Shown here: piece by piece, positions 1 to 64,000 of the stretch | Position numbering within the stretch: the stretch's first letter is position 1 | Layout of the letters: every line of letters starts with the position of its first letter | NCBI RefSeq assembly: GCF_001624695.1 | Contig: NZ_JSEP01000009.1 | Location: forward strand, 62,001-126,000 | Direction of reading: 5' to 3' | DNA from: Labrenzia sp. OB1 | GTDB taxonomy: Bacteria; Pseudomonadota; Alphaproteobacteria; Rhizobiales; Stappiaceae | Length of the DNA: 64,000 nt | Notes under the pieces: generated by a model | What the model saw: the letters and a program-made list of their open reading frames with translations, nothing else | The model's database searches: none | What the model was told of the DNA's origin: nothing | Made by a program: the position numbers and the translations under genes

Positions 1-2
1 AA

Positions 3-1145
3 GAAGCCCGCAAGCTGATCGACCGGATGGGTATCTGCGGGTTTGAGGCGCGGATCCAGGATCTCCTGGACTACACCCGGCGGCGCCTGGAACTGCGTAT
101 CGCCGAGCTGCGCACGAGTGCTCCCAGCACCTTCACCACCTATCTGGATGACGACGGCCTCCCAGGTGGAGATCGCGTACCGCTGAAGGTCACCGTCAGC
201 GTCGAGGACGGCAAGCTGATCCTGGATTTCGAGGGCAGCGGGCTGGAGGCACGGGGCGCGTTGAATATCGCCCAGAACGCTCTCAGGGCCACCGCATATT
301 ATTGCGTCAAGGCGCTGCTCGATCCGGAGCTGATGGCCAATTCAGGCATGATGGAGTCGATTGTCCTGCGAGCACCGGTGGGCACGATTGTCAATCCGCG
401 CGATCCGGCGCCGGTCGGGTCGAGAACGATTGCCTGTCAACGTCTCGCTGGCGCGATCTTTGGTGCTTTCCAGCCGCTGATCGATCCTGAAGGGCGCATG
501 GCATCCAGTTATGACGTGCTGCCGTCCTACGTCTTTTCGGGGCTCAATCCGCAGACTGGCAAATACTATATTTGCGGCGAGACGATTGGCGGCGGCGGCG
601 GGGCGCGTTGCGACAGCGACGGCATGGATGGCGTTCATGTTCACATCACCAACTCGCTCAACCTTCCGATTGAATCCATGGAAAACGAGTATCCGCTGAT
701 CTGCGAGGAATACGCGTTGCTGCAAAACTCCGGCGGTCTCGGCCGGTGGCGCGGCGGTATGGGTATCACCCGTACCATACGGGCGTTGCACGATAATACG
801 ACTGTCTCCGCCCGCTCCGACAGACACAATCACGGGGCGCCAGGCGCGGAAGGCGGTGAACCGGGGGGAATGGGCCGGTTGATCCGCAATCCGGGTGCCG
901 ACGGGGAGGAAATGCTGCCCTCGAAAGTCACACAGACGATTTTCCGGGCAGGCGACACGCTGCGCATTGAAATCCCGGGTGGTGGTGGTTTCGGTAGACC
1001 CACGAACCGGCCGGTCGGGATGATAGCAGCCGATCTGCGCGACGAAATCATATCCGAGGACCACGCTCGCAAAGGTTATGGCGACACTCTCGTCGACGCT
1101 GCGCTGGCGCTGCTGCACGGGGGGGAGAAACAGACCGCAGCCTGA
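3..1145 (+). CDS. hyuB: Hydantoinase B / 5-oxoprolinase-type subunit (5' end outside window)
   Basis: The reading frame is open from the window edge, so the gene starts upstream and only about 380 C-terminal residues are seen; family members usually have more than 500. The visible part carries family features: a TNSLN-P-E segment near position 650, glycine runs (GGGGGA near 590 and GGGGFG near 980), and a C-terminal R-D-EI-...-A-KGYG stretch. HyuB-type proteins work with HyuA in ATP-dependent opening of hydantoin or 5-oxoproline rings in the cytoplasm. The next genes encode a peptide/opine-type importer, which suggests uptake and breakdown of a small amide or cyclic dipeptide-like compound. 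The exact substrate cannot be read from sequence. Confidence 0.9.
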   Translation, partial: EARKLIDRMGICGFEARIQDLLDYTRRRLELRIAELRTSAPSTFTTYLDDDGLPGGDRVPLKVTVSVEDGKLILDFEGSGLEARGALNIAQNALRATAYYCVKALLDPELMANSGMMESIVLRAPVGTIVNPRDPAPVGSRTIACQRLAGAIFGAFQPLIDPEGRMASSYDVLPSYVFSGLNPQTGKYYICGETIGGGGGARCDSDGMDGVHVHITNSLNLPIESMENEYPLICEEYALLQNSGGLGRWRGGMGITRTIRALHDNTTVSARSDRHNHGAPGAEGGEPGGMGRLIRNPGADGEEMLPSKVTQTIFRAGDTLRIEIPGGGGFGRPTNRPVGMIAADLRDEIISEDHARKGYGDTLVDAALALLHGGEKQTAA

Positions 1146-1213
1146 CCGGAAAATAACAATAACAAGCATACCGGGAAATCCCGGTTACGAAAACAAAGCA
1201 AAAGGGGAACATA

Positions 1214-2752
1214 ATGAGTGAATTCATGAAAAACAGCTTCCTGCTCTCCCGGCGGGGTTTTGTCGCCGCATCGGGAGCTGCGCTAGGCACGCTCGCGCTG
1301 CCGCGCGTGGTGCGCGCCCAGGATCCGGACGTTTTGAGATACGCTCTCTCAGCCTATCCTCCCGGGTTGGACCCGTTCAAGCACGAAGGCGCGGCGGCAG
1401 TCACCGTCAAGCTGCAGGTGTTCCGTGGTCTTCTCGGGCTTGACGGCGATGGGAAAGTTGTCGGCGAACTGGCCGAGAAATGGGAGGAGTCTGGGACTGG
1501 ATATATCTTCCATATCCGCGAGAACGCGAAGTTCCAGAACGGCGAACCGGTCACGGCGGCAGATGTCATCTGGTCGCTCAAGCAGATCAGCCGGGAAGGA
1601 TCGACAGCTTATTTCGTCAAGGATCTCAAGGTGATTTCCAAGGTCGACGCTATTGACGAGAAGACGGTGGGGATCACCCTGAGCGATCCGACACCGGCGT
1701 TCGCCAAGTTGCTGGCGACCGCCTACGTCCCGATTCTCTCGGAGAAGGCAGGCATGGAAAAGCCTGTCGGTGCCGGTCCCTACAAGATCACCAGTATCGA
1801 GGAAGGCGTGTCCATCGATCTCGAGGCCTTCGAGGATTATTACAAAGATGGCTATCCGAAGATCAGGAAAATCAAGATGATCGCCTACAAGGACGAAAGT
1901 CTTCGGGTCGCCGCGCTGGAATCCGGCGATGTCGATATCATCGAATATGTTCCCTGGCAGAGCATGACCAAGATCGAGGAAAGTCCAAGCCTGGTCCTGA
2001 CGGAGACCACCGGGCCGAACATGATCATCAACTTCAATGTCGAACGGCCGCCGTTCAACGATGCCCGGGTCAGGCAAGCGGTTGCCTATGCCGTCAAACG
2101 TGAGGACATCGTTGCGGCCGCTTTCTACGGGCGCGGCAAACCTCTTTACGGTCTGCCATTGGACGAGAATTCCGAAGCCGCCAACGACAAGACCGAGCAG
2201 CTGTGGGGCTATGATCCGGAAAAAGCCAAGGCCCTGCTTGAAGAGGCGGGTGTGGTCGGACAGAAGGTCAAGCTTCTTTCGAGCTCCACCTACTCGATGC
2301 ACCAGGACACAGCCCTTATCGTGCAGCAATACCTGAACGCGGTGGGTCTCGAAGTCGAACTGGATCTGCCCGAATGGGGTGCCCGCGTCGAGCAGGGCAA
2401 CAAGGGCCAGTATCAGTTCGCAATCAACGGCAGCTCTACCGTGGTCAATGATCCGGATGGGCTGACGGCGATGATCGGAAGCGGCACGCCGACCTACAAG
2501 CGGTCGTTCGGCTACTCCAATTCGAAGATTGACCTCTTGCTGTCACAGGGACGGCGTGAGCTGGATCGGGAAAAGCGGATCGCGATCTACGATGAAGTCG
2601 CGGAACTGGTTCAGCAGGATGTTCCGCTGTGCTCGCTCACTCGGCGCACGCAGGGCTACGGCTTGCGCGATAATGTGCAGGATTTCCATGCTCTTGTCGG
2701 CAGCAGTAACTTGTATACCGGATTCGGGCTCGAAGAAGTTACGTTCGGCTGA
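1214..2752 (+). CDS. ABC transporter periplasmic substrate-binding protein, family 5
   Basis: This 512-residue protein is a family 5 (peptide/nickel/opine) solute-binding protein. The N-terminus has a twin-arginine-like signal (SRRGFVAASG) followed by an Ala-rich stretch ending in VRAQ, so export is probably by Tat. The family hallmark near residues 80-110 (FHIRENAKFQNGEPVTAADV) is clear. AGGGGAA lies about 8 bases upstream of the first ATG; a second ATG four codons later would also work. It sits between hyuB and two permease genes, so it should deliver the ligand to the importer encoded downstream. Ligand unknown. Confidence 0.94.
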   Translation: MSEFMKNSFLLSRRGFVAASGAALGTLALPRVVRAQDPDVLRYALSAYPPGLDPFKHEGAAAVTVKLQVFRGLLGLDGDGKVVGELAEKWEESGTGYIFHIRENAKFQNGEPVTAADVIWSLKQISREGSTAYFVKDLKVISKVDAIDEKTVGITLSDPTPAFAKLLATAYVPILSEKAGMEKPVGAGPYKITSIEEGVSIDLEAFEDYYKDGYPKIRKIKMIAYKDESLRVAALESGDVDIIEYVPWQSMTKIEESPSLVLTETTGPNMIINFNVERPPFNDARVRQAVAYAVKREDIVAAAFYGRGKPLYGLPLDENSEAANDKTEQLWGYDPEKAKALLEEAGVVGQKVKLLSSSTYSMHQDTALIVQQYLNAVGLEVELDLPEWGARVEQGNKGQYQFAINGSSTVVNDPDGLTAMIGSGTPTYKRSFGYSNSKIDLLLSQGRRELDREKRIAIYDEVAELVQQDVPLCSLTRRTQGYGLRDNVQDFHALVGSSNLYTGFGLEEVTFG

Positions 2753-2805
2753 TCTACTTGCCGGGCGCGAAACCGCGCCCGGCCCTTTCCTGGGCGAATT
2801 GAACA

Positions 2806-3756
2806 ATGCTTAGCTATGTCATCAAGCGGACCCTGACAGCGGTCATGCTCGCCGTCGCGGTCGCCTCGATCGTTTTCCTGGCGCTCTATCTCGTACCCGG
2901 CGATCCCGCCGAAGTGCTCCTGTCGAGTGGTGGGGTCGAACCGCCGGCGGAAGCCGTGCGCGCCTTGAGAGTCGATCTGGGACTGGATCGGCCGATCTTC
3001 TGGCAGTATCTGGTTTTTCTCGCAGACCTTATGCGGGGAGACCTCGGACAGTCCTTTAGCAACGGTAACCCGGTTTGGGACACCATCATGGTGCGGCTGC
3101 CGCGGACGCTGGAACTGATCTTCTGCGCCACGATCATCTCCTTGATTGTCGGCATTCCCTGCGGCCTGATCGCTGCGATCCGCCAGGGAGAAGCAACAGA
3201 CCGGGTTCTGTCCCTCCTGGCGAGCGTCGCCATGTCGCTGCCGATCTTCGTGGTCGGAACCGCGATGGTCTATGTCTTCGCGCAGAAATTCCACCTGGTC
3301 CCGGCAGGCGGTTATGTGGCCTTTTCCGAGGACCCGGGAAAGCATCTGCTCTTGTTGCTGATGCCATCGATTGCCATCGCAATCGGCTTTTCAGCGACTG
3401 TCTTTCGCATGTCGCGCGCAACGGTCGCAATGGTTCTGACCAAGGACTGGGTTCGCACCGCGCGCTCGAAGGGGATCAGCGAACGGCAGGTGATGACCTG
3501 GCACATTGTGCGTAATGCACTTGGTCCGGTGGTGACCGTCGTCGGTCTGCAGATGGGCAACCTCCTGGGTGGGTCGGTCCTTGTTGAATATGTCTTCAAC
3601 TGGCCCGGACTCAGCGGCTATCTCGTCACCGCCATCGAGCATCGCGACTATCCGAGTGTTCGCGGCATCGTGCTCGTGGTCGCGACTCTCTTCATCTTCA
3701 TCAATCTGGTTGTTGACATGATCTACATGATCCTGGATCCAAGGGTGCGTCACTGA
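2806..3756 (+). CDS. ABC transporter permease, DppB type
   Basis: This 316-residue inner-membrane permease has the DppB/OppB layout: an N-terminal membrane helix (about residues 8-30), the LVPGDPA segment, then five more hydrophobic stretches. The cytoplasmic EAA-like coupling loop lies near residues 218-242 (ARSKG-S..-V...H..RNAL-P). Its stop overlaps the next start (ATGA at 3756), so translation is probably coupled. It should pair with the permease domain of the following fusion protein to form the importer's membrane channel. Confidence 0.94.
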   Translation: MLSYVIKRTLTAVMLAVAVASIVFLALYLVPGDPAEVLLSSGGVEPPAEAVRALRVDLGLDRPIFWQYLVFLADLMRGDLGQSFSNGNPVWDTIMVRLPRTLELIFCATIISLIVGIPCGLIAAIRQGEATDRVLSLLASVAMSLPIFVVGTAMVYVFAQKFHLVPAGGYVAFSEDPGKHLLLLLMPSIAIAIGFSATVFRMSRATVAMVLTKDWVRTARSKGISERQVMTWHIVRNALGPVVTVVGLQMGNLLGGSVLVEYVFNWPGLSGYLVTAIEHRDYPSVRGIVLVVATLFIFINLVVDMIYMILDPRVRH

Positions 3757-6539
3757 TGACTGTGCTGGCAAATCTGATACGCAGGCCCGTTGGCTCGCTC
3801 GAATTGAACCTGTGGCTGCTCGGTACTCTGATTGGAGCGGCTGTTCTGGGCCCTTTGATCTGGCGCGTCGATCCGACCGCCATGGATATCGTCGGCCGCT
3901 TTTCCGGGCCCTCCGCCAGTCATCCACTCGGCCAGGACGCGTTCGGCCGCGACGAGCTGTCACGGCTGCTGTACGGCGCTCGCACCTCACTGAGCATTGC
4001 CTTTCTAACGGCTGTTTTCGCCGGCGTGATCGGAACGCTCGCGGGTGTTGTCGGCGGCTATTTCGGCAGATACTGGGAGTTCGTGACCCTGAGGGTCTCC
4101 GATGTGCTGCTGGCCTTCCCGCCGATCCTTATGGCGCTTTTGATTGTTGCGTTGTTCGGACCCAGCGCCACGACACTAATCGTCTGCCTCACGATCCTCT
4201 ATATGCCCAACTTCGCGCGAATTACCTATGGAGAGACCCTGTCCGTCAAACAGATGGAATATATCGAGGCGCAAAAATCCCTGGGTGCGAGGAGTCCACG
4301 TATTCTGCTGCGGACATTGCTGCCTAACATCATGGGTCCCATTCTCGTTCAGTTTTCCCTTACGGCGTCCCATGCGATCATCGTCGAGGCCGGGCTGAGC
4401 TTCCTCGGGCTTGGCATCGTGCCGCCGACCCCGTCCTGGGGGCTCATGATCCGGTCCGCGCGGGCGCAGCTTGAGATCAATCCTTTGGGTCTGCTCTGGC
4501 CGAGCCTCTGTCTGGTTCTGACTGTCTTCGTCGTTAACCGCTTGTGCGACGCTCTGCAGGCCCGGTTCGACCCGCGGACCGCAACATCGGTAAAAAAAGC
4601 TAAATGGGAGAGCCTGAAGGGGGCGGCTTCCGGGCGTTCCGGTGAACTGCCGGACATCAGGGAAGAGAGCGATGAGCGGGACGTGAAGGTGCTGGAGGTG
4701 AAAAACCTGCGCACGCAGTTTATGACGCCTGATGGACCGGTAACAGCCGTGGACGATGTCTCGTTCACTATTGAAGCGGGCAAGACTGTGGCGATCGTGG
4801 GAGAATCCGGTTCCGGCAAGAGCGTCACCTCGCTCTCTATCATGCGGTTGAACACGCCCGGGTCGAGCCGGACGGAAGGGTCGGTCAAACTCAACGGAAA
4901 AGAGTTGATGACCCTGTCGGATGATGAGTTCCGTGCCATCCGCGGCAATGAGATCGCGATGATCTTTCAGGAACCGATGACCGCTCTCAATCCGGTGTTG
5001 ACGGTGGGGTATCAGATTTCCGAAGCCCTGATCGCCCATCGCGGCCTGTCGCGCGTCGAGGCAAAAGCGGAGGCCGTCCGACTGCTGGAGCGTGTTCACA
5101 TTCCCTCGGCGGAATCGCGACTCAATCAGTATCCGCATAATTTCTCGGGCGGTATGCGCCAGCGTGTCATGATCGCCATGGCGCTTGCCTGCAAGCCTAA
5201 ACTGCTGATCGCGGACGAGCCTACCACTGCTCTCGACGTGACAATCCAGGCGCAGATCCTCGAACTCATCAAGGAACTTCAGGAGGAAGAGGGCATGTCC
5301 GTCCTCTTCATCACTCATGACATGGGCGTCGTTGCCGAGATCGCCGACAAGACCGTCGTCATGTATGATGGCAAGGTCGTGGAGACCGGCGATACGGTAG
5401 ATATTTTCGCCCGGCCGAAACACCCCTACACAAGGGCTTTGCTGTCCGCTGTGCCGAAGCTCGGGTCGATGAAGGGCAGCAGGAACCCGATGCGGTTTCC
5501 GGTGGTCGACCGGACCACGGGCGAATCCGACGTTCCGGAAATGGTGCCGGACACAGTCAAGCATTCCGAGCCTCCTGTTCTTCTGGTGGCGGATCTCGTC
5601 AAGCGCTTTGAAATCCGGTCGGGCCTGCTGTCACCTGTCACGGGACGGGTGCATGCGGCCGAGAAGCTTTCCTTCAACGTGAAAGCCGGCGAAACGCTCT
5701 CGATTGTTGGCGAGTCCGGCTGCGGCAAGTCGACAACCGGGCGTGCGGTGACACGGCTGACGGAAGCCGATTCAGGCTCCGTGCGGCTGGATGGCGTCGA
5801 TGTGCTCAAGCTTTCCCAGCGCGAACTCCGCGAGCAGCGCAGGCATATGCAGATGATCTTCCAGGATCCCTTCGCGAGCCTCACCCCGACCCAGAAGGTC
5901 GGCGCGGCGATCGCCGAGCCGCAGATCATCAACAACCTGGCCACAAAAAGAGAAGCCGGCGACAAGGTAGCCGAACTGCTGGTGCGCGTGGGCCTGAAAC
6001 CGGAGATGGCCAACCGCTACCCGCACGAATTCTCGGGAGGCCAGCGGCAACGCATCTGCATCGCGCGGGCGCTTTCGCTCGAGCCAAGACTGATTGTCGC
6101 GGATGAAGCCGTCTCGGCCCTCGACGTCTCCGTGAAGGCTCAGGTGGTCAATCTGATGCTGGATCTGCAGGCCAGCATGGGCCTTGCCTATCTCTTCATT
6201 TCGCACGACATGGCCGTCGTCGAACGGGTCAGTCACCGTGTAGCGGTGATGTATCTCGGCGAGATCGTCGAGATAGGGCCCCGAGATGCGATTTTCCAGA
6301 ACCCGCAGCATCCCTATACGCGCAAGTTGCTGTCGGCTGTACCGATAGCGGACCCCTCGCGCAGCCGGCAAAGGCACAAGGTCTCATATGACGAGATCAA
6401 GAGCCCGGTTCGCTCCCCTGACTATGTGACACCGGAGCGTCTCTATCGCGAGGTTTCTGCGGGCCACACGGTCATGGTCGCGGATGAGGAATGGCCAGAA
6501 CCGGTAACCAGGCCGGAGCCCTCCAGGGTCATGGCCTGA
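3756..6539 (+). CDS. Fused ABC permease (DppC) - ATPase (DppD) - ATPase (DppF)
   Basis: This single 927-residue frame joins three subunits that are normally separate. Residues 1 to about 275 are a DppC-type permease with an EAA loop near 170-195. A charged linker follows to about residue 308. ATPase 1 has Walker A GESGSGKS near 349, signature FSGGMRQR near 463 and Walker [13 protein letters not shown] near 484. ATPase 2 has Walker A GESGCGKS near 652, signature FSGGQRQR near 759 and Walker [13 protein letters not shown]. Both ATPases have the C-terminal oligopeptide-transporter tail (HPYTR-LLSAVP). Fused ATPase pairs are common in GsiA-like proteins; a permease fused in front is much less usual. 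Every expected motif is present and no frameshift is visible. Confidence 0.95.
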
Positions 6540-6672
6540 TGGCGCTGGACACTTTGCCGCTGCTGATACCCTGCAAGCCGCGCAAGCGTGGTTTGCGACC
6601 ATGTCTGATTGGCCAAGACAATCCACTTTCTTGGTCAGTCCACTATTTCACTATAAACGAGGCGAGGCAGTG

Positions 6673-7032
6673 CTAACGTGGAAAAGGCTCACAAGCTATC
6701 CCATCGCGATCGGCGTCAAGCTTTGACCAATACCCAGGTTCGCCGCGATTAGCCGGGGCTAAGCCAACGGCGCGGGCGGTATCGCAGTTAGCGAAGGAAA
6801 CAATGTGGCGCAAGGTGACATTGCGTGGCCAGGGGCTAAATATTGGCAATGCAAAATAAACGGCAGCGACGAGCGCGACGGCTACAGCGAGAAGCTTGAT
6901 CCAGCCGTGCCGCGCAGGCGAAGCGCTTGAGCGAAAGCTCTTGTTTGATACTGCTTTAAAGCGGTCTTTTAGGCGCCGTGCGTTTCGGTCCGGATGATCA
7001 CGATCGCGATTTGGTGGTTTTCGCAAGGGCAT
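6673..7032 (-). CDS. Excalibur calcium-binding domain protein with one membrane helix
   Basis: This 119-residue protein has a basic N-terminus, one hydrophobic segment (about residues 46-67), and a C-terminal excalibur domain. The domain includes NCDTARA..GLAP, GEPGY and the loop DADRDGIACE. In the family the acidic loop binds calcium and two cysteines form a disulfide; both cysteines are visible. The membrane anchor suggests the domain sits in the periplasm. It converges on the ABC operon and lies just beyond the end of the Mu-like repressor gene, so whether it belongs to the host or the mobile element is unresolved. Confidence 0.75.
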   Translation of the reverse strand: MPLRKPPNRDRDHPDRNARRLKDRFKAVSNKSFRSSASPARHGWIKLLAVAVALVAAVYFALPIFSPWPRNVTLRHIVSFANCDTARAVGLAPANRGEPGYWSKLDADRDGIACEPFPR

Positions 7033-7081
7033 GGTCAGTTCGTTTTCAACGTTCGAGGACGGCGCTTGGTCTAAATAGCCA

Positions 7082-7609
7082 TCAAGCCTGTTGTTGCCCG
7101 GTTTCTGGTGCGACGGCGGTTGCCTTGAGGGATCTTCGGAGGCGAGCTTCGAGCCAGGGAATTAGGCTAAGCAATTCTTCAGTGTCCGACGGGTTTTCTG
7201 CGCGCTTAATCAGGGCATTGTAGGCACTGGCCTGTTCGTCCAAGAGAACGTCAGCCGGGAGCTTCACGCTTTCGTCCTTGTAGACTTTGATGACCAGAAG
7301 GCCGACCTGGCTGAAAACGGTTTGATCGATTGTTCGAAGGTTTGAGCTGGCCGGGAGTTTCATCGCGTCGGCGAACATTTCTCCTTCGCCTGTTATAAGC
7401 CAAGAAATACTCGCGCCGAAGACTGAATTGTATGCCTTCAGTACAGATGCTGATGGCTCTCTTTCTCCTCGCTCGTATCGAGCAAGGCTATTGGCGCTCA
7501 AACCCAATTTTTTTGCGAATACGTCACGCTCAAGATCGCCGACTGAACGTCGCACATCGCGCAATCGCATAGCTAGCGGCGTCTGTGGCTCGCTCTCAGG
7601 TCTGGCCAA
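7082..7609 (-). CDS. Mu-like phage repressor, XRE-type HTH
   Basis: This protein of up to 175 residues has an XRE helix-turn-helix near residues 15-70 (FAKKLGLSANSLARYERGEREPS) followed by a segment ending in SWLITGEGEM. That pattern is common in temperate and Mu-like phage repressors. It is read leftward, away from ner and the early operon, as the c repressor gene is in phage Mu. The longest frame starts with TTG at 7609; an internal ATG at 7570 would give 162 residues. It should bind the operators in the 7610-7765 gap and keep the early operon silent. Confidence 0.85.
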   Translation of the reverse strand: MARPESEPQTPLAMRLRDVRRSVGDLERDVFAKKLGLSANSLARYERGEREPSASVLKAYNSVFGASISWLITGEGEMFADAMKLPASSNLRTIDQTVFSQVGLLVIKVYKDESVKLPADVLLDEQASAYNALIKRAENPSDTEELLSLIPWLEARLRRSLKATAVAPETGQQQA

Positions 7610-7623
7610 TACATCACCAATAA

Positions 7624-7662
7624 ATACCCAAATGGATGTTTACAAAAAATCCAAACGGGTAT
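7624..7662. promoter_or_regulatory. Candidate repressor operator: imperfect inverted repeat
   Basis: Arms ATACCCAAATGGAT and ATCCAAACGGGTAT match as an inverted repeat at 11 of 14 positions, with an 11-base A/T-rich spacer. The site lies just upstream of the repressor start, in the gap between two divergent regulators, where a Mu-like operator is expected. Binding is inferred. Confidence 0.5.
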
Positions 7663-7716
7663 AAACCTATCTTGTCGGCTCGAACCTTCGCGCCGAGTTG
7701 TCACAACAAAACCTAA

Positions 7717-7746
7717 GAAAACGGCTTGCTGCAACAAACCGTTTTC
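7717..7746. promoter_or_regulatory. Inverted repeat in the ner leader, possible Ner operator
   Basis: Perfect 8-base arms GAAAACGG and CCGTTTTC enclose a 14-base centre that itself contains TTGCTGCAA. It ends 19 bases before the ner start codon, so it could be an autoregulatory operator or an RNA hairpin in the leader. No T-run follows, so it is not a standard terminator. Confidence 0.45.
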
Positions 7747-7765
7747 CACTTCAGAGAGGCCCCTC

Positions 7766-8077
7766 ATGCCAAAGCCGATCGAGCTTCCCCCGAACGGATG
7801 GGACAAGGACTACATCATAGGCGAGCTTCACCGTCAGGGCATGACCCTGAGAAGGCTCGCTGAAATCCAGGGCATGCACCCCAACAGCTTTTCCCATGTC
7901 TGGACCCGTCCGGTGCGCAAGGCTGAAGCTGCGATTGCAGAGTTTCTGGAAACGCCGCCGCAGGATCTGTGGCCCGACCGGTATCCCATCAGGACCGCTC
8001 GAATCCTTTCTAGCAAATACGAGAAGCTGAACGCCAGCCAGAAACGCAGGGCCGCTCCGGACAGGAAGGCCGCGTGA
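7766..8077 (+). CDS. ner: Ner-like DNA-binding regulator
   Basis: This 103-residue protein fits the Mu Ner / Nlp family: W-KDYIIGELHRQGMTLRRLAE near residues 11-33, then a second helix (NSFSHVWTRPVRKAEAAIAEFL) and the P-DLWPDRY-I segment typical of Ner. In Mu, Ner binds the early control region and turns down both the early and repressor promoters. AGAGAGG lies just upstream of the ATG. It is the first gene of the rightward early operon and faces the repressor gene. Confidence 0.9.
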   Translation: MPKPIELPPNGWDKDYIIGELHRQGMTLRRLAEIQGMHPNSFSHVWTRPVRKAEAAIAEFLETPPQDLWPDRYPIRTARILSSKYEKLNASQKRRAAPDRKAA

Positions 8078-8211
8078 CACTGCGGCCTGGGTCCGGACAT
8101 TCCGGCCCCGCCGTCACGGATTTTCTTCCTCCCCACCTTGCCGGGCGGTCCAAGTGACCGCAGAGCCGCAGCCGCCCGGTCTCTTTTTTTCGAAAAAATC
8201 TGAGGTCTGAC

Positions 8212-9054
8212 TTGAGCGCGTATTCCTCCATCAAGGTTTCCCTGATCGATATTCCTGACGGACGGCTTCGGGGCGTGGATCCGGATTGGGCCGAGTGCCT
8301 GTCGGCCATGTTCCGGGAGACCGGCCAGAAAACTCCCATCGACGTCGTTGCGAATGGCAAACGTTTTTCGCTTGTTGCCGGTGCCCACCGCCTGGAAGCA
8401 GCAAAGCGCGCCAAGTGGCGTGAGATTGAAGCTCGTATTCTGGAACCATCGGCCGAACACGCTGCCGACGAGCTGCGCCTTCACGAGATCCTGGAGAACC
8501 TCGGCCGCAAGGATCTCAATGCCCTGGAGCGCTGCGAGGCACTGAGCGAACTGAAGCGGGTCTATGAGGCGTTGCATCCGCAAACAAAGCGCGGCGGCGA
8601 TCGCAAGAGCCAAGCCGCTAGAAACAAAAAAGAAAATCAAACGGAAATTGTTTCCTTTTGTTTTTCCGCTGCCGAGACCACGGGATTAACAGACCGTGCA
8701 ATCCGCATGGCTATCGCTATCTTCAACGGCCTTTCCCCGGAAACCCGCGAGCGCCTGAAAGGCAGTGTCTTCGCCGAAAAACAATCCGACCTGAAAGCTC
8801 TCGCGGACCTCGACGCCGAAGTCCAGGCGAAGGTCCTGGACCTCATCCTGGGCGAGCTCCCCAAAGCCAGGACCATCGCAGACGCCTTGCTGATACTCGA
8901 CGGCCGCGACCCGGAAACCGCCACCGACCGGGTGTTGCGGTCCGCCTGCGACAATCTCAGCAAGCTGCCCAGAGCCGGCCGCATGGTCGTCTTCAAGCTC
9001 CACCGCAAGGAGATCGTCGAGCTGGTCAGGCGGGAGGGCTGGCTCGATGAGTAG
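8212..9054 (+). CDS. ParB/Srx-like domain protein of the Mu-like early region
   Basis: This 280-residue protein starts with TTG and has a ParB N-terminal fold. It includes GQKTPIDVV near residue 40, the nucleotide-binding box LVAGAHRLEAAK near 55-66, and HEILENLGRKDLNALERCEAL near 90-110. ParB-like genes are found between ner and transposase A in several alphaproteobacterial Mu-like phages, but the role is unknown; DNA binding or nuclease activity is possible. A Lys/Asn-rich AT-rich insert lies near residues 128-145. A close paralogue, identical at most positions by eye, occurs alone at 30950. Its last codons overlap the next gene. Confidence 0.88.
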   Translation: MSAYSSIKVSLIDIPDGRLRGVDPDWAECLSAMFRETGQKTPIDVVANGKRFSLVAGAHRLEAAKRAKWREIEARILEPSAEHAADELRLHEILENLGRKDLNALERCEALSELKRVYEALHPQTKRGGDRKSQAARNKKENQTEIVSFCFSAAETTGLTDRAIRMAIAIFNGLSPETRERLKGSVFAEKQSDLKALADLDAEVQAKVLDLILGELPKARTIADALLILDGRDPETATDRVLRSACDNLSKLPRAGRMVVFKLHRKEIVELVRREGWLDE

Positions 9055-9511
9055 AAAGACCCCGCGCGACGACTTCACCATCGACATGTTCAACGGCTGG
9101 AAGCCACCGAAAGTGTCGGTTGGATTTGAACCTGGAACAATCTCCGGCAACCGGCTGTCCTCGCGGATCAGCCGCGCCATCGCCAAAGCTCTCAAGGAGT
9201 GCGGCAAGGACCGGATCACCGTCGCCGGGCTGATGAGCGCGCGGCTCGGGCATAAAGTCACCAAGGACATGCTGGAGGCCTATGCCTCGGAAGCGAAAAC
9301 CGGAAACAACATCACGGTGGAACGCTTTCTGGCGCTGATCCACGCCACCGGCAAGACGGAACTCCTGGGCTTTATCGCTGAGGACTTCGACATGGCGGTG
9401 GTGCCGCGCAAATACGAAAACGTCATCGAGCTGGCCTTGATCGAAGACCACGAGCGCATGGTCGCGACCCGCAAGAAAACACTCCAGATGCAGATCCGGA
9501 GTGCCAAATGA
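9047..9511 (+). CDS. Mu-like early protein of unknown function
   Basis: This 154-residue protein overlaps the ParB-like gene by 8 bases and the transposase gene by 4 (ATGA), so it is part of a coupled early operon. It is mostly helical with no membrane segment. Residues about 50-75 (ITVAGLMSARLGHKVTKDMLEAYASEA) could form a helix-turn-helix. I recognise the position, just before transposase A in Mu-like phages, but not a function. Confidence 0.75.
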   Translation: MSRKTPRDDFTIDMFNGWKPPKVSVGFEPGTISGNRLSSRISRAIAKALKECGKDRITVAGLMSARLGHKVTKDMLEAYASEAKTGNNITVERFLALIHATGKTELLGFIAEDFDMAVVPRKYENVIELALIEDHERMVATRKKTLQMQIRSAK

Positions 9512-11667
9512 AGCTCTGGCTGACCGCTCAGGAAATCGCCGATCTCAGACTGGAGGGCTTTCCGGCAACCAAACGCGGTGTGCAACTGATCGCGGCGCGG
9601 GGCAACTGGGCGGATAGTCCGCTTGCCCGCAAACGTCAGGGCAGGGAAGGGGGCGGTGGGCTTGAGTACCACATGAACCTTCTGCCCCAATTCCAGCGAC
9701 TGGATTATGCCGCCACCTTCGTGCGCATCGAGCCACAAGACTATCGGACAGAGACCAGCCGGGATCTGACCACGCGCGAGCGCAACACACGCGATGCCAA
9801 GCTGGTTGTCCTGAAGGTCGCCGATCGCTTCAAGAAAAGCTGCGAGCTGACCACCAGCCCTTCCGACGATCTGTTCGCGGAGCTTTATGAGGACGGCAAG
9901 GTCCCGGTTCCCGAATGGGTCAGCGAGCTCGTCAAGCGCCTTTCCGGCCGCACGCTTGCCCGTTGGCGCAAGGACATGCGGGCGGACATTAATCGCCTTG
10001 CGCATGATCCGTCCAAGGCCCGCAAAGGAACAGGGATTCTCGATACGGCCGAAGGTGGACAGCTGCGCGCCTATTGTCTGGCGCTTTATGTCTCCAATCA
10101 GTTCCTGAGCGCCAAGCACATTCGCACCACGGCGATCGCGAAGTTCGGCGAAACGGTTCTGGTGGAGACCGCCAAAGGTCAGGTCCGCAAAAAAATGCCG
10201 CCTTTAAGGACCTTTCAAAACGCTCTTAAAGTCTGGAAAGAGGGCGACAGAAACGCTCTCCTGAAGATCACCGATCCGGATGCCTACAAGTCCAAGGTCC
10301 GGTTTGCGGCTTCCGGCGCAAACCGGGTCGACCGGCTGAACGAGCGCTGGGAGATCGACGCCTCGCCGTCCGATGTCATGACCACCGACGGGCGCATGAA
10401 CATCTATGTGGCGATCGATCTTTATTCCCGGCGCACCATCATCATGGTGACCACCACCCCGCGCGCCGCCGCTGTCGGTCTCCTGATCCGCAAATGCCTG
10501 ATTGCCTGGGGCGTGCCGGAACTGATCAAAACCGACAACGGCTCGGATTTTTCTGCCCATGCAACGGTTCGGTTGCTGGATGCCCTCGGCATTGAACAGG
10601 ACTTCTCAACGCCCTATTCGCCCGAGCAAAAGGGAATGGTTGAGCGCGTCATCGGCACCTTCCAGCGCGATTGCGCCGCGACCCTGCCCGGGTTCATCGG
10701 CCACTCGGTCGCCGATCGGAAGGTGATTGAGGCGCGCAAGGCCTTCTCCGCGCGGCTCGGCACCGACGATGCCAAGTTGTTCAATGTGACCCTCTCAGCC
10801 CTTGAGCTTCAGCGCGAGGCTGACCGTTGGGCGGAGGAGCAATACGCACACACGCCCCACGAAGGCTTGAAGCGCCAAACCCCCTTTGAGGTTGCTGCCC
10901 GTTGGTCCGGGCCAATCCGGGCGATCGACGATCAGGCGGCGCTCGATGTTCTGCTGGCGCCGGTCGCCGGCCAGGACGGCAAGCGCCGCGTTACCAATCA
11001 GGGCATCCGGATCGACGGTGAATTCTATTACACCGGCGATGTCATGCCCGGCCGGGATGTTCTTGTCCGCCACGATCCTGAAGATCTCGGCCGGGTCTGG
11101 CTCTTTGAGCCGGATGGAGAAACCTACCTCGGACAGGCGGTCAATCCGATGCTGGCCGGTCTCGACCCGGCTGCAACGATCGCCCAGGTCCGCGCCAAAC
11201 AGAAGGCGTTTGAAGACGGTGCGCTTGCCGACATCCGCAAGCAAAAGCGGCTCATCACGCCGCGCACCGTCGCGGAGGCACAGCGCGCGGCCTATCAGTC
11301 CAACGCCGACATTCTGAGCTTTCCAAAACTCACCGAGAAGCACGAAACGGCAAAGACAAGGGCCGCTGCCACCGTCAAGGAAAAGCGCGCTCCCAGGCCG
11401 CTGTCAGACGCCGAGCAGAAGGTGATGGAGCAGTTGAGCACCACCCCTGTCACCTCGGCCAATGTGCGGCCTCTCAAATCAAAGGAAACAGCGGAAGACC
11501 GCTTTGAACGCGCCAAGCGCTTCAAGGCGCGGATCGCCAACGGCGAAGCCTTGAGCGACCCGGATGCGATCTGGCTGACCGGCTATCAGGCCGGACCGGA
11601 ATACCGTGCGCGCAACCTCCTCTGGGAGGAAAGCAAGAAGCGCAAGGCAAACGTACCGCCCGCGTAA
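9508..11667 (+). CDS. Mu-like DDE transposase, A subunit
   Basis: This 719-residue protein is the MuA-type transposase. The N-terminus (LTAQEIADLRLEGFPATKRGVQ) is a Mu-type winged helix for binding the element ends. The catalytic core has D284 (EIDASP), D343 (TDNGSDF) and E379 (KGMVERV), a D-D-35-E arrangement, with the integrase-like YIAIDLYSRR-type strand conserved. A C-terminal Mu-type beta domain (about 470-560) and a basic tail follow; in MuA the tail contacts MuB. The protein should cut and join the phage ends in replicative transposition. All three catalytic acids are present and no frameshift is seen, so it may be active. Confidence 0.95.
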   Translation: MKLWLTAQEIADLRLEGFPATKRGVQLIAARGNWADSPLARKRQGREGGGGLEYHMNLLPQFQRLDYAATFVRIEPQDYRTETSRDLTTRERNTRDAKLVVLKVADRFKKSCELTTSPSDDLFAELYEDGKVPVPEWVSELVKRLSGRTLARWRKDMRADINRLAHDPSKARKGTGILDTAEGGQLRAYCLALYVSNQFLSAKHIRTTAIAKFGETVLVETAKGQVRKKMPPLRTFQNALKVWKEGDRNALLKITDPDAYKSKVRFAASGANRVDRLNERWEIDASPSDVMTTDGRMNIYVAIDLYSRRTIIMVTTTPRAAAVGLLIRKCLIAWGVPELIKTDNGSDFSAHATVRLLDALGIEQDFSTPYSPEQKGMVERVIGTFQRDCAATLPGFIGHSVADRKVIEARKAFSARLGTDDAKLFNVTLSALELQREADRWAEEQYAHTPHEGLKRQTPFEVAARWSGPIRAIDDQAALDVLLAPVAGQDGKRRVTNQGIRIDGEFYYTGDVMPGRDVLVRHDPEDLGRVWLFEPDGETYLGQAVNPMLAGLDPAATIAQVRAKQKAFEDGALADIRKQKRLITPRTVAEAQRAAYQSNADILSFPKLTEKHETAKTRAAATVKEKRAPRPLSDAEQKVMEQLSTTPVTSANVRPLKSKETAEDRFERAKRFKARIANGEALSDPDAIWLTGYQAGPEYRARNLLWEESKKRKANVPPA

Positions 11668-11738
11668 GCCTGGGCAAGAGAAAGGCCCCGAAAGCTGCAA
11701 CTTCCGAGGCCCGGCATTCAAGTTTGAAGGACTGAAGA

Positions 11739-12503
11739 ATGACGAACGCAAACCCTGAAGTCAATCGGGTGACAAGCTCAGGAGGCCTGGCAGCCCTGAA
11801 GAACGTCGCCCGCTGTCTCACCCTTGTCGAAACCTTGCGCACCCGTGGACCGCATCTGCCCGGCCTTGGCGTCTTCCATGGCTATTCCGGCTTCGGCAAG
11901 ACCTATGCCGCGCTCTACGTCCAGAACATCACCGGTGCGCTTCGGGTTGAGGTTGGCGACAGCTGGACCCGGAAGTCCCTGCTGCAAAACATCTTGCGCG
12001 AAGCCAACCAGGAGCCGCGCGGCACCATCGCCCACATGACCGAATGCGCGATCATGGCGCTCGGTGATGACTTCAACCGCCCCTTGATCATCGACGAGGC
12101 GGACAAGCTTGCCGACAAGGGCATGCTGGAGCTTGTCCGGGAAATCCATGAGCACAGCCAGGCGCCGATCGTTCTGATCGGCGAAGAGCAGCTGCCGGCG
12201 AAAATCCTGCAGGTGGAGCGGGTTCACAACCGGGTTCTGGACTGGGTGCCGGCGGAACCCTGCGATCATGAGGATGCGCGTGCCCTGGCGGATCTGTTCT
12301 GCCCGAAGCTTTCCATCTCCGATGATCTGATCGACCTGCTTGTTCAGAAGTCCGCCGGCAAGGCACGGCGCATTCACGTCAATCTGAACCGGATCCTGGA
12401 GCACTCCCGCCGGTCAGGCGAAGACAGCTTTTGCGTGGGGTCCTTTGAACAGGGCTGGTTCTTCACCGGCGAGCCGCCGCGCCGCATCCGGAGGGCTGCG
12501 TGA
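11739..12503 (+). CDS. MuB-like AAA+ ATPase, transposition target activator
   Basis: This 254-residue AAA+ protein has Walker A GYSGFGKT at 48-55 and Walker B PLIIDEADKL with D119/E120. A C-terminal helical region (SAGKARRIHVNLNRILEHS) resembles the AAA lid. In Mu, MuB coats target DNA, recruits MuA and gives target immunity. It follows transposase A by about 70 bases and overlaps the next gene, as expected for a transposition operon. It looks intact. Confidence 0.93.
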   Translation: MTNANPEVNRVTSSGGLAALKNVARCLTLVETLRTRGPHLPGLGVFHGYSGFGKTYAALYVQNITGALRVEVGDSWTRKSLLQNILREANQEPRGTIAHMTECAIMALGDDFNRPLIIDEADKLADKGMLELVREIHEHSQAPIVLIGEEQLPAKILQVERVHNRVLDWVPAEPCDHEDARALADLFCPKLSISDDLIDLLVQKSAGKARRIHVNLNRILEHSRRSGEDSFCVGSFEQGWFFTGEPPRRIRRAA

Positions 12504-13144
12504 TGCCGATCCAGATGGAACTGAAGGTCACGAGCGGCAAACCGATCTACCGGGGCCACGATCACTATTGGAGCGTGATCAAGGATCTGGGCAAGGACAA
12601 CAAGCTATTCACCCGCCACGAAGTCGCCCTTCGCTCGAACGACCGGGATGATTATTCGGTCGCCGATTACATCAAGCGGCTGCATGCGGCCGGCTTTCTG
12701 GAAATGATCGAGCAGCGGCTCCAGGTCAATCGCGGTGCCGGCAACTCGGTCTATAACGTCTACCGGCTGATAAAGCGCCAGGCCCTGGCGCCGGTCGTCA
12801 ACCGGGACGGGACGCTCGGAAAACAGGGGCTTGCCCAGCTTCAGATCTGGAATGCGATGCGGGCTCTTCCAGGCTTCTCCCTGGTGGAACTTGCTGTCAC
12901 TGCCTCAACGCCTGACGTTGAGATCCCGCGCGAGACCGCCAAACGGTATGTGACCCATTTGAACCGGGCCGGATATCTGCAGGTGCTGCGGGAAAGCAGC
13001 AACCGGGTGCAAGGCATGTGGCGGCTGAAGCCTTCGATGAACACCGGTCCGAACCCGCCGAAAATCCTGAAGACCAAACTCGTCTACGATCCCAACCGCA
13101 AGGAAATCATGGGTGCTCCCTTGGCTGAGGAGTGCGCCGCATGA
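12503..13144 (+). CDS. Mu-like early protein with two winged-helix-like segments
   Basis: This protein of about 213 residues follows MuB directly; its ATG overlaps the MuB stop codon and GGAGG lies about 8 bases upstream. Two similar helical segments are visible: near residues 27-70 (KLFTRHEVALRS...VADYIKRLHAAGFLE) and near 110-155 (LGKQGLAQLQIWNAMR...TAKRYVTHLNRAGYL). Both resemble winged-helix folds, with glycine at the wing and a following beta strand. I infer DNA binding but cannot name a function. Confidence 0.75.
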   Translation: MPIQMELKVTSGKPIYRGHDHYWSVIKDLGKDNKLFTRHEVALRSNDRDDYSVADYIKRLHAAGFLEMIEQRLQVNRGAGNSVYNVYRLIKRQALAPVVNRDGTLGKQGLAQLQIWNAMRALPGFSLVELAVTASTPDVEIPRETAKRYVTHLNRAGYLQVLRESSNRVQGMWRLKPSMNTGPNPPKILKTKLVYDPNRKEIMGAPLAEECAA

Positions 13145-13524
13145 GCACCGCTTCCAACATGCAGCAAAAGGCCGAGGCTGCCTGGGGTGGAACCCCGCCG
13201 GACTGGATCGCCGAGCTTGCCCGGTTGGCAGCCGCCAGGGGCCTGAATGCCTGCGCCCAGCGGCTTGGCTATTCGCCGACCACCATCAGCCAGACTCTCG
13301 GCAACAAGTATCCGGGCGATCTCACGAAGGTCGAGGAGAAGGTGAGGGGAGCCCTGATGGGGTCCACCGTCGCTTGTCCGGTTCTGGGTGTTATCGGCCG
13401 GCACACCTGCCTCGACTGGCAGGCCAAGCCCCGTGCCGTCACCAACTCGACCCGCTCCAAAGTCTACCGCGCCTGCCGGAACGGCTGCCCGCACTCCCGC
13501 CTGAAAGGATCTCATGATGCTTAG
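13141..13524 (+). CDS. Small HTH protein of Mu-like early region
   Basis: This 127-residue protein starts at an ATGA overlap with the previous stop and has a GAGG-type ribosome site. Residues about 35-58 (ACAQRLGYSPTTISQTLGNKYPGD) form a LacI-like helix-turn-helix. The C-terminal half has conserved cysteines (CPVLGVIGRHTCLDWQ and YRACRNGCPHS), which could bind a metal or form a zinc ribbon. Similar genes lie between MuB and gemA in alphaproteobacterial Mu-like phages. Exact role unknown. Confidence 0.75.
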   Translation: MSTASNMQQKAEAAWGGTPPDWIAELARLAAARGLNACAQRLGYSPTTISQTLGNKYPGDLTKVEEKVRGALMGSTVACPVLGVIGRHTCLDWQAKPRAVTNSTRSKVYRACRNGCPHSRLKGSHDA

Positions 13525-13846
13525 CTCTGATCTGCGCCTGCTTTCGCGCCAGCTCAACGAGTGGAAAGATGACAGGGGTGCGCTGAGCCTCTGCGCGCAA
13601 ACCGCCTCCCGGGTCGAGCAGATCCTCGACGAATGCATCTCCATTGCCCGGCACCTGGAGGCCTCAAGGGTTCAGCGCTCGCCCATCATCATCGATCTGT
13701 CCGATCCGAAGATCGCGCTGTTCCCGATCGCCCGCCGGCCCATTCCGGTCGTGGAGCCGGTCGCCCCCGGGACCACCCCGGTCTCGGCCCCTGCAACGGC
13801 CACCCCTGTCACGCCGAGCTACTTCGACGACGACGGCGCCGCTTAA
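13514..13846 (+). CDS. Hypothetical Mu-like early protein
   Basis: This 110-residue protein overlaps the previous gene by 11 bases and has AAAGGA at a good distance from its start. The first half is helical (LRLLSRQLNEWKDDRGAL...RVEQILDECISIARHLE); the second half is Pro/Ala/Thr-rich and probably unstructured. There is no recognisable domain. Its place inside the coupled operon supports a real gene. Confidence 0.6.
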   Translation: MMLSSDLRLLSRQLNEWKDDRGALSLCAQTASRVEQILDECISIARHLEASRVQRSPIIIDLSDPKIALFPIARRPIPVVEPVAPGTTPVSAPATATPVTPSYFDDDGAA

Positions 13847-13890
13847 GCCTTTTTGTTCTGCGTTTAACGAGACTGCAAAAGGACTTTGAA

Positions 13891-14346
13891 ATGACTGCTT
13901 CAATCCTCTCCACCCTCGTCCCCGAAGAAGGCATCAACACGGCCGGCACCGGCATCGAGGTCATCAACGGCCAAAACTACATGCGCGATGCCAAGGGCAA
14001 CCTGGTGCCGCTGGAAAACGTCAAACCCCAGCACAAGCTGGAAGACGAGACCGTGCGCAAGATCGTCGGCTTTGCGGAAACCCTCTCGGCCCAGATCAGC
14101 CGGTTCCGCACTCACACCTTTGCCGATCTGCTGAGCCTGACAGCCTTGCTTGCCCAGGAATACAACTCCACCAAGGGCGGGCGGAAAGGCAACTCGACCT
14201 TCCAGACCATCGACGGCTGCCTGAAGGTCCAGGTGCAGGTCTCCGACTTCATCGACTTCGGCCCGGAGATCCAGATCGCCAAGAGCCTGATCGATGAGTG
14301 CCTGAATGAATGGGCTGCCGATACCCTACAAGGATTGAGACCATGA
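13891..14346 (+). CDS. DUF3164-like Mu early protein, shortened at C-terminus
   Basis: The N-terminal 135 residues match the DUF3164 pattern: YMRDAKGNLVPLENVKP near 34-50, a helical middle, KGGRKGNSTFQTIDG, then a beta-rich DLS/QVQVSDFIDFGPE and IAKSLIDECLNEW. From memory of the family, a further C-terminal domain of about 50 residues normally follows, but here the frame ends soon after this helix (QGLRP) at an ATGA overlap with the next gene. The ATG at 13891 has AAAAGGA upstream, so I prefer it to the longer frame. Family function is unknown. Confidence 0.7.
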   Translation: MTASILSTLVPEEGINTAGTGIEVINGQNYMRDAKGNLVPLENVKPQHKLEDETVRKIVGFAETLSAQISRFRTHTFADLLSLTALLAQEYNSTKGGRKGNSTFQTIDGCLKVQVQVSDFIDFGPEIQIAKSLIDECLNEWAADTLQGLRP

Positions 14347-14597
14347 GTTACCGCGAACGCATTGCCTTTGCGATGTTCAAAACCTCCTATCCGGACAACA
14401 TCGCCGCAAATATGTCGCTTGAGAGCATGCCGGTCACCCGCACCCGGATCGACGCCCACCTGGTTCAGGAAGTCGATACCCGCCTCGACTGGGGAAAGAA
14501 GCGGGATCGCTATCTCAAGCTTGCCGATGCCGCCCTTCTGGAGATCGACGCACTCGCACATGAGGCCGATCAAAACCGCCAGGGAAGAAAACAATGA
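14343..14597 (+). CDS. Small Mu-like early protein of unknown function
   Basis: This 84-residue, mostly helical protein starts at an ATGA overlap and ends at another (with gemA). AAGGA lies 7-8 bases before its start. It contains LDWGKKRDRYLKLADAALLEIDALAHEAD, a likely amphipathic helix. I do not recognise a family; overlap on both sides supports expression. Confidence 0.6.
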   Translation: MSYRERIAFAMFKTSYPDNIAANMSLESMPVTRTRIDAHLVQEVDTRLDWGKKRDRYLKLADAALLEIDALAHEADQNRQGRKQ

Positions 14598-15214
14598 CCG
14601 CACTTGCCAAGATCCATGTCCTCAAATCCAAAGCCTGTCTCGATGACGACACCTATCGCGACATCCTGGAGCGGGAGACCGGCAAGCGGTCTTCCAAAGG
14701 TATGAACCAGGTCGAGCAGCTCAAGGTGATCACCGCCCTTCAAGCCATCGCCCCCAGGCAGGTCGGCCAGACGGTCGCCGGGTCCTTTGCGAAGAAGCTG
14801 CAGGCGCTCTGGATTGCCGGCTACAATCTCGGTGTCGTCGATGACAGGTCGGACAAGGCCATGGTTGCCTTCCTGAGACGGCAGACCGGGCTGGACCATC
14901 ACCGCTTCCTGCAAGATCCGGCGGACGCCAACAAGGCAATCGATGCGTTGAAACTCTGGATCCGCAGGTCCACCGGCAATCAGGATCTCTTCACAAGGGA
15001 TCAGAGCCAGCCGGCGCTTTACAACGATCACCGCTTCCAGGTGTGCAGTCACATCTGGTCAGAGCTGGTCAAACAGGACCGGACGCCTGTCGGGACATTG
15101 ACCGCGTATCTGGTCGAGCGCAGCGGTCACAGCGACATTCTTCAGCAGACGTCCTCCGACTGGATCTCGGCCATGAACGCCCTTGGCACCTTGTTGAGGG
15201 CGTGCAAGCGGTGA
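14594..15214 (+). CDS. gemA: GemA/Gp16-family Mu regulatory protein
   Basis: This 206-residue protein matches the GemA (DUF1018) family of Mu-like phages. The N-terminus, ALAKIHVLKSKACLDDDTYR, is the family hallmark (IH..K..L.LD...YR), followed by SSKGMNQVEQLKVI and a central KLQALWIAGYNLGVVDDR segment. In Mu, gemA affects host gene expression and DNA topology by an unclear route. It overlaps the following mor gene (GTGA), so both probably come from the same early transcript. Confidence 0.9.
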   Translation: MTALAKIHVLKSKACLDDDTYRDILERETGKRSSKGMNQVEQLKVITALQAIAPRQVGQTVAGSFAKKLQALWIAGYNLGVVDDRSDKAMVAFLRRQTGLDHHRFLQDPADANKAIDALKLWIRRSTGNQDLFTRDQSQPALYNDHRFQVCSHIWSELVKQDRTPVGTLTAYLVERSGHSDILQQTSSDWISAMNALGTLLRACKR

Positions 15215-15654
15215 GCGACGAGCTTCCAGGCCTGCTCGGTGATCTCGCCAGGATCGTCGGACTTGCGCCTGCCCTTGCCATCGCCGAACGTGTGGGCGGC
15301 ACGCGGGTCTCCATCCCGGCGCGGGCGCCCCAGAACCACTGGCTGGTGGAGACGGTCGGCCGGGATGCGGCCGACACGATCTGCGACTACTTCCGCATCC
15401 TGACACCCGAAGGCCGGGAGAGCGGCGCAAGTCATGTGGTCATTCCCCGCGGCCCAACCGGCTGTCTGGCAAAAGCCCGGCGACGCCTCGCCCGGGAACT
15501 GGATGCCGGCACAAGCGCGAGAGAGGCAGCCCGGCGCGCAGGTGTCTCGGAGCGGGCTGCGTTCCGCATGCGGGCGCGCCGGCGCACTGCCGATGATGGG
15601 CAGGGAGATCTGTTCCTGCAAGATATGGGAAAAGTAAGTGACGGGAGGACGTGA
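15211..15654 (+). CDS. mor: Mor-type transcription activator, copy 1
   Basis: This 147-residue protein is a Mor/C family activator. It has the N-terminal LPGLLGDLARIVGLAPALAIAERVGGTRVSI-type dimerisation region and a C-terminal helix-turn-helix (ARELDAGTSAREAARRAGVSERAAFRMR), here read in segments. I choose the GTG at 15211 because it overlaps the gemA stop and aligns with the second copy. In Mu, Mor made from the early transcript activates the middle promoter, which drives C. The family's usual start is acidic, as seen here (SDELP). Confidence 0.88.
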   Translation: MSDELPGLLGDLARIVGLAPALAIAERVGGTRVSIPARAPQNHWLVETVGRDAADTICDYFRILTPEGRESGASHVVIPRGPTGCLAKARRRLARELDAGTSAREAARRAGVSERAAFRMRARRRTADDGQGDLFLQDMGKVSDGRT

Positions 15655-15780
15655 CCCCTCGCGGTCGCATTCGACCGGCACCATCGACTTTGCGCCGCCA
15701 CGCATAACAAGATGCCCTGATTTTCTGGTCCTGGCAAATCCAGGTCAAAAGGCGGCATTGCACTGCCAGACCAAGACCCC

Positions 15781-15906
15781 CGAAAAAGTCGCCGTGGAGG
15801 CCGTTTGTGTTGCCGGTGGTCCAATGCCCTATAAAAATTCATGAACGCGCTCGGTGCTGTTTAATGCCTGTTTAATTTTGATCCTGTTCGTGGACCTCGA
15901 CTGCAA
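15781..15906. repeat. Long direct repeat between Mor genes, copy A
   Basis: This segment aligns over about 126 bases, with few small gaps, to copy B at 15991-16118. Shared blocks include TCGCCGTGGAGGCCG, GGTCCAAT, CCCTATAAAA, GCGCTCGG-GCTGTT and GATCCTG-TCG. CCTATAAAA resembles a -10 element and the conserved block just upstream could be an activator site. Offset between copies is 210 bases. Promoter function is inferred. Confidence 0.75.
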
Positions 15907-15990
15907 CAGACGACATTCTGATATTCCAGTGCTGCAAACACGCAGTGAAGGTCGCTGAAGGCCGACACACCACCTGCGGACAACGTCCTT

Positions 15991-16118
15991 CGAAAAAATC
16001 GCCGTGGAGGCCGCTTCCAGGTGTCGGAGGTCCAATCCCCTATAAAATTCCCTGAAGGCGCTCGGCGCTGTTCAAACCCCGTTTAAAATCGATCCTGGTC
16101 GCCGCCTCCACCTGCAAT
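15991..16118. repeat. Long direct repeat between Mor genes, copy B
   Basis: This is the second copy of the repeat described at 15781 and has the same conserved blocks, including CCCTATAAAA at about 16036-16046. It lies about 185 bases before the second Mor/C gene. The 646-base gap between the two activators holds no convincing gene besides these repeats. Confidence 0.75.
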
Positions 16119-16301
16119 TGTCAGCTGGCGCTCTCAAATCCGGTCTGATAGGGTCAAACTCTTCCTGAAATTGTGAATTCTCCACCTTGGCTGACGACCG
16201 TCAGCCCTGACATCTGTCATCCGTCCGCTAGCGTTCTGACATCGCAAACGGGCCGCTCTCGTTTGCGGCTTTCCTCAGACAGTCAGAATGGAGCCCGTCC
16301 G

Positions 16302-16700
16302 ATGAACGATGACCTTCTTCCAGGTGTCCTTGGTGAAATCGCAGACGTTGCCGGCATCCCCGCAGCCTTGGCACTCGCGGATAAGGTCGGCGGGACCAGG
16401 ATCAATATTCCGGCGAGAGCCCAGGACGATCATTGGCTGGTCGAGACAGTCGGGCGTAAGGCTGCCGATGAGATCTGCGATTACTTCCGCACACTCTCCG
16501 CAGAGCACCGGGAAGCCGGCGCGCGGCATATCGTGATCCCGCTTGGCGCTACCGGGCCGATGGCGCAGGCGCGGCGGACGCTCATCACAGAGCTGGAGAA
16601 TGGCACCAGTGCGCGGCAGGCGGCGCGCAAGGCAGGCGTGTCGGAGAGGACGGCGTTCCGGATGAGGGCGAATTTGAAGGAGGGGAAGAGGGCGGCGTGA
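16302..16700 (+). CDS. Mor/C-type transcription activator, copy 2
   Basis: This 132-residue protein is a clear paralogue of the Mor at 15211: LLPGVLGEIADVAGIPAAL, GGTRINIPARAQDDHWLVET and the HTH GTSARQAARKAGVSERTAFR align without gaps. The start is the ATG at 16302; upstream codons in the same frame have no similarity to Mor. In Mu, C is a Mor paralogue made from the middle promoter and activates late genes, so this may be the C equivalent. No late genes remain downstream. Confidence 0.85.
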   Translation: MNDDLLPGVLGEIADVAGIPAALALADKVGGTRINIPARAQDDHWLVETVGRKAADEICDYFRTLSAEHREAGARHIVIPLGATGPMAQARRTLITELENGTSARQAARKAGVSERTAFRMRANLKEGKRAA

Positions 16701-16976
16701 GGCTGGTTGTTTAATGGTTGGCGGTAAATAGAGCAATTTGTGCAGATGCTGTTGCTCGTCGCTGTATGACAGACCGTGGCACTGGAGAATACTAGGGTTG
16801 GAAATGCTACAAATAGCATTTTTGTAATTCAATGAGTCTAGAATTACTCGTGCTACTGCACCTGTCTGCTCCTGTGAAATTTAATTTTCTTGTGAGAAGA
16901 TTGGCACACGCGAATATTGGTCTTTGGCGCACAAGATGAACGTAATCTGCTTTGGCTTAGGGCCTTTGTCCGACCT

Positions 16977-17312
16977 CTAGTAGCTCTCGTGGCGCGGTAC
17001 GTCCAACACGCTGTCGATGGCTGCAATCGCGGCAACGAGTTTCGCTCGGACTTGCAAGAGCTGGAAATCAACGATCACACGCTCCCGCCCGGCCATAATA
17101 AGGAAGGCTTCGAGAACAGTATCCGAGTGCTGCGCCAGCATCGCCAAGTGCGGGCCGCTTGGTCCCGTTTCTGCATTAAGCCAGTTGGTTGCTGTCCGTT
17201 CTGCTGCTCCAGTCCACCTGCGGATCGTCTTCACAGCCCTATGGGTTTGCCCGAGCTCTGACTTCAGTGCTGATGCGACAATAGCGGCGTAGGAATCGGG
17301 TGTGTATGGCAT
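16977..17312 (-). CDS. Small HTH-like protein divergent from serine recombinase
   Basis: This 111-residue protein contains TIRRWTGAAERTATNWLNAE (residues about 31-50), which reads as a helix-turn-helix, then GPSGPHLAMLAQHSDTVLEAFLIMAGR. The ATG at 17312 is chosen over the longer frame because it begins the well-behaved sequence. It faces the recombinase operon across a gap of about 140 bases, so it may regulate the recombinase promoter. I do not know a named family. Confidence 0.7.
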   Translation of the reverse strand: MPYTPDSYAAIVASALKSELGQTHRAVKTIRRWTGAAERTATNWLNAETGPSGPHLAMLAQHSDTVLEAFLIMAGRERVIVDFQLLQVRAKLVAAIAAIDSVLDVPRHESY

Positions 17313-17453
17313 CGTCAAGACCTCCTGCAAAAGGTTGCCTGTTTTCTGCAATATGTTACCGGCGCCCAGCGGTTATGATTGACGCCACGGCGGTCACACG
17401 CAGAGCCCCATTCACCTCGAGCTCGTGTCCGTAACGAAGACTGGCGAGGCGAC

Positions 17454-19025
17454 GTGTCCAACTTTGACCGTAACGCGCATAGAGACAACACGCATGACGC
17501 CGGTTTTGTGCGGGCGGTCGAATATGTCCGCATGTCGACCGAACATCAGAAATATTCGACCGAAAATCAGTCCGATGTAATCCGCCGTTACGCGGCAAAT
17601 CGAGGCTTTGAGATTATCCGCACCTACAAGGATGCGGGGCGCAGCGGCTTGAACTTGGCTGGTCGCTCCGGTCTGAAGCAATTGATTGCAGACATTGAAA
17701 GCGCGAAAGCCGATTTTTCAATTGTGCTCGTCTATGACATCAGTCGTTGGGGACGTTTTCAGGATGCGGATGAAAGCGCCTATTATGAATATCGCTGCCG
17801 GCGTGCGGGTGTGCGTGTCGAATACTGTGCCGAACCATTTGAAAATGACGGTAGTATCGGCTCCGACGTGCAAAAGGTCGTCAAACGGAGCATGGCTGCT
17901 GAATACAGCCGAGAGCTCTCGACAAAAGTGTTCGCGGGCCAGTGTCGCTTGATTGAGATGGGTTATCGCCAGGGCGGCATGGCCGGGTTTGGCCTGCGTC
18001 GCGAACTGCGCGATGAACATGGTCGCCCCAAAGCTATCCTCGCACTGGGAGAGAAAAAGAGCATTCAAACAGACAGGGTTGTACTTGTCCCTGGTCCTGC
18101 AGAAGAAGTCGCTATCGTCCGCTGGATTTACCGACGTTTTGTCGATGATAGGCGCAATGAAGCGCAGATTGCGGACGAGTTGAACGAGCGCGGTGTTGTT
18201 ACTGACCTGGACCGGCTCTGGACCAAGGGCACGGTGCACCAAATTCTCACCAACGAGAAATACATCGGCAACAATGTCTGGAACCATAACTCGTTCAAGC
18301 TGAAGCAAAAGCGGGTTTCAAACGACAGCGCCATGTGGGTGCGGGCCGATGGGGCCTTTGCCGCGATTGTTGAGACGACGGAGTTTGATGCAGCACGTTC
18401 AATTATCGAGGCGCGCACGCGGCATCTTACAAACGATGAATTGCTGGGTATGCTCCGCAGCCTGTATGAGCGGACGGGCATGCTCTCTGGTCTGATTATT
18501 GATGAAGCAGAGGATTGCCCTCCCAGTAGCGCATTTCACCACAGGTTTGGGGGGCTGCTCAAAGCGTATCAGCTTATTGGCTACACCCCGAAACGCGACT
18601 ACCGCTTTATTGAAGTCAACAAGGCATTGAGAAAGCGGCACGCCGTCGTGGTTGACGAGACTATCCAGGGAATTGAACAAGTAGGTGGAACGGTGCGACG
18701 TGACCCACTGACCGATATTCTTACGATCAATCGAGAGTTTACTGTGTCTCTCACAGTTGCGCGTTGCCTACAAACGCAGGCGGGCTCACTGAGGTGGAAA
18801 GTGCGTCTGGATTGCGGTCTCGTACCGGACATCACGCTTGCCGTGCGCATGAGCTCAGAAAACAGCGCCGTGCGGGATTACCTGATTTTGCCGATGTTTC
18901 AGATGAATCGCTCTGTCTTGCGACTTGCGGAACGAAACGGGATTTGGTTCGACAGCTATCGCTTTGACACCCTTGACCCTCTGTTTGAGTTGGCTGAGCG
19001 CCTACCAATTCCGGAGGCCGCGTAG
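17454..19025 (+). CDS. Large serine recombinase
   Basis: This 523-residue protein has a resolvase N-terminal domain with the nucleophile in EYVRMST (Ser28 from the GTG start chosen), the DISRWGRF motif near residue 95, and the recombinase domain starting near GYRQGGMAGFGLRREL (about residue 165). A C-terminal domain of more than 250 residues follows. Large serine recombinases integrate or excise DNA at short att sites. I prefer the GTG at 17454, with GCGAGG upstream; the frame extends to 17379. No classic zinc-ribbon cysteine set is obvious, unlike many phage integrases of this class. Confidence 0.92.
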   Translation: MSNFDRNAHRDNTHDAGFVRAVEYVRMSTEHQKYSTENQSDVIRRYAANRGFEIIRTYKDAGRSGLNLAGRSGLKQLIADIESAKADFSIVLVYDISRWGRFQDADESAYYEYRCRRAGVRVEYCAEPFENDGSIGSDVQKVVKRSMAAEYSRELSTKVFAGQCRLIEMGYRQGGMAGFGLRRELRDEHGRPKAILALGEKKSIQTDRVVLVPGPAEEVAIVRWIYRRFVDDRRNEAQIADELNERGVVTDLDRLWTKGTVHQILTNEKYIGNNVWNHNSFKLKQKRVSNDSAMWVRADGAFAAIVETTEFDAARSIIEARTRHLTNDELLGMLRSLYERTGMLSGLIIDEAEDCPPSSAFHHRFGGLLKAYQLIGYTPKRDYRFIEVNKALRKRHAVVVDETIQGIEQVGGTVRRDPLTDILTINREFTVSLTVARCLQTQAGSLRWKVRLDCGLVPDITLAVRMSSENSAVRDYLILPMFQMNRSVLRLAERNGIWFDSYRFDTLDPLFELAERLPIPEAA

Positions 19026-19898
19026 ATGGATCTCCAGGACAAACGGATCGAACTAATTCCACTTGATCAAATTGCGATCCTCAATCCAAGAGATCGCAAC
19101 CAAAAGGTTTTCCGTGAAATTGTTACCAGCATTGCCGAGGTTGGCCTAAAGCGACCAATCACGGTCACAAAGAACGGCAGCACTTATGCGCTTGTTTGCG
19201 GACAAGGGCGACTTGAAGCACTCCGCGAATTGGGTCAATCCGAAATCCCGGCCTTTGTCATTGAGGCCGACACCCAAACCTCGCTCATCAAAAGCCTGGT
19301 GGAAAACTGCGCCCGGCGCCACCATCCGGCGTTAGATCTTTTGCACGATATCGGCGGTATGAAAGAGCGCGGCTATTCAAACAGTGAAATCGCAAAAAAG
19401 ACCGGCCTCTCACAAGAATACATCAAGGGCGTCGGTAAGCTTTTACGGCACGGTGAACAGCGGCTTTTGCATTCGGTCGAGGCAGGACAAATCCCGGTCA
19501 GTGTCGCTGTGGAAATTATCGATGCGGATGATGTCGGTATTCAGGAAGCACTACAGCAAGCCTATGAAAGCAACGTTTTGCGAGGCAGAAAACTGTCTAT
19601 CGCTAAACGAGTGATTGAAAACCGGCATCGCAAAGGTAAAGGGCTCGCTCGTCCTAGGCGTGGCAGCCAAAAAGTTTCTTCGAACGCACTCGTGAAGGCT
19701 TATCAGGAAGATACGGACAGAAAGAAAATCCTGATCCGCACATCGGAAGCGACACGCAGCCGTCTCCTTTTCATCACACATGCGTTGCGAGAACTCTTGC
19801 AAGATGAGGACTTCCTTGCTGTGCTGGAGATCGCCGACCTTGGGACAATTCCCAAGCGATTGATTGATCGCATCGAGACGCAAGAATTGAAGCCATGA
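19026..19898 (+). CDS. ParB/RepB-like DNA-binding protein 1
   Basis: This 290-residue protein has an N-terminal ParB domain: NPRDRN near residue 22, LVCGQGRLEALRELG near 58-72 (ParB box) and LVENCARRHHPALDLLHDIG near 92-112. The HTH YSNSEIAKKTGLSQEYIKGV follows near 119-138. The C-terminal region resembles the RepB C-terminal domain of repABC plasmids. Its ATG follows the recombinase stop without a gap. RepB/ParB proteins bind centromere-like sites; no ParA is encoded nearby, so a role in recombinase control or att-site binding is an inference. Confidence 0.88.
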   Translation: MDLQDKRIELIPLDQIAILNPRDRNQKVFREIVTSIAEVGLKRPITVTKNGSTYALVCGQGRLEALRELGQSEIPAFVIEADTQTSLIKSLVENCARRHHPALDLLHDIGGMKERGYSNSEIAKKTGLSQEYIKGVGKLLRHGEQRLLHSVEAGQIPVSVAVEIIDADDVGIQEALQQAYESNVLRGRKLSIAKRVIENRHRKGKGLARPRRGSQKVSSNALVKAYQEDTDRKKILIRTSEATRSRLLFITHALRELLQDEDFLAVLEIADLGTIPKRLIDRIETQELKP

Positions 19899-20797
19899 GC
19901 AATGCTGTAGTGCAAGCAGTTTCACTTGCGTTCGAACGGGACACTGTGACTTTGGCGCTGTCTGACATTGTGCCGCTTCGTTTGGTCTCGAATACGATCA
20001 AGAAATCCGCGAAATACGCGCAGATACGCTCCTCTATCTTTTATTCCGGCCTGGCTGAACTACCAGTCGTCGTGCGCAATCAAAATGATCAGGGCAAGTA
20101 CCTTCTCTTGGATGGTCATATCCGGCTAGCTGTGCTTCAGGAATTTGGCGAGGATCATGTGACCTGCCTCGTTGCCAAAGACGATGAAGCTTACACATAC
20201 AATAAGCGCGTGAATCGGCTTGCCACGATTCAGGAGCATCAGATGATCCTGAAAGCCCTTGAAAAAGGTGTGTCCGAGGAAGTTCTAGCGAAGGTCTTGA
20301 ATGTCAATATCGGGAATATACGCAGAAAGCGGACTCTATTGCGTGGCATTTGCGTGGAAGTCGCAGAACTCTTGAAAGACAAGCATGTTCCGATCAATAC
20401 GTTCAGAGAGCTGCGGAAGTTAAAACCTCTGCGTCAAATTCAAGCGGCAGAACTGATGATTGCTATGAACAAGTATTCCAATAATTTCGCAAAATCCTTT
20501 GTCGGCGCGACGCCTGCACTGCAACTCGTTGAGCCTGAAAAATCGAAAAAGATTAGCGGCCTTAGCGATGAGCAAATTGCGCTCATGGAGCAAGAATCAG
20601 AAAAACTGGATCGGGAATTCCGCCTCCTTGAGGAGACATTCGGACAGGATAACCTAGATTTGGTCGTTGCAACTGGTTACGTGAAGCGCCTGATCGAAAA
20701 TGCGCAAGTCGTCAGGTATCTCGCAAAGAACTTTCCGGAACTGTTAGCCGAGTTTCAGAAGATTGCAGACAGTGCCGACTTGAATGGGATGGCGTAA
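19895..20797 (+). CDS. ParB/RepB-like DNA-binding protein 2
   Basis: This 300-residue protein overlaps the previous gene by 4 bases (ATGA). It is a divergent ParB-type protein: residues about 65-80 (YLLLDGHIRLAVLQEFG) replace the usual glycine-rich box with DGHIR, and an EHQMILKAL...GVSEEVLAKVLNVNIGNIRRK helix region follows (about 112-146). The C-terminal half is Lys/Glu-rich and helical. It is clearly different in sequence from protein 1, so the two may form a hetero-complex or recognise different sites. Confidence 0.8.
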   Translation: MSNAVVQAVSLAFERDTVTLALSDIVPLRLVSNTIKKSAKYAQIRSSIFYSGLAELPVVVRNQNDQGKYLLLDGHIRLAVLQEFGEDHVTCLVAKDDEAYTYNKRVNRLATIQEHQMILKALEKGVSEEVLAKVLNVNIGNIRRKRTLLRGICVEVAELLKDKHVPINTFRELRKLKPLRQIQAAELMIAMNKYSNNFAKSFVGATPALQLVEPEKSKKISGLSDEQIALMEQESEKLDREFRLLEETFGQDNLDLVVATGYVKRLIENAQVVRYLAKNFPELLAEFQKIADSADLNGMA

Positions 20798-21418
20798 GTC
20801 CACTCGCGCCGAATGTCTGGATGAAGCGATTTGCGTTGTCGACAGTTTGGAGCGCAGAGCCGAATTCAGATGTGACAGATCAAGAGACGACAACAGCCTT
20901 TCGTAGCAATTTACAGCAATCGCCCAAGCCATTGCCGGGCATCGACCGTACGAACTTGCCGACGCGCCACTAGGACCTGCTCATTGCCCGAATCAGGAAA
21001 CCTTGGTGGAAGTACAGGTTTTCTAGGGCGGGACCTCGACACTGGTTCGCTTTCGCCACTTTGAAACCGTCTTCGGATCTGTCCCGTAAGTCGTGCTCAG
21101 TTCACTGGCAGAAGCTGTCAATCGCCGTGTTTCCGCTTTCTTCACAACGCAGTATTCGACACAAAGTCAGGTGACATACCTTTTGCAGCGGCTTGAACGA
21201 AGGACAAGAAGGGGCTCGACAGCTGACTGGCAGGTCTCGGCTGTCGATCCGAAGAAACAGACATTCAAAGGAGCGGCGGACACCGTCACTTCCGTCCCTA
21301 ATCGGTCATTCGCCTACTGATATTCTGCTGCACTGCAATTCGCTGAAGCCGACATTCGTTACAGCCGCGAAGACGATTGTCCGCCAGATGCCGGCAGTGA
21401 GGGCGGAACTGCCAGTCA
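20798..21418. other. 621-base gap with no convincing gene
   Basis: Short frames here lack ribosome sites and protein-like composition. The right part (about 21240-21420) contains GACATTC motifs and CGGTCATTCG at about 21303, which also occurs in gaps near 25868 and 36221. It may be a degenerate interspersed repeat. The recombinase element probably ends here. Confidence 0.5.
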
Positions 21419-21865
21419 TCAAATAAGAGGCTTCTCGAAATACACGCGATTGAAGCCGTTTTCGCATCTCCGAGCCACCTCGGAATATCCAAGTCTCAGA
21501 TAAATCGACAGGTTCTCCTCCATCTTCTCGTTCGTATAGAGGCGGACTGCGCGTTTTCCGCTATTCCGCGCCTCCCTTTCACAGAAAGCAATGAGGGCCT
21601 TACCCACCCCACTGCCTGCTGATCTTGGCAAAACGGCAACGTTCTCCAAGAGAATATGATCGCCCTCAGCGTAAAAAACGATGAAGCCTTGGAAATCGCC
21701 TTCGTCAGTTGAGGCTATATAAACCTGACCAGACCCGATCTGCTCAACGAAGTCAGCGACCATGGGTGCAGGCTTGCGCCCAATTAGCGGTACATAGCGG
21801 GCATACGCCAGTTCGGCGCATTCCCTGATTCTCAGTTCGTCGCTGGCTGTGGCCTTCCGGATCAT
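21419..21865 (-). CDS. GNAT family N-acetyltransferase
   Basis: This 148-residue protein begins MIRKATASDELRIREC and has the GNAT core: the LLENVAVLPRSAGSGVGKALI strand-loop-helix near residues 72-92 that binds acetyl-CoA pyrophosphate, then RLYTNEKMEENLSIYLRLGYSEV near 108-130. It should transfer acetyl groups to a small molecule or amine; the substrate is unknown. It stands alone between gaps. The start at 21865 fits family starts; the longer frame has no support. Confidence 0.88.
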   Translation of the reverse strand: MIRKATASDELRIRECAELAYARYVPLIGRKPAPMVADFVEQIGSGQVYIASTDEGDFQGFIVFYAEGDHILLENVAVLPRSAGSGVGKALIAFCEREARNSGKRAVRLYTNEKMEENLSIYLRLGYSEVARRCENGFNRVYFEKPLI

Positions 21866-22082
21866 GGGCGCTCTTTTGTGTTGAAGTGGTGTCTTTCTGT
21901 GCCGGCAACTCTGCTGTAGCAATGATTGCTATCGGGCCTGAACTGCCGTTCACTGCCAATTCACGATGCTAAAACCAGCCGCAATAAATAAGACCCTATT
22001 TGACCATGACATGAGAGCGTTCCGCGAGGAGCGTGTCGCAGGGCGATGCGGGGCATCGGCCAAGACGCGCGACACTGCGCCA

Positions 22083-22709
22083 TCAGACCACAACGTCAAC
22101 AATCGCCTCTTCTCCACTGTCAGTCGTCATGAAGGTCATTGAGACGGCTTGCGCTTCACTGTCCGAAAGCCGATTGAAAATTCTGTCGCGACTGTTGGCG
22201 GGATGCCCGTCGATATAGAACTGAGAGGTCAGGACCTCTCGTCCGTCCTCGAATACTTTAACGTGAATGTGCGGCGTGCGGCCGGGATAGGTCACGGGCT
22301 TGATCGTGCGAAATTCATAGCTGCCGTCGAGGCCGGAGATATCGTGACCAAAACCCTGAAAAGCCGGATCGAAATCAATCGCTTGGCGGTCGTCAGTATG
22401 AAGGTACCTGCCGTTCATATCGCATTGCCAAATCTCGATCCGCCGATCCACAAGTGGCGCGCCGGACCTGTTGAGCACACGGCCTTTCAAGACGAAGACC
22501 TCGCCACCAGCCTCCTGGACGGTCCCTAGAATTTTGACAAGATCATTGTCCACATCGGCCCTTCGCATCGCAGAGGTCGGATAGAAAGGCCCTTCGGTCG
22601 CTCGTGGCGTCAGGTCGGCAGCGAGCGCCGGTTTCGCCAAAGCCGAAAGGCCGAGAACGCCAAGGGTTCCACCGACAAAGCTACGGCGCGATTGATTTGA
22701 TTTTTCCAT
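22083..22709 (-). CDS. Exported intradiol dioxygenase-like protein
   Basis: This 208-residue protein resembles protocatechuate 3,4-dioxygenase. It starts with a twin-arginine-type signal (SRRSFVGGTLGVLGLSALAKPALAA in all, read as SRRSF plus a hydrophobic run). The iron ligands are visible: Tyr in GRYLHTDD, Tyr in VTYPGRTP and two His in PHIHVKV. The family opens aromatic rings between hydroxyls with Fe(III); the typical cytoplasmic enzyme has no signal, so this one probably acts in the periplasm on an unknown aromatic. TEGPFYPT is a conserved family start. Confidence 0.88.
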   Translation of the reverse strand: MEKSNQSRRSFVGGTLGVLGLSALAKPALAADLTPRATEGPFYPTSAMRRADVDNDLVKILGTVQEAGGEVFVLKGRVLNRSGAPLVDRRIEIWQCDMNGRYLHTDDRQAIDFDPAFQGFGHDISGLDGSYEFRTIKPVTYPGRTPHIHVKVFEDGREVLTSQFYIDGHPANSRDRIFNRLSDSEAQAVSMTFMTTDSGEEAIVDVVV

Positions 22710-22824
22710 CTCTTGATATCCGGGCTGACGCGAGTGGGTCTTATACCATCCGCATTTGATAGGAAGCCATTCGGGAGTTGTCCGCCGTCTTGCAGCAAAA
22801 AAGACGGCCCAGGCCATCGTCAAA

Positions 22825-23697
22825 TCATTTCAATCCGTTCCAATAGTCTGACGCAGAACCGGTTCCGGACATGGAGAAAAAGACGCCGTTATCGCTCTCA
22901 GCGCTCTTTGGCTTCTGCCGGTACTTGATCCTCAAAGCCTCTGCTGCAATCGAAGCCCCAACCTCAAGGTTTGAATGGTGTTCACCCAGGTTTGGATCAA
23001 TCAGGCCATGCTGGTAACGGTCGACAAGCGCTTCAGGGAGATCAACCAGCCAGAAGTTTTCATCCGAATGGAAGGACAGAAGGATCGTATAAGGCTCAAT
23101 CCCGTGCTCTTTGATCATTGCCTCAAGCAAAACCGTGCCGTCATCTCGTGAAAGGCCCAGCTCATCTCGAATGGTCTCGGATGCCACTGTGTATCTGTAG
23201 GCGGGTGGCGCCTTGCGCGGCAGTCGAAAGAACAACGGTGGCTTTTCAAGCAGGCTGGGGCAAAGGGCACCGACCTTTTCGATGAAGACGTTTCCGACGC
23301 CGAAGTCATCTCCATGAAGGGCAACCATGTGCTCAACCGATTTGTAGGCAATGTGTTCGTGCCCCGCGAATTCGGCTGAATTCCCGTCGCCGATCCAAAC
23401 GTCGTTCTGGTAATCGACATCCAAAAGCGTGAATTCACATCCGGTGATCCCGATGCTGAAATTCCATTGGTGCTCGAAAAGCCGGTTTTCGTCGCCCGGA
23501 TTGGACATCAGGATCTTGATCCCGACGACACCAAAGGGCGCTTCGCGTGAGATCATTTTTTCAACGGCGCCGTCCCGGGTATCAAAGCTGGTGGAGGTGT
23601 TCCACAAGTCGATGAGATGAGATTGGAACTCCGAGGCGATCGTATCAATCAGTCTCTCGACGCGGCCCTTACTTGCTGACACATCAGTCTCCGGCAT
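22825..23697 (-). CDS. Hypothetical protein, 290 residues
   Basis: I do not recognise this protein. It is acidic, soluble and has no signal or membrane segment. A central stretch carries EFTLLDVDYQNDVWIGDG and HEHIAYKSVEHMVALHGDDFG. The composition and codon use are protein-like over the full length. It is read in the same direction as the dioxygenase gene downstream, about 115 bases apart, so it may be co-transcribed with it. Confidence 0.65.
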   Translation of the reverse strand: MPETDVSASKGRVERLIDTIASEFQSHLIDLWNTSTSFDTRDGAVEKMISREAPFGVVGIKILMSNPGDENRLFEHQWNFSIGITGCEFTLLDVDYQNDVWIGDGNSAEFAGHEHIAYKSVEHMVALHGDDFGVGNVFIEKVGALCPSLLEKPPLFFRLPRKAPPAYRYTVASETIRDELGLSRDDGTVLLEAMIKEHGIEPYTILLSFHSDENFWLVDLPEALVDRYQHGLIDPNLGEHHSNLEVGASIAAEALRIKYRQKPKSAESDNGVFFSMSGTGSASDYWNGLK

Positions 23698-23840
23698 CTG
23701 TTTTGTGAGCAGCTGGTATGCAGTTGTTTCCGGCCCATTCCCATCATTCGCATAAAATGAAGCGTTTGTCTGGTGTTGTTGTTTTCCCGTCCGCCATGGA
23801 TCGGGCAGGGCGAGCCACTCCTATGGAAGGCCGTGCCGCC

Positions 23841-25706
23841 TCACAAAGCCCTTGCCATCACGGATCCCATGCGCCGAACAAACTCCACAGGTTCCAACGG
23901 ATCTTCTCCCTCGACAATTCGAGCTTGATCCAACAACAAATGTGCTGCGTCCGTCAGAAGGTCGTCTGACTTTGCGTCATCAGAATTGGCGCGTTCAGCA
24001 AGTTTCATGATGATCTGATGGTTCGGATTTAGCTCGAGCACGCGCGGCATGCCTTGCTGCAACTGCCCGTGCTTCTTGAGCAGCCTTTCAAGATTCACAT
24101 CCATGTCGCCTTCATCGGCGATCAGGCACACCGGGCTCTCCGTGAGGCGCTTGGAGGAACGCACATCCTTGACCGTGTCACCCAGCTCCAGCTTGATTGA
24201 CGCGATCAGCGCCGTCAGACCTGCCGAATCCGCCTCATCCTTGTCATCGTCAGTTTCAGTCTCGGATTCGATCTTGTCCAGATCCGCGGCGCCGCGCGTG
24301 ATCGACTTGAACGGCTTGTCCTCGAACTCGGTGACATGTTGCAGCCAGAACTCATCCACCTGATCGGACAGCAGCAGCACTTCGACACCCTTGGCCCTGA
24401 AGCCTTCAAGATGCGGGGATTGCTGAATCTTGGCAGCATCTTCGCCGGCAATGTAATAGATGGCGTCCTGCCCGTCCTTGCACCGGCTGACGTAGTCGCT
24501 CAAGGTGGTCAGAGCGCTGTTTTCCGTGGAGGCAAAGCGGCAGATCTCCAGAATTCGGTCGCGCAGCGCGGGGTCTTCAACCAGCCCCTCTTTCAACACA
24601 GCCCCGAAGTTGCCCCAGAACGCAGCGTAGTCCTCAGGTGTTTTGCCGGCCTTTTTCTTGAGTTCGCTCAGGACTTTTTTTGTAATCGACGTCTTGATTT
24701 TAGCCAGCATCGGATCCGTCTGAAGCATCTCACGGGAGACGTTCAAGGACAGGTCCTGTGAATCAACAATACCGCGCAGGAACCGCAGGTAGGTCGGAAT
24801 CAGGTCCTTGGTGGTGTCGGAAATGAACACCCGGTTCACGTAAAGCTTCACATGGCTTTTGCGTTCGGCATCGAACAAATCGAATGGGGCGGTTGAGGGG
24901 ACGAACAGCAGGGTCGTATGGTTGACCGCGCCTTCGACCTGATTGTGCATCACGTGCCACGGCTCATCGAAAGCGTGCGCGGTGTGGTGGTAGAACTCGG
25001 TATATTGTTCCCTGGTGATCTCTTTTGAAGGACGCACCCAGATCGCAGCGGCTGAATTCAGGCTTTCATCGCCCAGTTTCACCGGAAAGCTGATGTGGTC
25101 CGAGTAGGTTCGGATGATGTGCTTGACCCGGATCTCTTCCAGGAACTCCCTGGCATCCTTCTTAATCTTCAAGAGAACAGTGGTGCCGCAGGTTTCCCGG
25201 TTGCCGGGCTCGATGGTGAATTCCCCTTTGCCGTCCGAAGACCAGAACCAGCTTTCTGCTTCACCAGCCTTGCGCGTCAGCACATCCACGCGTTCGGCGA
25301 CCATAAAGGCCGAATAGAAGCCAACGCCGAATTGGCCAATCAGACCAACCTGATCTTTTTCTTCCGCTTTCAGCGCTTCCAGAAACGCCCCTGTTCCCGA
25401 TTTTGCAATTGTTCCCAAAGTCGCCAACAGGTCTTCATGGTTCATGCCGATGCCGTTGTCAGCCACCGACAGCGTCTTGGCCTTGCTGTCGATCTCCAGC
25501 GTAATCGCCATTTCCTCCGATCCTTGCGACAGGGCGGTGTCTGTCAGCGCAGCATAACGAAGCTTGTCACACGCATCCGAAGCATTGGAGACCAGCTCAC
25601 GGAGGAAAACCTCGCGGTTGGAATAGAGCGAACTGGCCACAATATCGAGAAGCTGACCCACCTCTGTCTGAAACGAGAATGTCGTTTTCTTGTTGTCGTC
25701 GCTCAT
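23841..25706 (-). CDS. htpG: Molecular chaperone HtpG (Hsp90)
   Basis: This 621-residue protein is a full-length bacterial Hsp90. The N-terminal ATPase shows FSFQTEVGQLLDIVASSLYS, REVFLRELVSNASDAC, SVADNGIGM and GQFGVGFYSAFMVA; the middle domain has RGIVDSQDLSLNVSREMLQ. HtpG is a cytoplasmic ATP-dependent chaperone that remodels client proteins. No partner gene lies directly beside it. I saw no heat-shock CIRCE element in the 400-base upstream gap, though a sigma-32 site was not searched exhaustively. Confidence 0.98.
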   Translation of the reverse strand: MSDDNKKTTFSFQTEVGQLLDIVASSLYSNREVFLRELVSNASDACDKLRYAALTDTALSQGSEEMAITLEIDSKAKTLSVADNGIGMNHEDLLATLGTIAKSGTGAFLEALKAEEKDQVGLIGQFGVGFYSAFMVAERVDVLTRKAGEAESWFWSSDGKGEFTIEPGNRETCGTTVLLKIKKDAREFLEEIRVKHIIRTYSDHISFPVKLGDESLNSAAAIWVRPSKEITREQYTEFYHHTAHAFDEPWHVMHNQVEGAVNHTTLLFVPSTAPFDLFDAERKSHVKLYVNRVFISDTTKDLIPTYLRFLRGIVDSQDLSLNVSREMLQTDPMLAKIKTSITKKVLSELKKKAGKTPEDYAAFWGNFGAVLKEGLVEDPALRDRILEICRFASTENSALTTLSDYVSRCKDGQDAIYYIAGEDAAKIQQSPHLEGFRAKGVEVLLLSDQVDEFWLQHVTEFEDKPFKSITRGAADLDKIESETETDDDKDEADSAGLTALIASIKLELGDTVKDVRSSKRLTESPVCLIADEGDMDVNLERLLKKHGQLQQGMPRVLELNPNHQIIMKLAERANSDDAKSDDLLTDAAHLLLDQARIVEGEDPLEPVEFVRRMGSVMARAL

Positions 25707-26111
25707 TGTTCGTTCCTTCGCGTTCTCTTATGGGGTCAGCCTAAAGCAGCGCGAATATAGGAAAATTGATCGATTGTGCAAGAAGGTGAAACCAACCGTT
25801 AGGGGAGGCAGACAGCTGAGGTTGCACGGTACCGCAAGAGTCATGATCGCTGTGTCTGGCCCATTCCGGTCATTCGTTCAGTTTGCAACTAGGGACTGCT
25901 CTCCGCCCATCCGGTGAATTCGCTGCGCCCTAAATGAACGTCAGCTTTCAGGACCCAATTGAGAACCGTCGAACGTCCGATTGGGAGGCGCGTTGCTCAC
26001 AGAGTGCAAACGCCGGAACCGGCTGATCAGATCCGGGACCGTTTGCCGATATGCTGGTCCAGGAAACGAAATGGAGCGACTGCCAGTTTAATGGATAGCT
26101 GATTGTGCCTT
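25707..26111. other. 405-base gap upstream of htpG, no gene seen
   Basis: The gap should hold the htpG promoter. From about 25850 it contains a CCCATTCCGGTCATTCG segment also found in part near 23735 and 36215, which fits a degenerate interspersed repeat. No RNA gene or terminator with a T-run was recognised. Confidence 0.4.
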
Positions 26112-29100
26112 TCAAAGCTCATGCACCGCCACACCGTCCCCACAAACCTCTCTGGCAATATCCACGACATGCCGATGGTGGGTCAGATAGATCGCCTGCC
26201 CGGTCCGGCCGATCGTTTCCATGACCTTGCAGGCGGACCGGGTTCTGTCCTCGTCAAATGTCTCAAAGATATCGTCACAGAAAAACGGCAGGCACACGCC
26301 CTGGCTGGTGAGTTGCTCATAGGCGGCGGCCCGAAGTGCGAGGAACAGCTGGAAGCGTGTGCCCTTTGACAGGTCGCTTGCCTGTTTGGCCGTACCGGCC
26401 GCATCGATTGCCTGCAGGATTTCAGAGGAGCCTTCCGGCCGCGTCTGCAATCGAGCGTAGGCCCCGTTGGTGAGATCCGCGAAGGCCTTCTCGGTGGCCT
26501 CCATCATGCCGCTGCGATGACTGTCCCGGTAGCGGCGAATGGCTTCTTCGGCCAGTCGCAACCCGAAAGCCGTTTCGAGATACGACAACGCGGCCTCTTC
26601 CAGCTCGATTTCCAGCGTTGCCTTTTGTTCGATCAAAGCGGCGACGTCAGCGTCACCCGTCACGGCGGTAAGGTCCTTTTGTGCGGCCGTGCGTTCTTCA
26701 ATCGAGGTTTCAAGGCGCGTTTCAACGGCGGCCAGATCTTCCTCGAGACCCATCAACGAAGCGGCCAGATCCGTCGCTGTTGTTCCTTCGAGCTTTGCCC
26801 TGGCGGCTTCAAGATCGGGCACCGCCAGGTCCGTTCGGATCGAGCCGGAGAGTTCCGTCAACCGCGCTCGCTTTTCGATCACTGCCTGGGCCTCGCCGAT
26901 CGCTTTGCGCAAGTCTTGCAGTGAGCCTGTCGGAACGCGATCCGGGAACAGCGCAGCCAAATCGGCCGCTTTCCTCTCGATGTCTTCAAGGGCTGTCTGG
27001 GTCTCGCTTAATGCGTCTTCTGCCGCCTGGAGATCCTTGGACAGCGTCTCAAACTGTTGCTCTGCTTCGTCGGCTGCCTGGGCCATATCCTGTATGGCTT
27101 TATAGGCGTCCAAGGGAGGTAAGGAGGCGTCTATGCCCACGGCCTTTGCCAGGCGCGCAACCTCCCGCGCAAAATCCTCCTGATCTTTTTCCATCGCCTC
27201 GACCTGGCGCTCCGCACCAGCCCGGCGCCCATCCATTTCCCGGAGCTCACGCAGTGGCTCAAGAGACTGGATCACTCCTTCCGGGTCGAGAGCAGATCCG
27301 AAGAATTCAGAGATCAGTGAGGTCCAGGTTTTCTGATGTGCTTTGTGGCTCTCTTGCAGGCTGCTCATGGATTGCCGTTGGCGGACGAGCTCGGCTTTCA
27401 AGTTCTCGCACGTATCAATCGCTGCCTTGCGTTTGTCTTCCAGTGCGCGCTCTTCGTCCCGCCGCACACGCGCCTCGGCGATCAGAGTGTCGAAGTCCTC
27501 GGTTTCAAGGTGCAATGCTTCTCGTAGGTCCTCGATTGCGCGCTGGGCATCCGCGAGCGTGGTCTCATGTTCCTTCTCCAGGCGTTTGCAGTTCGTGTCA
27601 GCCTGAATCGCTGCTTCGAGCTTTCCAACCCACACTGAGAATATTGCTGGGCTGACCGGGTTGCTCAAGCCGCAGCGGCCGGCGTAGCCGTCAACGGTTT
27701 CGCTGACGGCGGCCAACTCTTCATCCAGCTTGGCGAGGCGTTGCTTTGCGGAGGACAGCTCGGTTTCGAGTTCGCTTTGCCTGTGCTCTTCGGCTCTCAG
27801 CCGGCCGAGCTCGGCCGCATGATCAAGCCGGGTCTCCGATACCTGATCGACCTTCTGCATGGCGGTTTCGAAGGTGCTGGCAGAGGAGGGATCAAGAGTG
27901 GATTTATGGGCGGCCCAAAGTTGATCGCGTTCCGTCTTTGCTGCCTGTGCTGCCGCGTCATCCACGACACCTGATCCCGACTTGAGAGCGGTGATGCGGT
28001 GTGCCCCCGCGCTCAGGTCGGCTTTCAGATCTTCGCAGCGGTCGGAGAGTTTGGAGCGTTGGTCCTGGAGGGCGCGATGCTTCTCTGCGAGCTCTTCGGC
28101 TTCGACCGAAGAGATTGCCGCTGGTGGAACCGCGTCGAAGACCTGGCCGGAGACTGTCAGGGCGGAGAGAGCATCCTCCCGGGCAGACGAGGCAGAGCGA
28201 ACTGCCTGACGAGCCGTGGCATAACGCGGGGCAAGGCTATCGATAGAATAGCGGGACAAGATCGGCCCCACGAGGATGGTGACCGGATCGTCGTTTTGGA
28301 ACTTGGTCAGTTCCTGTTCAGCGATCTCAATACGCTCCAGAAGCGCTTCAATTTCCTTTTCCATATTGGCGAGGTCGCGGGTGGAGGTTCGCAGACTATC
28401 CCTGGCCGTTTCCAGCTGCCCCATCTGACCGTGCGATAGCACCAAGGTCTTTGGGTCGATGCTTTCGGCGGCATCCAGATCCCTCGCTGCCCGGAGCATA
28501 TCGTGATGAATGTCAGCGAGTGCTCTGCGACGCTTGTCGAGATCCAGATCAGCTGTCGTATAGCGACTACGCAGAACATCGATCCGCTCCAGATCGTCCG
28601 AGACCGACAAGTGTTCCGGGTGGCGCTGCACCTGAGCCAGTCGGTCGCGCAGGTTCGCTGTCTCCTGGTCGATCCGGTCTTTGTCGGCAAGGTGCCTGTT
28701 TTGCTCTGTCAGGAGCGTCACCAGCGCTTCCGGATTGACATCCAGGTATGTCGGATAGTCGGAGTACTCGGTCAGTTCGGCTTCCAGGGCATCGATCTCG
28801 GCGAGCTTCGGTAAAGCCGCTTTAAAGGCTTCTAAATCTGCCATTGAAGTCAGCAATGCGCTTCGTTCTTTTCGCGCGCTTGCCTCTTCCACCTGGGCGG
28901 CTTCCAGCACCTGTTTCAGTTTCTTGTAGGCGCTGACGGGAACGTCCGTTTCCCTGATCTGGCGCTCTACTTCGGTCAGGTCTCGCTTCAACTGCGCGAT
29001 CCGGGTGGAGGTGGCACGTTTGCGGTAGATGCCGTCGGCCTTGTCGCGGAACTGCTCAAGCACCCCGGTGAGATCACTGACGCCCGCCGCTGCCGAGAAC

Positions 29101-29549
29101 AGGAGCCGGCCGATGTCTCCCTTGCTGCTGACAATTTCTTCGCCGCCTTTTTCGATGGTTCCGTCATCAAGGCAAAGCAGCTGCCGGTAATCTGTTTCTG
29201 ACAGGCCGCCCAGGTGTGCGGCCAGAGCCGTTTCCGGCAAGGGCGTGTCGTTGAGATCGCGCAGTGACGGATCGCGCGTGGACAGTCGGGAGAGCTGGAG
29301 CTGCGCGCCATTGATGTCCAGGACACCCGAGACCCGCAGATTTTTGCGCTGGTGCAGAAAGTCATATTGGTCCTGGTGAGGAAACCCGTACAGCAGGCGC
29401 AAGAAGGCTTCCATCGTCGTGGTCTTGCCGGCTTCGTTCGGTCCGTAGATCATATGGAAATCCGATGAACCCGCCTTGGCCCCGAAGTCATAGGACTTGC
29501 CGGTGAAGTGGCCGAAGAGATCGAGGTTGAGTTTTTGAAGGCGCATCAT
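26112..29549 (-). CDS. YhaN/SbcC-like AAA ATPase with long coiled coils
   Basis: This 1145-residue protein has Walker A GPNEAGKT at residues 36-43 and Walker B FFCDD near 1093, separated by some 900 residues of mostly charged, heptad-rich sequence. This is the SMC/Rad50/SbcC layout; the N-terminal LNLDLFGHFTGKSYDFG and C-terminal DIFETFDEDRT fit YhaN-like proteins. It should form the ATPase half of an SbcCD-like nuclease that handles DNA ends. Its start overlaps the stop of the phosphoesterase gene (ATGA). No CxxC zinc hook is obvious in the coil, unlike Rad50. Confidence 0.9.
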   Translation of the reverse strand: MMRLQKLNLDLFGHFTGKSYDFGAKAGSSDFHMIYGPNEAGKTTTMEAFLRLLYGFPHQDQYDFLHQRKNLRVSGVLDINGAQLQLSRLSTRDPSLRDLNDTPLPETALAAHLGGLSETDYRQLLCLDDGTIEKGGEEIVSSKGDIGRLLFSAAAGVSDLTGVLEQFRDKADGIYRKRATSTRIAQLKRDLTEVERQIRETDVPVSAYKKLKQVLEAAQVEEASARKERSALLTSMADLEAFKAALPKLAEIDALEAELTEYSDYPTYLDVNPEALVTLLTEQNRHLADKDRIDQETANLRDRLAQVQRHPEHLSVSDDLERIDVLRSRYTTADLDLDKRRRALADIHHDMLRAARDLDAAESIDPKTLVLSHGQMGQLETARDSLRTSTRDLANMEKEIEALLERIEIAEQELTKFQNDDPVTILVGPILSRYSIDSLAPRYATARQAVRSASSAREDALSALTVSGQVFDAVPPAAISSVEAEELAEKHRALQDQRSKLSDRCEDLKADLSAGAHRITALKSGSGVVDDAAAQAAKTERDQLWAAHKSTLDPSSASTFETAMQKVDQVSETRLDHAAELGRLRAEEHRQSELETELSSAKQRLAKLDEELAAVSETVDGYAGRCGLSNPVSPAIFSVWVGKLEAAIQADTNCKRLEKEHETTLADAQRAIEDLREALHLETEDFDTLIAEARVRRDEERALEDKRKAAIDTCENLKAELVRQRQSMSSLQESHKAHQKTWTSLISEFFGSALDPEGVIQSLEPLRELREMDGRRAGAERQVEAMEKDQEDFAREVARLAKAVGIDASLPPLDAYKAIQDMAQAADEAEQQFETLSKDLQAAEDALSETQTALEDIERKAADLAALFPDRVPTGSLQDLRKAIGEAQAVIEKRARLTELSGSIRTDLAVPDLEAARAKLEGTTATDLAASLMGLEEDLAAVETRLETSIEERTAAQKDLTAVTGDADVAALIEQKATLEIELEEAALSYLETAFGLRLAEEAIRRYRDSHRSGMMEATEKAFADLTNGAYARLQTRPEGSSEILQAIDAAGTAKQASDLSKGTRFQLFLALRAAAYEQLTSQGVCLPFFCDDIFETFDEDRTRSACKVMETIGRTGQAIYLTHHRHVVDIAREVCGDGVAVHEL

Positions 29550-30784
29550 TCGCTTGCGCCCTTCATGGCAGCAAGGATGCTTTCCGCGCCGGCTTCAGAC
29601 AGGGACCTTGTGAGGTTTTCGGCAGCCTCCGCATTCGGCAACAGCTTCGACCTTCGAGCTGGAGGGATTTCGCTGGCCACAGTTTCCAGTAATTCCCGCA
29701 TCTCAGCGGCGATAGCGGGTTCATCGCGGATTTCCGCCATCAACCGTTCAAGCTCGCCAACAGCTGACTTGCTGTCAGCTCTCTCCGCTTTCCCGGTCAG
29801 ATCGAATTTGACCTTTTCAATCCAAAGCCGTTCGGTGCCCCGGGCAAGTTCCGCGATGATTTCCACCCAGCTGTCCTGGTCCCGCAGCACTTGCCATTTG
29901 CGGCCTGTCTGACCGCTGAGAGTGAGCCGGACAAGTCCGGCATCGGCAGAAAGGCCTTCCGCCATCTCCTGCAAGTGCCGGCGGACGTGGCCTCGGATTT
30001 CATCATCCGTCTCAAAGCTGCCGATATCGACCGTGAGTTCCAGGAACTCCGCGGCGGATGTCGGGACCTCTGAGACCGAGATTGTCTTGTCTTCGATCGT
30101 CAGCAGAGTGGCGGACTTCGGACCAGCCTCGCCAATGTCTCGGCCCTGCGGGATGCCCGGCATGACAATCCAGGGAGCACTGGAATGCACCTGGCGCTTG
30201 TGCACATGGCCGAGCGCCCAGTAGTCGAAGCCCATCGCTGAAAGCTCTGCGACAGAGCAAGGGGCATAGGTATCGTGCCCCTGGCTGCCGGCCAGGGAGG
30301 TGTGCAGCATGGCGATGTTGACCGCATCGGGTTCCGGTGAGCCGAATTTCGGCAACAGACTGTCAGGTGCCTGACGTCCACTGAAGCTCACCCCGTGGAT
30401 CCAGACATCCGTCTCACCGAGTTGCTCCCGGCGGCCACGGCCGTCAAAGACATGGACATTCTCCGGCAGGCTGACTTCGCCGGTTAGCGGGTTTTCCGCG
30501 TCGTGGTTCCCCTTGATGTAAAAGACGGGAATACCGGCTTGCTTCAGTCGATCCAGTTGCCCGGTCAAGAATGCAGCTGTCTTGGCGCTTCGCTCCGCAC
30601 CGTCAAAGAGATCGCCTGCGATCAGCAGCGCCGAGACATCCTCGGCCAAAGCAAAGTCGACCAGCCGCGTGAATGCCGTCCTGGTCGCCGTGTGAACGGT
30701 GCTTTGCAGACCTTCATCGCGAAGCGCGAGCGACTTGAGTGGCGAATCGAGATGGACGTCGGCAGTATGCAAAATCCTGATCAA
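29546..30784 (-). CDS. YhaO/SbcD-like DNA repair exonuclease
   Basis: This 412-residue metallophosphoesterase has the calcineurin-like metal motifs in order: DVHLD near residue 9, GDLFD near 57, KGNHD near 92, a His further on, and GHVHKRQVH near 190. These match SbcD/Mre11 nucleases. I choose the TTG at 30784 because homology begins there (RILHTADVHLD); the upstream extension is not protein-like. The gene overlaps the YhaN-like ATPase by 4 bases, so the two should form one complex that processes DNA ends. Confidence 0.88.
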   Translation of the reverse strand: MIRILHTADVHLDSPLKSLALRDEGLQSTVHTATRTAFTRLVDFALAEDVSALLIAGDLFDGAERSAKTAAFLTGQLDRLKQAGIPVFYIKGNHDAENPLTGEVSLPENVHVFDGRGRREQLGETDVWIHGVSFSGRQAPDSLLPKFGSPEPDAVNIAMLHTSLAGSQGHDTYAPCSVAELSAMGFDYWALGHVHKRQVHSSAPWIVMPGIPQGRDIGEAGPKSATLLTIEDKTISVSEVPTSAAEFLELTVDIGSFETDDEIRGHVRRHLQEMAEGLSADAGLVRLTLSGQTGRKWQVLRDQDSWVEIIAELARGTERLWIEKVKFDLTGKAERADSKSAVGELERLMAEIRDEPAIAAEMRELLETVASEIPPARRSKLLPNAEAAENLTRSLSEAGAESILAAMKGASE

Positions 30785-30949
30785 ATGCTGTTTCCCAAAA
30801 CGAAGACCTGAAATCTCAATCCCTGATGGTTGTTTCTTTAAACCACTCCGGACAGGAAAAGCACAAACCCTTTCCCGGTCCACGACCAGAAAACCAGCTG
30901 CACTCGCTTGGCCGACACGAGCTGCCGTTCTCAACAAACGAGGCACGAT

Positions 30950-31798
30950 TTGAGCGTTTATCAGTCCATTAAACTATCCCTTATCGACATCCCCGAGGAC
31001 CGAATTCGGGACGTGGATCAGGAGTGGGCCGAGTGCCTTCGAGACATGTTCAAGGAGATGGGCCAGAAAACGCCGATCGACGTGGTCGAGGACGGCAAGC
31101 GCTATTCGCTGGTCGCGGGAGCCCATCGCCTTACGGCAGCAAAGCTTGCCAGGTGGCGAGAGATCAACGCGAGGATTCTGGAGCCTTCATCCGGGCACTC
31201 TGCCGACGAAATGCGCCTTTACGAGATCCTGGAGAACCTCGGTCGCAAGAACTTCAATGCGCTGGAGCGGTGCGAGGCGCTGAGTGAGTTGAAGCGGGTG
31301 TATGAGGTTCAGCATCCGGAAACCAAGCGCGGTGGCAAGCGCGGAAATCAGTATACCGGCGGACAAAAGAGGCAAGGGGAAATTTTTGCGTTTTGCCAAA
31401 ACGCAACTGAAACCACTGGCCTTTCCCGTCGCTCTGTCGAACTGGCAATTCAGATTTTTCGCGGTTTGAGCCCGCAATCACGCGAGCGATTGAAGGGCAC
31501 GCCATTCGCGGAGAAGCAATCCGATCTCAAGGCCCTGGCCGACGTCGACGATGATGTTCAATCCAGGGTGCTCGATCTCATTCTGGGAGAACCGCCGGAA
31601 GCTAAATCAGTCGCAAATGCGTTGACTATCGTGGAACGCGGTAGGCTGTTCACAACGTCCGAGCGTCTTCTCAGGACAGTCTGCGACAGCATGGTGAAAC
31701 TTTCGAAGGCCAGCCGGGCGGCCGTGTTCCGTCAGCACAGATGGGAAATCGTGGAGCAGGCGAAAAAGGAGGGTTGGCTCGATGAGGAGAATGGTTGA
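30950..31798 (+). CDS. Orphan paralogue of Mu-element ParB-like protein
   Basis: This 282-residue protein aligns almost end to end with the ParB-like protein at 8212. Both begin with TTG-AGC, and share SLIDIP, GQKTPIDVV, SLVAGAHRL, EILENLGRK, NALERCEALSELKRVYE, FAEKQSDLKALAD and a C-terminal EGWLDE. The Lys-rich insert region differs. Here it has no Mu partners: no Ner upstream and no transposase downstream. It may be a relic of a second Mu-like element or a host-adopted copy. Reading frame intact. Confidence 0.85.
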   Translation: MSVYQSIKLSLIDIPEDRIRDVDQEWAECLRDMFKEMGQKTPIDVVEDGKRYSLVAGAHRLTAAKLARWREINARILEPSSGHSADEMRLYEILENLGRKNFNALERCEALSELKRVYEVQHPETKRGGKRGNQYTGGQKRQGEIFAFCQNATETTGLSRRSVELAIQIFRGLSPQSRERLKGTPFAEKQSDLKALADVDDDVQSRVLDLILGEPPEAKSVANALTIVERGRLFTTSERLLRTVCDSMVKLSKASRAAVFRQHRWEIVEQAKKEGWLDEENG

Positions 31799-32119
31799 GC
31801 GAGGCGGTGGGAAATTGGCTGCTGCCTGTTTGATCTAGCCCAAGTCTAGAAAAGCGTTCGATGCCGCGCGATGGAATGACAGGTTCGGGGCCGACTGCTG
31901 ACTAGCGGCTTGTGAACACACAAGTTACCTACGCGGGCATTCGCACAGAGCTGGTTCACTGTAACTTCCGGCCCTAAGCTGCCGTCGGGCACCGTCTCAA
32001 TGAACGACGGCTTCGCGCGCCCTTCACAGTCGTTCAGCGATGAAGCGACGGATCCCAAAAGCCGCCATCCGAGGAGACACGAGAAAGCGGGTGCGGCATG
32101 ACTTGACTGATCCTTCGAA
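31799..32119. other. 321-base gap holding a degenerate repeat
   Basis: No gene or RNA is recognised. It contains the first copy (31970-32038) of an intergenic repeat also found at 33198-33265. This gap lies beyond the stop of the DUF2971 gene. Confidence 0.45.
31970..32038. repeat. Intergenic direct repeat, copy 1 (flanks DUF2971 gene)
   Basis: About 69 bases align with 33198-33265 in the same orientation at roughly 70% by eye. Shared blocks include GGCCC, GGGCACC/GCGGCACC, TCTCAA-GAA, TTCGCGCGCC and CGTTCAGC. The two copies enclose the DUF2971 gene. Confidence 0.55.
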
Positions 32120-33106
32120 TTACGGCGAGCGGGCGGTTCGCAATCGACGGTCCAGATAGCGCTTATGATATACCTCGCGTCCATTACGAAGTTTGAACGT
32201 CGTCCAGATGTAAAGCAATTCCTTGTGGGCGTTCGAAACGTCGACGTCTTCAATCTTCTCGACGTTGGGCCTACGTGCGATCTCTGTGCACTGGTCGACC
32301 AACGCCTCCAGCGACACGGCCAGGAAAGATTCGAGCTCGGCGGGATCAGAAATGATGTTGGCGGGAACGAACCTCCCGGCGCCAACACGCTCGCATTCCT
32401 CTAGCGGGCGCGCCGGCTTTATGATGTTAAAGGCCAATTCGAAGCCGTGTATCTCGCCCTGCAAAACCTCGATCGGGCGATGGTCGAGCAAATCGCATAT
32501 CTGCTTGGCGTGAGCCGGGTTGATGCAAGGCCCCAAGAAAACACGGCTGAGCGCGTCATCGACATAGTGTTTCCGTCCAAGCGCGCCGGTGATGAAACGC
32601 CATTCCTTCTCGTGCGCCCATTCCCTGCGTTTTCGTGTGAAGCGTGCGATCACGGCTTCTTGGAGTCGATCCCGCGTCATGTCGGCCACAGTCAGCGACG
32701 GCAAAGCGTTTTGGGCGTAGGTGACTTTTCGTAGCTGCTCGTTTTGGAAGTCTCCTATGTCGAGTTCGGACGTCGAAAATTCGAGGCACATGCCGGCGAA
32801 GTTGCTGGCGTAATAGGCCCACATCGGCAGATCGAGGTACGTGCCTGCGAGCGAGACCAGTGCAAAGCTGTCGATCGTATCGGAGAGCATCTCGTACATT
32901 GCCTCGACGCTTTTTCCGGCAGAAGCGAGAATCGAATTGATGAAGCGGTCGTCTGAGGCGCCCGTCTTGTAGAAAGCTTCCATTGGGTCGTTCATCTTGG
33001 CGAACGGCGCCGCGTAGAGATATGCCCCTCGGAGAGCGTCCAACTCGCGGCAGAACAATGCATCGTCCAGCGGACGATAGCGATATACTCTTTCGGGAAC
33101 TTTCAT
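32120..33106 (-). CDS. DUF2971 domain protein
   Basis: This 328-residue protein begins MKVPERVYRYRPLD and fits the DUF2971 family, whose typical features are YKYR-P at the start, a KMNDPMEAFY segment near residue 40, MWAYYASNFAGMCLEF near 105 and WAHEKEWRFI near 165. Family function is unknown; members are often found in variable or defence-type islands. It is read with the FRG and R-x4-H genes, but gaps of about 400 bases separate them. The start at 33106 fits family starts. Confidence 0.85.
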   Translation of the reverse strand: MKVPERVYRYRPLDDALFCRELDALRGAYLYAAPFAKMNDPMEAFYKTGASDDRFINSILASAGKSVEAMYEMLSDTIDSFALVSLAGTYLDLPMWAYYASNFAGMCLEFSTSELDIGDFQNEQLRKVTYAQNALPSLTVADMTRDRLQEAVIARFTRKRREWAHEKEWRFITGALGRKHYVDDALSRVFLGPCINPAHAKQICDLLDHRPIEVLQGEIHGFELAFNIIKPARPLEECERVGAGRFVPANIISDPAELESFLAVSLEALVDQCTEIARRPNVEKIEDVDVSNAHKELLYIWTTFKLRNGREVYHKRYLDRRLRTARSP

Positions 33107-33197
33107 CGTTGACCTGTGCAATTAATGTGGGCCGGGCAGATTCGCGCCAAACGACGGCTCAGTAAATTCTTTACCTGAAACCCGTCGGGCCTCTTAC

Positions 33198-33265
33198 GGC
33201 CCGCAGCCGACTTGCGGCACCTTCTCAACGAATGACAATTTCGCGCGCCACCTCGGCCGTTCAGC
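33198..33265. repeat. Intergenic direct repeat, copy 2 (flanks DUF2971 gene)
   Basis: This copy matches 31970-32038 in direct orientation. It lies in a 424-base gap (33107-33530) where I see no gene. Such repeats on both sides of one gene could allow its loss by recombination. Confidence 0.55.
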
Positions 33266-33530
33266 TCCCTGCCCCCGAAATCTGCCTTTACGCCGAGGTG
33301 CGGCTGACGTCTGAAATGGGCTGGACTTCCGCCAGTCCACTTCTAGCTGCTGAGCTGGAAAGGCGGCCAGTCAGGCAGCAACAACGTTACTGCATTAGTC
33401 GATGAAGGTTAAATGCAACCACGGGACTTCTGCTGGAGTTGATATCCCGCTTGCCTGCCTTAGAGAACGTACCGATGATCATCGCGTCCACTTGCGGGAC
33501 ATGGCTGGTCGACGAGCAGACCAGGGTAGT

Positions 33531-34871
33531 TTAAACCAGTTCGTGCTTTTTAGCGATATCGCTCGCGGCCTTCTCTATGCCTGGATAGATGGTGCTCGCC
33601 TTGATGTTTAGCTTGTCGAGTTGAGTGAGTATGCCGGCCTTGTTCCGGACGCGTATTCGCGACACTTCGATGTTGCTGTACCCGGTTTCAGGGAGGATCG
33701 CATCCTTACCAAACAGCAGAAACGCGCCGGATTGGGAAATCATTCGCTCATGTGTATTACGTGCACGGACGAACACGATCTTTTGCAGATCTCCCGGGAC
33801 GATACGGCCCTCAAAGTAGGGCTTCTCACGCTTGATGAAATGAAGAAGCTTTTCGACGACGGGCTCTCCGTTGAAGGCCGTGATATCCATAGTCACGTCC
33901 ATTGCGTCCTTCTCTTCCTCCTTCATCAGGCAGAGGTTTGAGATGCAGCTCACGCGATCTGAATCGAAATGGAGAACGTCGTCGCTGGGCGAGCGAAGGA
34001 TGATGACCTCACCGTCGATTTCGTTCCCTTCGGCATCCGTTTTGGTTGTGGAACAGCAGAAGTAAAGCGCTACAAGTGGGTTGGAGCTGACATCGAGTAG
34101 ACGGGTCGGCAGCCCGAAATGCTGCATACGCACCAGCCTGTCCAGCATTGAACGGTCATTGGAAAACTGCGCGTCCTGGACGCTTAGTAGTTCACGAACC
34201 ATCACTTCTTCTTTCGGAAGGTACTTGTAGCTGCCAGCCTCATTCCTGCGAAACAGGGAGGGCGCCAGCAGATAGTTAAAGTCCGAGTGTCCGCGATAAA
34301 AGATCTCTCCGCCGAGCTTCTCCTCGAGCCCGAGCACCTGCGTCATAAAGGCTTGCAGCGTCTCAACCGGCTCGATTGGCTCCTGGGATGGCTCGGGAGG
34401 TGCCGGAGCCGCCGTGACGTTGGTCATATTCGGCGGCTGCGGGACAATGTCGGTTAGAACAGTGCTGAGATCCGCGGATTTGATCGCCCAGTGTGTGCGG
34501 TGTAGCTCAAAAGAATTCATCCGGAGCGCCTTGCGGAAGGCCTCGCGGTCCGCAACAGGGACTTCCCCAAAATCGTGCGAGAGTTCAAACGTGTAGGAGA
34601 TCTCGCCCGCGTCTACAGAGAGTTCCGAGACCTTGCCGATACGCATACGAAAGAAATAATTCTTGTCGTTATCGCGATAGAGCTCACTCATGAAGAGAGT
34701 GGGCAGCTCAGCAAGATAAGCGAGACTGGCGGCCGTAATGGGCTTGAAGCTCGCGACAATCGACGGGTCCGTGTACTCAAGGAAGCGCGACAGCGCGAAA
34801 GCGTCGCTGTGCGCCTCGCCGACCGGTACGTTCCAGCGTGAATCATTGCCTGCCATGACTACACTGAACAT
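33531..34871 (-). CDS. FRG domain protein
   Basis: This 446-residue protein has an FRG domain near residues 190-290: the name-giving FYRGHSDFNYLLAPSLFRR, then MLDRLVRMQHFGLPTRLLD and NPLVALYFCC. The N-terminal 150 residues are a separate unknown domain (SYTFELSHDFGEVPV), joined by a Pro/Glu-rich linker (about 143-170). The FRG domain has no settled activity and occurs in accessory and suspected toxin or defence genes. I choose the ATG at 34871 because GAAGGGG lies 8 bases upstream; a TTG seven codons earlier is possible. Confidence 0.88.
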   Translation of the reverse strand: MFSVVMAGNDSRWNVPVGEAHSDAFALSRFLEYTDPSIVASFKPITAASLAYLAELPTLFMSELYRDNDKNYFFRMRIGKVSELSVDAGEISYTFELSHDFGEVPVADREAFRKALRMNSFELHRTHWAIKSADLSTVLTDIVPQPPNMTNVTAAPAPPEPSQEPIEPVETLQAFMTQVLGLEEKLGGEIFYRGHSDFNYLLAPSLFRRNEAGSYKYLPKEEVMVRELLSVQDAQFSNDRSMLDRLVRMQHFGLPTRLLDVSSNPLVALYFCCSTTKTDAEGNEIDGEVIILRSPSDDVLHFDSDRVSCISNLCLMKEEEKDAMDVTMDITAFNGEPVVEKLLHFIKREKPYFEGRIVPGDLQKIVFVRARNTHERMISQSGAFLLFGKDAILPETGYSNIEVSRIRVRNKAGILTQLDKLNIKASTIYPGIEKAASDIAKKHELV

Positions 34872-35282
34872 GTTCGCCGCCCCTTCGGTCAAAAAATGCT
34901 ATCGCGCATTGAGGATGCTCGCACCGCTTAAACAGCGACGACAAATCCCGACGCCAAGAAATTCCTCGCTTCTAAGATTAGCTGCTGATTGTCCTTGCGA
35001 AAAGAGCCAGTCGATTCTTTCAAAAGCCGCCGGGCCGCTGTCAGCGTCTTATCTGCGGAGTTGCGGGAACAGGTCTCCTCAGAAGGCAGCTTGCAGAACG
35101 CGGCTGAATCGTTCGGATTGTCCACACTAGGGCCTGGAGCGGTCTGACGATAATGCGTCTGAACGGCAACTATTCCGGAAAGGGTTCAGAAAAGTGACTG
35201 TTCTCCTTCCGGCACCGAGCTAATCTTATACAGCAGAACTGCGCTCAGGCTGTCGTAATTGGAACGGTAGCGGTGGGCTCTC
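34872..35282. other. 411-base gap, possible very small gene
   Basis: A leftward GTG-started frame at 34928-35125 could encode 65 residues (MDNPNDSAAFCKLPSEE...), with protein-like composition but a poor ribosome site. I rate it as unproven. No RNA gene or clear terminator was recognised. Confidence 0.3.
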
Positions 35283-36065
35283 TCAAATCTGAGGAAGGGT
35301 TTCGAGTTCGGCCATCATCTTCTCGGACAACTCTACAACGGTACTGATATCGTTAATCATCTGAGGGTGGAAACGAACGGGCGACCCATCATTGTCGGCC
35401 GGGCCATAGGAGTGCATCATCCAAGGCTCGAACATACCCAAGTTCCTCTGCTCGCCTAACAGTTTGGCGAATTTGTCGAAATCACTCTCCTGTAGGGCGC
35501 CCCCTTTCGCATCCTCGAGCTCATGATACCGCTTGGTCGTTGCCTCGTCTAAGCACTTCGGTGGGATATAAAGCGGAATTCGATGCGCGAGCGCGTGCCG
35601 GTAGTTTTCTAAATAGTCGAACCACCCGTCGGTAGTCACCAGAAATTCCTGGAAAGGCTGCGATAAGCTCGCTCGGACAACCTTACATCCCGACGTCAGG
35701 CCGATCCATTTTTGCGGCAATGCACCACCGTTGGGCTTTGTGAGGTCCGTTTCCCAGACCCATATCCGAGCTAAGTTGTCGACAGCGCCGTATGTGTTGA
35801 TAATAAACGACTGCAAGAATATTTCTGCGTCATTAATGTGCTCACGTTGCGGGTTGGCTGCGTCCAGTGGAACGAGATTGTACACCTTCTTCATACATCG
35901 GGCCATGGTCTCGACGCGCCGGATCAAACCATGATTGGCCAACGTGCGTGTTACATCCTTACGGTATACGTGGGTGATGATGCGTGTTGTCAGGTCGCCT
36001 TGGCGATCCATCCATTTTTCATACTGCTCGACGAATTCCTTGATCTGCTCGACGCTATAGGCCAT
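35283..36065 (-). CDS. Hypothetical protein with R-x4-H (HEPN-like) motif
   Basis: I do not recognise the family. The protein has 260 residues from the ATG at 36065, which has AAGGAA upstream; a TTG-started extension to 36164 is less likely. It is helical and soluble. Residues 152-163 read LENYRHALAHRI, where R156 and H161 form the R-x4-H motif typical of HEPN RNases, preceded by helices that fit a four-helix bundle (FLQSFIINTYGAVDNLARIW near 83-102). HEPN identity is an inference from this motif and the AVDNL-type helix only. Confidence 0.65.
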   Translation of the reverse strand: MAYSVEQIKEFVEQYEKWMDRQGDLTTRIITHVYRKDVTRTLANHGLIRRVETMARCMKKVYNLVPLDAANPQREHINDAEIFLQSFIINTYGAVDNLARIWVWETDLTKPNGGALPQKWIGLTSGCKVVRASLSQPFQEFLVTTDGWFDYLENYRHALAHRIPLYIPPKCLDEATTKRYHELEDAKGGALQESDFDKFAKLLGEQRNLGMFEPWMMHSYGPADNDGSPVRFHPQMINDISTVVELSEKMMAELETLPQI

Positions 36066-36606
36066 CAGGCGGTTCCTTGGGAAAGGTACTATAGGCCGAT
36101 CAGAATTTGTGCCTGGAACCAGCCTGTTTTGAGCAGTTTCGTCGGATTTTACCTTCTTTGGCAACTGGCAGCCATATATCCCCGTTGTTTACAAGCGGAC
36201 AGGCTGCACTCAACCCCTTTCGGTCATTCGTTCCGACTGCAGCGAATGTCGAGTTCCCGCCCTCATCAGACTTTCCGTCGCGTGCAACGAACGGCAGCTA
36301 TCATACAGTGCCCCCTTGCAGCTGAACGGCCGAAATGGCCGTGCAAAGCGGTCGCATCACAAAAACCTTCCGAAGGACGCTCCAGCCCAACTTCTCTCAT
36401 AACTCTATCTTTGAAGGTCTGATCAAAGAGTTTTAAACAAGGCGAATTTAATCGCCGAAAAAGGCTCCATATGGAAAAAATTTGGGTGCCAAGTGAAGTT
36501 GCGCGAAATGCCAAACGAAGTTGCGCGCTACACTACAACAATTCGCCAAAACGGCAGAGCTCAACATTCGGCGCTTGCCGGGTTTACATGAAACTATTGG
36601 GAAAAG
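36066..36606. other. 541-base gap next to tRNA-Met
   Basis: No convincing gene. It holds a CGGTCATTCG motif at 36220 shared with other gaps in the window and a 22-base tandem repeat at 36488-36531. The sequence is AT-rich toward the tRNA, which fits the border of an accessory block. Confidence 0.4.
36488..36531. repeat. 22-base tandem direct repeat beside tRNA-Met
   Basis: Two units of 22 bases share GCCAA and GAAGTTGCGCG exactly (16 of 22 positions). They lie about 76 bases beyond the 3' end of the tRNA gene. Integrase arm-type sites are often arranged this way near tRNA genes, but no tyrosine integrase is present here. Confidence 0.5.
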
Positions 36607-36683
36607 TGGTAGCGGAGGAGGGACTTGAACCCCCGACACGCGGATTATGATTCCGCTGCTCTAACCAGCTGAGCTACTCCGCC
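36607..36683 (-). tRNA. tRNA-Met (CAT anticodon)
   Basis: Read on the minus strand, GGCGGAG pairs with CTCCGCT (one G-U at the first pair), the D-arm has GCTCAGCTGGTTAGAGC, the anticodon stem GCGGA/TCCGC encloses loop ATCATAA with anticodon CAT, and the T-arm has GGTTCAAGTCC. CCA is encoded at 36607-36609. The first pair G-U and not a mismatch argues for elongator tRNA-Met over initiator. An Ile2 tRNA (lysidine-modified CAT) is the main alternative. Confidence 0.92.
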
Positions 36684-36795
36684 ATCCATGCGGCATGGGC
36701 CGAAAGGCCTGCGCGACGTGGGGTGCTTATAGTGAGGCTGCGGGCGGGCGTCAAGCGTGGAATTCGCGCCTGCCCGGATTGTTTTGCCGTTGCCC

Positions 36796-37974
36796 TCAGG
36801 CCGCGGAAACCGGGCTTTCCACCTGGGGAAAATCGATTGCCCAGGTGCCGGTTCGCTCGGTCTTGTGGATCCAGCCGCCGCCCAGCACGCGGGCGGTTTC
36901 GTCGTCATTGTTGAAGAAGACGCAGGCCTGGCCGGGGGCAACGCCGGTTTCGCCGTTGGCGAGGTCGACAAAGGCCTTGCCGTTGAGCATGCGCACGGTC
37001 GCCGGCGCCGGTGGGCGGGTTGAGCGGACCTTGGCGAAGACCTCGATTGCATCGCCCTCGTCAAGCGGCTGGTCGCCGATCCAGTTGAGCTCGCGCAAGA
37101 GAATGGTGCGCGTTGCCAGTGCTTTCCTGGGGCCGACGACGACGCGCCGGGTGTCGGGGTCGAGACGCACGACATAAAGCGGCTCGCCGGTCGCAACACC
37201 GATACCGCGGCGCTGGCCGATGGTGAAGTGGATGATGCCGTCATGGGTGCCCAGCACGCGGCCGTCCATGTGGACGATGTCGCCGGGCTCGGCCGCATTT
37301 GGGCGCAGCTTGCGGATGACGGCGGCATAATCGCCGTTGGGTACGAAGCATATGTCCTGGCTGTCCGGCTTGTTGGCAACGGAAAGGCCGAATTCGGCGG
37401 CAAGTTCGCGCACCTTCGCCTTCGGCATGCCTCCGAGAGGAAAGCGGACGAAATCCAGCTGCTCCTGGGTGGTTGCGAAGAGGAAATAGCTCTGGTCCCG
37501 GTCGAGGTCGGCCGGGCGGTAGAGCGCGCGTCTGTTGCCCGCTGCCGCGGAGCGCACGTAATGGCCGGTGGCCAGCGCGTCGGCACCCAGATCCCGAGCG
37601 GTCTTGAGAAGATCGGTGAACTTGACGGTCTGGTTACAGGAGACACAGGGGATCGGGGTTTCACCGGCAATATAGCTGTCGGCGAACCGGTCCATCACCT
37701 GTTCCTTGAAGCGGCTTTCGTAATCCAGCACATAGTGGGGAATGCCGATTGTCTCCGCGGCGCGGCGGGCATCGTGGATATCGACCCCCGCGCAGCAGGA
37801 CTTTGCCTTGCTGACGGCCGCGCCATGATCGTAGAGCTGCAGCGTGACGCCGATGACGTCATACCCTTCGGCCTTCATCAGCGCCGCAACGACGGAGCTG
37901 TCCACACCGCCGGACATGGCGACAACGACCCGCGTGTCTTCCGGGCGGCCGGGAAGGTCCAGACTGTTTCGCAT
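36796..37974 (-). CDS. mnmA: tRNA 2-thiouridylase MnmA
   Basis: This 392-residue enzyme makes the 2-thio group of U34 in tRNAs for Lys, Glu and Gln. The N-terminus carries the PP-loop SGGVDSSV (near residues 20-27). The catalytic cysteine motifs follow: IPCVSCN near 110 and DICFVP near 205. The ATG at 37974 has GGAAGTG upstream; the longer frame would start with TTG. It reads leftward toward the tRNA-Met gene 112 bases away. Confidence 0.97.
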
Positions 37975-38244
37975 CAATTACACTTCCAGAAGTCTTCGTT
38001 TTCCGACCGGCAGGGCTGCGCCCGAACGCGTTGTCTTGCCCTTGCGCCGTCAAGATGCGGCGCTGCGGTCCGTTTTCAAGTTGGCGGCACTATACAGATA
38101 AGCTTGGCTGCTGCCAATTCCATGGTCCGCATGGCAGGCACGCATTGCCGCATGGGCAAAGCTTGCCGCCCGCTGCGCGTTCTTGCGGTGTGTGAAACCA
38201 GAAAACCTTCAATGAAAACAGCTGTCTCCATGGGTGACTTAAAC

Positions 38245-38260
38245 TGGCCCGGTGCTTGCT
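38245..38260 (+). promoter_or_regulatory. Sigma-54-type promoter upstream of fliK
   Basis: TGGCCCGGTGCTTGCT has the -24 GG and -12 GC with ten bases between, matching TGGCAC-N5-TTGC closely. It lies 57 bases before the fliK start. Late flagellar genes in alphaproteobacteria are commonly driven by sigma-54 with FlbD, which is encoded in this window. Confidence 0.7.
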
Positions 38261-38316
38261 TACCAAGGCGGTGACGAAATGCGTCCACGAGGTGGGCGAA
38301 GAGATCGGGGGCGCAA

Positions 38317-40185
38317 GTGCTGCCATTTGGATTGACGACCGATGTTTCCGCCGGAGCTCTGGCGGCCGGAAACGGCGCCTTGCAGGGCGCCGGTCAGAAG
38401 CAGGGCAAAGCTCCGGGCGGTGCCGGGTTCGCCGCCGAGCTCGGCGCGGCCGATGCCGGCCGGGGTCCGGACGCTTCAGGTGCCCTGCCGGGCAAGGGCG
38501 CGCAGGGAGTGGAAGCGGTTGCGGACACCGTGCCCGGGATCAAGGCCGGTCCTGACGCGCCGCGGGTTGAGGATATGCTTCAACTCCCCGTTGGAGAGGT
38601 CGCGGCGGATCCTTTGCCTGTGGACGGCCAGGAGATATTGAGCGGAGCTTCCGGAGAAGTTGCCGACGCGGCAACGGATGAGAGCCTGCCGACAGACGAC
38701 GCGATTGCGAACGGATCCGAACCGTTGCCGGGCGCCGGACTGCCGGGACTGGCCGCAAACACGCCGCTTCCGGCCGGGGACGCCGCGCTGGCGCGGGCAA
38801 ATTCCATTGTCGGGCCTGTTTCCGGACCTGCAGGTACGGAGAGCTCCGGACTGGCGGGCGGTAGCCCGCAAGGGAGCGGGGGAGCGGCTGGCGGTCCCGG
38901 ACAGGTGCCTGCGAATGCTTCGGGATCCGGTTCTTTCGGCGATGTTCTGGCCTCCGCAACCGCCGGGGCAGCGCCTGCGGGGTCGGTGGAGCGCAGATGG
39001 CAAAGCGAACTGCCGAGGGAACTCAGGGCGCAGGCTTCGGTGGCACCGCAATCCTCGGCACCTGTCCGGCAGGAGCCGGGGACCGCGGGCGTCGTTGCAG
39101 ATGCTCTGACGGCGCGGCCGGGAAATGAAACCGGAGCCGGGGAGCAGGTGAAGGGACCCGGGTTGCCGACAGGACCTTCCACCGCCGGGCAGGACGTGAC
39201 TTTGTCCGGTGGACGCAGCCAGACCTTCAGCGCGGGCAAAGCAGGTGAGGGAACCGCACAAGGATTGCAATCCGGCGAAGTTGCCGAGGCCGGTTTGGCG
39301 GCAAAGTCTGGCGTGACGGCGCAAAACCGCTCAGGTGATGGGCCTGTGCCGCTGCAATCTCCGGCGGCTGGCGCCGGCGCTCGCCGGACGGGCGAGGCAG
39401 GTCTGAGCGAGGCCCTTTCTGGGGATGAGGCGGCCGGTCTCAAGGGAGCGGCGGACACAAAATCGCCGACCGTTGCAGACAGGATAGCGGACCGCGCCAC
39501 AGGCGGTCAGTCCGCAACTGACGCTTCGTCGCGGCCGGAAGCTCGCCTGGCGGGCGCGAACGCAGCTGCATCGACGGCTGCCGGCCTTCCCTCAACCGCC
39601 TTCACGATGGCAGGCGGCGACGCCGAGCTGATTGTGAACGGGGCCGATTTGAGCCTCACCGGTGAAGGTGGCGCGGCGACTGTGCGCGGCGGCGACCTTT
39701 CAGGAGCGATGCGGACGGACAGCCTGCAGGCTCCGAACCAGAGCCAGTCAGGTCATGTCGCCACACAGGTGGCTGCGGAGATCGCCCGCAATCTGAAGAA
39801 CGGCAACACCCGTTTCCAGATGCGTTTCGATCCTCCGGAGCTCGGACGTGTGGAGGTGAACATGAAGGTCTCCTCGGACGGCAGCGTGCATGCGCATCTG
39901 ATTGTCGACCGCCCGGAGACGCTGGATATGTTCCTGCGCGATCAGCGCGGTCTCGAAAAGGCCCTGGAAGCCGCGGGCCTCAATCCGGATTCGGAGAATA
40001 TGCAGTTTTCGCTGAAACAGGACGGCGGACGTGAATTCGCCTCCGGTGACGACAGGCAGGATCAGGGGCCTGAAGGCGGTCAGGAGCAGGCCGTGGGCAC
40101 AGCAGCAGAGATCGACCCAATGGTGGAAGAGATCGTCCGGATGACACTCGCGGAACAGCGCGGCGGACTGGACCTCAAGATTTAA
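38317..40185 (+). CDS. fliK: Flagellar hook-length control protein FliK
   Basis: This 622-residue protein has a long Ala/Gly/Pro/Ser-rich N-terminal part (about residues 1-470) and a conserved C-terminal domain (about 485-570). The C-terminal domain shows RFQMRFDPPELGRVEV and LIVDRPETLDMFLRDQRGLEKALEAAGL, the Flg_hook signature. FliK is exported by the flagellar secretion system, measures hook length and switches export specificity to filament subunits. The start is GTG. flgD follows after 31 bases and is probably co-transcribed from the sigma-54-type promoter. Confidence 0.93.
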   Translation: MLPFGLTTDVSAGALAAGNGALQGAGQKQGKAPGGAGFAAELGAADAGRGPDASGALPGKGAQGVEAVADTVPGIKAGPDAPRVEDMLQLPVGEVAADPLPVDGQEILSGASGEVADAATDESLPTDDAIANGSEPLPGAGLPGLAANTPLPAGDAALARANSIVGPVSGPAGTESSGLAGGSPQGSGGAAGGPGQVPANASGSGSFGDVLASATAGAAPAGSVERRWQSELPRELRAQASVAPQSSAPVRQEPGTAGVVADALTARPGNETGAGEQVKGPGLPTGPSTAGQDVTLSGGRSQTFSAGKAGEGTAQGLQSGEVAEAGLAAKSGVTAQNRSGDGPVPLQSPAAGAGARRTGEAGLSEALSGDEAAGLKGAADTKSPTVADRIADRATGGQSATDASSRPEARLAGANAAASTAAGLPSTAFTMAGGDAELIVNGADLSLTGEGGAATVRGGDLSGAMRTDSLQAPNQSQSGHVATQVAAEIARNLKNGNTRFQMRFDPPELGRVEVNMKVSSDGSVHAHLIVDRPETLDMFLRDQRGLEKALEAAGLNPDSENMQFSLKQDGGREFASGDDRQDQGPEGGQEQAVGTAAEIDPMVEEIVRMTLAEQRGGLDLKI

Positions 40186-40216
40186 AACAGGGCGGGATCC
40201 GCCTTTGGAGTGAAGC

Positions 40217-40876
40217 ATGACAACGGTTACCTCGGCATCGTCCGCCCTCGCACAGACCCAAAGCGCCACCAGCCAAGAGGGGTTGATGGCCAACTACGAT
40301 CTGTTCCTGAGCATCCTGACCACGCAGATCCAGAACCAGGATCCGCTCGATCCGATGGATTCGGCCGAATACACCAGTCAGTTGGTTCAGTATTCCACCG
40401 TCGAGCAGGGCATTCAGCAGAACAAGAACCTCGAGAACATCATTGCCACGCTGCAAAGCAATCAAAGCATGAGCTATGTCAGCTATATCGGTAATGAAGT
40501 CTCGGCGGATGCCTCCACCACGCTGCTGTCGGGCGACGTGGCGAGCTGGGACTACGAGATCCAGGAGGATGCGTCAGGAACCTACGAAATTCGCGATGCC
40601 TCCGGCGACGTCGTCGCCAGTGGCGATATTGAGCTCGCTGCGGGCTCTGGCACCTTCATGTGGGACGGGCAGAAGGATTCCGGAACGGAAGCCCTTCCCG
40701 GTTCCTACACGATCTCTTTCGACATGCAGGACGCTTCCAGCCGCAGCGAGAATGTCAAGACAGAGATCAAGGGTATTGTTGACAGCGTCGACTGGTCGAG
40801 CGGGGAACCGGTCCTGAAAGTCGACGGGCGCAGCATTCCCGTAAGTTCGGTGACATCGGTTTCAAGCCCGAGCTAG
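40217..40876 (+). CDS. flgD: Flagellar hook assembly protein FlgD
   Basis: This 219-residue protein is the hook cap scaffold. The N-terminal LFLSILTTQIQNQDPLDPMDSAEYTSQLVQYSTVEQG (read in parts, about residues 30-65) is the FlgD hallmark. A beta-rich domain then follows with GSGTFMWDGQKDSGTEALPGSY near 142-163 (FLGD Ig-like). It caps the growing hook while hook subunits assemble. It is the last gene before a strong terminator. Confidence 0.96.
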   Translation: MTTVTSASSALAQTQSATSQEGLMANYDLFLSILTTQIQNQDPLDPMDSAEYTSQLVQYSTVEQGIQQNKNLENIIATLQSNQSMSYVSYIGNEVSADASTTLLSGDVASWDYEIQEDASGTYEIRDASGDVVASGDIELAAGSGTFMWDGQKDSGTEALPGSYTISFDMQDASSRSENVKTEIKGIVDSVDWSSGEPVLKVDGRSIPVSSVTSVSSPS

Positions 40877-40898
40877 CGAAATATCAATGCATCTGACG

Positions 40899-40931
40899 GA
40901 GAGCCGGCATCACTGCCGGCTCTCTTTTTTT
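40899..40931 (+). terminator. Intrinsic terminator after flgD
   Basis: A perfect 10-base stem GAGAGCCGGC / GCCGGCTCTC with a 6-base loop is followed by seven T residues. It ends the fliK-flgD unit 23 bases beyond the flgD stop. Confidence 0.95.
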
Positions 40932-41525
40932 GCGTCCTGGCGAGGGAAAGCAGGCCTTGACGTTGTCTGCTTGTGTTTTTCAACGGGCGGCGAGCCGTCT
41001 GCGGTCCTGTCAGAAGACCTGCGGCAATGCGGCTTGAACGCAAGGCGATGCGCGCCCGGTTGCGGGCCTCGGCATTCCATGCGCGCGCCTTCTGATGCAG
41101 GTGAAGACGGACTTGAGGAACGGGAGGGAGCCGCGGCATCTCGGACGCCAGTTTGGCGGGCCTCCTGGTTATTTTTCACAATAATTTTTTATCCGTGCGT
41201 CGCCCTTGCCCCTTGTTCGCGGCTCCAGATTGCGCTTCGGAACAGGAAAGATCCGCTCATCGCAGCGGCCTGAAGAGCTGATTGCGTCTCTCGCGTTCTG
41301 CGCAAGTACTTCGAATTGCGTCGCAAATTGCATCCGTTCTTTTTATGGTTAACAAATTCATGTAATGCGGTTAAGCATTTGAATAGTTTTCTTCGCCAAA
41401 TCCTAATTATCATTCATTAAATTTAGATTTTATAGTTAATAAAAACACAATTTTGCTTTAGGCGTTTGTTAAGCGTCCTACTGTAGCCTGAAGACTACAT
41501 TGGTCATGGTTAGTGTGAGAGTACA
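40932..41525. other. 594-base gap before sciP, AT-rich second half
   Basis: No convincing gene. The part from about 41280 is very AT-rich with several TTAA words. TTAG-N7-TTAA at 41458-41472 is one base off a CtrA box and lies about 55 bases before sciP, so CtrA control is possible. Confidence 0.4.
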
Positions 41526-41801
41526 ATGACCGAACAGATTCGTTCGCGTGTTAAATATGTTATCGGGCCTGACGGCAGTCCGCTTACTATTGCAGACTTG
41601 CCGCCCACATCCACAAAGCGATGGGTAATCCGTCGCAAGGCGGAGGTGGTCGCTGCTGTCCGAGGGGGGCTCCTGTCCCTCGAGGAGGCCTGTCAAAGAT
41701 ACACTCTGACGGTTGAGGAATTCCTCTCCTGGCAGAGTTCGATCGAAAAGCACGGCCTGGCCGGGTTGAGAGCGACCCGGGTTCAGCAATACCGGAACTG
41801 A
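41526..41801 (+). CDS. sciP: CtrA inhibitor SciP (DUF1153)
   Basis: This 91-residue protein matches SciP: residues about 8-22 (RVKYVIGPDGSPLTIADLP), then PPTSTKRWVIRRKAEVVAAVRGGLLSLEEACQRY, a helix-turn-helix that continues to LTVEEFLSWQ. In Caulobacter, SciP blocks CtrA-dependent transcription after the G1 phase. Here it lies between flgD and fliF, in its own transcription unit ended by a terminator. Its nearness to a CtrA-box fliF operon links it to flagellar timing. Confidence 0.95.
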   Translation: MTEQIRSRVKYVIGPDGSPLTIADLPPTSTKRWVIRRKAEVVAAVRGGLLSLEEACQRYTLTVEEFLSWQSSIEKHGLAGLRATRVQQYRN

Positions 41802-41848
41802 TCCGGACGGCGAAATACGAGTGGCGCACGCATGGTGCGTCTGAAAGG

Positions 41849-41870
41849 GGTCGGCTGTGCCGGCCTTTTT
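41849..41870 (+). terminator. Intrinsic terminator after sciP
   Basis: Stem GGTCGGC / GCCGGCC (one G-U pair) with a TGT loop is followed by five T and TATTT. It sits 47 bases after the sciP stop and separates it from the fliF operon. Confidence 0.85.
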
Positions 41871-41999
41871 TATTTCCGTTTGTCTTCTGCAACTTATCCA
41901 AACATTAATGAAGTAGGCAGTTTTTCCCCACTTCAATTGCGTTTTGCAATATGAAGAAGCCCGGTAAGCCGCCATTCCGCGCCGGGCCCAAGAGATCTG

Positions 42000-42015
42000 T
42001 TAACCTGTTGTTAAC
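42000..42015 (+). promoter_or_regulatory. Full-consensus CtrA box upstream of fliF
   Basis: TTAACCTGTTGTTAAC matches TTAA-N7-TTAAC exactly and lies 95 bases before the fliF GTG. CtrA directly activates early flagellar operons in Caulobacter, so this fits the expected control of fliF. The rest of the 309-base gap after sciP has the terminator and no gene. Confidence 0.8.
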
Positions 42016-42110
42016 CATCAGGGCGGCAAATTTTGCCCATCGAAGGTGTGGCATGTCTGACCGACTCCAATAATAACGGCAGAGCATGTTTCAGATGCGG
42101 GCGGGCATTC

Positions 42111-43727
42111 GTGAACGGACTGGTAGAATTCATCAGAACTTTGGGCGCGGCACGTATTGCCGCGATGGGCGCTGTCGCAGCGATCCTGATCGGGGTGTTC
42201 GCCTTCATCATCATGCGCGTGACCGCGCCGCAGATGACGACCCTCTACAATGAAATGACGCTTGAGGATTCCGCTGCGGTCGTCTCCCAGTTGGAATCCC
42301 AGGGAGTCCAGTTCGAGCTGAAGCGTGAAGGCTCGACCATTCTGGTGCCCCGCGAACAGGTTGCCCGGCTGCGCATGCAGCTCGCCGCGGAAGGGCTGCC
42401 GACCGGCGGTTCCATCGGCTACGAGATTTTCGACAAGACCGATACGCTGGGAGCGACCAGCTTCGTTCAGAATATCAATCATCTTCGCGCCATGGAAGGC
42501 GAACTGTCACGGACCATCGGAACGCTGGACCGCATCCGGTCGGCACGGGTCCATCTGGTCATACCGGAGCGGCAGCTGTTCCAGCGTGACCGCCGGCCGC
42601 CTTCCGCGTCCATCGTGCTGAACGTCCGGGGCTCTCTCGGGCCGGGTGAAATCCGCGCCGTCCAGCATCTGGTGGCAACCGCAGTCGACGGACTTGATCC
42701 CGACAAGGTTTCGATCGTCGACGAAAGCGGACGCCTGCTGGCCTCCGGCGCCGGTACCGACGAGGACGGCATGATGTCCGCTTCGCTTCAGGAGCGGACC
42801 GTGGCCGTCGAGAGCCGGCTGCGCAACCAGATTGAAGAGATCCTGAATTCCGTCGTCGGCCCCGGCAGGGCCCGGGTCCGGGTGAACGCGGATATCGATT
42901 ACAACCGGCTGACGGAAACCACCGAGACATTCGATCCGGATGGTCAGGTTGTCCGCTCGACGCAATCGAAGGAAGAAGCGTCTTCCGCCGTCAGCCGGAA
43001 CGGTCAGGTTACTGTTGGTAATGAGTTGCCCAATGCGCAGGAAGGCGACAATGCGGGCGGCAGGGACACCAGCAACCTGATCGAGGAAATCGTCAACTAC
43101 GAGATTTCCCGTTCCACGCGCACCGAGGTCATGGAAGCCGGTCAGGTGGACCGCCTGAGTGTTGCCGTCCTCGTTGACGGCACCTATGTGCCGGATGAGG
43201 ACGGGAACGCCGTCTATACCCCCCGGGATCAGGAAACGCTGGACAGGATTGCCGTTCTGGTGCGTTCCGCCGTCGGTTTTGACCAAAACCGGGGGGATGT
43301 GGTCGAGGTCGTCAACCTGCAGTTCGCATTGCCTCCGCAGGACGACCTGCTGGCCGAGGGTGACGGCCTGTTCGATTTCACACGGGACGATATCGTCCGT
43401 TTCGCGGAATTGGGCGTTCTCTCCCTGATCGCGATCCTGCTGTTGCTCTTCGTGGTCCGTCCGCTGCTGCGCCGGATCGTGACGCCGGAGGAAAAACAGC
43501 CTCAGGAACTGATGATCGGTCCGGATGGCACTCTGGTGGTCGAGACGGAAGTGGCCAAGGACGAGGATCCGGAAGACGAATTCGTGATCGAGTGGCTGGA
43601 GCAGGCCAAGCATGAAGGCGCAATGCAGGCGAGCTCGATTACAAAGGTTGGTGAAATGATCAAGGATCATCCGTCCGAAGCGGTCACGATTGTCCGCGGC
43701 TGGCTGGATCAACAGGCGGCGGCTTAA
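42111..43727 (+). CDS. fliF: Flagellar MS-ring protein FliF
   Basis: This 538-residue protein forms the MS ring of the flagellar base in the inner membrane. I choose the GTG at 42111, which begins [19 protein letters not shown] as in alphaproteobacterial FliF. The first membrane helix is at about 16-37 and the second at about 440-460 ([20 protein letters not shown]). [23 protein letters not shown]-type ring-building motif and [11 protein letters not shown] are clear. The C-terminal tail ([12 protein letters not shown]) is the FliG-binding region. fliG follows after two bases. Confidence 0.97.
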
Positions 43728-43729
43728 CA

Positions 43730-44776
43730 GTGAGCGATGTACTTCAAAAACAACTGCAGGTCAGTGCCGACGAGGAAGACCGCGAACTCAAGGGTGCCGA
43801 ACGCGCAGCGGTTCTGCTGCTTGCTCTCGGAGAGGCCCACGGCTCGCCGATCTGGCAAAAGCTCGATGAAATCGAAGTGCGCCAGGTCTCCACGGCGATG
43901 GCCAATCTCGGGCCGGTCACACCGAACATGCTTGAAGATCTGTTCAAGGATTTCGTCCGCCGGGTCAGCTCCACGGGTGCGCTCACCGGAAACGTCGACG
44001 CGACCGAACGTCTTCTGGCCAGTTTCCTGCCGGGCGACAAGGTCTCCGTCATCATGGAGGAAATCCGCGGTCCGGCCGGTCGAAACATGTGGGAGAAGCT
44101 TTCCAACGTGCAGGAGAACGTTCTCGCGAACTATCTGAAGAACGAATACCCGCAAACGGTCGCGGTGGTGCTGTCGAAGATCAATTCCGACCACGCCGCA
44201 CGGGTGCTCGGCATTCTGCCGGAAGAACTGGCGCTTGAGGTGGTCAGCCGTATGTTGCGCATGGACGCGGTCCAGAAGGAAGTCCTGGAGAAGGTGGAGC
44301 AGACACTGCGTGTCGAGTTCATGTCGAACCTGACCAACACCTCGCGCCGGGACAGCCACGAGATGATGGCCGAGATCTTCAACAACTTCGACAGGCAGAC
44401 GGAAGCCCGGTTCCTGGCGGCCCTGGAAGAGGACAATCGCGAAGCGGCGGATCGCATCAAGACGCTGATGTTCACATTCGACGATCTGCTGAAACTGGAT
44501 GCAGCAAGTGCCCAGACCTTGCTGCGGCATGTCGAGAAGGACCAGTTGGCAATCGCCCTCAAGGGCTCCACCGATGCGGCCAGGGAGTTCTTCTTCGGCA
44601 ACATGTCCTCGCGCGCGGCGAAGCTGCTCCAGGACGACATGGACGCGCTCGGACCCGTCCGCCTGCGGGACGTGGACGACGTGCAGACGAGTATGGTCAA
44701 CAAGGCCAAGGATCTTGCCGCCAAGGGCGAGATCATGATCTCCAAATCGAAGAGCGATGATGAAATTATCTATTGA
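43730..44776 (+). CDS. fliG: Flagellar motor switch protein FliG
   Basis: This 348-residue protein is full-length FliG. The N-terminal half ([27 protein letters not shown]) binds FliF; the middle has the EHPQTVA-like [14 protein letters not shown], and the C-terminal torque domain has charged residues near [11 protein letters not shown] and [17 protein letters not shown]. It forms the cytoplasmic rotor ring that meets the stator. The start is GTG two bases after fliF, and it overlaps the next gene by one base. Confidence 0.97.
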
Positions 44777-45507
44777 TGCGTCAGCCGGCAGGTAGCGACA
44801 ACACAATGCGCAGCATGAGCAACCCGCCGAAATTTCTGTTCAATGTCGACTTCGCCGAACCGGAGGAGCCGGAAGTCGTTGCGCCAATCGAACCAGAGAT
44901 TCCGATGATCACGGTCGCCGAGCACGAGAAGCTTCTGGAAAAAGTGCGCACCCAGGCGCTCGAGGAAGGGCGGGTGAAGGCGCTTGCGGATCTGCAGACG
45001 AAGCAGGAAACGCTGTTGACAGCGGAAGTCGGTCATCTGACTGAGGCCGTCGGTGAAGTGCTCAAGGGGCTTGACGATCAACAGGTCGTTCGCGAGCAGG
45101 AAGCCGTCAGCCTTGCATTTCTTGTGGCTAGACGTCTCTGCGCCCACCTGATTGCCCGTCAGCCGCTGGCGGAAACCCTTGCATTGGTGTCAGAATGCCT
45201 GGGGCCGCTGCGCAAGGCGCCACATCTGGTGATCCGTATCGCGGAAAAGGATGTCGAGGCACTGAAAGCCCAGGTCGATCCCATCATTCACGAAAAGGGG
45301 TTCGAAGGCCGGCTTGTGATCCTCGGTGAACCGGAAATCAGCCGCGGCGACTGTCATATCGAATGGGCGGATGGCGGTATCCGGCGCGACCGCAAAGCGC
45401 TTGAAGGCACGATCGACACGAGCATCAGGGCCTATCTGCGGGCACGCGCCGCAGCCAAGAACGAACAAACGTCCGCCCCGTCGGCGGAGAAGGAAACTGG
45501 CGCATGA
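44776..45507 (+). CDS. fliH: Flagellar assembly protein FliH-like
   Basis: This 243-residue protein lies between fliG and fliN, the position of fliH in alphaproteobacteria, and has the FliH layout: a Glu/Pro-rich N-terminus, a helical middle (HEKLLEKVRTQALEEGRVKALADLQ), and a C-terminal domain (DVEALKAQVDPIIHEKGFEGRL...GDCHIEWADGGIRRD) like FliH/YscL. FliH binds and regulates the export ATPase FliI. Sequence is poorly conserved in this family. The ATG at 44776 overlaps fliG; internal ATGs at 44806 or 44815 are possible starts. Confidence 0.85.
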   Translation: MRQPAGSDNTMRSMSNPPKFLFNVDFAEPEEPEVVAPIEPEIPMITVAEHEKLLEKVRTQALEEGRVKALADLQTKQETLLTAEVGHLTEAVGEVLKGLDDQQVVREQEAVSLAFLVARRLCAHLIARQPLAETLALVSECLGPLRKAPHLVIRIAEKDVEALKAQVDPIIHEKGFEGRLVILGEPEISRGDCHIEWADGGIRRDRKALEGTIDTSIRAYLRARAAAKNEQTSAPSAEKETGA

Positions 45508-45839
45508 GCGACGAACAAGACACCAACATACAGCTTGACGAGCTTGAGGTTCCTCAGCGCGAGGAAGGTGAGGCTGAAGCCCAGGTGCCGCAATCGGCCG
45601 CGGATCTGGAAGCTGTGTTCGACGTGCCTGTCCGGATTTCTGCGGTTCTCGGACATTCGAAAATGCATGTCTCGGACCTTTTGAAACTGGCCTCCGGAAC
45701 CGTTCTTGAACTGGACCGGAAAGTCGGAGAAGCCATTGATATCTATGTAAATGACCGGCTGGTTGCACGTGGCGAGGTTGTCCTGGTGGAAGACAAGCTC
45801 GGCGTGACCATGACGGAAATCATCAAGACCGATCGATAG
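45504..45839 (+). CDS. fliN: Flagellar motor switch protein FliN
   Basis: This 111-residue protein has the SpoA/FliN domain over residues about 33-108: VFDVPVRISAVLGHSKMHVSDLLKLASGTVLELD, VGEAIDIYVNDRLVARGEVV and GVTMTEIIK. FliN forms the lower part of the C ring and is needed for export and switching. It overlaps fliH by 4 bases (ATGA). An acidic N-terminal tail precedes the domain, as is usual. Confidence 0.97.
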   Translation: MSDEQDTNIQLDELEVPQREEGEAEAQVPQSAADLEAVFDVPVRISAVLGHSKMHVSDLLKLASGTVLELDRKVGEAIDIYVNDRLVARGEVVLVEDKLGVTMTEIIKTDR

Positions 45840-45851
45840 GAAAGATAGCGA

Positions 45852-47204
45852 ATGCGCCTGTTAATTGTCGGAACCCTAGGAGGCCAGTTGACGACCGCGT
45901 CGAAGATGGCAATGCAGGGCGGTGCGCAGGTAACGCATGCAGATGACATCGAAGGGGCACTGAAGGTTCTGCGGTCCGGCCGCGGAGCGGATCTGCTGAT
46001 GGTCGAGGTCCATCTCGACATCGCGGGGCTGATCGTCAAACTTCAGAACGAACGGGTTCATGTTCCGGTGGTGGCCTGCGGCATCGAAACCGATGCACAG
46101 GCGGCCGTCTCGGCAATTCGGGCCGGAGCGAAGGAATACATACCCCTGCCGCCCGATCCGGAGATGATCGCTGCCGTTCTGGCCGCCGTCGCCCAGGAAC
46201 GCGGAGACCTGATTTACCGTGACGAGGCCATGGCGTCGGTGGTCAAGCTTGCCGAGCAGGTGGCGCCCTCGGAGGCCTCCGTGCTGATCACCGGCGAGTC
46301 GGGAACAGGCAAGGAAGTGATCGCGCGCCACGTGCACAAGTGCTCCAACCGGGCATCGAAGTCGTTCATTTCGATCAATTGCGCGGCCATTCCCGAGCAT
46401 CTTCTGGAGTCCGAGCTGTTCGGCCATGAAAAAGGCTCCTTTACCGGCGCGGTTGCGCGCCGCATCGGCAAGTTCGAGGAAGCCGACGGCGGAACGCTTC
46501 TTCTCGATGAAATTTCAGAGATGGATGTGCGCCTCCAGGCCAAGCTGCTGCGTGCCATCCAGGAACGGGTGATCGACCGCGTGGGTGGAACCCGGCCGGT
46601 GCCGATCAATATCCGCATTCTGGCAACCTCCAACCGGGATCTCGCGGAAAGTGTGCGTCAGGGCCAGTTCCGCGAAGATCTGCTGTTCCGTCTGAATGTC
46701 GTGAACCTGAAGCTGCCGTCCCTGCGGGAGCGTCCGGCTGACATCATGGAACTCGCGCAATTCTTCATAAAACACTATTCGGAGACGAACGGCGTTCCGG
46801 AGCGGCCGCTGGCGGCGGATGCCCGCCATGCGCTGATGACCAACCTCTGGCCCGGGAACGTGCGTGAACTGGAAAACACGATGCACCGGGCCGTGCTTCT
46901 GGCGTCTGGCGAGGAGATCGGCGTCGAAGCCATCCGGATGCCGGACGGGTCTCCCCTGTCGGCCGCCAGCGGACCGGCCGAGCGGGCTGCGCAGACGGCG
47001 GAGGCCGTCAGCCGATCCTTCGTCGGGCGGACGGTGTCCGATGTGGAGCGGGATCTCATCCTCGATACACTCGATCATTGTCTGGGCAACCGGACGCATG
47101 CCGCAAAAATTCTGGGTATTTCCATACGGACCCTGCGCAACAAGCTGAATCAATATACTGATGAAGGGGTCAGTGTTCCCGGACCGGGAGAAGCCCGGGC
47201 CTGA
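45852..47204 (+). CDS. flbD: Sigma-54 flagellar regulator FlbD
   Basis: This 450-residue activator has a receiver-like N-terminus (1-115), an AAA+ sigma-54 activation domain with Walker A GESGTGKE at 148-155, the sigma-54 loop GSFTGA at 195-200, and LLLDEISEM, then a Fis-type HTH (NRTHAAKILGISIRTLRNKL) at the end. The receiver has Glu52 (LLMVEVHLD) where a phosphoacceptor Asp would usually lie. FlbD activates late flagellar genes with sigma-54 and represses fliF in Caulobacter. GGAAAG lies upstream of its ATG. Confidence 0.95.
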   Translation: MRLLIVGTLGGQLTTASKMAMQGGAQVTHADDIEGALKVLRSGRGADLLMVEVHLDIAGLIVKLQNERVHVPVVACGIETDAQAAVSAIRAGAKEYIPLPPDPEMIAAVLAAVAQERGDLIYRDEAMASVVKLAEQVAPSEASVLITGESGTGKEVIARHVHKCSNRASKSFISINCAAIPEHLLESELFGHEKGSFTGAVARRIGKFEEADGGTLLLDEISEMDVRLQAKLLRAIQERVIDRVGGTRPVPINIRILATSNRDLAESVRQGQFREDLLFRLNVVNLKLPSLRERPADIMELAQFFIKHYSETNGVPERPLAADARHALMTNLWPGNVRELENTMHRAVLLASGEEIGVEAIRMPDGSPLSAASGPAERAAQTAEAVSRSFVGRTVSDVERDLILDTLDHCLGNRTHAAKILGISIRTLRNKLNQYTDEGVSVPGPGEARA

Positions 47205-47372
47205 CGACACCTTGAAGGATACGGCCATCGGAATTTGGCCGGACGACGTACGCTCAAGGGCCTCCTGTCTGCGCAAGAACGCGGAGACGATGCTCCAACA
47301 GATTAGGACCGATCAACTTTACCGCTTTTCCATGAGCAAGGATGCGGGTTGATCCAGGAAGCGAACAGCACA

Positions 47373-49556
47373 ATGTCGGACACGGCAGCAGGCGGACAGG
47401 GCGGGTCGGGTGGACCTCCGGCAGAGCAGCAGGCGGTAGCAGCGCCGGCTGCTGCTGCTCCGGCTGTCGGCGGCTTTCCGAGTATCCGTGAGCTGATCGA
47501 CACTCTGCGCACCGGCGATATCGGTCTGGCCACCGGTATTCTGGTGATCCTGACCCTGCTGATCCTGCCGATGCCGCCGGTGATGCTGGACATGTTCCTG
47601 GCGGTGTCGATCATTTTTTCGGTCATGGTTCTGATGACCGGCCTGTTTATCCAGAGACCTCTGGAATTCTCGTCGTTCCCGACCGTTCTTCTGATTGCGA
47701 CCATGTTGCGTCTGGGTCTCAATATCGCGTCCACGCGCCTGATCCTGGCGAATGGTCATGAGGGGACGGCCGCGGCTGGCAACGTCATCCAGTCCTTCGG
47801 CAATCTTGTCATGGGCGGGAATTTTGTCATCGGGATCATCGTATTCGCAATTCTGGTGATCGTTAACTTCGTCGTCATCACCAAGGGTTCCGGCCGTATC
47901 GCCGAGGTTGCCGCGCGCTTCACGCTCGATGCGATGCCCGGCAAGCAGATGGCGATCGACGCGGATCTGTCCGCCGGTCTGATCGATGAAACCGAGGCCA
48001 AGACCCGGCGCAAGGTGCTGGAAGACGAAAGCTCGTTCTTCGGTGCCATGGACGGTGCCTCCAAATTCGTGCGCGGCGATGCGATCGCCGGCCTTCTGAT
48101 CACCTTCATCAACATTCTCGGCGGTATCTTCATCGGCGTCGCCCAGATGGATCTGACGTTCTCCGAGGCGGCCAACAATTACACACTGCTGACGATCGGT
48201 GACGGTCTGGTGTCACAGATCCCGGCGCTGATCGTCTCGACAGCAGCCGGCCTGCTGGTGTCCAAGGCCGGCGTGCATGGCGCGGCCGACAAGGCGCTGA
48301 CCAGCCAGTTCACGGGATATCCCAAGGCGCTCGGGATGTCGGCTATGGTGATGGTCATCCTGGCAATGTTGCCGGGCATGCCGATGGTCCCGTTTCTGGG
48401 TCTCGCCGGTCTGGCCGGATATCTGGCCTATCAGGTCGGGGCAAAGAAAAAGAAGGAAGCGACAAAGGTCGCGGAGAAAAAGGCCGTCGACGACGCGCCC
48501 AAGCCGCCGCCGGAGCCGCCGATTACCGACGCCCTCAAGATGGACGAGTTGCGGATCGAGTTGGGCTACGCCCTGCTGCCACTGATCAACGGCAAGGCGC
48601 AGGGGGACAGCGATGTCCTGACCGAGCAGATCAAGGCTCTGCGCCGCCAGATCGCCGGGGACATGGGTGTCATCATGCCGCCCGTGCGCATTCTCGACAA
48701 TATTCAGCTCGGCGCCAACGACTATGTCATCAAGGTCAAGGAGGTGGAGGCCGGCCGCGGTATTCTCTACCCGAACCATTTCATGGTCATGGATCCGGCA
48801 GGCGGTCAGGTGAAGCTTCCCGGAACCCATACCACCGAGCCGACCTTCGGCCTGCCCGCGACCTGGGTGGAAGCGCAGTACCGCGAGGATGCCTCCCTAC
48901 GCGGCTATACGGTTGTCGATCCGGCGACGGTGCTGTCCACCCATCTGACGGAAACGATAAAGGCCAATATCAGCGAGCTGCTGACTTACGGCGACGTTCA
49001 GAAACTCCTGAAGGAACTGCAGGGCGAACAGGCCAAGCTTGTCGAGGATCTGGTCCCCTCGCAGATCACCGTCTCCGGCGTTCAGCGGGTTCTTCAGGCG
49101 CTGCTCAACGAACGCATCTCCATCCGCGACCTTGGCACGATTCTGGAAGGGGTCTCCGAGGCAACCGGCATGAGCCGCAATACCGACACCATCGCAGAGC
49201 ATGTGCGTTCACGGCTCGGGCGGCAGATCTGCGCCGCCAATCTCGCGCCTGGCGGCTATCTGCCGCTGATCGCCCTGTCACCGCAATGGGAGCAGGCCTT
49301 TCTGGAATCGATTGTCGGTGAAGGGGACGACCGTCAGCTGGCCATGCAACCGAGCAAGCTGCAGGAATTCGTCGGCAAGGTGAGGGACGCTTTCGAGGAG
49401 GCCGCACAGGTGGGCGAAGTGCCCGTTCTGCTGACCTCGCCGCTGACACGACCTTTCGTGCGCTCGATCGTCGAGCGCTTCCGGGCACACACCACGATCA
49501 TGAGCCAGGCGGAAGTTCATCCGCGGATCAAGCTGAAGACCATCGGGTCAATCTGA
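47373..49556 (+). CDS. flhA: Flagellar export gate protein FlhA
   Basis: This 727-residue protein forms the ring of the flagellar type III export gate. The N-terminal half has about eight membrane helices (residues about 40-340). The FHIPEP-type signature is visible near 180-205 (FTLDAMPGKQMAIDADLSAG). The C-terminal cytoplasmic half binds chaperone-substrate complexes (ILDNIQLGANDYVIKVKEVEAG, VDPATVLSTHLTE). I use the ATG at 47373; the frame is open from a TTG at 47349. The Gln/Ala-rich start is probably disordered. Confidence 0.96.
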   Translation: MSDTAAGGQGGSGGPPAEQQAVAAPAAAAPAVGGFPSIRELIDTLRTGDIGLATGILVILTLLILPMPPVMLDMFLAVSIIFSVMVLMTGLFIQRPLEFSSFPTVLLIATMLRLGLNIASTRLILANGHEGTAAAGNVIQSFGNLVMGGNFVIGIIVFAILVIVNFVVITKGSGRIAEVAARFTLDAMPGKQMAIDADLSAGLIDETEAKTRRKVLEDESSFFGAMDGASKFVRGDAIAGLLITFINILGGIFIGVAQMDLTFSEAANNYTLLTIGDGLVSQIPALIVSTAAGLLVSKAGVHGAADKALTSQFTGYPKALGMSAMVMVILAMLPGMPMVPFLGLAGLAGYLAYQVGAKKKKEATKVAEKKAVDDAPKPPPEPPITDALKMDELRIELGYALLPLINGKAQGDSDVLTEQIKALRRQIAGDMGVIMPPVRILDNIQLGANDYVIKVKEVEAGRGILYPNHFMVMDPAGGQVKLPGTHTTEPTFGLPATWVEAQYREDASLRGYTVVDPATVLSTHLTETIKANISELLTYGDVQKLLKELQGEQAKLVEDLVPSQITVSGVQRVLQALLNERISIRDLGTILEGVSEATGMSRNTDTIAEHVRSRLGRQICAANLAPGGYLPLIALSPQWEQAFLESIVGEGDDRQLAMQPSKLQEFVGKVRDAFEEAAQVGEVPVLLTSPLTRPFVRSIVERFRAHTTIMSQAEVHPRIKLKTIGSI

Positions 49557-49581
49557 CGGAATTTTTCTGAGAGGCAGCACT

Positions 49582-49857
49582 TCAGACCACGACATTGATG
49601 CGGGACATGACCGCTGTCGGACTGGCATAGATGCTCTGGCTGCCGATTGACTGTATCACCAGAGACGTGTTTGTCTGCGAGGCAGCGGTGGCGATGTTGG
49701 TGAAATTTGCGGCAATCGAACGCACATTCTGCATTTTCTCAGCAGCGGCTGCCCGCCGTGAACCCCAGGACTTGTTGAAGTCCGACCAGGTCGACTTTTT
49801 CTTCGAGCTGTAGGTTCCGTGGTAGTCTCTTTGAACGTAATTTCCGACTTTTGCCAT
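49582..49857 (-). CDS. Small hypothetical protein convergent with flhA
   Basis: I do not recognise this 91-residue protein. It begins MAKVGNYVQRDYHGTYSSKK, has a Lys/Ser/Ala-rich middle and a C-terminal Thr/Ser/Asn/Gln-rich half (NFTNIATAASQTNTSLVIQS). The composition resembles flagellar rod or secreted proteins more than a regulator, but similarity is not established. The ATG at 49857 begins a coherent protein; the longer frame is unlikely. A full CtrA box lies 45 bases upstream, which supports cell-cycle control and perhaps a flagellar or polar role. Confidence 0.65.
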   Translation of the reverse strand: MAKVGNYVQRDYHGTYSSKKKSTWSDFNKSWGSRRAAAAEKMQNVRSIAANFTNIATAASQTNTSLVIQSIGSQSIYASPTAVMSRINVVV

Positions 49858-49901
49858 CAGCGCATCTTTCCTGGATACCTGAAAACCCTCCCACAATACG
49901 G

Positions 49902-49916
49902 TTAACAACGCATTAA
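49902..49916. promoter_or_regulatory. Full-consensus CtrA box in divergent gap
   Basis: TTAACAACGCATTAA matches TTAA-N7-TTAA exactly (followed by C). It lies 45 bases from the start of the leftward 91-residue gene and 120 bases from the rightward GNAT gene, so the small gene is the more likely target. Confidence 0.7.
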
Positions 49917-50035
49917 CCTGTCGCATTGTGCGAATGTACATAGACCCTGCGATGCGAGAGGCAGTCAAAGGCACTTGGTATCCTTGCGCACAGCTGATAA
50001 GCGCAGAAAGACCGCAACCGGCCTTTGGAGACAAG

Positions 50036-50647
50036 ATGCACGGACAGACGCTCGACATGAATGGCTTTTGGGATGTCCCGAAAGGGAAAGTCGCTGTTGT
50101 GGTGACTTATCTCGAAATGCTGAAATCGCCAGGAGCACCGCTTGCCCCGGCGAGGGACGATCTCACGCTCGAACGGTGGTCGTCGCCGGATATTGATGCC
50201 TATCGACGGCTCTTCCGCCAGATCGGCGAGGACTGGATCTGGTTCGGACGGCTGATCCAGGAGGACGCCGCGCTGGAAAACCTGCTTTCCGAACCGGCGC
50301 GCGAGAATTTCCTGCCCATGCGTGATGGGATCCCTGTCGGAACGCTTGAACTCGATTATGCGAATCCCGAGGAGCCGTCGGTTGCCTATTTCGGCCTGAT
50401 ACCGGAGGCTATCGGCGGCGGTGCGGGCCGTTGGCTGATGGCGCAGGCGGTGGACATGGCCTGGTCGCGGCCGGAAACCAGACGGCTCTGGCTGCACACC
50501 TGTACCGCGGACAGCCCGCAGGCACTGAGGTTCTACATGTCCTGCGGTTTCAGTCCCTACAAGCGGGCCGTCGAAATCGCCGACGATCCACGCCTGACGG
50601 GGCTTCACCCCAGGGAGAAGGCGCCGCATGTGCCGGCGATCGGCTGA
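50036..50647 (+). CDS. GNAT family N-acetyltransferase
   Basis: This 203-residue protein has a GNAT core: FLPMRDGIPVGTLELDY near residues 97-113, SVAYFGLIPEAIGGGAGRWLMAQAVDMAW near 118-147 (acetyl-CoA loop), and LWLHTCTADSPQALRFYMSCGF near 155-176. The C-terminal region is unusual in length. I choose the ATG at 50036 with GGAG about 8 bases upstream. Substrate unknown. It is convergent with mtnA. Confidence 0.88.
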   Translation: MHGQTLDMNGFWDVPKGKVAVVVTYLEMLKSPGAPLAPARDDLTLERWSSPDIDAYRRLFRQIGEDWIWFGRLIQEDAALENLLSEPARENFLPMRDGIPVGTLELDYANPEEPSVAYFGLIPEAIGGGAGRWLMAQAVDMAWSRPETRRLWLHTCTADSPQALRFYMSCGFSPYKRAVEIADDPRLTGLHPREKAPHVPAIG

Positions 50648-50666
50648 GACCCGGCTCAGTCAGAAT

Positions 50667-51773
50667 TCAGGCGCTGGCCTTCACCCGTTCGGGGAAGGCT
50701 TCGGCGATGGATTTCCGGTTCGCGTCAAGAACGCCGCGCTCGGTGATCAGGCCGGTGACCAGACGGGCCGGGGTAACGTCGAATGCGGGATTGCCGACGG
50801 GCGATCCTTCCGCAACGATGTTGATGGTTTCCACGCCGCCGCTATCTGTCCTGCCGGTCATGCGGCTGACTTCCGAGCCGCCGCGCTCCTCGATCGGGAT
50901 CTCCCGAACGCCGTCTGACAGGGAAAAGTCGATGGTCGGCGAGGGCAGGGCGACATAGAAGGGCACATCGCAGTCCTTTGCCGCCAGCGCTTTCAAATAG
51001 GTGCCGATCTTGTTGCAGACGTCGCCTGTTGCCGTTGTGCGGTCGGTGCCGACGATTACCATGTCTACCTCGCCATGCTGCATGAGATGTCCGCCGGCAT
51101 TGTCGACGATCACCGTATGCGGCACGCCATGGTGGCCCAGTTCCCAGGCGGTCAGGAAAGCACCCTGGTTGCGCGGGCGGGTTTCGTCCACCCAGACATG
51201 GACCGGTATGCCGCCCTCATGGCACATGTAGATCGGCGCGGTCGCCGTACCCCAGTCGACCGTTGCCAGCCAACCGGCGTTGCAATGGGTGAGGATGTTG
51301 ACAGGTTCACCCTCGCGCTTTGTGCGGGCGATTTCGGCAATGAGCTCCATGCCGTGCATGCCGATGGCCATGTTTATGGCGATGTCTTCGTCGCAGATGT
51401 CGGAGGCGAGCGTGAAGGCCGCTGCCGTTCGGTTTTCCGGCGCGACCCGCAGGAGCGATTTTCGCGCCAGATCGAGCGCCCAATGCAGATTGACGGCGGT
51501 CGGACGGGTTTCCAGCAGCGCCGAGCAGGCGGCATGAAGGGAGGCGTCGGACGGATCTGCGCGCATGGCCAGCGCGACGCCGTAGGCGGCGGTTGCGCCG
51601 ATCAGCGGCGCACCGCGCACCTGCATGACGCGAATTGCATGGACGGCGTCTTCCACGGTGTGGAGTTTCGCGATCTCGAATGCATAGGGGAACTTTGTCT
51701 GGTCGATGATTTCGACAGATGCACCGTCCTCCGCGAGCCAGATTGTGCGATATTTCTTTCCGTCGACATTCAT
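50667..51773 (-). CDS. mtnA: Methylthioribose-1-phosphate isomerase MtnA
   Basis: This 368-residue enzyme converts 5-methylthioribose 1-phosphate to the ribulose form in the methionine salvage pathway. The catalytic cysteine is in ILTHCNAG and the acid in the [19 protein letters not shown] segment. [16 protein letters not shown] and [19 protein letters not shown]-like motifs match the MtnA/eIF2B family. No other salvage gene is next to it here. Confidence 0.96.
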
Positions 51774-52014
51774 GGCGAAACTCCCGGAAAACAGCGAATT
51801 GTTTCTGCATAACCCATGAATAAGTCACAGGCCAGTCCGGTGCTGCTGGTCTCAGAGTTAAAAATCTCCTAATCTCGGTTAACTATGAATAGATCATTGC
51901 CGGTGGATAGCCTGAGGAGAAGGCCTGCAAGCCTGTTTTTCCAACGTGGGAGTCGGATAGGACTCTCGGGTGTGGACCCATAAATCAGCGGCAAAAAACG
52001 GAGTCAGGCGCCTC

Positions 52015-52596
52015 ATGTCTGAAATGCAGGATAACGTTGTCCCCCATACGCGCATGCGGTCCTTGCGCGATGCGATCCGCAAGGTTCAGCTTGGTGAAGT
52101 CGAGCGCTCGGACGTGGTGGTCGAACTGCAGGAAACAGAGCGGGCCCGGCTGGATATGCTGGCGGACGAGTTGAAGGATGTCTTTTCGGAGATCCCCGAC
52201 GACGACGATCAGTTTTCGCTGCAGATCATCTCCGGTTCAACGCCGCGCCTTTGGATCGACGCCACCAGCCATGTGGCTGTCGGTGGTGACCGGCGCACCT
52301 ACCGGTTCCTGAAAGACACACGTCTCGGCCGTGTCGTGATCCTGGAGACCGCGGACATCGACGACATGGCCGATTGCCTGACCGAGTATATCGCCGAACG
52401 GGTTCTGGAGCGGGAAAAGGCGCTTGAGGGGGATTGGCTCAACACGCGGCTGCGCGAAGTTGCGCTCGACTCCAAGGTGGTTCGGGTCAAGGAAAGCCGC
52501 ACATCCTGGCTGGCAGTCGCCGGCGCCTTCGGCATCGGCGTTGCAGCAGGTGTCGTCGGTCTGGTCGCCTTCGCCTGGTTCGCCAATCCGTTCTGA
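52015..52596 (+). CDS. Hypothetical protein with C-terminal membrane anchor
   Basis: I do not recognise a named family. The protein has 193 residues from the ATG at 52015. An N-terminal helix (MRSLRDAIRKVQLGEVERSDVVVELQE) is followed by a domain with FSLQIISGSTPRLWIDATSHVAV and a Arg-rich segment, and then one membrane helix near residues 168-188 (WLAVAGAFGIGVAAGVVGLV) that would anchor it with most of the protein in the cytoplasm. It is convergent with the phosphoesterase gene. A C-terminal anchor of this kind is typical of conserved alphaproteobacterial proteins. Confidence 0.75.
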   Translation: MSEMQDNVVPHTRMRSLRDAIRKVQLGEVERSDVVVELQETERARLDMLADELKDVFSEIPDDDDQFSLQIISGSTPRLWIDATSHVAVGGDRRTYRFLKDTRLGRVVILETADIDDMADCLTEYIAERVLEREKALEGDWLNTRLREVALDSKVVRVKESRTSWLAVAGAFGIGVAAGVVGLVAFAWFANPF

Positions 52597-52625
52597 AGTC
52601 GGTTGGCTGCCGGAGACAACTGACG

Positions 52626-53555
52626 TCAGGCCCTGTCCGGAATGGTCAACTGACGGTCCTGCAACAGCGTAACCGGCATGTCCGGCTCGGCAAAGCCGAG
52701 TTCTGCCATATGGCAGGTCCAGCCGTGACCGGTTTTTTCAATCGTGAAGAGATTGTAGCGGGCTGCCGGTTTCTTGCCGCCTGGCGTGCTGGTGGCCGAT
52801 GGCACGCCGATGACCGGGACCGGGCCGTTCGGTCCGTCGATACTGTCGATGCTGGCGATATGGGTATGACCGTGCAGGATCAGTTCGGCGCCCGCCTGCT
52901 TGACGACAGCCCGTACCCTCGAGGCGTCGGAAAGCCGTTTGTGCCAGTGCGTGGCGTTCTTGAACGGCGGGTGATGCAGCATAACGACCCGAAAGAGGTC
53001 CTCTTTGCCGAGCTCTTCCAGTATTTTCTTCAAGCGTTTGCTCTGGCGGCTGCCGACCCTGCCCGTCGCGAACCAGGGAGCGCTCGCACGGCCGGTCGTG
53101 ACACCGACAAGGGCAACACCGTCACGTTTGCGGATATAGGGGAAGGTGGCTTCAGGCCTGCCGCGTTCGGAAGGCGCGTCCTGCGCGTCGTCGCCTGACA
53201 TATAGGGCCACCAGGCCGTGCGCGCCTTGCGAACGGCTCCGCGGACATAGGCGTCGTGATTGCCCGGGACGACGGAGACATTTTCCGGCTCGCCGACCTC
53301 TTCCAGCCAGGTTCTTGCGCCCGAGATTTCCAGAGGAAGGGCAATGTTCACCAGATCGCCGGTGACCGCGATGTGATCCGGCGCCTGGATCTTGATGTTT
53401 TCGACAAGCTGTTCCAGATAGCTGCCGCCCATGATCCTCGAGCGGTTCCGGTGCCAGTTCAGGTACCCGAGCAGACGTTTGGAAAACAGCTGCAGGAGTT
53501 TGGGATCCGGCAGCGGACCCAGATGCGGGTCGGAAAGATGGGCAAGCTTGAACAT
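52626..53555 (-). CDS. Metallophosphoesterase
   Basis: This 309-residue protein is a calcineurin-like phosphoesterase. The metal motifs are visible in order: SDPHLG near residue 8, GDLVN near 62, GNHD near 97, LHHPPF near 197 and HGHTHIAS near 238. The substrate, a phosphodiester or nucleotide, cannot be told from sequence. There is no signal peptide, so it should be cytoplasmic. Compared with the YhaO-like gene it lacks a long C-terminal domain and an ATPase partner. Confidence 0.92.
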   Translation of the reverse strand: MFKLAHLSDPHLGPLPDPKLLQLFSKRLLGYLNWHRNRSRIMGGSYLEQLVENIKIQAPDHIAVTGDLVNIALPLEISGARTWLEEVGEPENVSVVPGNHDAYVRGAVRKARTAWWPYMSGDDAQDAPSERGRPEATFPYIRKRDGVALVGVTTGRASAPWFATGRVGSRQSKRLKKILEELGKEDLFRVVMLHHPPFKNATHWHKRLSDASRVRAVVKQAGAELILHGHTHIASIDSIDGPNGPVPVIGVPSATSTPGGKKPAARYNLFTIEKTGHGWTCHMAELGFAEPDMPVTLLQDRQLTIPDRA

Positions 53556-53635
53556 GGGAGCGCATCTTCAAAGCATAAAGCGCCGCGTCAAGGAAAATAA
53601 CGCAGCGCCTTGAATTTAACGGCAAACTTGCTGGA

Positions 53636-53761
53636 TCAGCCGGAAGTTCTGGAGCGTTTGACCTGAGACTTCGAGGTCTTGCCCGTTCCGGAACCGGAAC
53701 CGCTGACAGCGCGGGTGGTCTCGCGCAATGTGGCGCCGACTACATTAACAAAACCGAACAT
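53636..53761 (-). CDS. Tiny Ser/Lys-rich protein, 41 residues
   Basis: The frame MFGFVNVVGATLRETTRAVS... ends in a Ser/Gly/Lys-rich basic tail. GGAGAGA lies 5-6 bases upstream of the ATG. It starts 33 bases after the stop of the other small frame at 53794, in the same direction, so the two may form a small operon. No known family. Confidence 0.5.
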   Translation of the reverse strand: MFGFVNVVGATLRETTRAVSGSGSGTGKTSKSQVKRSRTSG

Positions 53762-53793
53762 CGGTTCTCTCCGTGTGAGATTCTCGACCAGAC

Positions 53794-53916
53794 TTAGTAG
53801 TTGGTCGGGAAGGTTGCCAAGGCTGCAGCAATGCGCGGATTGCTGAGATCGATCGCCGGTTTCCACTGATAGTGGCTGCGGCGGATACGGCGTTTGCCAA
53901 ACAGGGCGCTGAACAT
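53794..53916 (-). CDS. Tiny basic protein, 40 residues
   Basis: The frame reads MFSALFGKRRIRRSHYQWKP and continues to a C-terminal NPRIAAALATFPTNY. AAAAGGAAAA lies about 7 bases upstream of the ATG. The basic N-terminus and short hydrophobic tail suggest a DNA- or membrane-binding peptide; this is an inference. The longer frames through here are not convincing. Confidence 0.5.
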   Translation of the reverse strand: MFSALFGKRRIRRSHYQWKPAIDLSNPRIAAALATFPTNY

Positions 53917-54091
53917 GGGTTTTTCCTTTTAGGTTGGCAAACGCTTCGATTGCCTTCGAATTCATCAAGTTGCATGTTATGTAGGCAAGTAACGCACAAA
54001 TGAGTAGCGTTATTCTGATCTGCCTGCCCTGCAAGAAATGCATGGGTTAATTAAGTTTTACTTCACAATTGCGTCTTGTAACCTCAGGTGA

Positions 54092-54574
54092 ATGTTGACG
54101 ATCCTGACCTATCTGCCGCCCCGATGGACCACGCGGCTGCTCCTGGGAATCGGCCGTGTCCGCAATCCCTATACGCTTGGTGTCCGGGTGATCGTCGAGG
54201 ATGCGCAGAACAGGGTCCTGCTGGTCCGGCACAGTTATGTCGCGGGCTGGTATCTGCCTGGTGGCGGTGTCGATAGAGGCGAAACCATGGAGGAAGCGGC
54301 CTGCCGGGAAATCCGGGAAGAAGCCGGCATCGCCTGTGCCGGGCGGCCGGTCCTGCTGAATGTCTATCTGAACGAGCAGGCGTCGGGCCGTGATCATGTC
54401 GGCCTGTTTCACCTTCAGGACTGGACAGAAGGCTCCGGGTTCCTGAAACCCAACGCGGAAGTGCTGGAGGCCGTTTTTTTCGCGCCGGAACAATTGCCGG
54501 AAGACATCAGCGGAGCGACTGTCCGGAGGCTGGCGGAATTTCAGGCAGGGGAGTTCCCGTCAGGCCGATGGTAG
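54092..54574 (+). CDS. NUDIX hydrolase
   Basis: This 160-residue protein has a perfect NUDIX box, G58-x5-E64-x7-R72-E73-x2-EE-x-G: GGVDRGETMEEAACREIREE AGI. It should cleave a nucleoside diphosphate-linked compound with Mg2+; the substrate is unknown. The N-terminal LTYLPPRWTTRLLLGIGRVRNPYTLGV is typical of a membrane-proximal or short basic start found in alphaproteobacterial members. It stands alone. Confidence 0.92.
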   Translation: MLTILTYLPPRWTTRLLLGIGRVRNPYTLGVRVIVEDAQNRVLLVRHSYVAGWYLPGGGVDRGETMEEAACREIREEAGIACAGRPVLLNVYLNEQASGRDHVGLFHLQDWTEGSGFLKPNAEVLEAVFFAPEQLPEDISGATVRRLAEFQAGEFPSGRW

Positions 54575-54674
54575 GTCAGGGCGCGCACCTGAGGTGTTTT
54601 CATGCGAGTTACTGCCGGAAACGCGCTGTTGTCCCCTGGCCTGCCGTGTCATCTGTCAGCTTGTGAAAAGGGCA

Positions 54675-54735
54675 GTCCCGGCCTTGAGCCGGGACCATGC
54701 CAGGAGCGTTGGAGGTCCCGGCTCAAGGCTGGGAC
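54675..54735. repeat. REP-like inverted pair of GC-rich hairpins
   Basis: Two hairpins are visible: stem GTCCCGGC / GCCGGGAC with loop CTTGA (54675-54695), and GTCCCGGC / GCTGGGAC with loop TCAAG (54715-54735). The second unit is the reverse complement of the first at 20 of 21 positions, so they form an inverted pair with a 19-base spacer, like REP/BIME elements. They lie in the gap between the NUDIX gene and the hydroquinone reductase gene. Confidence 0.75.
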
Positions 54736-54821
54736 GGCAGCGCGTTAAGGCTTATGGCCTCTGAAGACAAATCGGCCGTTCTGCATGGGCTCTCAACGGC
54801 TTTGCCTCATTTTCCGGGTCT

Positions 54822-55796
54822 TCAGGCAGCCGTTTGCAGGCGGTCCCGGTCATGCGGTCTCATGAAGTCGAGGTCCGGGCCAAGGGGAACAATGCGGTGC
54901 GGGTTGATGCTCTCGTGGGAGCCGAAGTAGTGCTGCTTGATCGTCGTCATATCCACCGTGTCGGCAACGCCCGGCACCTGGTAAAGCTCACGCAGGTAGT
55001 TTGACAAGGCGGGATAGTCCTCAATGCGGCGGATGTTGCATTTGAAATGGGTGACATAGACCGCATCGAAACGCACGAGCGTGGTGAACAGACGCCAGTC
55101 GGCTTCCGTCATGCGGTTTCCTGCCAGATAGCGCTGCCTCTTGAGCCGGTCTTCCAGAAAGTCCAGCGTTTCGAAGAGGGCTGTTACTGCTTCCTCATGG
55201 GCGGACTGGGTCGTGGCGAAGCCGGACTTGTAAACGCCGTTGTTGACGGAGTGGTAGACGCGCTCGTTGATCGTGTCGATTTCCTTGCGCAGGTCCTCGG
55301 GGTAGAGGTCCTGCTTGGAGCCCGTGAGAGCGTCGAAGGCTGTGTTGAACATGCGGATGATCTCGGAAGATTCATTACTGACGATGGTGTTCTCCCGCTT
55401 GTCCCAGAGGATCGGAACGGTCGTGCGGCCGGAATAATGCGGGTCGGCCTTCACATAGATGTGCCAGGCAAATTTCGCACCTGTGTGCGGATCGATCTCG
55501 GCGAACTCCCAGCCGTTTTCCAGCATCAGCGGCTGGACAGCCGACAGGGACACCAGATCTTCCAGTCCCTTCAGCTTTCGGAATATCATGGTTCGGTGCG
55601 CCCAGGGGCAGGCGTAGGAGACAAACAGATGATAGCGATCCGGCTCGGCTTTGAAACCGCTGGTGCCGCTGGGACCGGCGCTTCCGTCAGCCGTGATCCA
55701 GTTGCGGAAAGAGGACTCCTTTCGGACAAAGCGCCCTCCGGTTGACCTTGTATCGTACCACTGGTCCTTCCAGACGCCGTCGACCAACAAACCCAT
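54822..55796 (-). CDS. Glutathionyl-hydroquinone reductase (xi-class GST)
   Basis: This 324-residue protein has the xi-class signature SYACPWAHR with catalytic C63, and RTTVPILWDKRENTIVSNESSEIIRMFN near 118-145, the thioredoxin-like cis-Pro and glutathione-binding region. A C-terminal helical domain follows. These enzymes reduce glutathionyl-hydroquinones formed from quinones. I choose the ATG at 55796 (MGLLVDGVWKDQW), which fits the family start. Confidence 0.93.
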   Translation of the reverse strand: MGLLVDGVWKDQWYDTRSTGGRFVRKESSFRNWITADGSAGPSGTSGFKAEPDRYHLFVSYACPWAHRTMIFRKLKGLEDLVSLSAVQPLMLENGWEFAEIDPHTGAKFAWHIYVKADPHYSGRTTVPILWDKRENTIVSNESSEIIRMFNTAFDALTGSKQDLYPEDLRKEIDTINERVYHSVNNGVYKSGFATTQSAHEEAVTALFETLDFLEDRLKRQRYLAGNRMTEADWRLFTTLVRFDAVYVTHFKCNIRRIEDYPALSNYLRELYQVPGVADTVDMTTIKQHYFGSHESINPHRIVPLGPDLDFMRPHDRDRLQTAA

Positions 55797-56258
55797 TTCT
55801 CTCTCCCTGAACCCGATCCGGTTTCGTGCGCTGACAGCGGAAACCGGTCCGCCCGGTTTCAACATTTTGAAATTTCGATCGTCCTGCGACTGCCGAAACG
55901 CTGTCCTTCAATACCGCAGTACTTTGTGCGCGTACCGCGAAATTCAATCGGCTGAATGGTTTGTTCGACAACACTGAACAATCCCGACGCGCAAAAAGCG
56001 CTGGACCTGCCATACAATTGCGTGGTAACCGCTTGGCCCTCATACGAAGGAAACGCCGGGGGCATATCGAAACCCCCGCGCGATTTTACGAGACTGGGAA
56101 AAATGACCGCAGGTCTGACACTCCGACGACGAACCGGCCGACGAGACATTTCTCGTCCGCACCGTCGCGGCTGACCTGATCCCGGACTTCTTGATATGTT
56201 TCATCTGGGCCATCGGCAGGCGCGCCTTTCCTGAAGACTGCCTGCTGAGTACAGAAAA
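55797..56258. other. 462-base gap, no gene recognised
   Basis: The gap is between two divergent genes, so it should hold both promoters. Short frames here have no ribosome site or protein-like composition. I saw no RNA gene, repeat or terminator. Confidence 0.4.
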
Positions 56259-56756
56259 ATGAAACAGACCACCTGGGTTATCCGGCCCGAAGACGCATCC
56301 GATGTCACCGCAATCGACACCCTCCAGGCCGAAGCTTTCGGACCGGGCAGATTTGCACGGACCGCATTCCGTATCCGGGAAAACATGCCGCACCGCGCCG
56401 ACCTGTCCTTTGTCGCTCTGGTGGGAACGCAGGTTGCGGGTTCGATCCGCCTGACGCCGATCAGCATCGGGGAAAGCAACGCGCTTCTTCTGGGGCCGCT
56501 GACAGTTTCACCCGATTTCAAGAACCGCGGTCTAGGCAAAGCGCTGATGCGCACCGCCATGGATGCCGCCGAAGCTGCCGGCGACACGGCCGTGCTTCTT
56601 GTGGGAGACGCGCCTTATTACAGCCCGTTCGGCTTCCAGCAGGTGCCTTTCGGGCGCATCACCCTGCCGGGCCCTGTCGATCCTGCCCGCCTGCTCATCG
56701 CGCCGCTCAACGGCAGCGAGATGCCTGAGGGCGCGGTGCATGGCGGGCAGCTTTAG
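56259..56756 (+). CDS. GNAT acetyltransferase, YhbS-like
   Basis: This 165-residue protein resembles YhbS-type acetyltransferases: WVIRPEDASDVTAIDTLQAEAFGPGRFART at the start, SNALLLGPLTVSPDFKNRGLGKALMRTAMDAA near 70-100 (acetyl-CoA loop), and VLLVGDAPYYSPFGFQ near 110-127, which is characteristic of this subgroup. Substrate unknown. It is convergent with the MoxR operon. Confidence 0.9.
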   Translation: MKQTTWVIRPEDASDVTAIDTLQAEAFGPGRFARTAFRIRENMPHRADLSFVALVGTQVAGSIRLTPISIGESNALLLGPLTVSPDFKNRGLGKALMRTAMDAAEAAGDTAVLLVGDAPYYSPFGFQQVPFGRITLPGPVDPARLLIAPLNGSEMPEGAVHGGQL

Positions 56757-56804
56757 GGACCGGGCTCTGCTGTCCCGCGACCGGGGACGGCTGGAACTTC
56801 TCCT

Positions 56805-58880
56805 TTAGCGCCCTTCGCGGTACCAGGTGAGCGATAGGGCTCCAAGGAGCAGGGCGAGACCGAGAAGGCCGATCATCAGGGGATAGCGGTCAACGCCATT
56901 GAGGACACTGGCCTCCGTCGCCTTCAGCCCGATCCAGCCGTTCCCGGCGTAGCTTGCCGACTGGCGCATGGAGACGACGCGCGGCATGTCCAGTTCGCCA
57001 CCGATATCGCGCAGGCGCTGTGAAACGCCACCTGTCGCTTCGCTGATCGGGTCAAGAACTTCGGTCGTGGACAGGACATCGGTATATTCGCGCGGATTTT
57101 GCGGTCCGACGTGAATAAGCGCATTCATTTCCCCGTCCGTGACGGCAAAAAGGCCTGTTTCGCTGACCGGCAGGCTGCCATGCCACAGGCCGGGTTGCTG
57201 TTCGCTCATGGAGATGTCCCAGCGTTCGCCCGTGGGCGAGACGACGCTCACATCGCCGACAGTATCGCCGAGTGTCTGGCGCTCGATGACCAGCTCCTGG
57301 CCGAGAAGCGATACATTCAGCGCCTCTTCTTCCAGATCAGGCTCCTGCATCAGCCAATGGGCCAGGCGGCGCAGCAGCGGCACATGCGGTCCGCCGCCCT
57401 CGAAGCCGCGCGCCCACAGCCAGACGTGATCTGACAGCAGCATGGCGACGCGTCCTTCGCCCTCCCGGTTCAGCACCAGGAGCGGTGTATCGCTCGGCCC
57501 GGACATCAGTGCCTGGCCGGCGTCTAGCTCGGTATCGACTGCCCGGAACCAGCGGCTCCAGGCCGGCGGATCCTGTTCCGCTCCGGGAAGGCCGCGTGTG
57601 ACGGGATGGCGTTTTCCAGTGTCGGCCAGCGTGGCATGGAAGGGTTGTTCCAGGACGGTGCCGGTCGGCCGGGCGGGAAGGATTGGGGCAAGAGGCGTTC
57701 TGTAGAGGCTGCCGCCTTCTGCGTAATCGGGGCCACCTGCGAGCAGCACCGCGCCACCGTCGCGTACATAGCGGGCGATGTTGTCGAAGTAGAGCATCGG
57801 CAGCACGCCACGACGCACATAGCGGTCGAAGATTATCAGGTCAAACTCATCGATCTTTACGGAAAACAGCTCGCGGGTCGGGAAGGCGATCAGCGACAAC
57901 TGGTTGATGGGGGTGCCGTCCTGCTTTTCAGGCGGGCGCAGGATGGTGAAATGGACGAGGTCGACCGAGGCATCCGATTTCAGCAGATTGCGCCAGGTGC
58001 GTTCACCTGCATGGGGGGAGCCGGAAACCAGCAGCACGCGCAGGTTTTCCCGGATGCCGTCGATGGTGACCACGACCCGGTTGTTCAGCGTGGTCAGTTC
58101 ATCGTTCAGGGGCTCGGCATCGAATTCGAAGATATTGTCGCCGCCATGGGCAATCTCGACGGGAATATCGATCTTCTCACCCGTACGGGCGATGCGCTGG
58201 GTGACGACGTCGCCATCGCGCTTGACGGTGACGCGCACCTGATCGCCCGGTCCGGTGCCCTGGCCCTGGTCGACCACGGTCATGCTGACAGTTTGCTCCG
58301 ATCCCACGAGACCGAACCTGGGGGCCTTGTCGAGCACGAGACGCCGGTCGCGCTCGTCGGGCGTTCCTGTAATCAGGCCGTGCACCGGGGCGTCGAAGCC
58401 AAGGGCGCCTGCATTTTCCGGAATGTCGTGGATCTGGCCGTCGGTCACGACGATGACACCGCCGACCCGTTCGGGCGGCACATCCGCCAGCCCGTTGGAC
58501 AGCGTGTGAAAGACTTCCGTTCCGTCCCCGGATCCTGAATTACGGGCTTCCAGCACCCGGGTTTCAAAGCCCTCCAGGGCTCCGATCCGGTCCTGCAGGA
58601 GCTCGGCTGCTTCTTCTGTTGTCGACTGGCGGTCGGCAAGACGCTGGCTCTGGCTCTTGTCGACGACAAGTGCGACGACACTGGTCAGCGGTTCCCTGTC
58701 CTCGCGCTCGACGGCCGGATTGGCCAATGCCACGAGCAGCAGAGCCATGGTGCTTGCCCGCAGCACCCAGCCGCGCAGCTTCAGGAAACCTGTTACCGCT
58801 GCGACAAGGAAGGCGACGGCAATGCCGGCGTAGAGCGCCCACAGGGGCAGCAAGGGGTCGAAGGAGAGGGACCAGACCAT
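56805..58880 (-). CDS. Membrane protein with VWA-like and GATase-like segments
   Basis: This 691-residue protein ends the MoxR operon. Two membrane helices lie near residues 14-57, and one at the C-terminus (YPLMIGLLGLALLLGALSL). Between them a von Willebrand A-like part shows DKSQSQ near 75 (MIDAS-like DxSxS) and VVTDGQIHD near 147, and a glutamine amidotransferase-like stretch has GGAVLLAGGPDYAEGG near 366-381. Such proteins are found downstream of DUF4159 genes. The function is unknown; the gene order suggests a membrane component acting with MoxR. Confidence 0.8.
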   Translation of the reverse strand: MVWSLSFDPLLPLWALYAGIAVAFLVAAVTGFLKLRGWVLRASTMALLLVALANPAVEREDREPLTSVVALVVDKSQSQRLADRQSTTEEAAELLQDRIGALEGFETRVLEARNSGSGDGTEVFHTLSNGLADVPPERVGGVIVVTDGQIHDIPENAGALGFDAPVHGLITGTPDERDRRLVLDKAPRFGLVGSEQTVSMTVVDQGQGTGPGDQVRVTVKRDGDVVTQRIARTGEKIDIPVEIAHGGDNIFEFDAEPLNDELTTLNNRVVVTIDGIRENLRVLLVSGSPHAGERTWRNLLKSDASVDLVHFTILRPPEKQDGTPINQLSLIAFPTRELFSVKIDEFDLIIFDRYVRRGVLPMLYFDNIARYVRDGGAVLLAGGPDYAEGGSLYRTPLAPILPARPTGTVLEQPFHATLADTGKRHPVTRGLPGAEQDPPAWSRWFRAVDTELDAGQALMSGPSDTPLLVLNREGEGRVAMLLSDHVWLWARGFEGGGPHVPLLRRLAHWLMQEPDLEEEALNVSLLGQELVIERQTLGDTVGDVSVVSPTGERWDISMSEQQPGLWHGSLPVSETGLFAVTDGEMNALIHVGPQNPREYTDVLSTTEVLDPISEATGGVSQRLRDIGGELDMPRVVSMRQSASYAGNGWIGLKATEASVLNGVDRYPLMIGLLGLALLLGALSLTWYREGR

Positions 58881-58888
58881 CGGGGTTC

Positions 58889-61708
58889 CTATTGTCCAAG
58901 CCGTTCGAGCAGGGCAGGGATATGCACCTGATCGGCTTTGTAGTTGCCGGTCAGGCCGTACATGACGATGTTGACGCCGGACCGGAAGGCATAGTCGCGC
59001 TGCGACAGACTGTTCGGCACCGTCGGAAACATGAATTCGCCCGTTTCGGAAATCGCCCAGGCGGCAGCAAAGTCATTTCCGGTGATCAGTATGGGGGACA
59101 CTCCGTCGCCGGCGCGCACCGGCCGGTCGCCCCTTGCCGTGCTTTCCTCCAGGCTTTCCACCCACAGCGGGCTTGTCGCATAGCGGCCGGGAAATGAATC
59201 CAGCAGATAGAAGGCCTTGGTCAGCACATGATCGAGGGGAACCGGTTCCAGGGGGGGGACATCCAGATCCTCAAGAATTTCACGCAGTTTGAGCGTTGCC
59301 GGTGTTGAGGCAAATTCGTTGGCGGTCGCGTTTATATGGTCGCGCGTGTCGAACAGGATCGTGCCACCATTGCGCATGAAGGTGTCGATGCGCGCGATTG
59401 TCGTGTCGTCGGGTTTGTCCGCGGCCGGATCTATCGGCCAATAGAGCAGGGAATAGAAGGACAGTTCGTCTCTGGCGATATCAATTGCAATCGGCGAGCC
59501 AGGTTCAAGAGCGGTGCGCTCGGCAAGGAACTGGGTCAGGCCGGAAAGGCCGGCGGCGCTGGTGTCGTCAATTTCAGGATTGCCGGTCAACACATAGGCG
59601 AGCCGTGTCTGCAGGGTCGACTCCAGAGCCTGCAATTCCGCCGATGTGGACTGCGCGCGTGCGGCATCGGGCGTGATGGTCGCCAATGTCATTCCGCCGA
59701 CTGCGATGGCAAACGCCATGCTGGCAGCCCTGCCGCGCAGCCCGAGACGGCTCAGGCCGCCTGCCAGCAGGAAGACGGCGATGGCGTCAACGACCATCAA
59801 AAGGAAAGCCAGGGTGAAGAACACGGATCTGAGGTCCAGAGGATCGGAGGCGGGATAGGGGGCTTCGGTGGCGTCGCCTTCGAAGGCGGCAAGGTCAAGC
59901 GGCATAAGCGCGTCGTCGCTTTGCATCAGGTTCAGCGCGCGGAAACCGTCCTCCGTGCCATAGAGGCCCGGCGGTGTCCTGCGGCTGGCTTGCGCTTCGC
60001 GGAACGCGGCGGCGCCGACCGGCGTGACTTCAACCGGTGGCGGGCCGAAGCGGCCATAGCCGTCGAGAAGGCGCAGCGGCGGCAGAACACTCTGGGACGG
60101 TGTGCCGTCCTCGGCGGTTTCTGAAGCCGCGGCAACATTGGAGACAGCAAGAATCCGGCGCAGCATGTTCAGGAAAACGCCGGACAGGGGCAGGTTTGAC
60201 CAGGAGGAATCCGCCGTGACGTGAAAAAGCACCACACTGCCGGCTCCGATGGAAACTGCGGTCACCAGTGGTGTGCCGTCCTCCAGCATTGCCCAGGTTC
60301 GGTCGGGCAGATCGGAAGTGGGCTCCGCCAGGACCTGACGGGTTACGGCCACTTCCTCTGGCACCTTCAGTCCCGAGAAGGGCGAGCCTTCGGGGAAAAC
60401 CGCGAGATGTTGAGGCTGTTTCCAGGACAAGGAACCGCCGAGTGAGCGGTCTCCGGCTCTTAGGCGTACGGGGATCAGCTCGTCGCTGCCACCGGCGGTC
60501 CGGGGGCCGGCAAAACGAACCAGAGTGCCGCCGTTCTGTACCCATTCGCGCAGGGTTTGAACCGTCGTGTCGGGCAGGCGGCCAACATCGGCGAGAACCA
60601 GAACCGAGATGCCCTGGTCGATCAGGGCGGGCACGGCCACGGCGATGTCGCTGTCCCGGGGGCGGCGGATGTCCGAGAACGGAGCAAGTGCGCGCTCAAG
60701 GTAGTAGACCGGCGACAGAAGCGGCTGATCGAGGTCGCCGGACTGGCCGGAAATCAGCCCCACGGTCCGGCGGCGCCAGCTGTCGTCGACAAGCTGCACG
60801 GCCCCGGCCGCGGCCTGCCCGGAGATTTCCACCCGGGCGATATCGTTGCGCAACTCGCTCGGCAGGTCGAAGCTGGCCCTGGTTTCGGTGGCGCCGGCGT
60901 CAAAGCTGGCCTGAACCTCTCCGAGCACGAGCCCCTTGAGATCGAGAGCGCGCAAGGTCGCGGAGCTGAGTTGCTGGTCAGGATGGCGGACAACCGTCAG
61001 CGAAAGTGCGTCGGCGTCATTCGCCAGATCTTTCAGGCCCATGGGTGTTTCGAGACCGGTCAGAACCGTGACGGGGACCTGACCGATGGTCTGCGCGAGG
61101 TCGGTCAGAAAGCTGTCCCTGGTGCTGGTGCTGTCGGAAAGCCAGACGACGGCGCCGGGAGGCGATGAGCGGGCCGCTTCGCGCAGACCGATATTCAATT
61201 CGCTGCGTCGTGGCGGATAGGGCCGGGGTTCCAGGGCACGCAGTTTTTCCAGGGCGCTTGCAGCGGCCTCCGGGGTAAAATTCTGCGCGGGCCCCTCGGC
61301 GGTGGCGGCAAACAGAACCGGTTGACTGTCCTGTTCGGCGGCCATGAGGATCTGCTCGGCCGCGCTCACCTGCGCGTCCCAGCCCCTTGCGGAGGTCCAG
61401 CCGTTATCGACCAGCATCCAGAGCACACCTTGTCCGGTTTCGACCGGATCGGCGGAGCGCCACACAGGGCCGGCAAGGGCGATGATCAGGATGGCGGCCA
61501 GAAGCAGCCTCAGCAGCGTCAACCACCAGGGGCTGCGCTGCGGCGTTTCCTCATGCTGATCGATGCCGAGCAGCAGACGTGTGGGTGGAAAGGCAATTTC
61601 ACGCGGGCGCGGCGGGGTCATCCGCAACAGCCACCAAATGACCGGCAAAAGGGCGAGCGCCGCCAGGATCAAGGGCGCGGTGAACGTCAGGGGCAGACCG
61701 GCTAACAC
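58889..61708 (-). CDS. BatA_N / DUF4159 membrane protein
   Basis: This 939-residue protein starts with GTG and a BatA-type N-terminus: FTAPLILAALALLPVIWWLLR then PPR-REIAFPP and a second helix near 60-80. Further helices occur near 655-690. The C-terminal DUF4159 domain (about residues 720-930) has LSFYSLLYWPID, NGGTILFDTRDH and SFPGRYATSPLWVE. The family lies in MoxR-DUF58 clusters. I infer a periplasm-facing scaffold or metal-binding sensor, without proof. It follows DUF58 after only three bases. Confidence 0.9.
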   Translation of the reverse strand: MLAGLPLTFTAPLILAALALLPVIWWLLRMTPPRPREIAFPPTRLLLGIDQHEETPQRSPWWLTLLRLLLAAILIIALAGPVWRSADPVETGQGVLWMLVDNGWTSARGWDAQVSAAEQILMAAEQDSQPVLFAATAEGPAQNFTPEAAASALEKLRALEPRPYPPRRSELNIGLREAARSSPPGAVVWLSDSTSTRDSFLTDLAQTIGQVPVTVLTGLETPMGLKDLANDADALSLTVVRHPDQQLSSATLRALDLKGLVLGEVQASFDAGATETRASFDLPSELRNDIARVEISGQAAAGAVQLVDDSWRRRTVGLISGQSGDLDQPLLSPVYYLERALAPFSDIRRPRDSDIAVAVPALIDQGISVLVLADVGRLPDTTVQTLREWVQNGGTLVRFAGPRTAGGSDELIPVRLRAGDRSLGGSLSWKQPQHLAVFPEGSPFSGLKVPEEVAVTRQVLAEPTSDLPDRTWAMLEDGTPLVTAVSIGAGSVVLFHVTADSSWSNLPLSGVFLNMLRRILAVSNVAAASETAEDGTPSQSVLPPLRLLDGYGRFGPPPVEVTPVGAAAFREAQASRRTPPGLYGTEDGFRALNLMQSDDALMPLDLAAFEGDATEAPYPASDPLDLRSVFFTLAFLLMVVDAIAVFLLAGGLSRLGLRGRAASMAFAIAVGGMTLATITPDAARAQSTSAELQALESTLQTRLAYVLTGNPEIDDTSAAGLSGLTQFLAERTALEPGSPIAIDIARDELSFYSLLYWPIDPAADKPDDTTIARIDTFMRNGGTILFDTRDHINATANEFASTPATLKLREILEDLDVPPLEPVPLDHVLTKAFYLLDSFPGRYATSPLWVESLEESTARGDRPVRAGDGVSPILITGNDFAAAWAISETGEFMFPTVPNSLSQRDYAFRSGVNIVMYGLTGNYKADQVHIPALLERLGQ

Positions 61709-61711
61709 GGG

Positions 61712-62635
61712 TCAGACGCCTCCTCTCTGCATGACATCCAGCGCACCCGAAAGCGCGCTGTGCAAGACCAGCAAGGGTTCGGACGCCGGCCGGTCCGTAT
61801 GATGAAGAACATAGGTCCATCCGGCCCTGCGGGCCATGTCCCGGATTTCCGCCCTGTGGGCTTCCAGCTTTTTCCTGTAATCCTCGCGCCAGTTCTCGGC
61901 CCGTCCGGCTGTCAGGCGGATGCCTTTTTCCGGGTCGGTAAACTCGACGCGGCCATCAAAAGGAAAGGTTTCCTCTATAGGGTCGAGCACCTGGACCAGA
62001 TGACCGCGGGCGCCGGTGCCCGCCAGCCTGGCGATCCATTCGGCGATGTCCTCGATGGGATCAAGGAAGTCGGATATCAGGACCACATCCGCGAAGCGTT
62101 TCACCGCGATGGTGTCCGGCAGTGCGACAGGTCTGGAAAGATGGGTCAGGGCATCGGCGAGCCTTTCGGCCGCGCGGCGGTCGGAAAACGGCCGTGTCAG
62201 ACCCGGAAGACCGATGCGTTCACCGGTTTCCGCCAACATGTCGGCCAGCGCCAGAATGAGTACGATGGCCCGGTCGCGCTTGCTGACGCCCGCGAGACGG
62301 GACTGGAAGACCATCGACGAGGACAGATCGGCCCAGAGCCAGACCGTATGGGCGGCTTCCCATTCCCGTTCGCGGACATAGAGGCTGTCGTCCCGGGCGG
62401 AACGCCGCCAGTCGATGCGCTTGGCCGGTTCTCCCATGTTGAACGGGCGGAACTGCCAGAAGCTTTCACCGGGGCCGGCGCGGCGGCGGCCGTGCCATCC
62501 GGAGATTATGGAGCTTGCGACATGGTTGGCATCGACCAGCAGATCCGGCAGCGCGTCCGCGACTGTGCGGGCTTCGCCGATCACATTCGGCCATGTGCCC
62601 TGGTCAATGCCTGCCGTCGTGCTGCTGGGATCCAT
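61712..62635 (-). CDS. DUF58 domain protein
   Basis: This 307-residue protein has the DUF58 hallmark near residues 55-95: FWQFRPFNMGEPAKRIDWRR then SLYVREREWE. Such proteins are VWA-like partners of MoxR ATPases; the DLSSSM near residue 108 resembles a MIDAS and LISDFLDP near 190 may complete it. The gene lies 32 bases after moxR in the operon. It is probably a cytoplasmic partner that links the ATPase to membrane proteins. Confidence 0.93.
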   Translation of the reverse strand: MDPSSTTAGIDQGTWPNVIGEARTVADALPDLLVDANHVASSIISGWHGRRRAGPGESFWQFRPFNMGEPAKRIDWRRSARDDSLYVREREWEAAHTVWLWADLSSSMVFQSRLAGVSKRDRAIVLILALADMLAETGERIGLPGLTRPFSDRRAAERLADALTHLSRPVALPDTIAVKRFADVVLISDFLDPIEDIAEWIARLAGTGARGHLVQVLDPIEETFPFDGRVEFTDPEKGIRLTAGRAENWREDYRKKLEAHRAEIRDMARRAGWTYVLHHTDRPASEPLLVLHSALSGALDVMQRGGV

Positions 62636-62667
62636 TCCGTCTGGCTCCTGGGAGAGTGGGTTCGGGG

Positions 62668-63687
62668 TCAGGCGATCTTTTCTTTGACCCGGCTGATAAC
62701 ATCTCGGACCGTGTGCCCGTCCGCCCGCGCGGCGAAGGTCAGGGCCATGCGGTGCTGCAGGATCGGTTCGGCAAGTGCCAGAACGTCATCCACGGAAGGA
62801 GCCAGGCGGCCATCCACCAGCGCCCGCGCCCGCACTGTCAGCATCAGGGCCTGACTGGCGCGTGGTCCGGGTCCCCAGGCGATCAGGTTGGTCACGTCCG
62901 AGGCGGCTGCACCTTCTTCCGGGCGCGCTGAACGCACGAGCTTGAGGATCGCTTCAACGACTGATTCCCCAACCGGCATGCGGCGTACGAGCTGCTGGTA
63001 TTCGGACAGCTCCTCGGCTGTCATCGCCGTTCTGGCCTTGGCCTGGTCGGCGCCGGTGGTTTCCAGAAGGATGCGGCGTTCTGCGTCCAGATCGGGATAG
63101 TGAACGTCTATCTGCATCAGGAATCGGTCGAGCTGGGCTTCGGGCAGGGGGTAGGTGCCTTCCTGCTCCAGCGGGTTCTGGGTCGCGAGCACATGGAAAG
63201 GCCGTGGCAGGTCATGGGGATTTCCCGCCACCGTGACGTGATATTCCTGCATGGCTTGAAGCAATGCCGACTGGGTGCGCGGGCTGGCGCGGTTGATCTC
63301 ATCGGCCATCAGAAGCTGTGAGAATACGGGGCCGGGGATGAAACGGAACGAGCGGCCGCCATCCGAACTCTGCTCCATCACCTCCGCACCGAGAATGTCG
63401 GAGGGCATCAGATCCGGGGTGAACTGGATTCTGCGGGCGTCGAGCCCGAGCACGGTGCCGAGCGTTTCCACGAGCTTGGTCTTGGCGAGGCCGGGAACGC
63501 CCACCAGAAGCCCGTGGCCACCGGCGAGGATGGTGACGAGGGTCTGCTCGACCACGGTTTCCTGCCCGAAGATGATCCGTGCAATGTCTGCCCTGGCGTC
63601 CGTGATGCGATCGACCGCACGCTCGGCGTTCTCCGCGACAGCGGCGAGTTCCTGTTCGGTCGGGGTGTTGGGGGAAACAACGCTCAT
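62668..63687 (-). CDS. MoxR-family AAA+ ATPase
   Basis: This 339-residue AAA+ protein has Walker A GVPGLAKT at 63-70, Walker B LLMADEINRA near 131-140, and sensor 1 VLATQNPLEQEGTYPLPEAQLDRF-type residues near 167-190 (read in parts). MoxR proteins act as chaperone-like ATPases that help mature or insert metal-dependent or envelope proteins, with VWA partners. It is the first gene of the leftward operon, so it likely drives the system. Confidence 0.95.
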   Translation of the reverse strand: MSVVSPNTPTEQELAAVAENAERAVDRITDARADIARIIFGQETVVEQTLVTILAGGHGLLVGVPGLAKTKLVETLGTVLGLDARRIQFTPDLMPSDILGAEVMEQSSDGGRSFRFIPGPVFSQLLMADEINRASPRTQSALLQAMQEYHVTVAGNPHDLPRPFHVLATQNPLEQEGTYPLPEAQLDRFLMQIDVHYPDLDAERRILLETTGADQAKARTAMTAEELSEYQQLVRRMPVGESVVEAILKLVRSARPEEGAAASDVTNLIAWGPGPRASQALMLTVRARALVDGRLAPSVDDVLALAEPILQHRMALTFAARADGHTVRDVISRVKEKIA

Positions 63688-63958
63688 TAATCACCTTTCC
63701 CTTTTTTCATCTTCCGGCGGCCGTGCCGAATTGGAAAGCGCCCTGGTCAGGCAGCTGCGACTCGAACACTCTGACACCATATGAAAGGGTAGATAAGGCG
63801 CAAATGTGCGCCATACAGTGGAAAGATCGAAGAATCTTCCCATGCTTTGGGGAAAACTCCCGCTTTCGGTGGGGTGAAAGAGGGCAATGACAATTGCGAG
63901 AGGATCGGAACTGTTAAATTTCGCGGTGTCCTGCACCCCGACTTGCAAGGGTTTCCTG

Positions 63959-64000
63959 TTGAATAACGATACGGGCAGCGAAAAAGCCGCCAGTGAAAAC
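63959..64000 (+). CDS. Possible start of a divergent gene cut by window end
   Basis: A rightward TTG frame (LNNDTGSEKAASEN) with AAGGG about 8 bases upstream runs to the window edge. It faces moxR across about 270 bases. Only 14 codons are visible, so this is weak. In related genomes I recall a DUF1285 gene at this position, but nothing visible confirms that. Confidence 0.3.
   Translation, partial: MNNDTGSEKAASEN

Follow-up and report, generated by a model that had tools for sequence, protein, structure and literature searches.

A three-gene operon, encoding a large serine recombinase (rec) and two proteins of the ParB/RepB family (pb1 and pb2), was analyzed in a 64,000-nucleotide stretch of the Labrenzia sp. 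OB1 genome (the window; Table 1). The operon is genuine and conserved beyond chance, and the serine recombinase is almost always accompanied by the ParB-like proteins. In relatives, the genes were shown to move as one unit into unrelated sites, with the ends near the outer genes. On balance, we favor the view that the operon is a whole compact integrative element (~3.9 kb), not a plasmid fragment, and that pb1 and pb2 control the timing or direction of the recombinase. Genome engineering makes wide use of serine integrases, and the way in which accessory factors reverse them is a bottleneck. The widespread combination of rec with two ParB-fold proteins, one of which (pb1) bears ParB nucleotide motifs, makes nucleotide-dependent control of recombination directly testable.

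Table 1. Features of the operon region, in window coordinates.
Feature	Position	Strand	Basis
Small divergent gene	16977-17351	-	ORF listing and tblastn matches in relatives
Large serine recombinase (rec)	17379-19025	+	ORF, Pfam, phrog_95
pb1, ParB_N + RepB protein	19026-19898	+	Pfam, motifs, fold model
pb2, RepB (PF07506) protein	19895-20797	+	Pfam, motifs, fold model
Probable divergent promoter/operator region	17313-17456	.	Sequence; inferred, conditional on later starts

Gene organization and conservation

The rec and pb1 genes are separated by 0 bases, and pb1 and pb2 overlap by 4 bases; the ORF coordinates agree exactly with the recombinase, the two ParB-type genes, and the spacing given in the original prediction. 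The rec protein showed Pfam matches to Resolvase (4.8e-21) and Recombinase (2.7e-22) and matched the phrog_95 integrase (2.5e-54). As in large serine recombinases, an N-terminal Resolvase domain with a catalytic Ser is followed by the Recombinase domain. The predicted catalytic residue is Ser53, and at least 95% of 84 loci share the YVRMS motif with this serine. A zinc beta-ribbon with a coiled coil is typical of such recombinases, though not universal; we detected no Pfam zinc-ribbon match in the window rec and no conserved CxxC pair across the 84 loci, and a degenerate ribbon is conceivable.

The two partner proteins are of different motif types, a point that the original prediction missed. 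Pfam matched pb1 to ParB_N (7e-9) and RepB (2.2e-20), and pb2 to RepB (6.7e-44) without a match to ParB_N. The window pb1 carries the ParB-type motifs CGQGR and ENxARR, corresponding to CG[QE]GR in 90/90 and ENxARR in 87/90 pb1 proteins; with these GERR-like and ENxxR-like motifs and a matching fold model, it has the features of a ParB N domain. Such motifs are absent from pb2, though its fold model matches the ParB fold: EN.[AQ]R was found in 0/86 pb2 proteins, and the ParB/sulfiredoxin-like N domain instead bears DGHxR (83/86). A match of pb2 to the SerK model (8.7e-5) was under the cut-off. The fold models had pLDDT values of 85.7 (pb1) and 85.5 (pb2). The best Foldseek matches were Noc and ParB-CDP structures for pb1 and ParB, KorB, and Noc for pb2, with E values of 4e-9 and 6e-10 for the two models and whole-model TM-scores of only 0.24-0.41. 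PADLOC models matched weakly, via the ParB domain, and a defence-system reading was rejected.

The possibility that the recombinase occurs mostly without ParB-like genes, which the original prediction had named as refuting, failed in a survey of 288 other alphaproteobacterial genomes: pb2 was adjacent at 18 of the 20 rec places, and rec was present at 18 of the 19 pb2 places. Of the two rec places lacking an adjacent pb2, one is only 480 bases away from where its contig begins. Among 100 loci, including that of the window, 93 had calls for the full set of three genes; pb2 was short in four of these 93 and pb1 in one. Four-base overlaps join rec to pb1 in 48/93 loci and pb1 to pb2 in 39/93, and in one locus (L084) pb1 and pb2 are read in a single frame. 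The distance matrices of rec, pb1, and pb2 correlated with r values of 0.81-0.91 across 84 loci (permutation maximum, 0.13), to which shared descent contributes.

A tblastn match to the small divergent gene was found in the same divergent place in 69/80 related loci. In L007 and L014, this gene is missing, and an unrelated helix-turn-helix gene lies between a tyrosine integrase and rec. The divergent gene predicted earlier is present and conserved, but its "HTH-like" label is unsupported, because neither Pfam nor NCBIfam gave a match, and the one homologue tested (L004) also lacked a Pfam match. A weak PHROG match was to a family without an assigned function. The gene product is probably a regulator. 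If the later starts ATG 17312 (-) for the divergent gene and GTG 17457 (+) for rec are used, the interval between them is probably a divergent promoter/operator.

Element ends and mobility in relatives

Occupied and empty sites were compared in relatives, as had been proposed earlier, and comM yielded both alleles with the ends near the operon. In Sinorhizobium K101, the element lies precisely within comM with a 4-bp shared core, TGCT, and the empty comM allele occurs in S. meliloti. These junctions, seen in a relative of the window copy, indicate site-specific recombination at att sites. A 3,904-bp copy (96.9% identical) is common to two Agrobacterium plasmids whose flanks are unrelated, and a 22-bp sequence from its end is contiguous with host DNA in plasmids lacking the element; we found no record joining both flanks. 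In these two best-resolved cases, the ends lie within tens of bases of the operon, and no ParA or replication gene is inside either unit. Two RNA-bearing copies in one genome, G176, share a ~3.97-kb block and otherwise a single 57-base piece; the search for an empty site around them reached the G176 genome alone.

For the window copy, no ends or empty site were found, and repeat searches gave only chance-level matches. Seven genomes of the genus, aligned to the window, have in common with it only the gene at 22.8-23.7 kb and, in one of the seven, 48 bases of a tRNA gene; the flanks of the operon are not shared. Loose matches of the right flank were seen. The left flank resembles the comM site over 8 bases (AATCTGCT), which we did not use as evidence.

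Several elements have half of a tRNA gene on their left, with the cut at the anticodon loop. L007 and L014 have a tyrosine integrase between the tRNA half and the operon, and L003 has one next to its half; because of these integrases, the claim that tRNA genes are the att target of the family was dropped and kept as a lead. In only 4 of 14 cases (L012, L013, L060, and L063), the half lies within 1 kb of rec, leaving no room for a tyrosine integrase. The same adjacency in L003, L007, and L014, together with a single tyrosine integrase family found close to 14 of the 99 loci (Pfam check on three members), would fit a set that is the remnant of a larger island or plasmid, hitchhiking on tyrosine-integrase islands. 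We regard this as very improbable: the K101 comM insertion, the Agrobacterium pair, and the G176 pair have only the operon in common, which contradicts hitchhiking in these cases unless the junctions are assembly errors.

The conserved set with differing flanks envisaged by the original prediction was seen across related loci. In a neighbor screen of ORFs of at least 100 aa around 99 loci, in which a family had to be present in at least 8 loci, no common ParA, replication, or cargo family was found, in line with the absence noted earlier for the operon; the scan of ORFs next to the operon in the window likewise gave no ParA/RepA. It is nevertheless conceivable that pb1 and pb2 prevent loss of the excised circle or host replicon, by partition or sister pairing, via a ParA of the host or a plasmid. 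They belong to the ParB/RepB family, many relative copies are plasmid-borne, and some of these plasmids have ParA genes elsewhere; on single plasmid copies, ParA genes lie within about 15 kb of the operon. We consider this role unlikely in view of the neighbor screen, the gene content of the comM and Agrobacterium units, and the lack of any sign of circle replication. In Sphingobium plasmids, the set is surrounded by plasmid genes, and these copies could serve another job, which counts against the explanation that we favor.

A structured RNA downstream of the operon in relatives

A structured RNA with strong covariation lies directly 3' of the last gene in 48 of the 93 three-gene relatives, another feature missed by the original prediction. 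It had no Rfam match at gathering in five trio loci and none in five other RNA loci (E up to 0.5). Within the sampled alphaproteobacterial genomes, it has a constant gene neighbor; beyond Alphaproteobacteria, RNAs fitting the same model also occur alone, often near phage tail genes. The RNA was not found in the window with nhmmer or the covariance model, and the clade of the window copy lacks it. Two matches in the window (13-16 bits) are at least 18 kb from the operon and were taken as chance. A folded DNA site was rejected in favor of RNA because of the many G-U pairs on one strand, and the RNA may be a 3' untranslated region. Inspection by eye for a guide function recognized no variable segment matching a target.

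Proposed role and comparison with known systems

In the integrative element that we favor, the divergent gene, the recombinase, and the two ParB-fold proteins would be accompanied by the structured RNA in about half of the family. The recombinase would join the att site of the element with short host sites. With its ParB-type nucleotide motifs kept, pb1 may form an accessory complex with its diverged partner pb2 on or near the element ends; this complex would replace a small directionality factor and set when and which way the recombinase acts, integration versus excision. The divergent gene product would repress the shared promoter region. Whether as directionality factors, att-site binders or organizers, or spreading or transcription regulators, pb1 and pb2 may act in any of the ways that the original prediction proposed; that prediction is right about the gene layout and partly supported in its interpretation. 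Serine integrases normally integrate without an accessory protein, which counts against such an accessory role.

It is rather unlikely that pb1 and pb2 instead have no part in recombination and, in the manner of KorB or Noc, regulate transcription of the operon or neighboring genes by sliding along DNA or silencing it. The Foldseek matches to KorB and Noc, the ParB-type motifs of pb1, and the adjoining divergent gene are consistent with this role, but two regulators plus the divergent gene would be costly for a 3.9-kb element, and the tight coupling to rec suits a joint function better. As an extension of the accessory complex that we prefer, the RNA, a CTP-type pb1, and a DGHxR-type pb2 could together license or direct recombination at the ends, with window-like lineages having lost the RNA; this is distinctly doubtful. 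The operon, with the structured RNA in about half of its relatives, suggests a new mode of DNA integration control.

The family resembles phage-type large serine integrases (phiC31, TP901-1, phrog_95) in its Resolvase and Recombinase domains, the catalytic serine, and att integration with a short core, as seen in a relative of the window copy. It differs in that rec lacks a zinc-ribbon match or paired conserved cysteines, and in that the operon has two ParB-fold partners and no known directionality factor. Directionality factors are discussed in two papers (PMC5311408, PMC5814800), and "ParB" does not occur in either text; their passages give no support to phiC31 gp3 or phiJoe gp52 as ParB-like directionality factors.

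ParB/Noc/KorB CTPases are the best Foldseek matches of both models and share the pb1 motifs. Unlike these proteins, the window family has no ParA and has a recombinase in the operon, DGHxR replaces the ParB motif in pb2, and CTP binding is putative. The RepB domain (PF07506) of pb1 and pb2 is shared with RepB of RepABC plasmids, whereas the window set is without repA and repC, and pb1 scored 23 against the RepB equivalog model (cut-off, 201.5). No family of the cognate ParA/RepA gene, which characterizes parABS and RepABC partition, reached the threshold of 8 of the 99 loci.

CcrA/CcrB of SCC elements are also large serine recombinases, and the window rec aligns to the CcrB model over residues 47-338 at E = 1.2e-15, with 57 bits versus a cut-off of 900. 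To our knowledge, SCC elements have no ParB-like partners; the window family has other partners and targets. IS607 and other elements carry an RNA at the right end. Compared with IS607-type elements, the family has a large recombinase, no TnpB-kind third partner in the delimited units, and no recognized guide-like variable segment in the RNA of relatives, while a serine recombinase is common to both, as is an RNA 3' of the last gene for roughly half of the relatives.

The operon and its gene set

The reading frames of the four genes match exactly the anatomy proposed in the original prediction, with zero bases between rec (serine recombinase) and pb1 and a 4-base overlap between pb1 and pb2 (the two ParB/RepB-like genes). 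The divergent gene gave a single weak PHROG match of unknown function, and the one homologue tested likewise lacked a Pfam match. The genome encodes one recombinase of this kind.

Operon genes in the window
Feature	Position	Strand	Remarks
Divergent gene	16977-17351	-	ORF; no match in Pfam or NCBIfam
rec, serine recombinase	17379-19025	+	Pfam Resolvase and Recombinase
pb1, ParB/RepB-like	19026-19898	+	Starts on the base after the rec end; Pfam ParB_N and RepB
pb2, ParB/RepB-like	19895-20797	+	4-base overlap with pb1; Pfam RepB alone

To the left of the operon, and stopping just short of it, positions 9508-16700 are the early region of a Mu-like phage. It encodes a transposase (phrog_310), a transposition protein (phrog_296), and, at 15043-15654 and 16173-16700, a pair of Mor-like late activators. 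A ~110-base repeat at 21968-22082 has several copies in this genome and is present in many genomes of the genus.

Scanning a single genome from each species yielded 167 rec relatives, and in the best 80 of these, a sample chosen by the recombinase, tblastn detected pb1 in all 80 (some partial), pb2 in 76, and the divergent gene in 69. Of 100 loci comprising the window and relatives, including plasmid and phage records, 93 had the full trio called; among these, pb2 was short in four (128-250 aa) and pb1 in one, while L084 carried pb1 and pb2 in a single reading frame. The seven loci without the complete trio were L005, L011, L016, L019, L047, L079, and L128; L011, L016, L019, and L079 are truncated by the limit of the retrieved sequence. 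Based on the longest frames in the 93 loci, rec and pb1 overlap by 4 bases in 48 and by 1 base in 20, and pb1 and pb2 by 4 bases in 39 and by 1 base in seven.

A less biased sample consisted of 289 alphaproteobacterial genomes including the window's own, with counts taken from the other 288 (E up to 1e-60 for rec and 1e-20 for pb2). It contained 20 rec places and 19 pb2 places; pb2 lay downstream of rec at 18/20 of the former, and rec beside 18/19 of the latter. The prospect that the recombinase occurs mostly without ParB-like genes, which would have spoken against the original interpretation, is contradicted by this pairing. One unpaired rec stops 480 bases from the contig start (G362), the other shares just 39% identity (G253), and the unpaired pb2 is a remnant lacking the recombinase (G250). 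The rec, pb1, and pb2 distances correlated across 84 loci (r 0.81-0.91, exceeding every permutation), a result that would be expected from shared descent alone.

Among protein families (flanking ORFs of at least 100 aa, 99 loci) present in at least eight loci, the recombinase was found in 95, the ParB-like genes in 93, and the divergent gene in 61; the others were tyrosine integrases (14) and ABC transporter ATPases (10), both at scattered distances. The genus includes Roseibium, since over 2,001 bases L003 (uncultured Roseibium) is 100% identical to a same-genus genome. Within the genus, rec is sporadic: a relative with at least 65% identity occurs in 5/37 genomes including the window's own, two of the five being partial.

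Mobility in relatives

The operon is a mobile unit in relatives. In Sinorhizobium sp. K101, it sits within the comM/yifB gene, whose uninterrupted target sequence is present in S. meliloti. Against S. meliloti pSymB, the left match stops at K101 position 7463 and the right match starts at 11351, with a 4-base overlap at the target, delimiting a unit of ~3.89 kb that consists of the operon and a few tens of bases on each side. L004, from a second Sinorhizobium, has an identical left junction. There, the comM element is followed directly on its right by a second end-like sequence (4013-4036), which may reflect a tandem insertion.

A 3,904-base block (96.9% identity) is common to the Agrobacterium plasmids pAtC58 and pAt1D1460, and outside it the compared stretches have in common only 39- and 32-base pieces. 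The 22 bases that open the block also run on from host DNA in four plasmids without the operon at that place (L151, L152, L184, and L185), and in a fifth plasmid (L153) the match ends at the block; no record with both Agrobacterium flanks joined was found. Two copies in the alphaproteobacterial genome G176 share a ~3.97-kb block at 84% and one 57-base piece, neither copy having a recognisable divergent gene. Conservation of the gene set with differing flanks, a check put forward with the original prediction, is supported. L064/L068, both from Pseudomonas (4.3 kb, 96%), and L048/L057 (3.8 kb, 92%) are pairs that resemble these mobile units, with no empty site. Other pairs are common over longer stretches, such as ~14.9 kb in L021/L022; some copies therefore lie within larger shared regions.

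The comparison of occupied and empty sites succeeded for K101, and searches for the ends and empty site of the window copy found neither; its mobility is therefore inferred from relatives.

We also observed tRNA halves near some copies. As att sites in general, they are partly explained by adjoining tyrosine integrases and provide a lead only. Upstream of the operon, L003 carries a tRNA-Arg(CCT)-like gene (by eye) as two halves in succession (6041-6085 and 7734-7778), beside a tyrosine integrase (7965-9248); these are stacked insertions. In L012, L013, L060, and L063, tRNA 3' halves (by eye, fMet, Lys, Thr, and Lys, respectively), interrupted in the anticodon loop, lie <1 kb left of the recombinase, a gap too small for a tyrosine integrase; these are possible att sites of this recombinase family.

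A structured RNA downstream of pb2 in relatives

A conserved sequence of ~130 bases lies directly 3' of the pb2 stop codon in 48 of the 93 trio loci (e.g., L009:8748-8876 and L014:5703-5832), beginning 1 to 98 bases past the stop on the same strand, once per locus. An alignment of 42 sequences supports 24 base pairs, 11 of which vary on both sides; paired cells make up 98.4%, versus 32 to 46% in slid versions, and none of 500 shuffles reached any of five measures. For the six single sequences tested, folding did not surpass that of shuffles (z -0.09 to 0.83), and the case for structure is therefore covariation. On one strand, many of the one-sided changes produce G-U, a pattern that suits RNA better than folded DNA. 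Searching ten loci against Rfam gave no match.

A covariance model produced 47 strong matches (>75 bits), all after pb2, and nine weak ones in the 100 sources. In the 289 genomes, several of which contributed sequences to the model, its strong matches numbered 15, spread over 12 genomes and every one directly after pb2, and there were eight weak matches (<25 bits) with none of the operon genes within ~1.5 kb. The RNA is absent from the K101 and C58 elements, the window, and the window's nearest relatives. Its distribution spans both deep and shallow branches of the recombinase tree, requiring 11 changes versus a shuffled mean of 31, so an early origin followed by repeated loss is likely.

Across 398 genomes of the phylum, the model matched in 20. 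At the 20 loci examined, pb2 adjoins six, and 14 lack rec, pb1, and pb2 within ~1.5 kb (lone RNAs). Of 15 wider stretches, one, around a known pb2 place, contains the operon, and the three genes were absent from all 14 around lone RNAs (L280-L291, L293, and L294). The lone RNAs (L266-L278), of which each genome has one to three, belong to other classes; so the RNA or a relative has another home outside Alphaproteobacteria, which weakens the idea that it exists solely to serve rec. Six of eight tested neighbour proteins of the phylum-wide RNAs matched phage tail families, and a protein adjoining the lone RNA in L268 has a weak zinc-ribbon match of another serine recombinase. Phage tail genes adjoin the lone RNAs in several cases, and GGATTCCC...GGGTCGAGTCC hairpins lie nearby, as judged by eye.

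A ParB-fold variant of serine recombinase elements

The recombinase retains its catalytic serine (Ser53); it gave no match to a zinc-ribbon family, and no conserved cysteine pair was seen. Full-size pb1 copies carry CG[QE]GR (90/90) and ENxARR (87/90), close to the nucleotide motifs of ParB. In pb2, DGHxR is present in 83/86 and the pb1-type EN motif in 0/86; the top NCBIfam match is a serine kinase model, far under the cut-off. AlphaFold models of pb1 (pLDDT 85.7, pTM 0.49) and pb2 (pLDDT 85.5, pTM 0.57) leave domain placement uncertain, given these pTM values. Their best structural matches were ParB with CDP or a CTP analogue, Noc, and KorB, with E down to 6e-10 (pb1) and 4e-9 (pb2) and low whole-model TM-scores; the pb1 N domain matched sulfiredoxin with TM 0.79 by the target's length.

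The original observation is confirmed and its interpretation has partial support: the set is conserved and mobile in relatives, and the ends and empty site of the window copy did not emerge. Among the open-access papers listed, for part of the queries the first 8 to 10 of 35 to 387, titles and abstract openings contained no description of the rec/pb1/pb2 set; among those listed for an RNA paired with a serine recombinase there was none either. The RNA is the most surprising part of the element family, though the window copy lacks it. Among serine-recombinase elements, the operon stands as a new variant in which two ParB-fold proteins accompany the recombinase almost constantly, and a control function for them is likely. 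Their constant company suggests that pb1 and pb2 may act together with the recombinase on the element ends.
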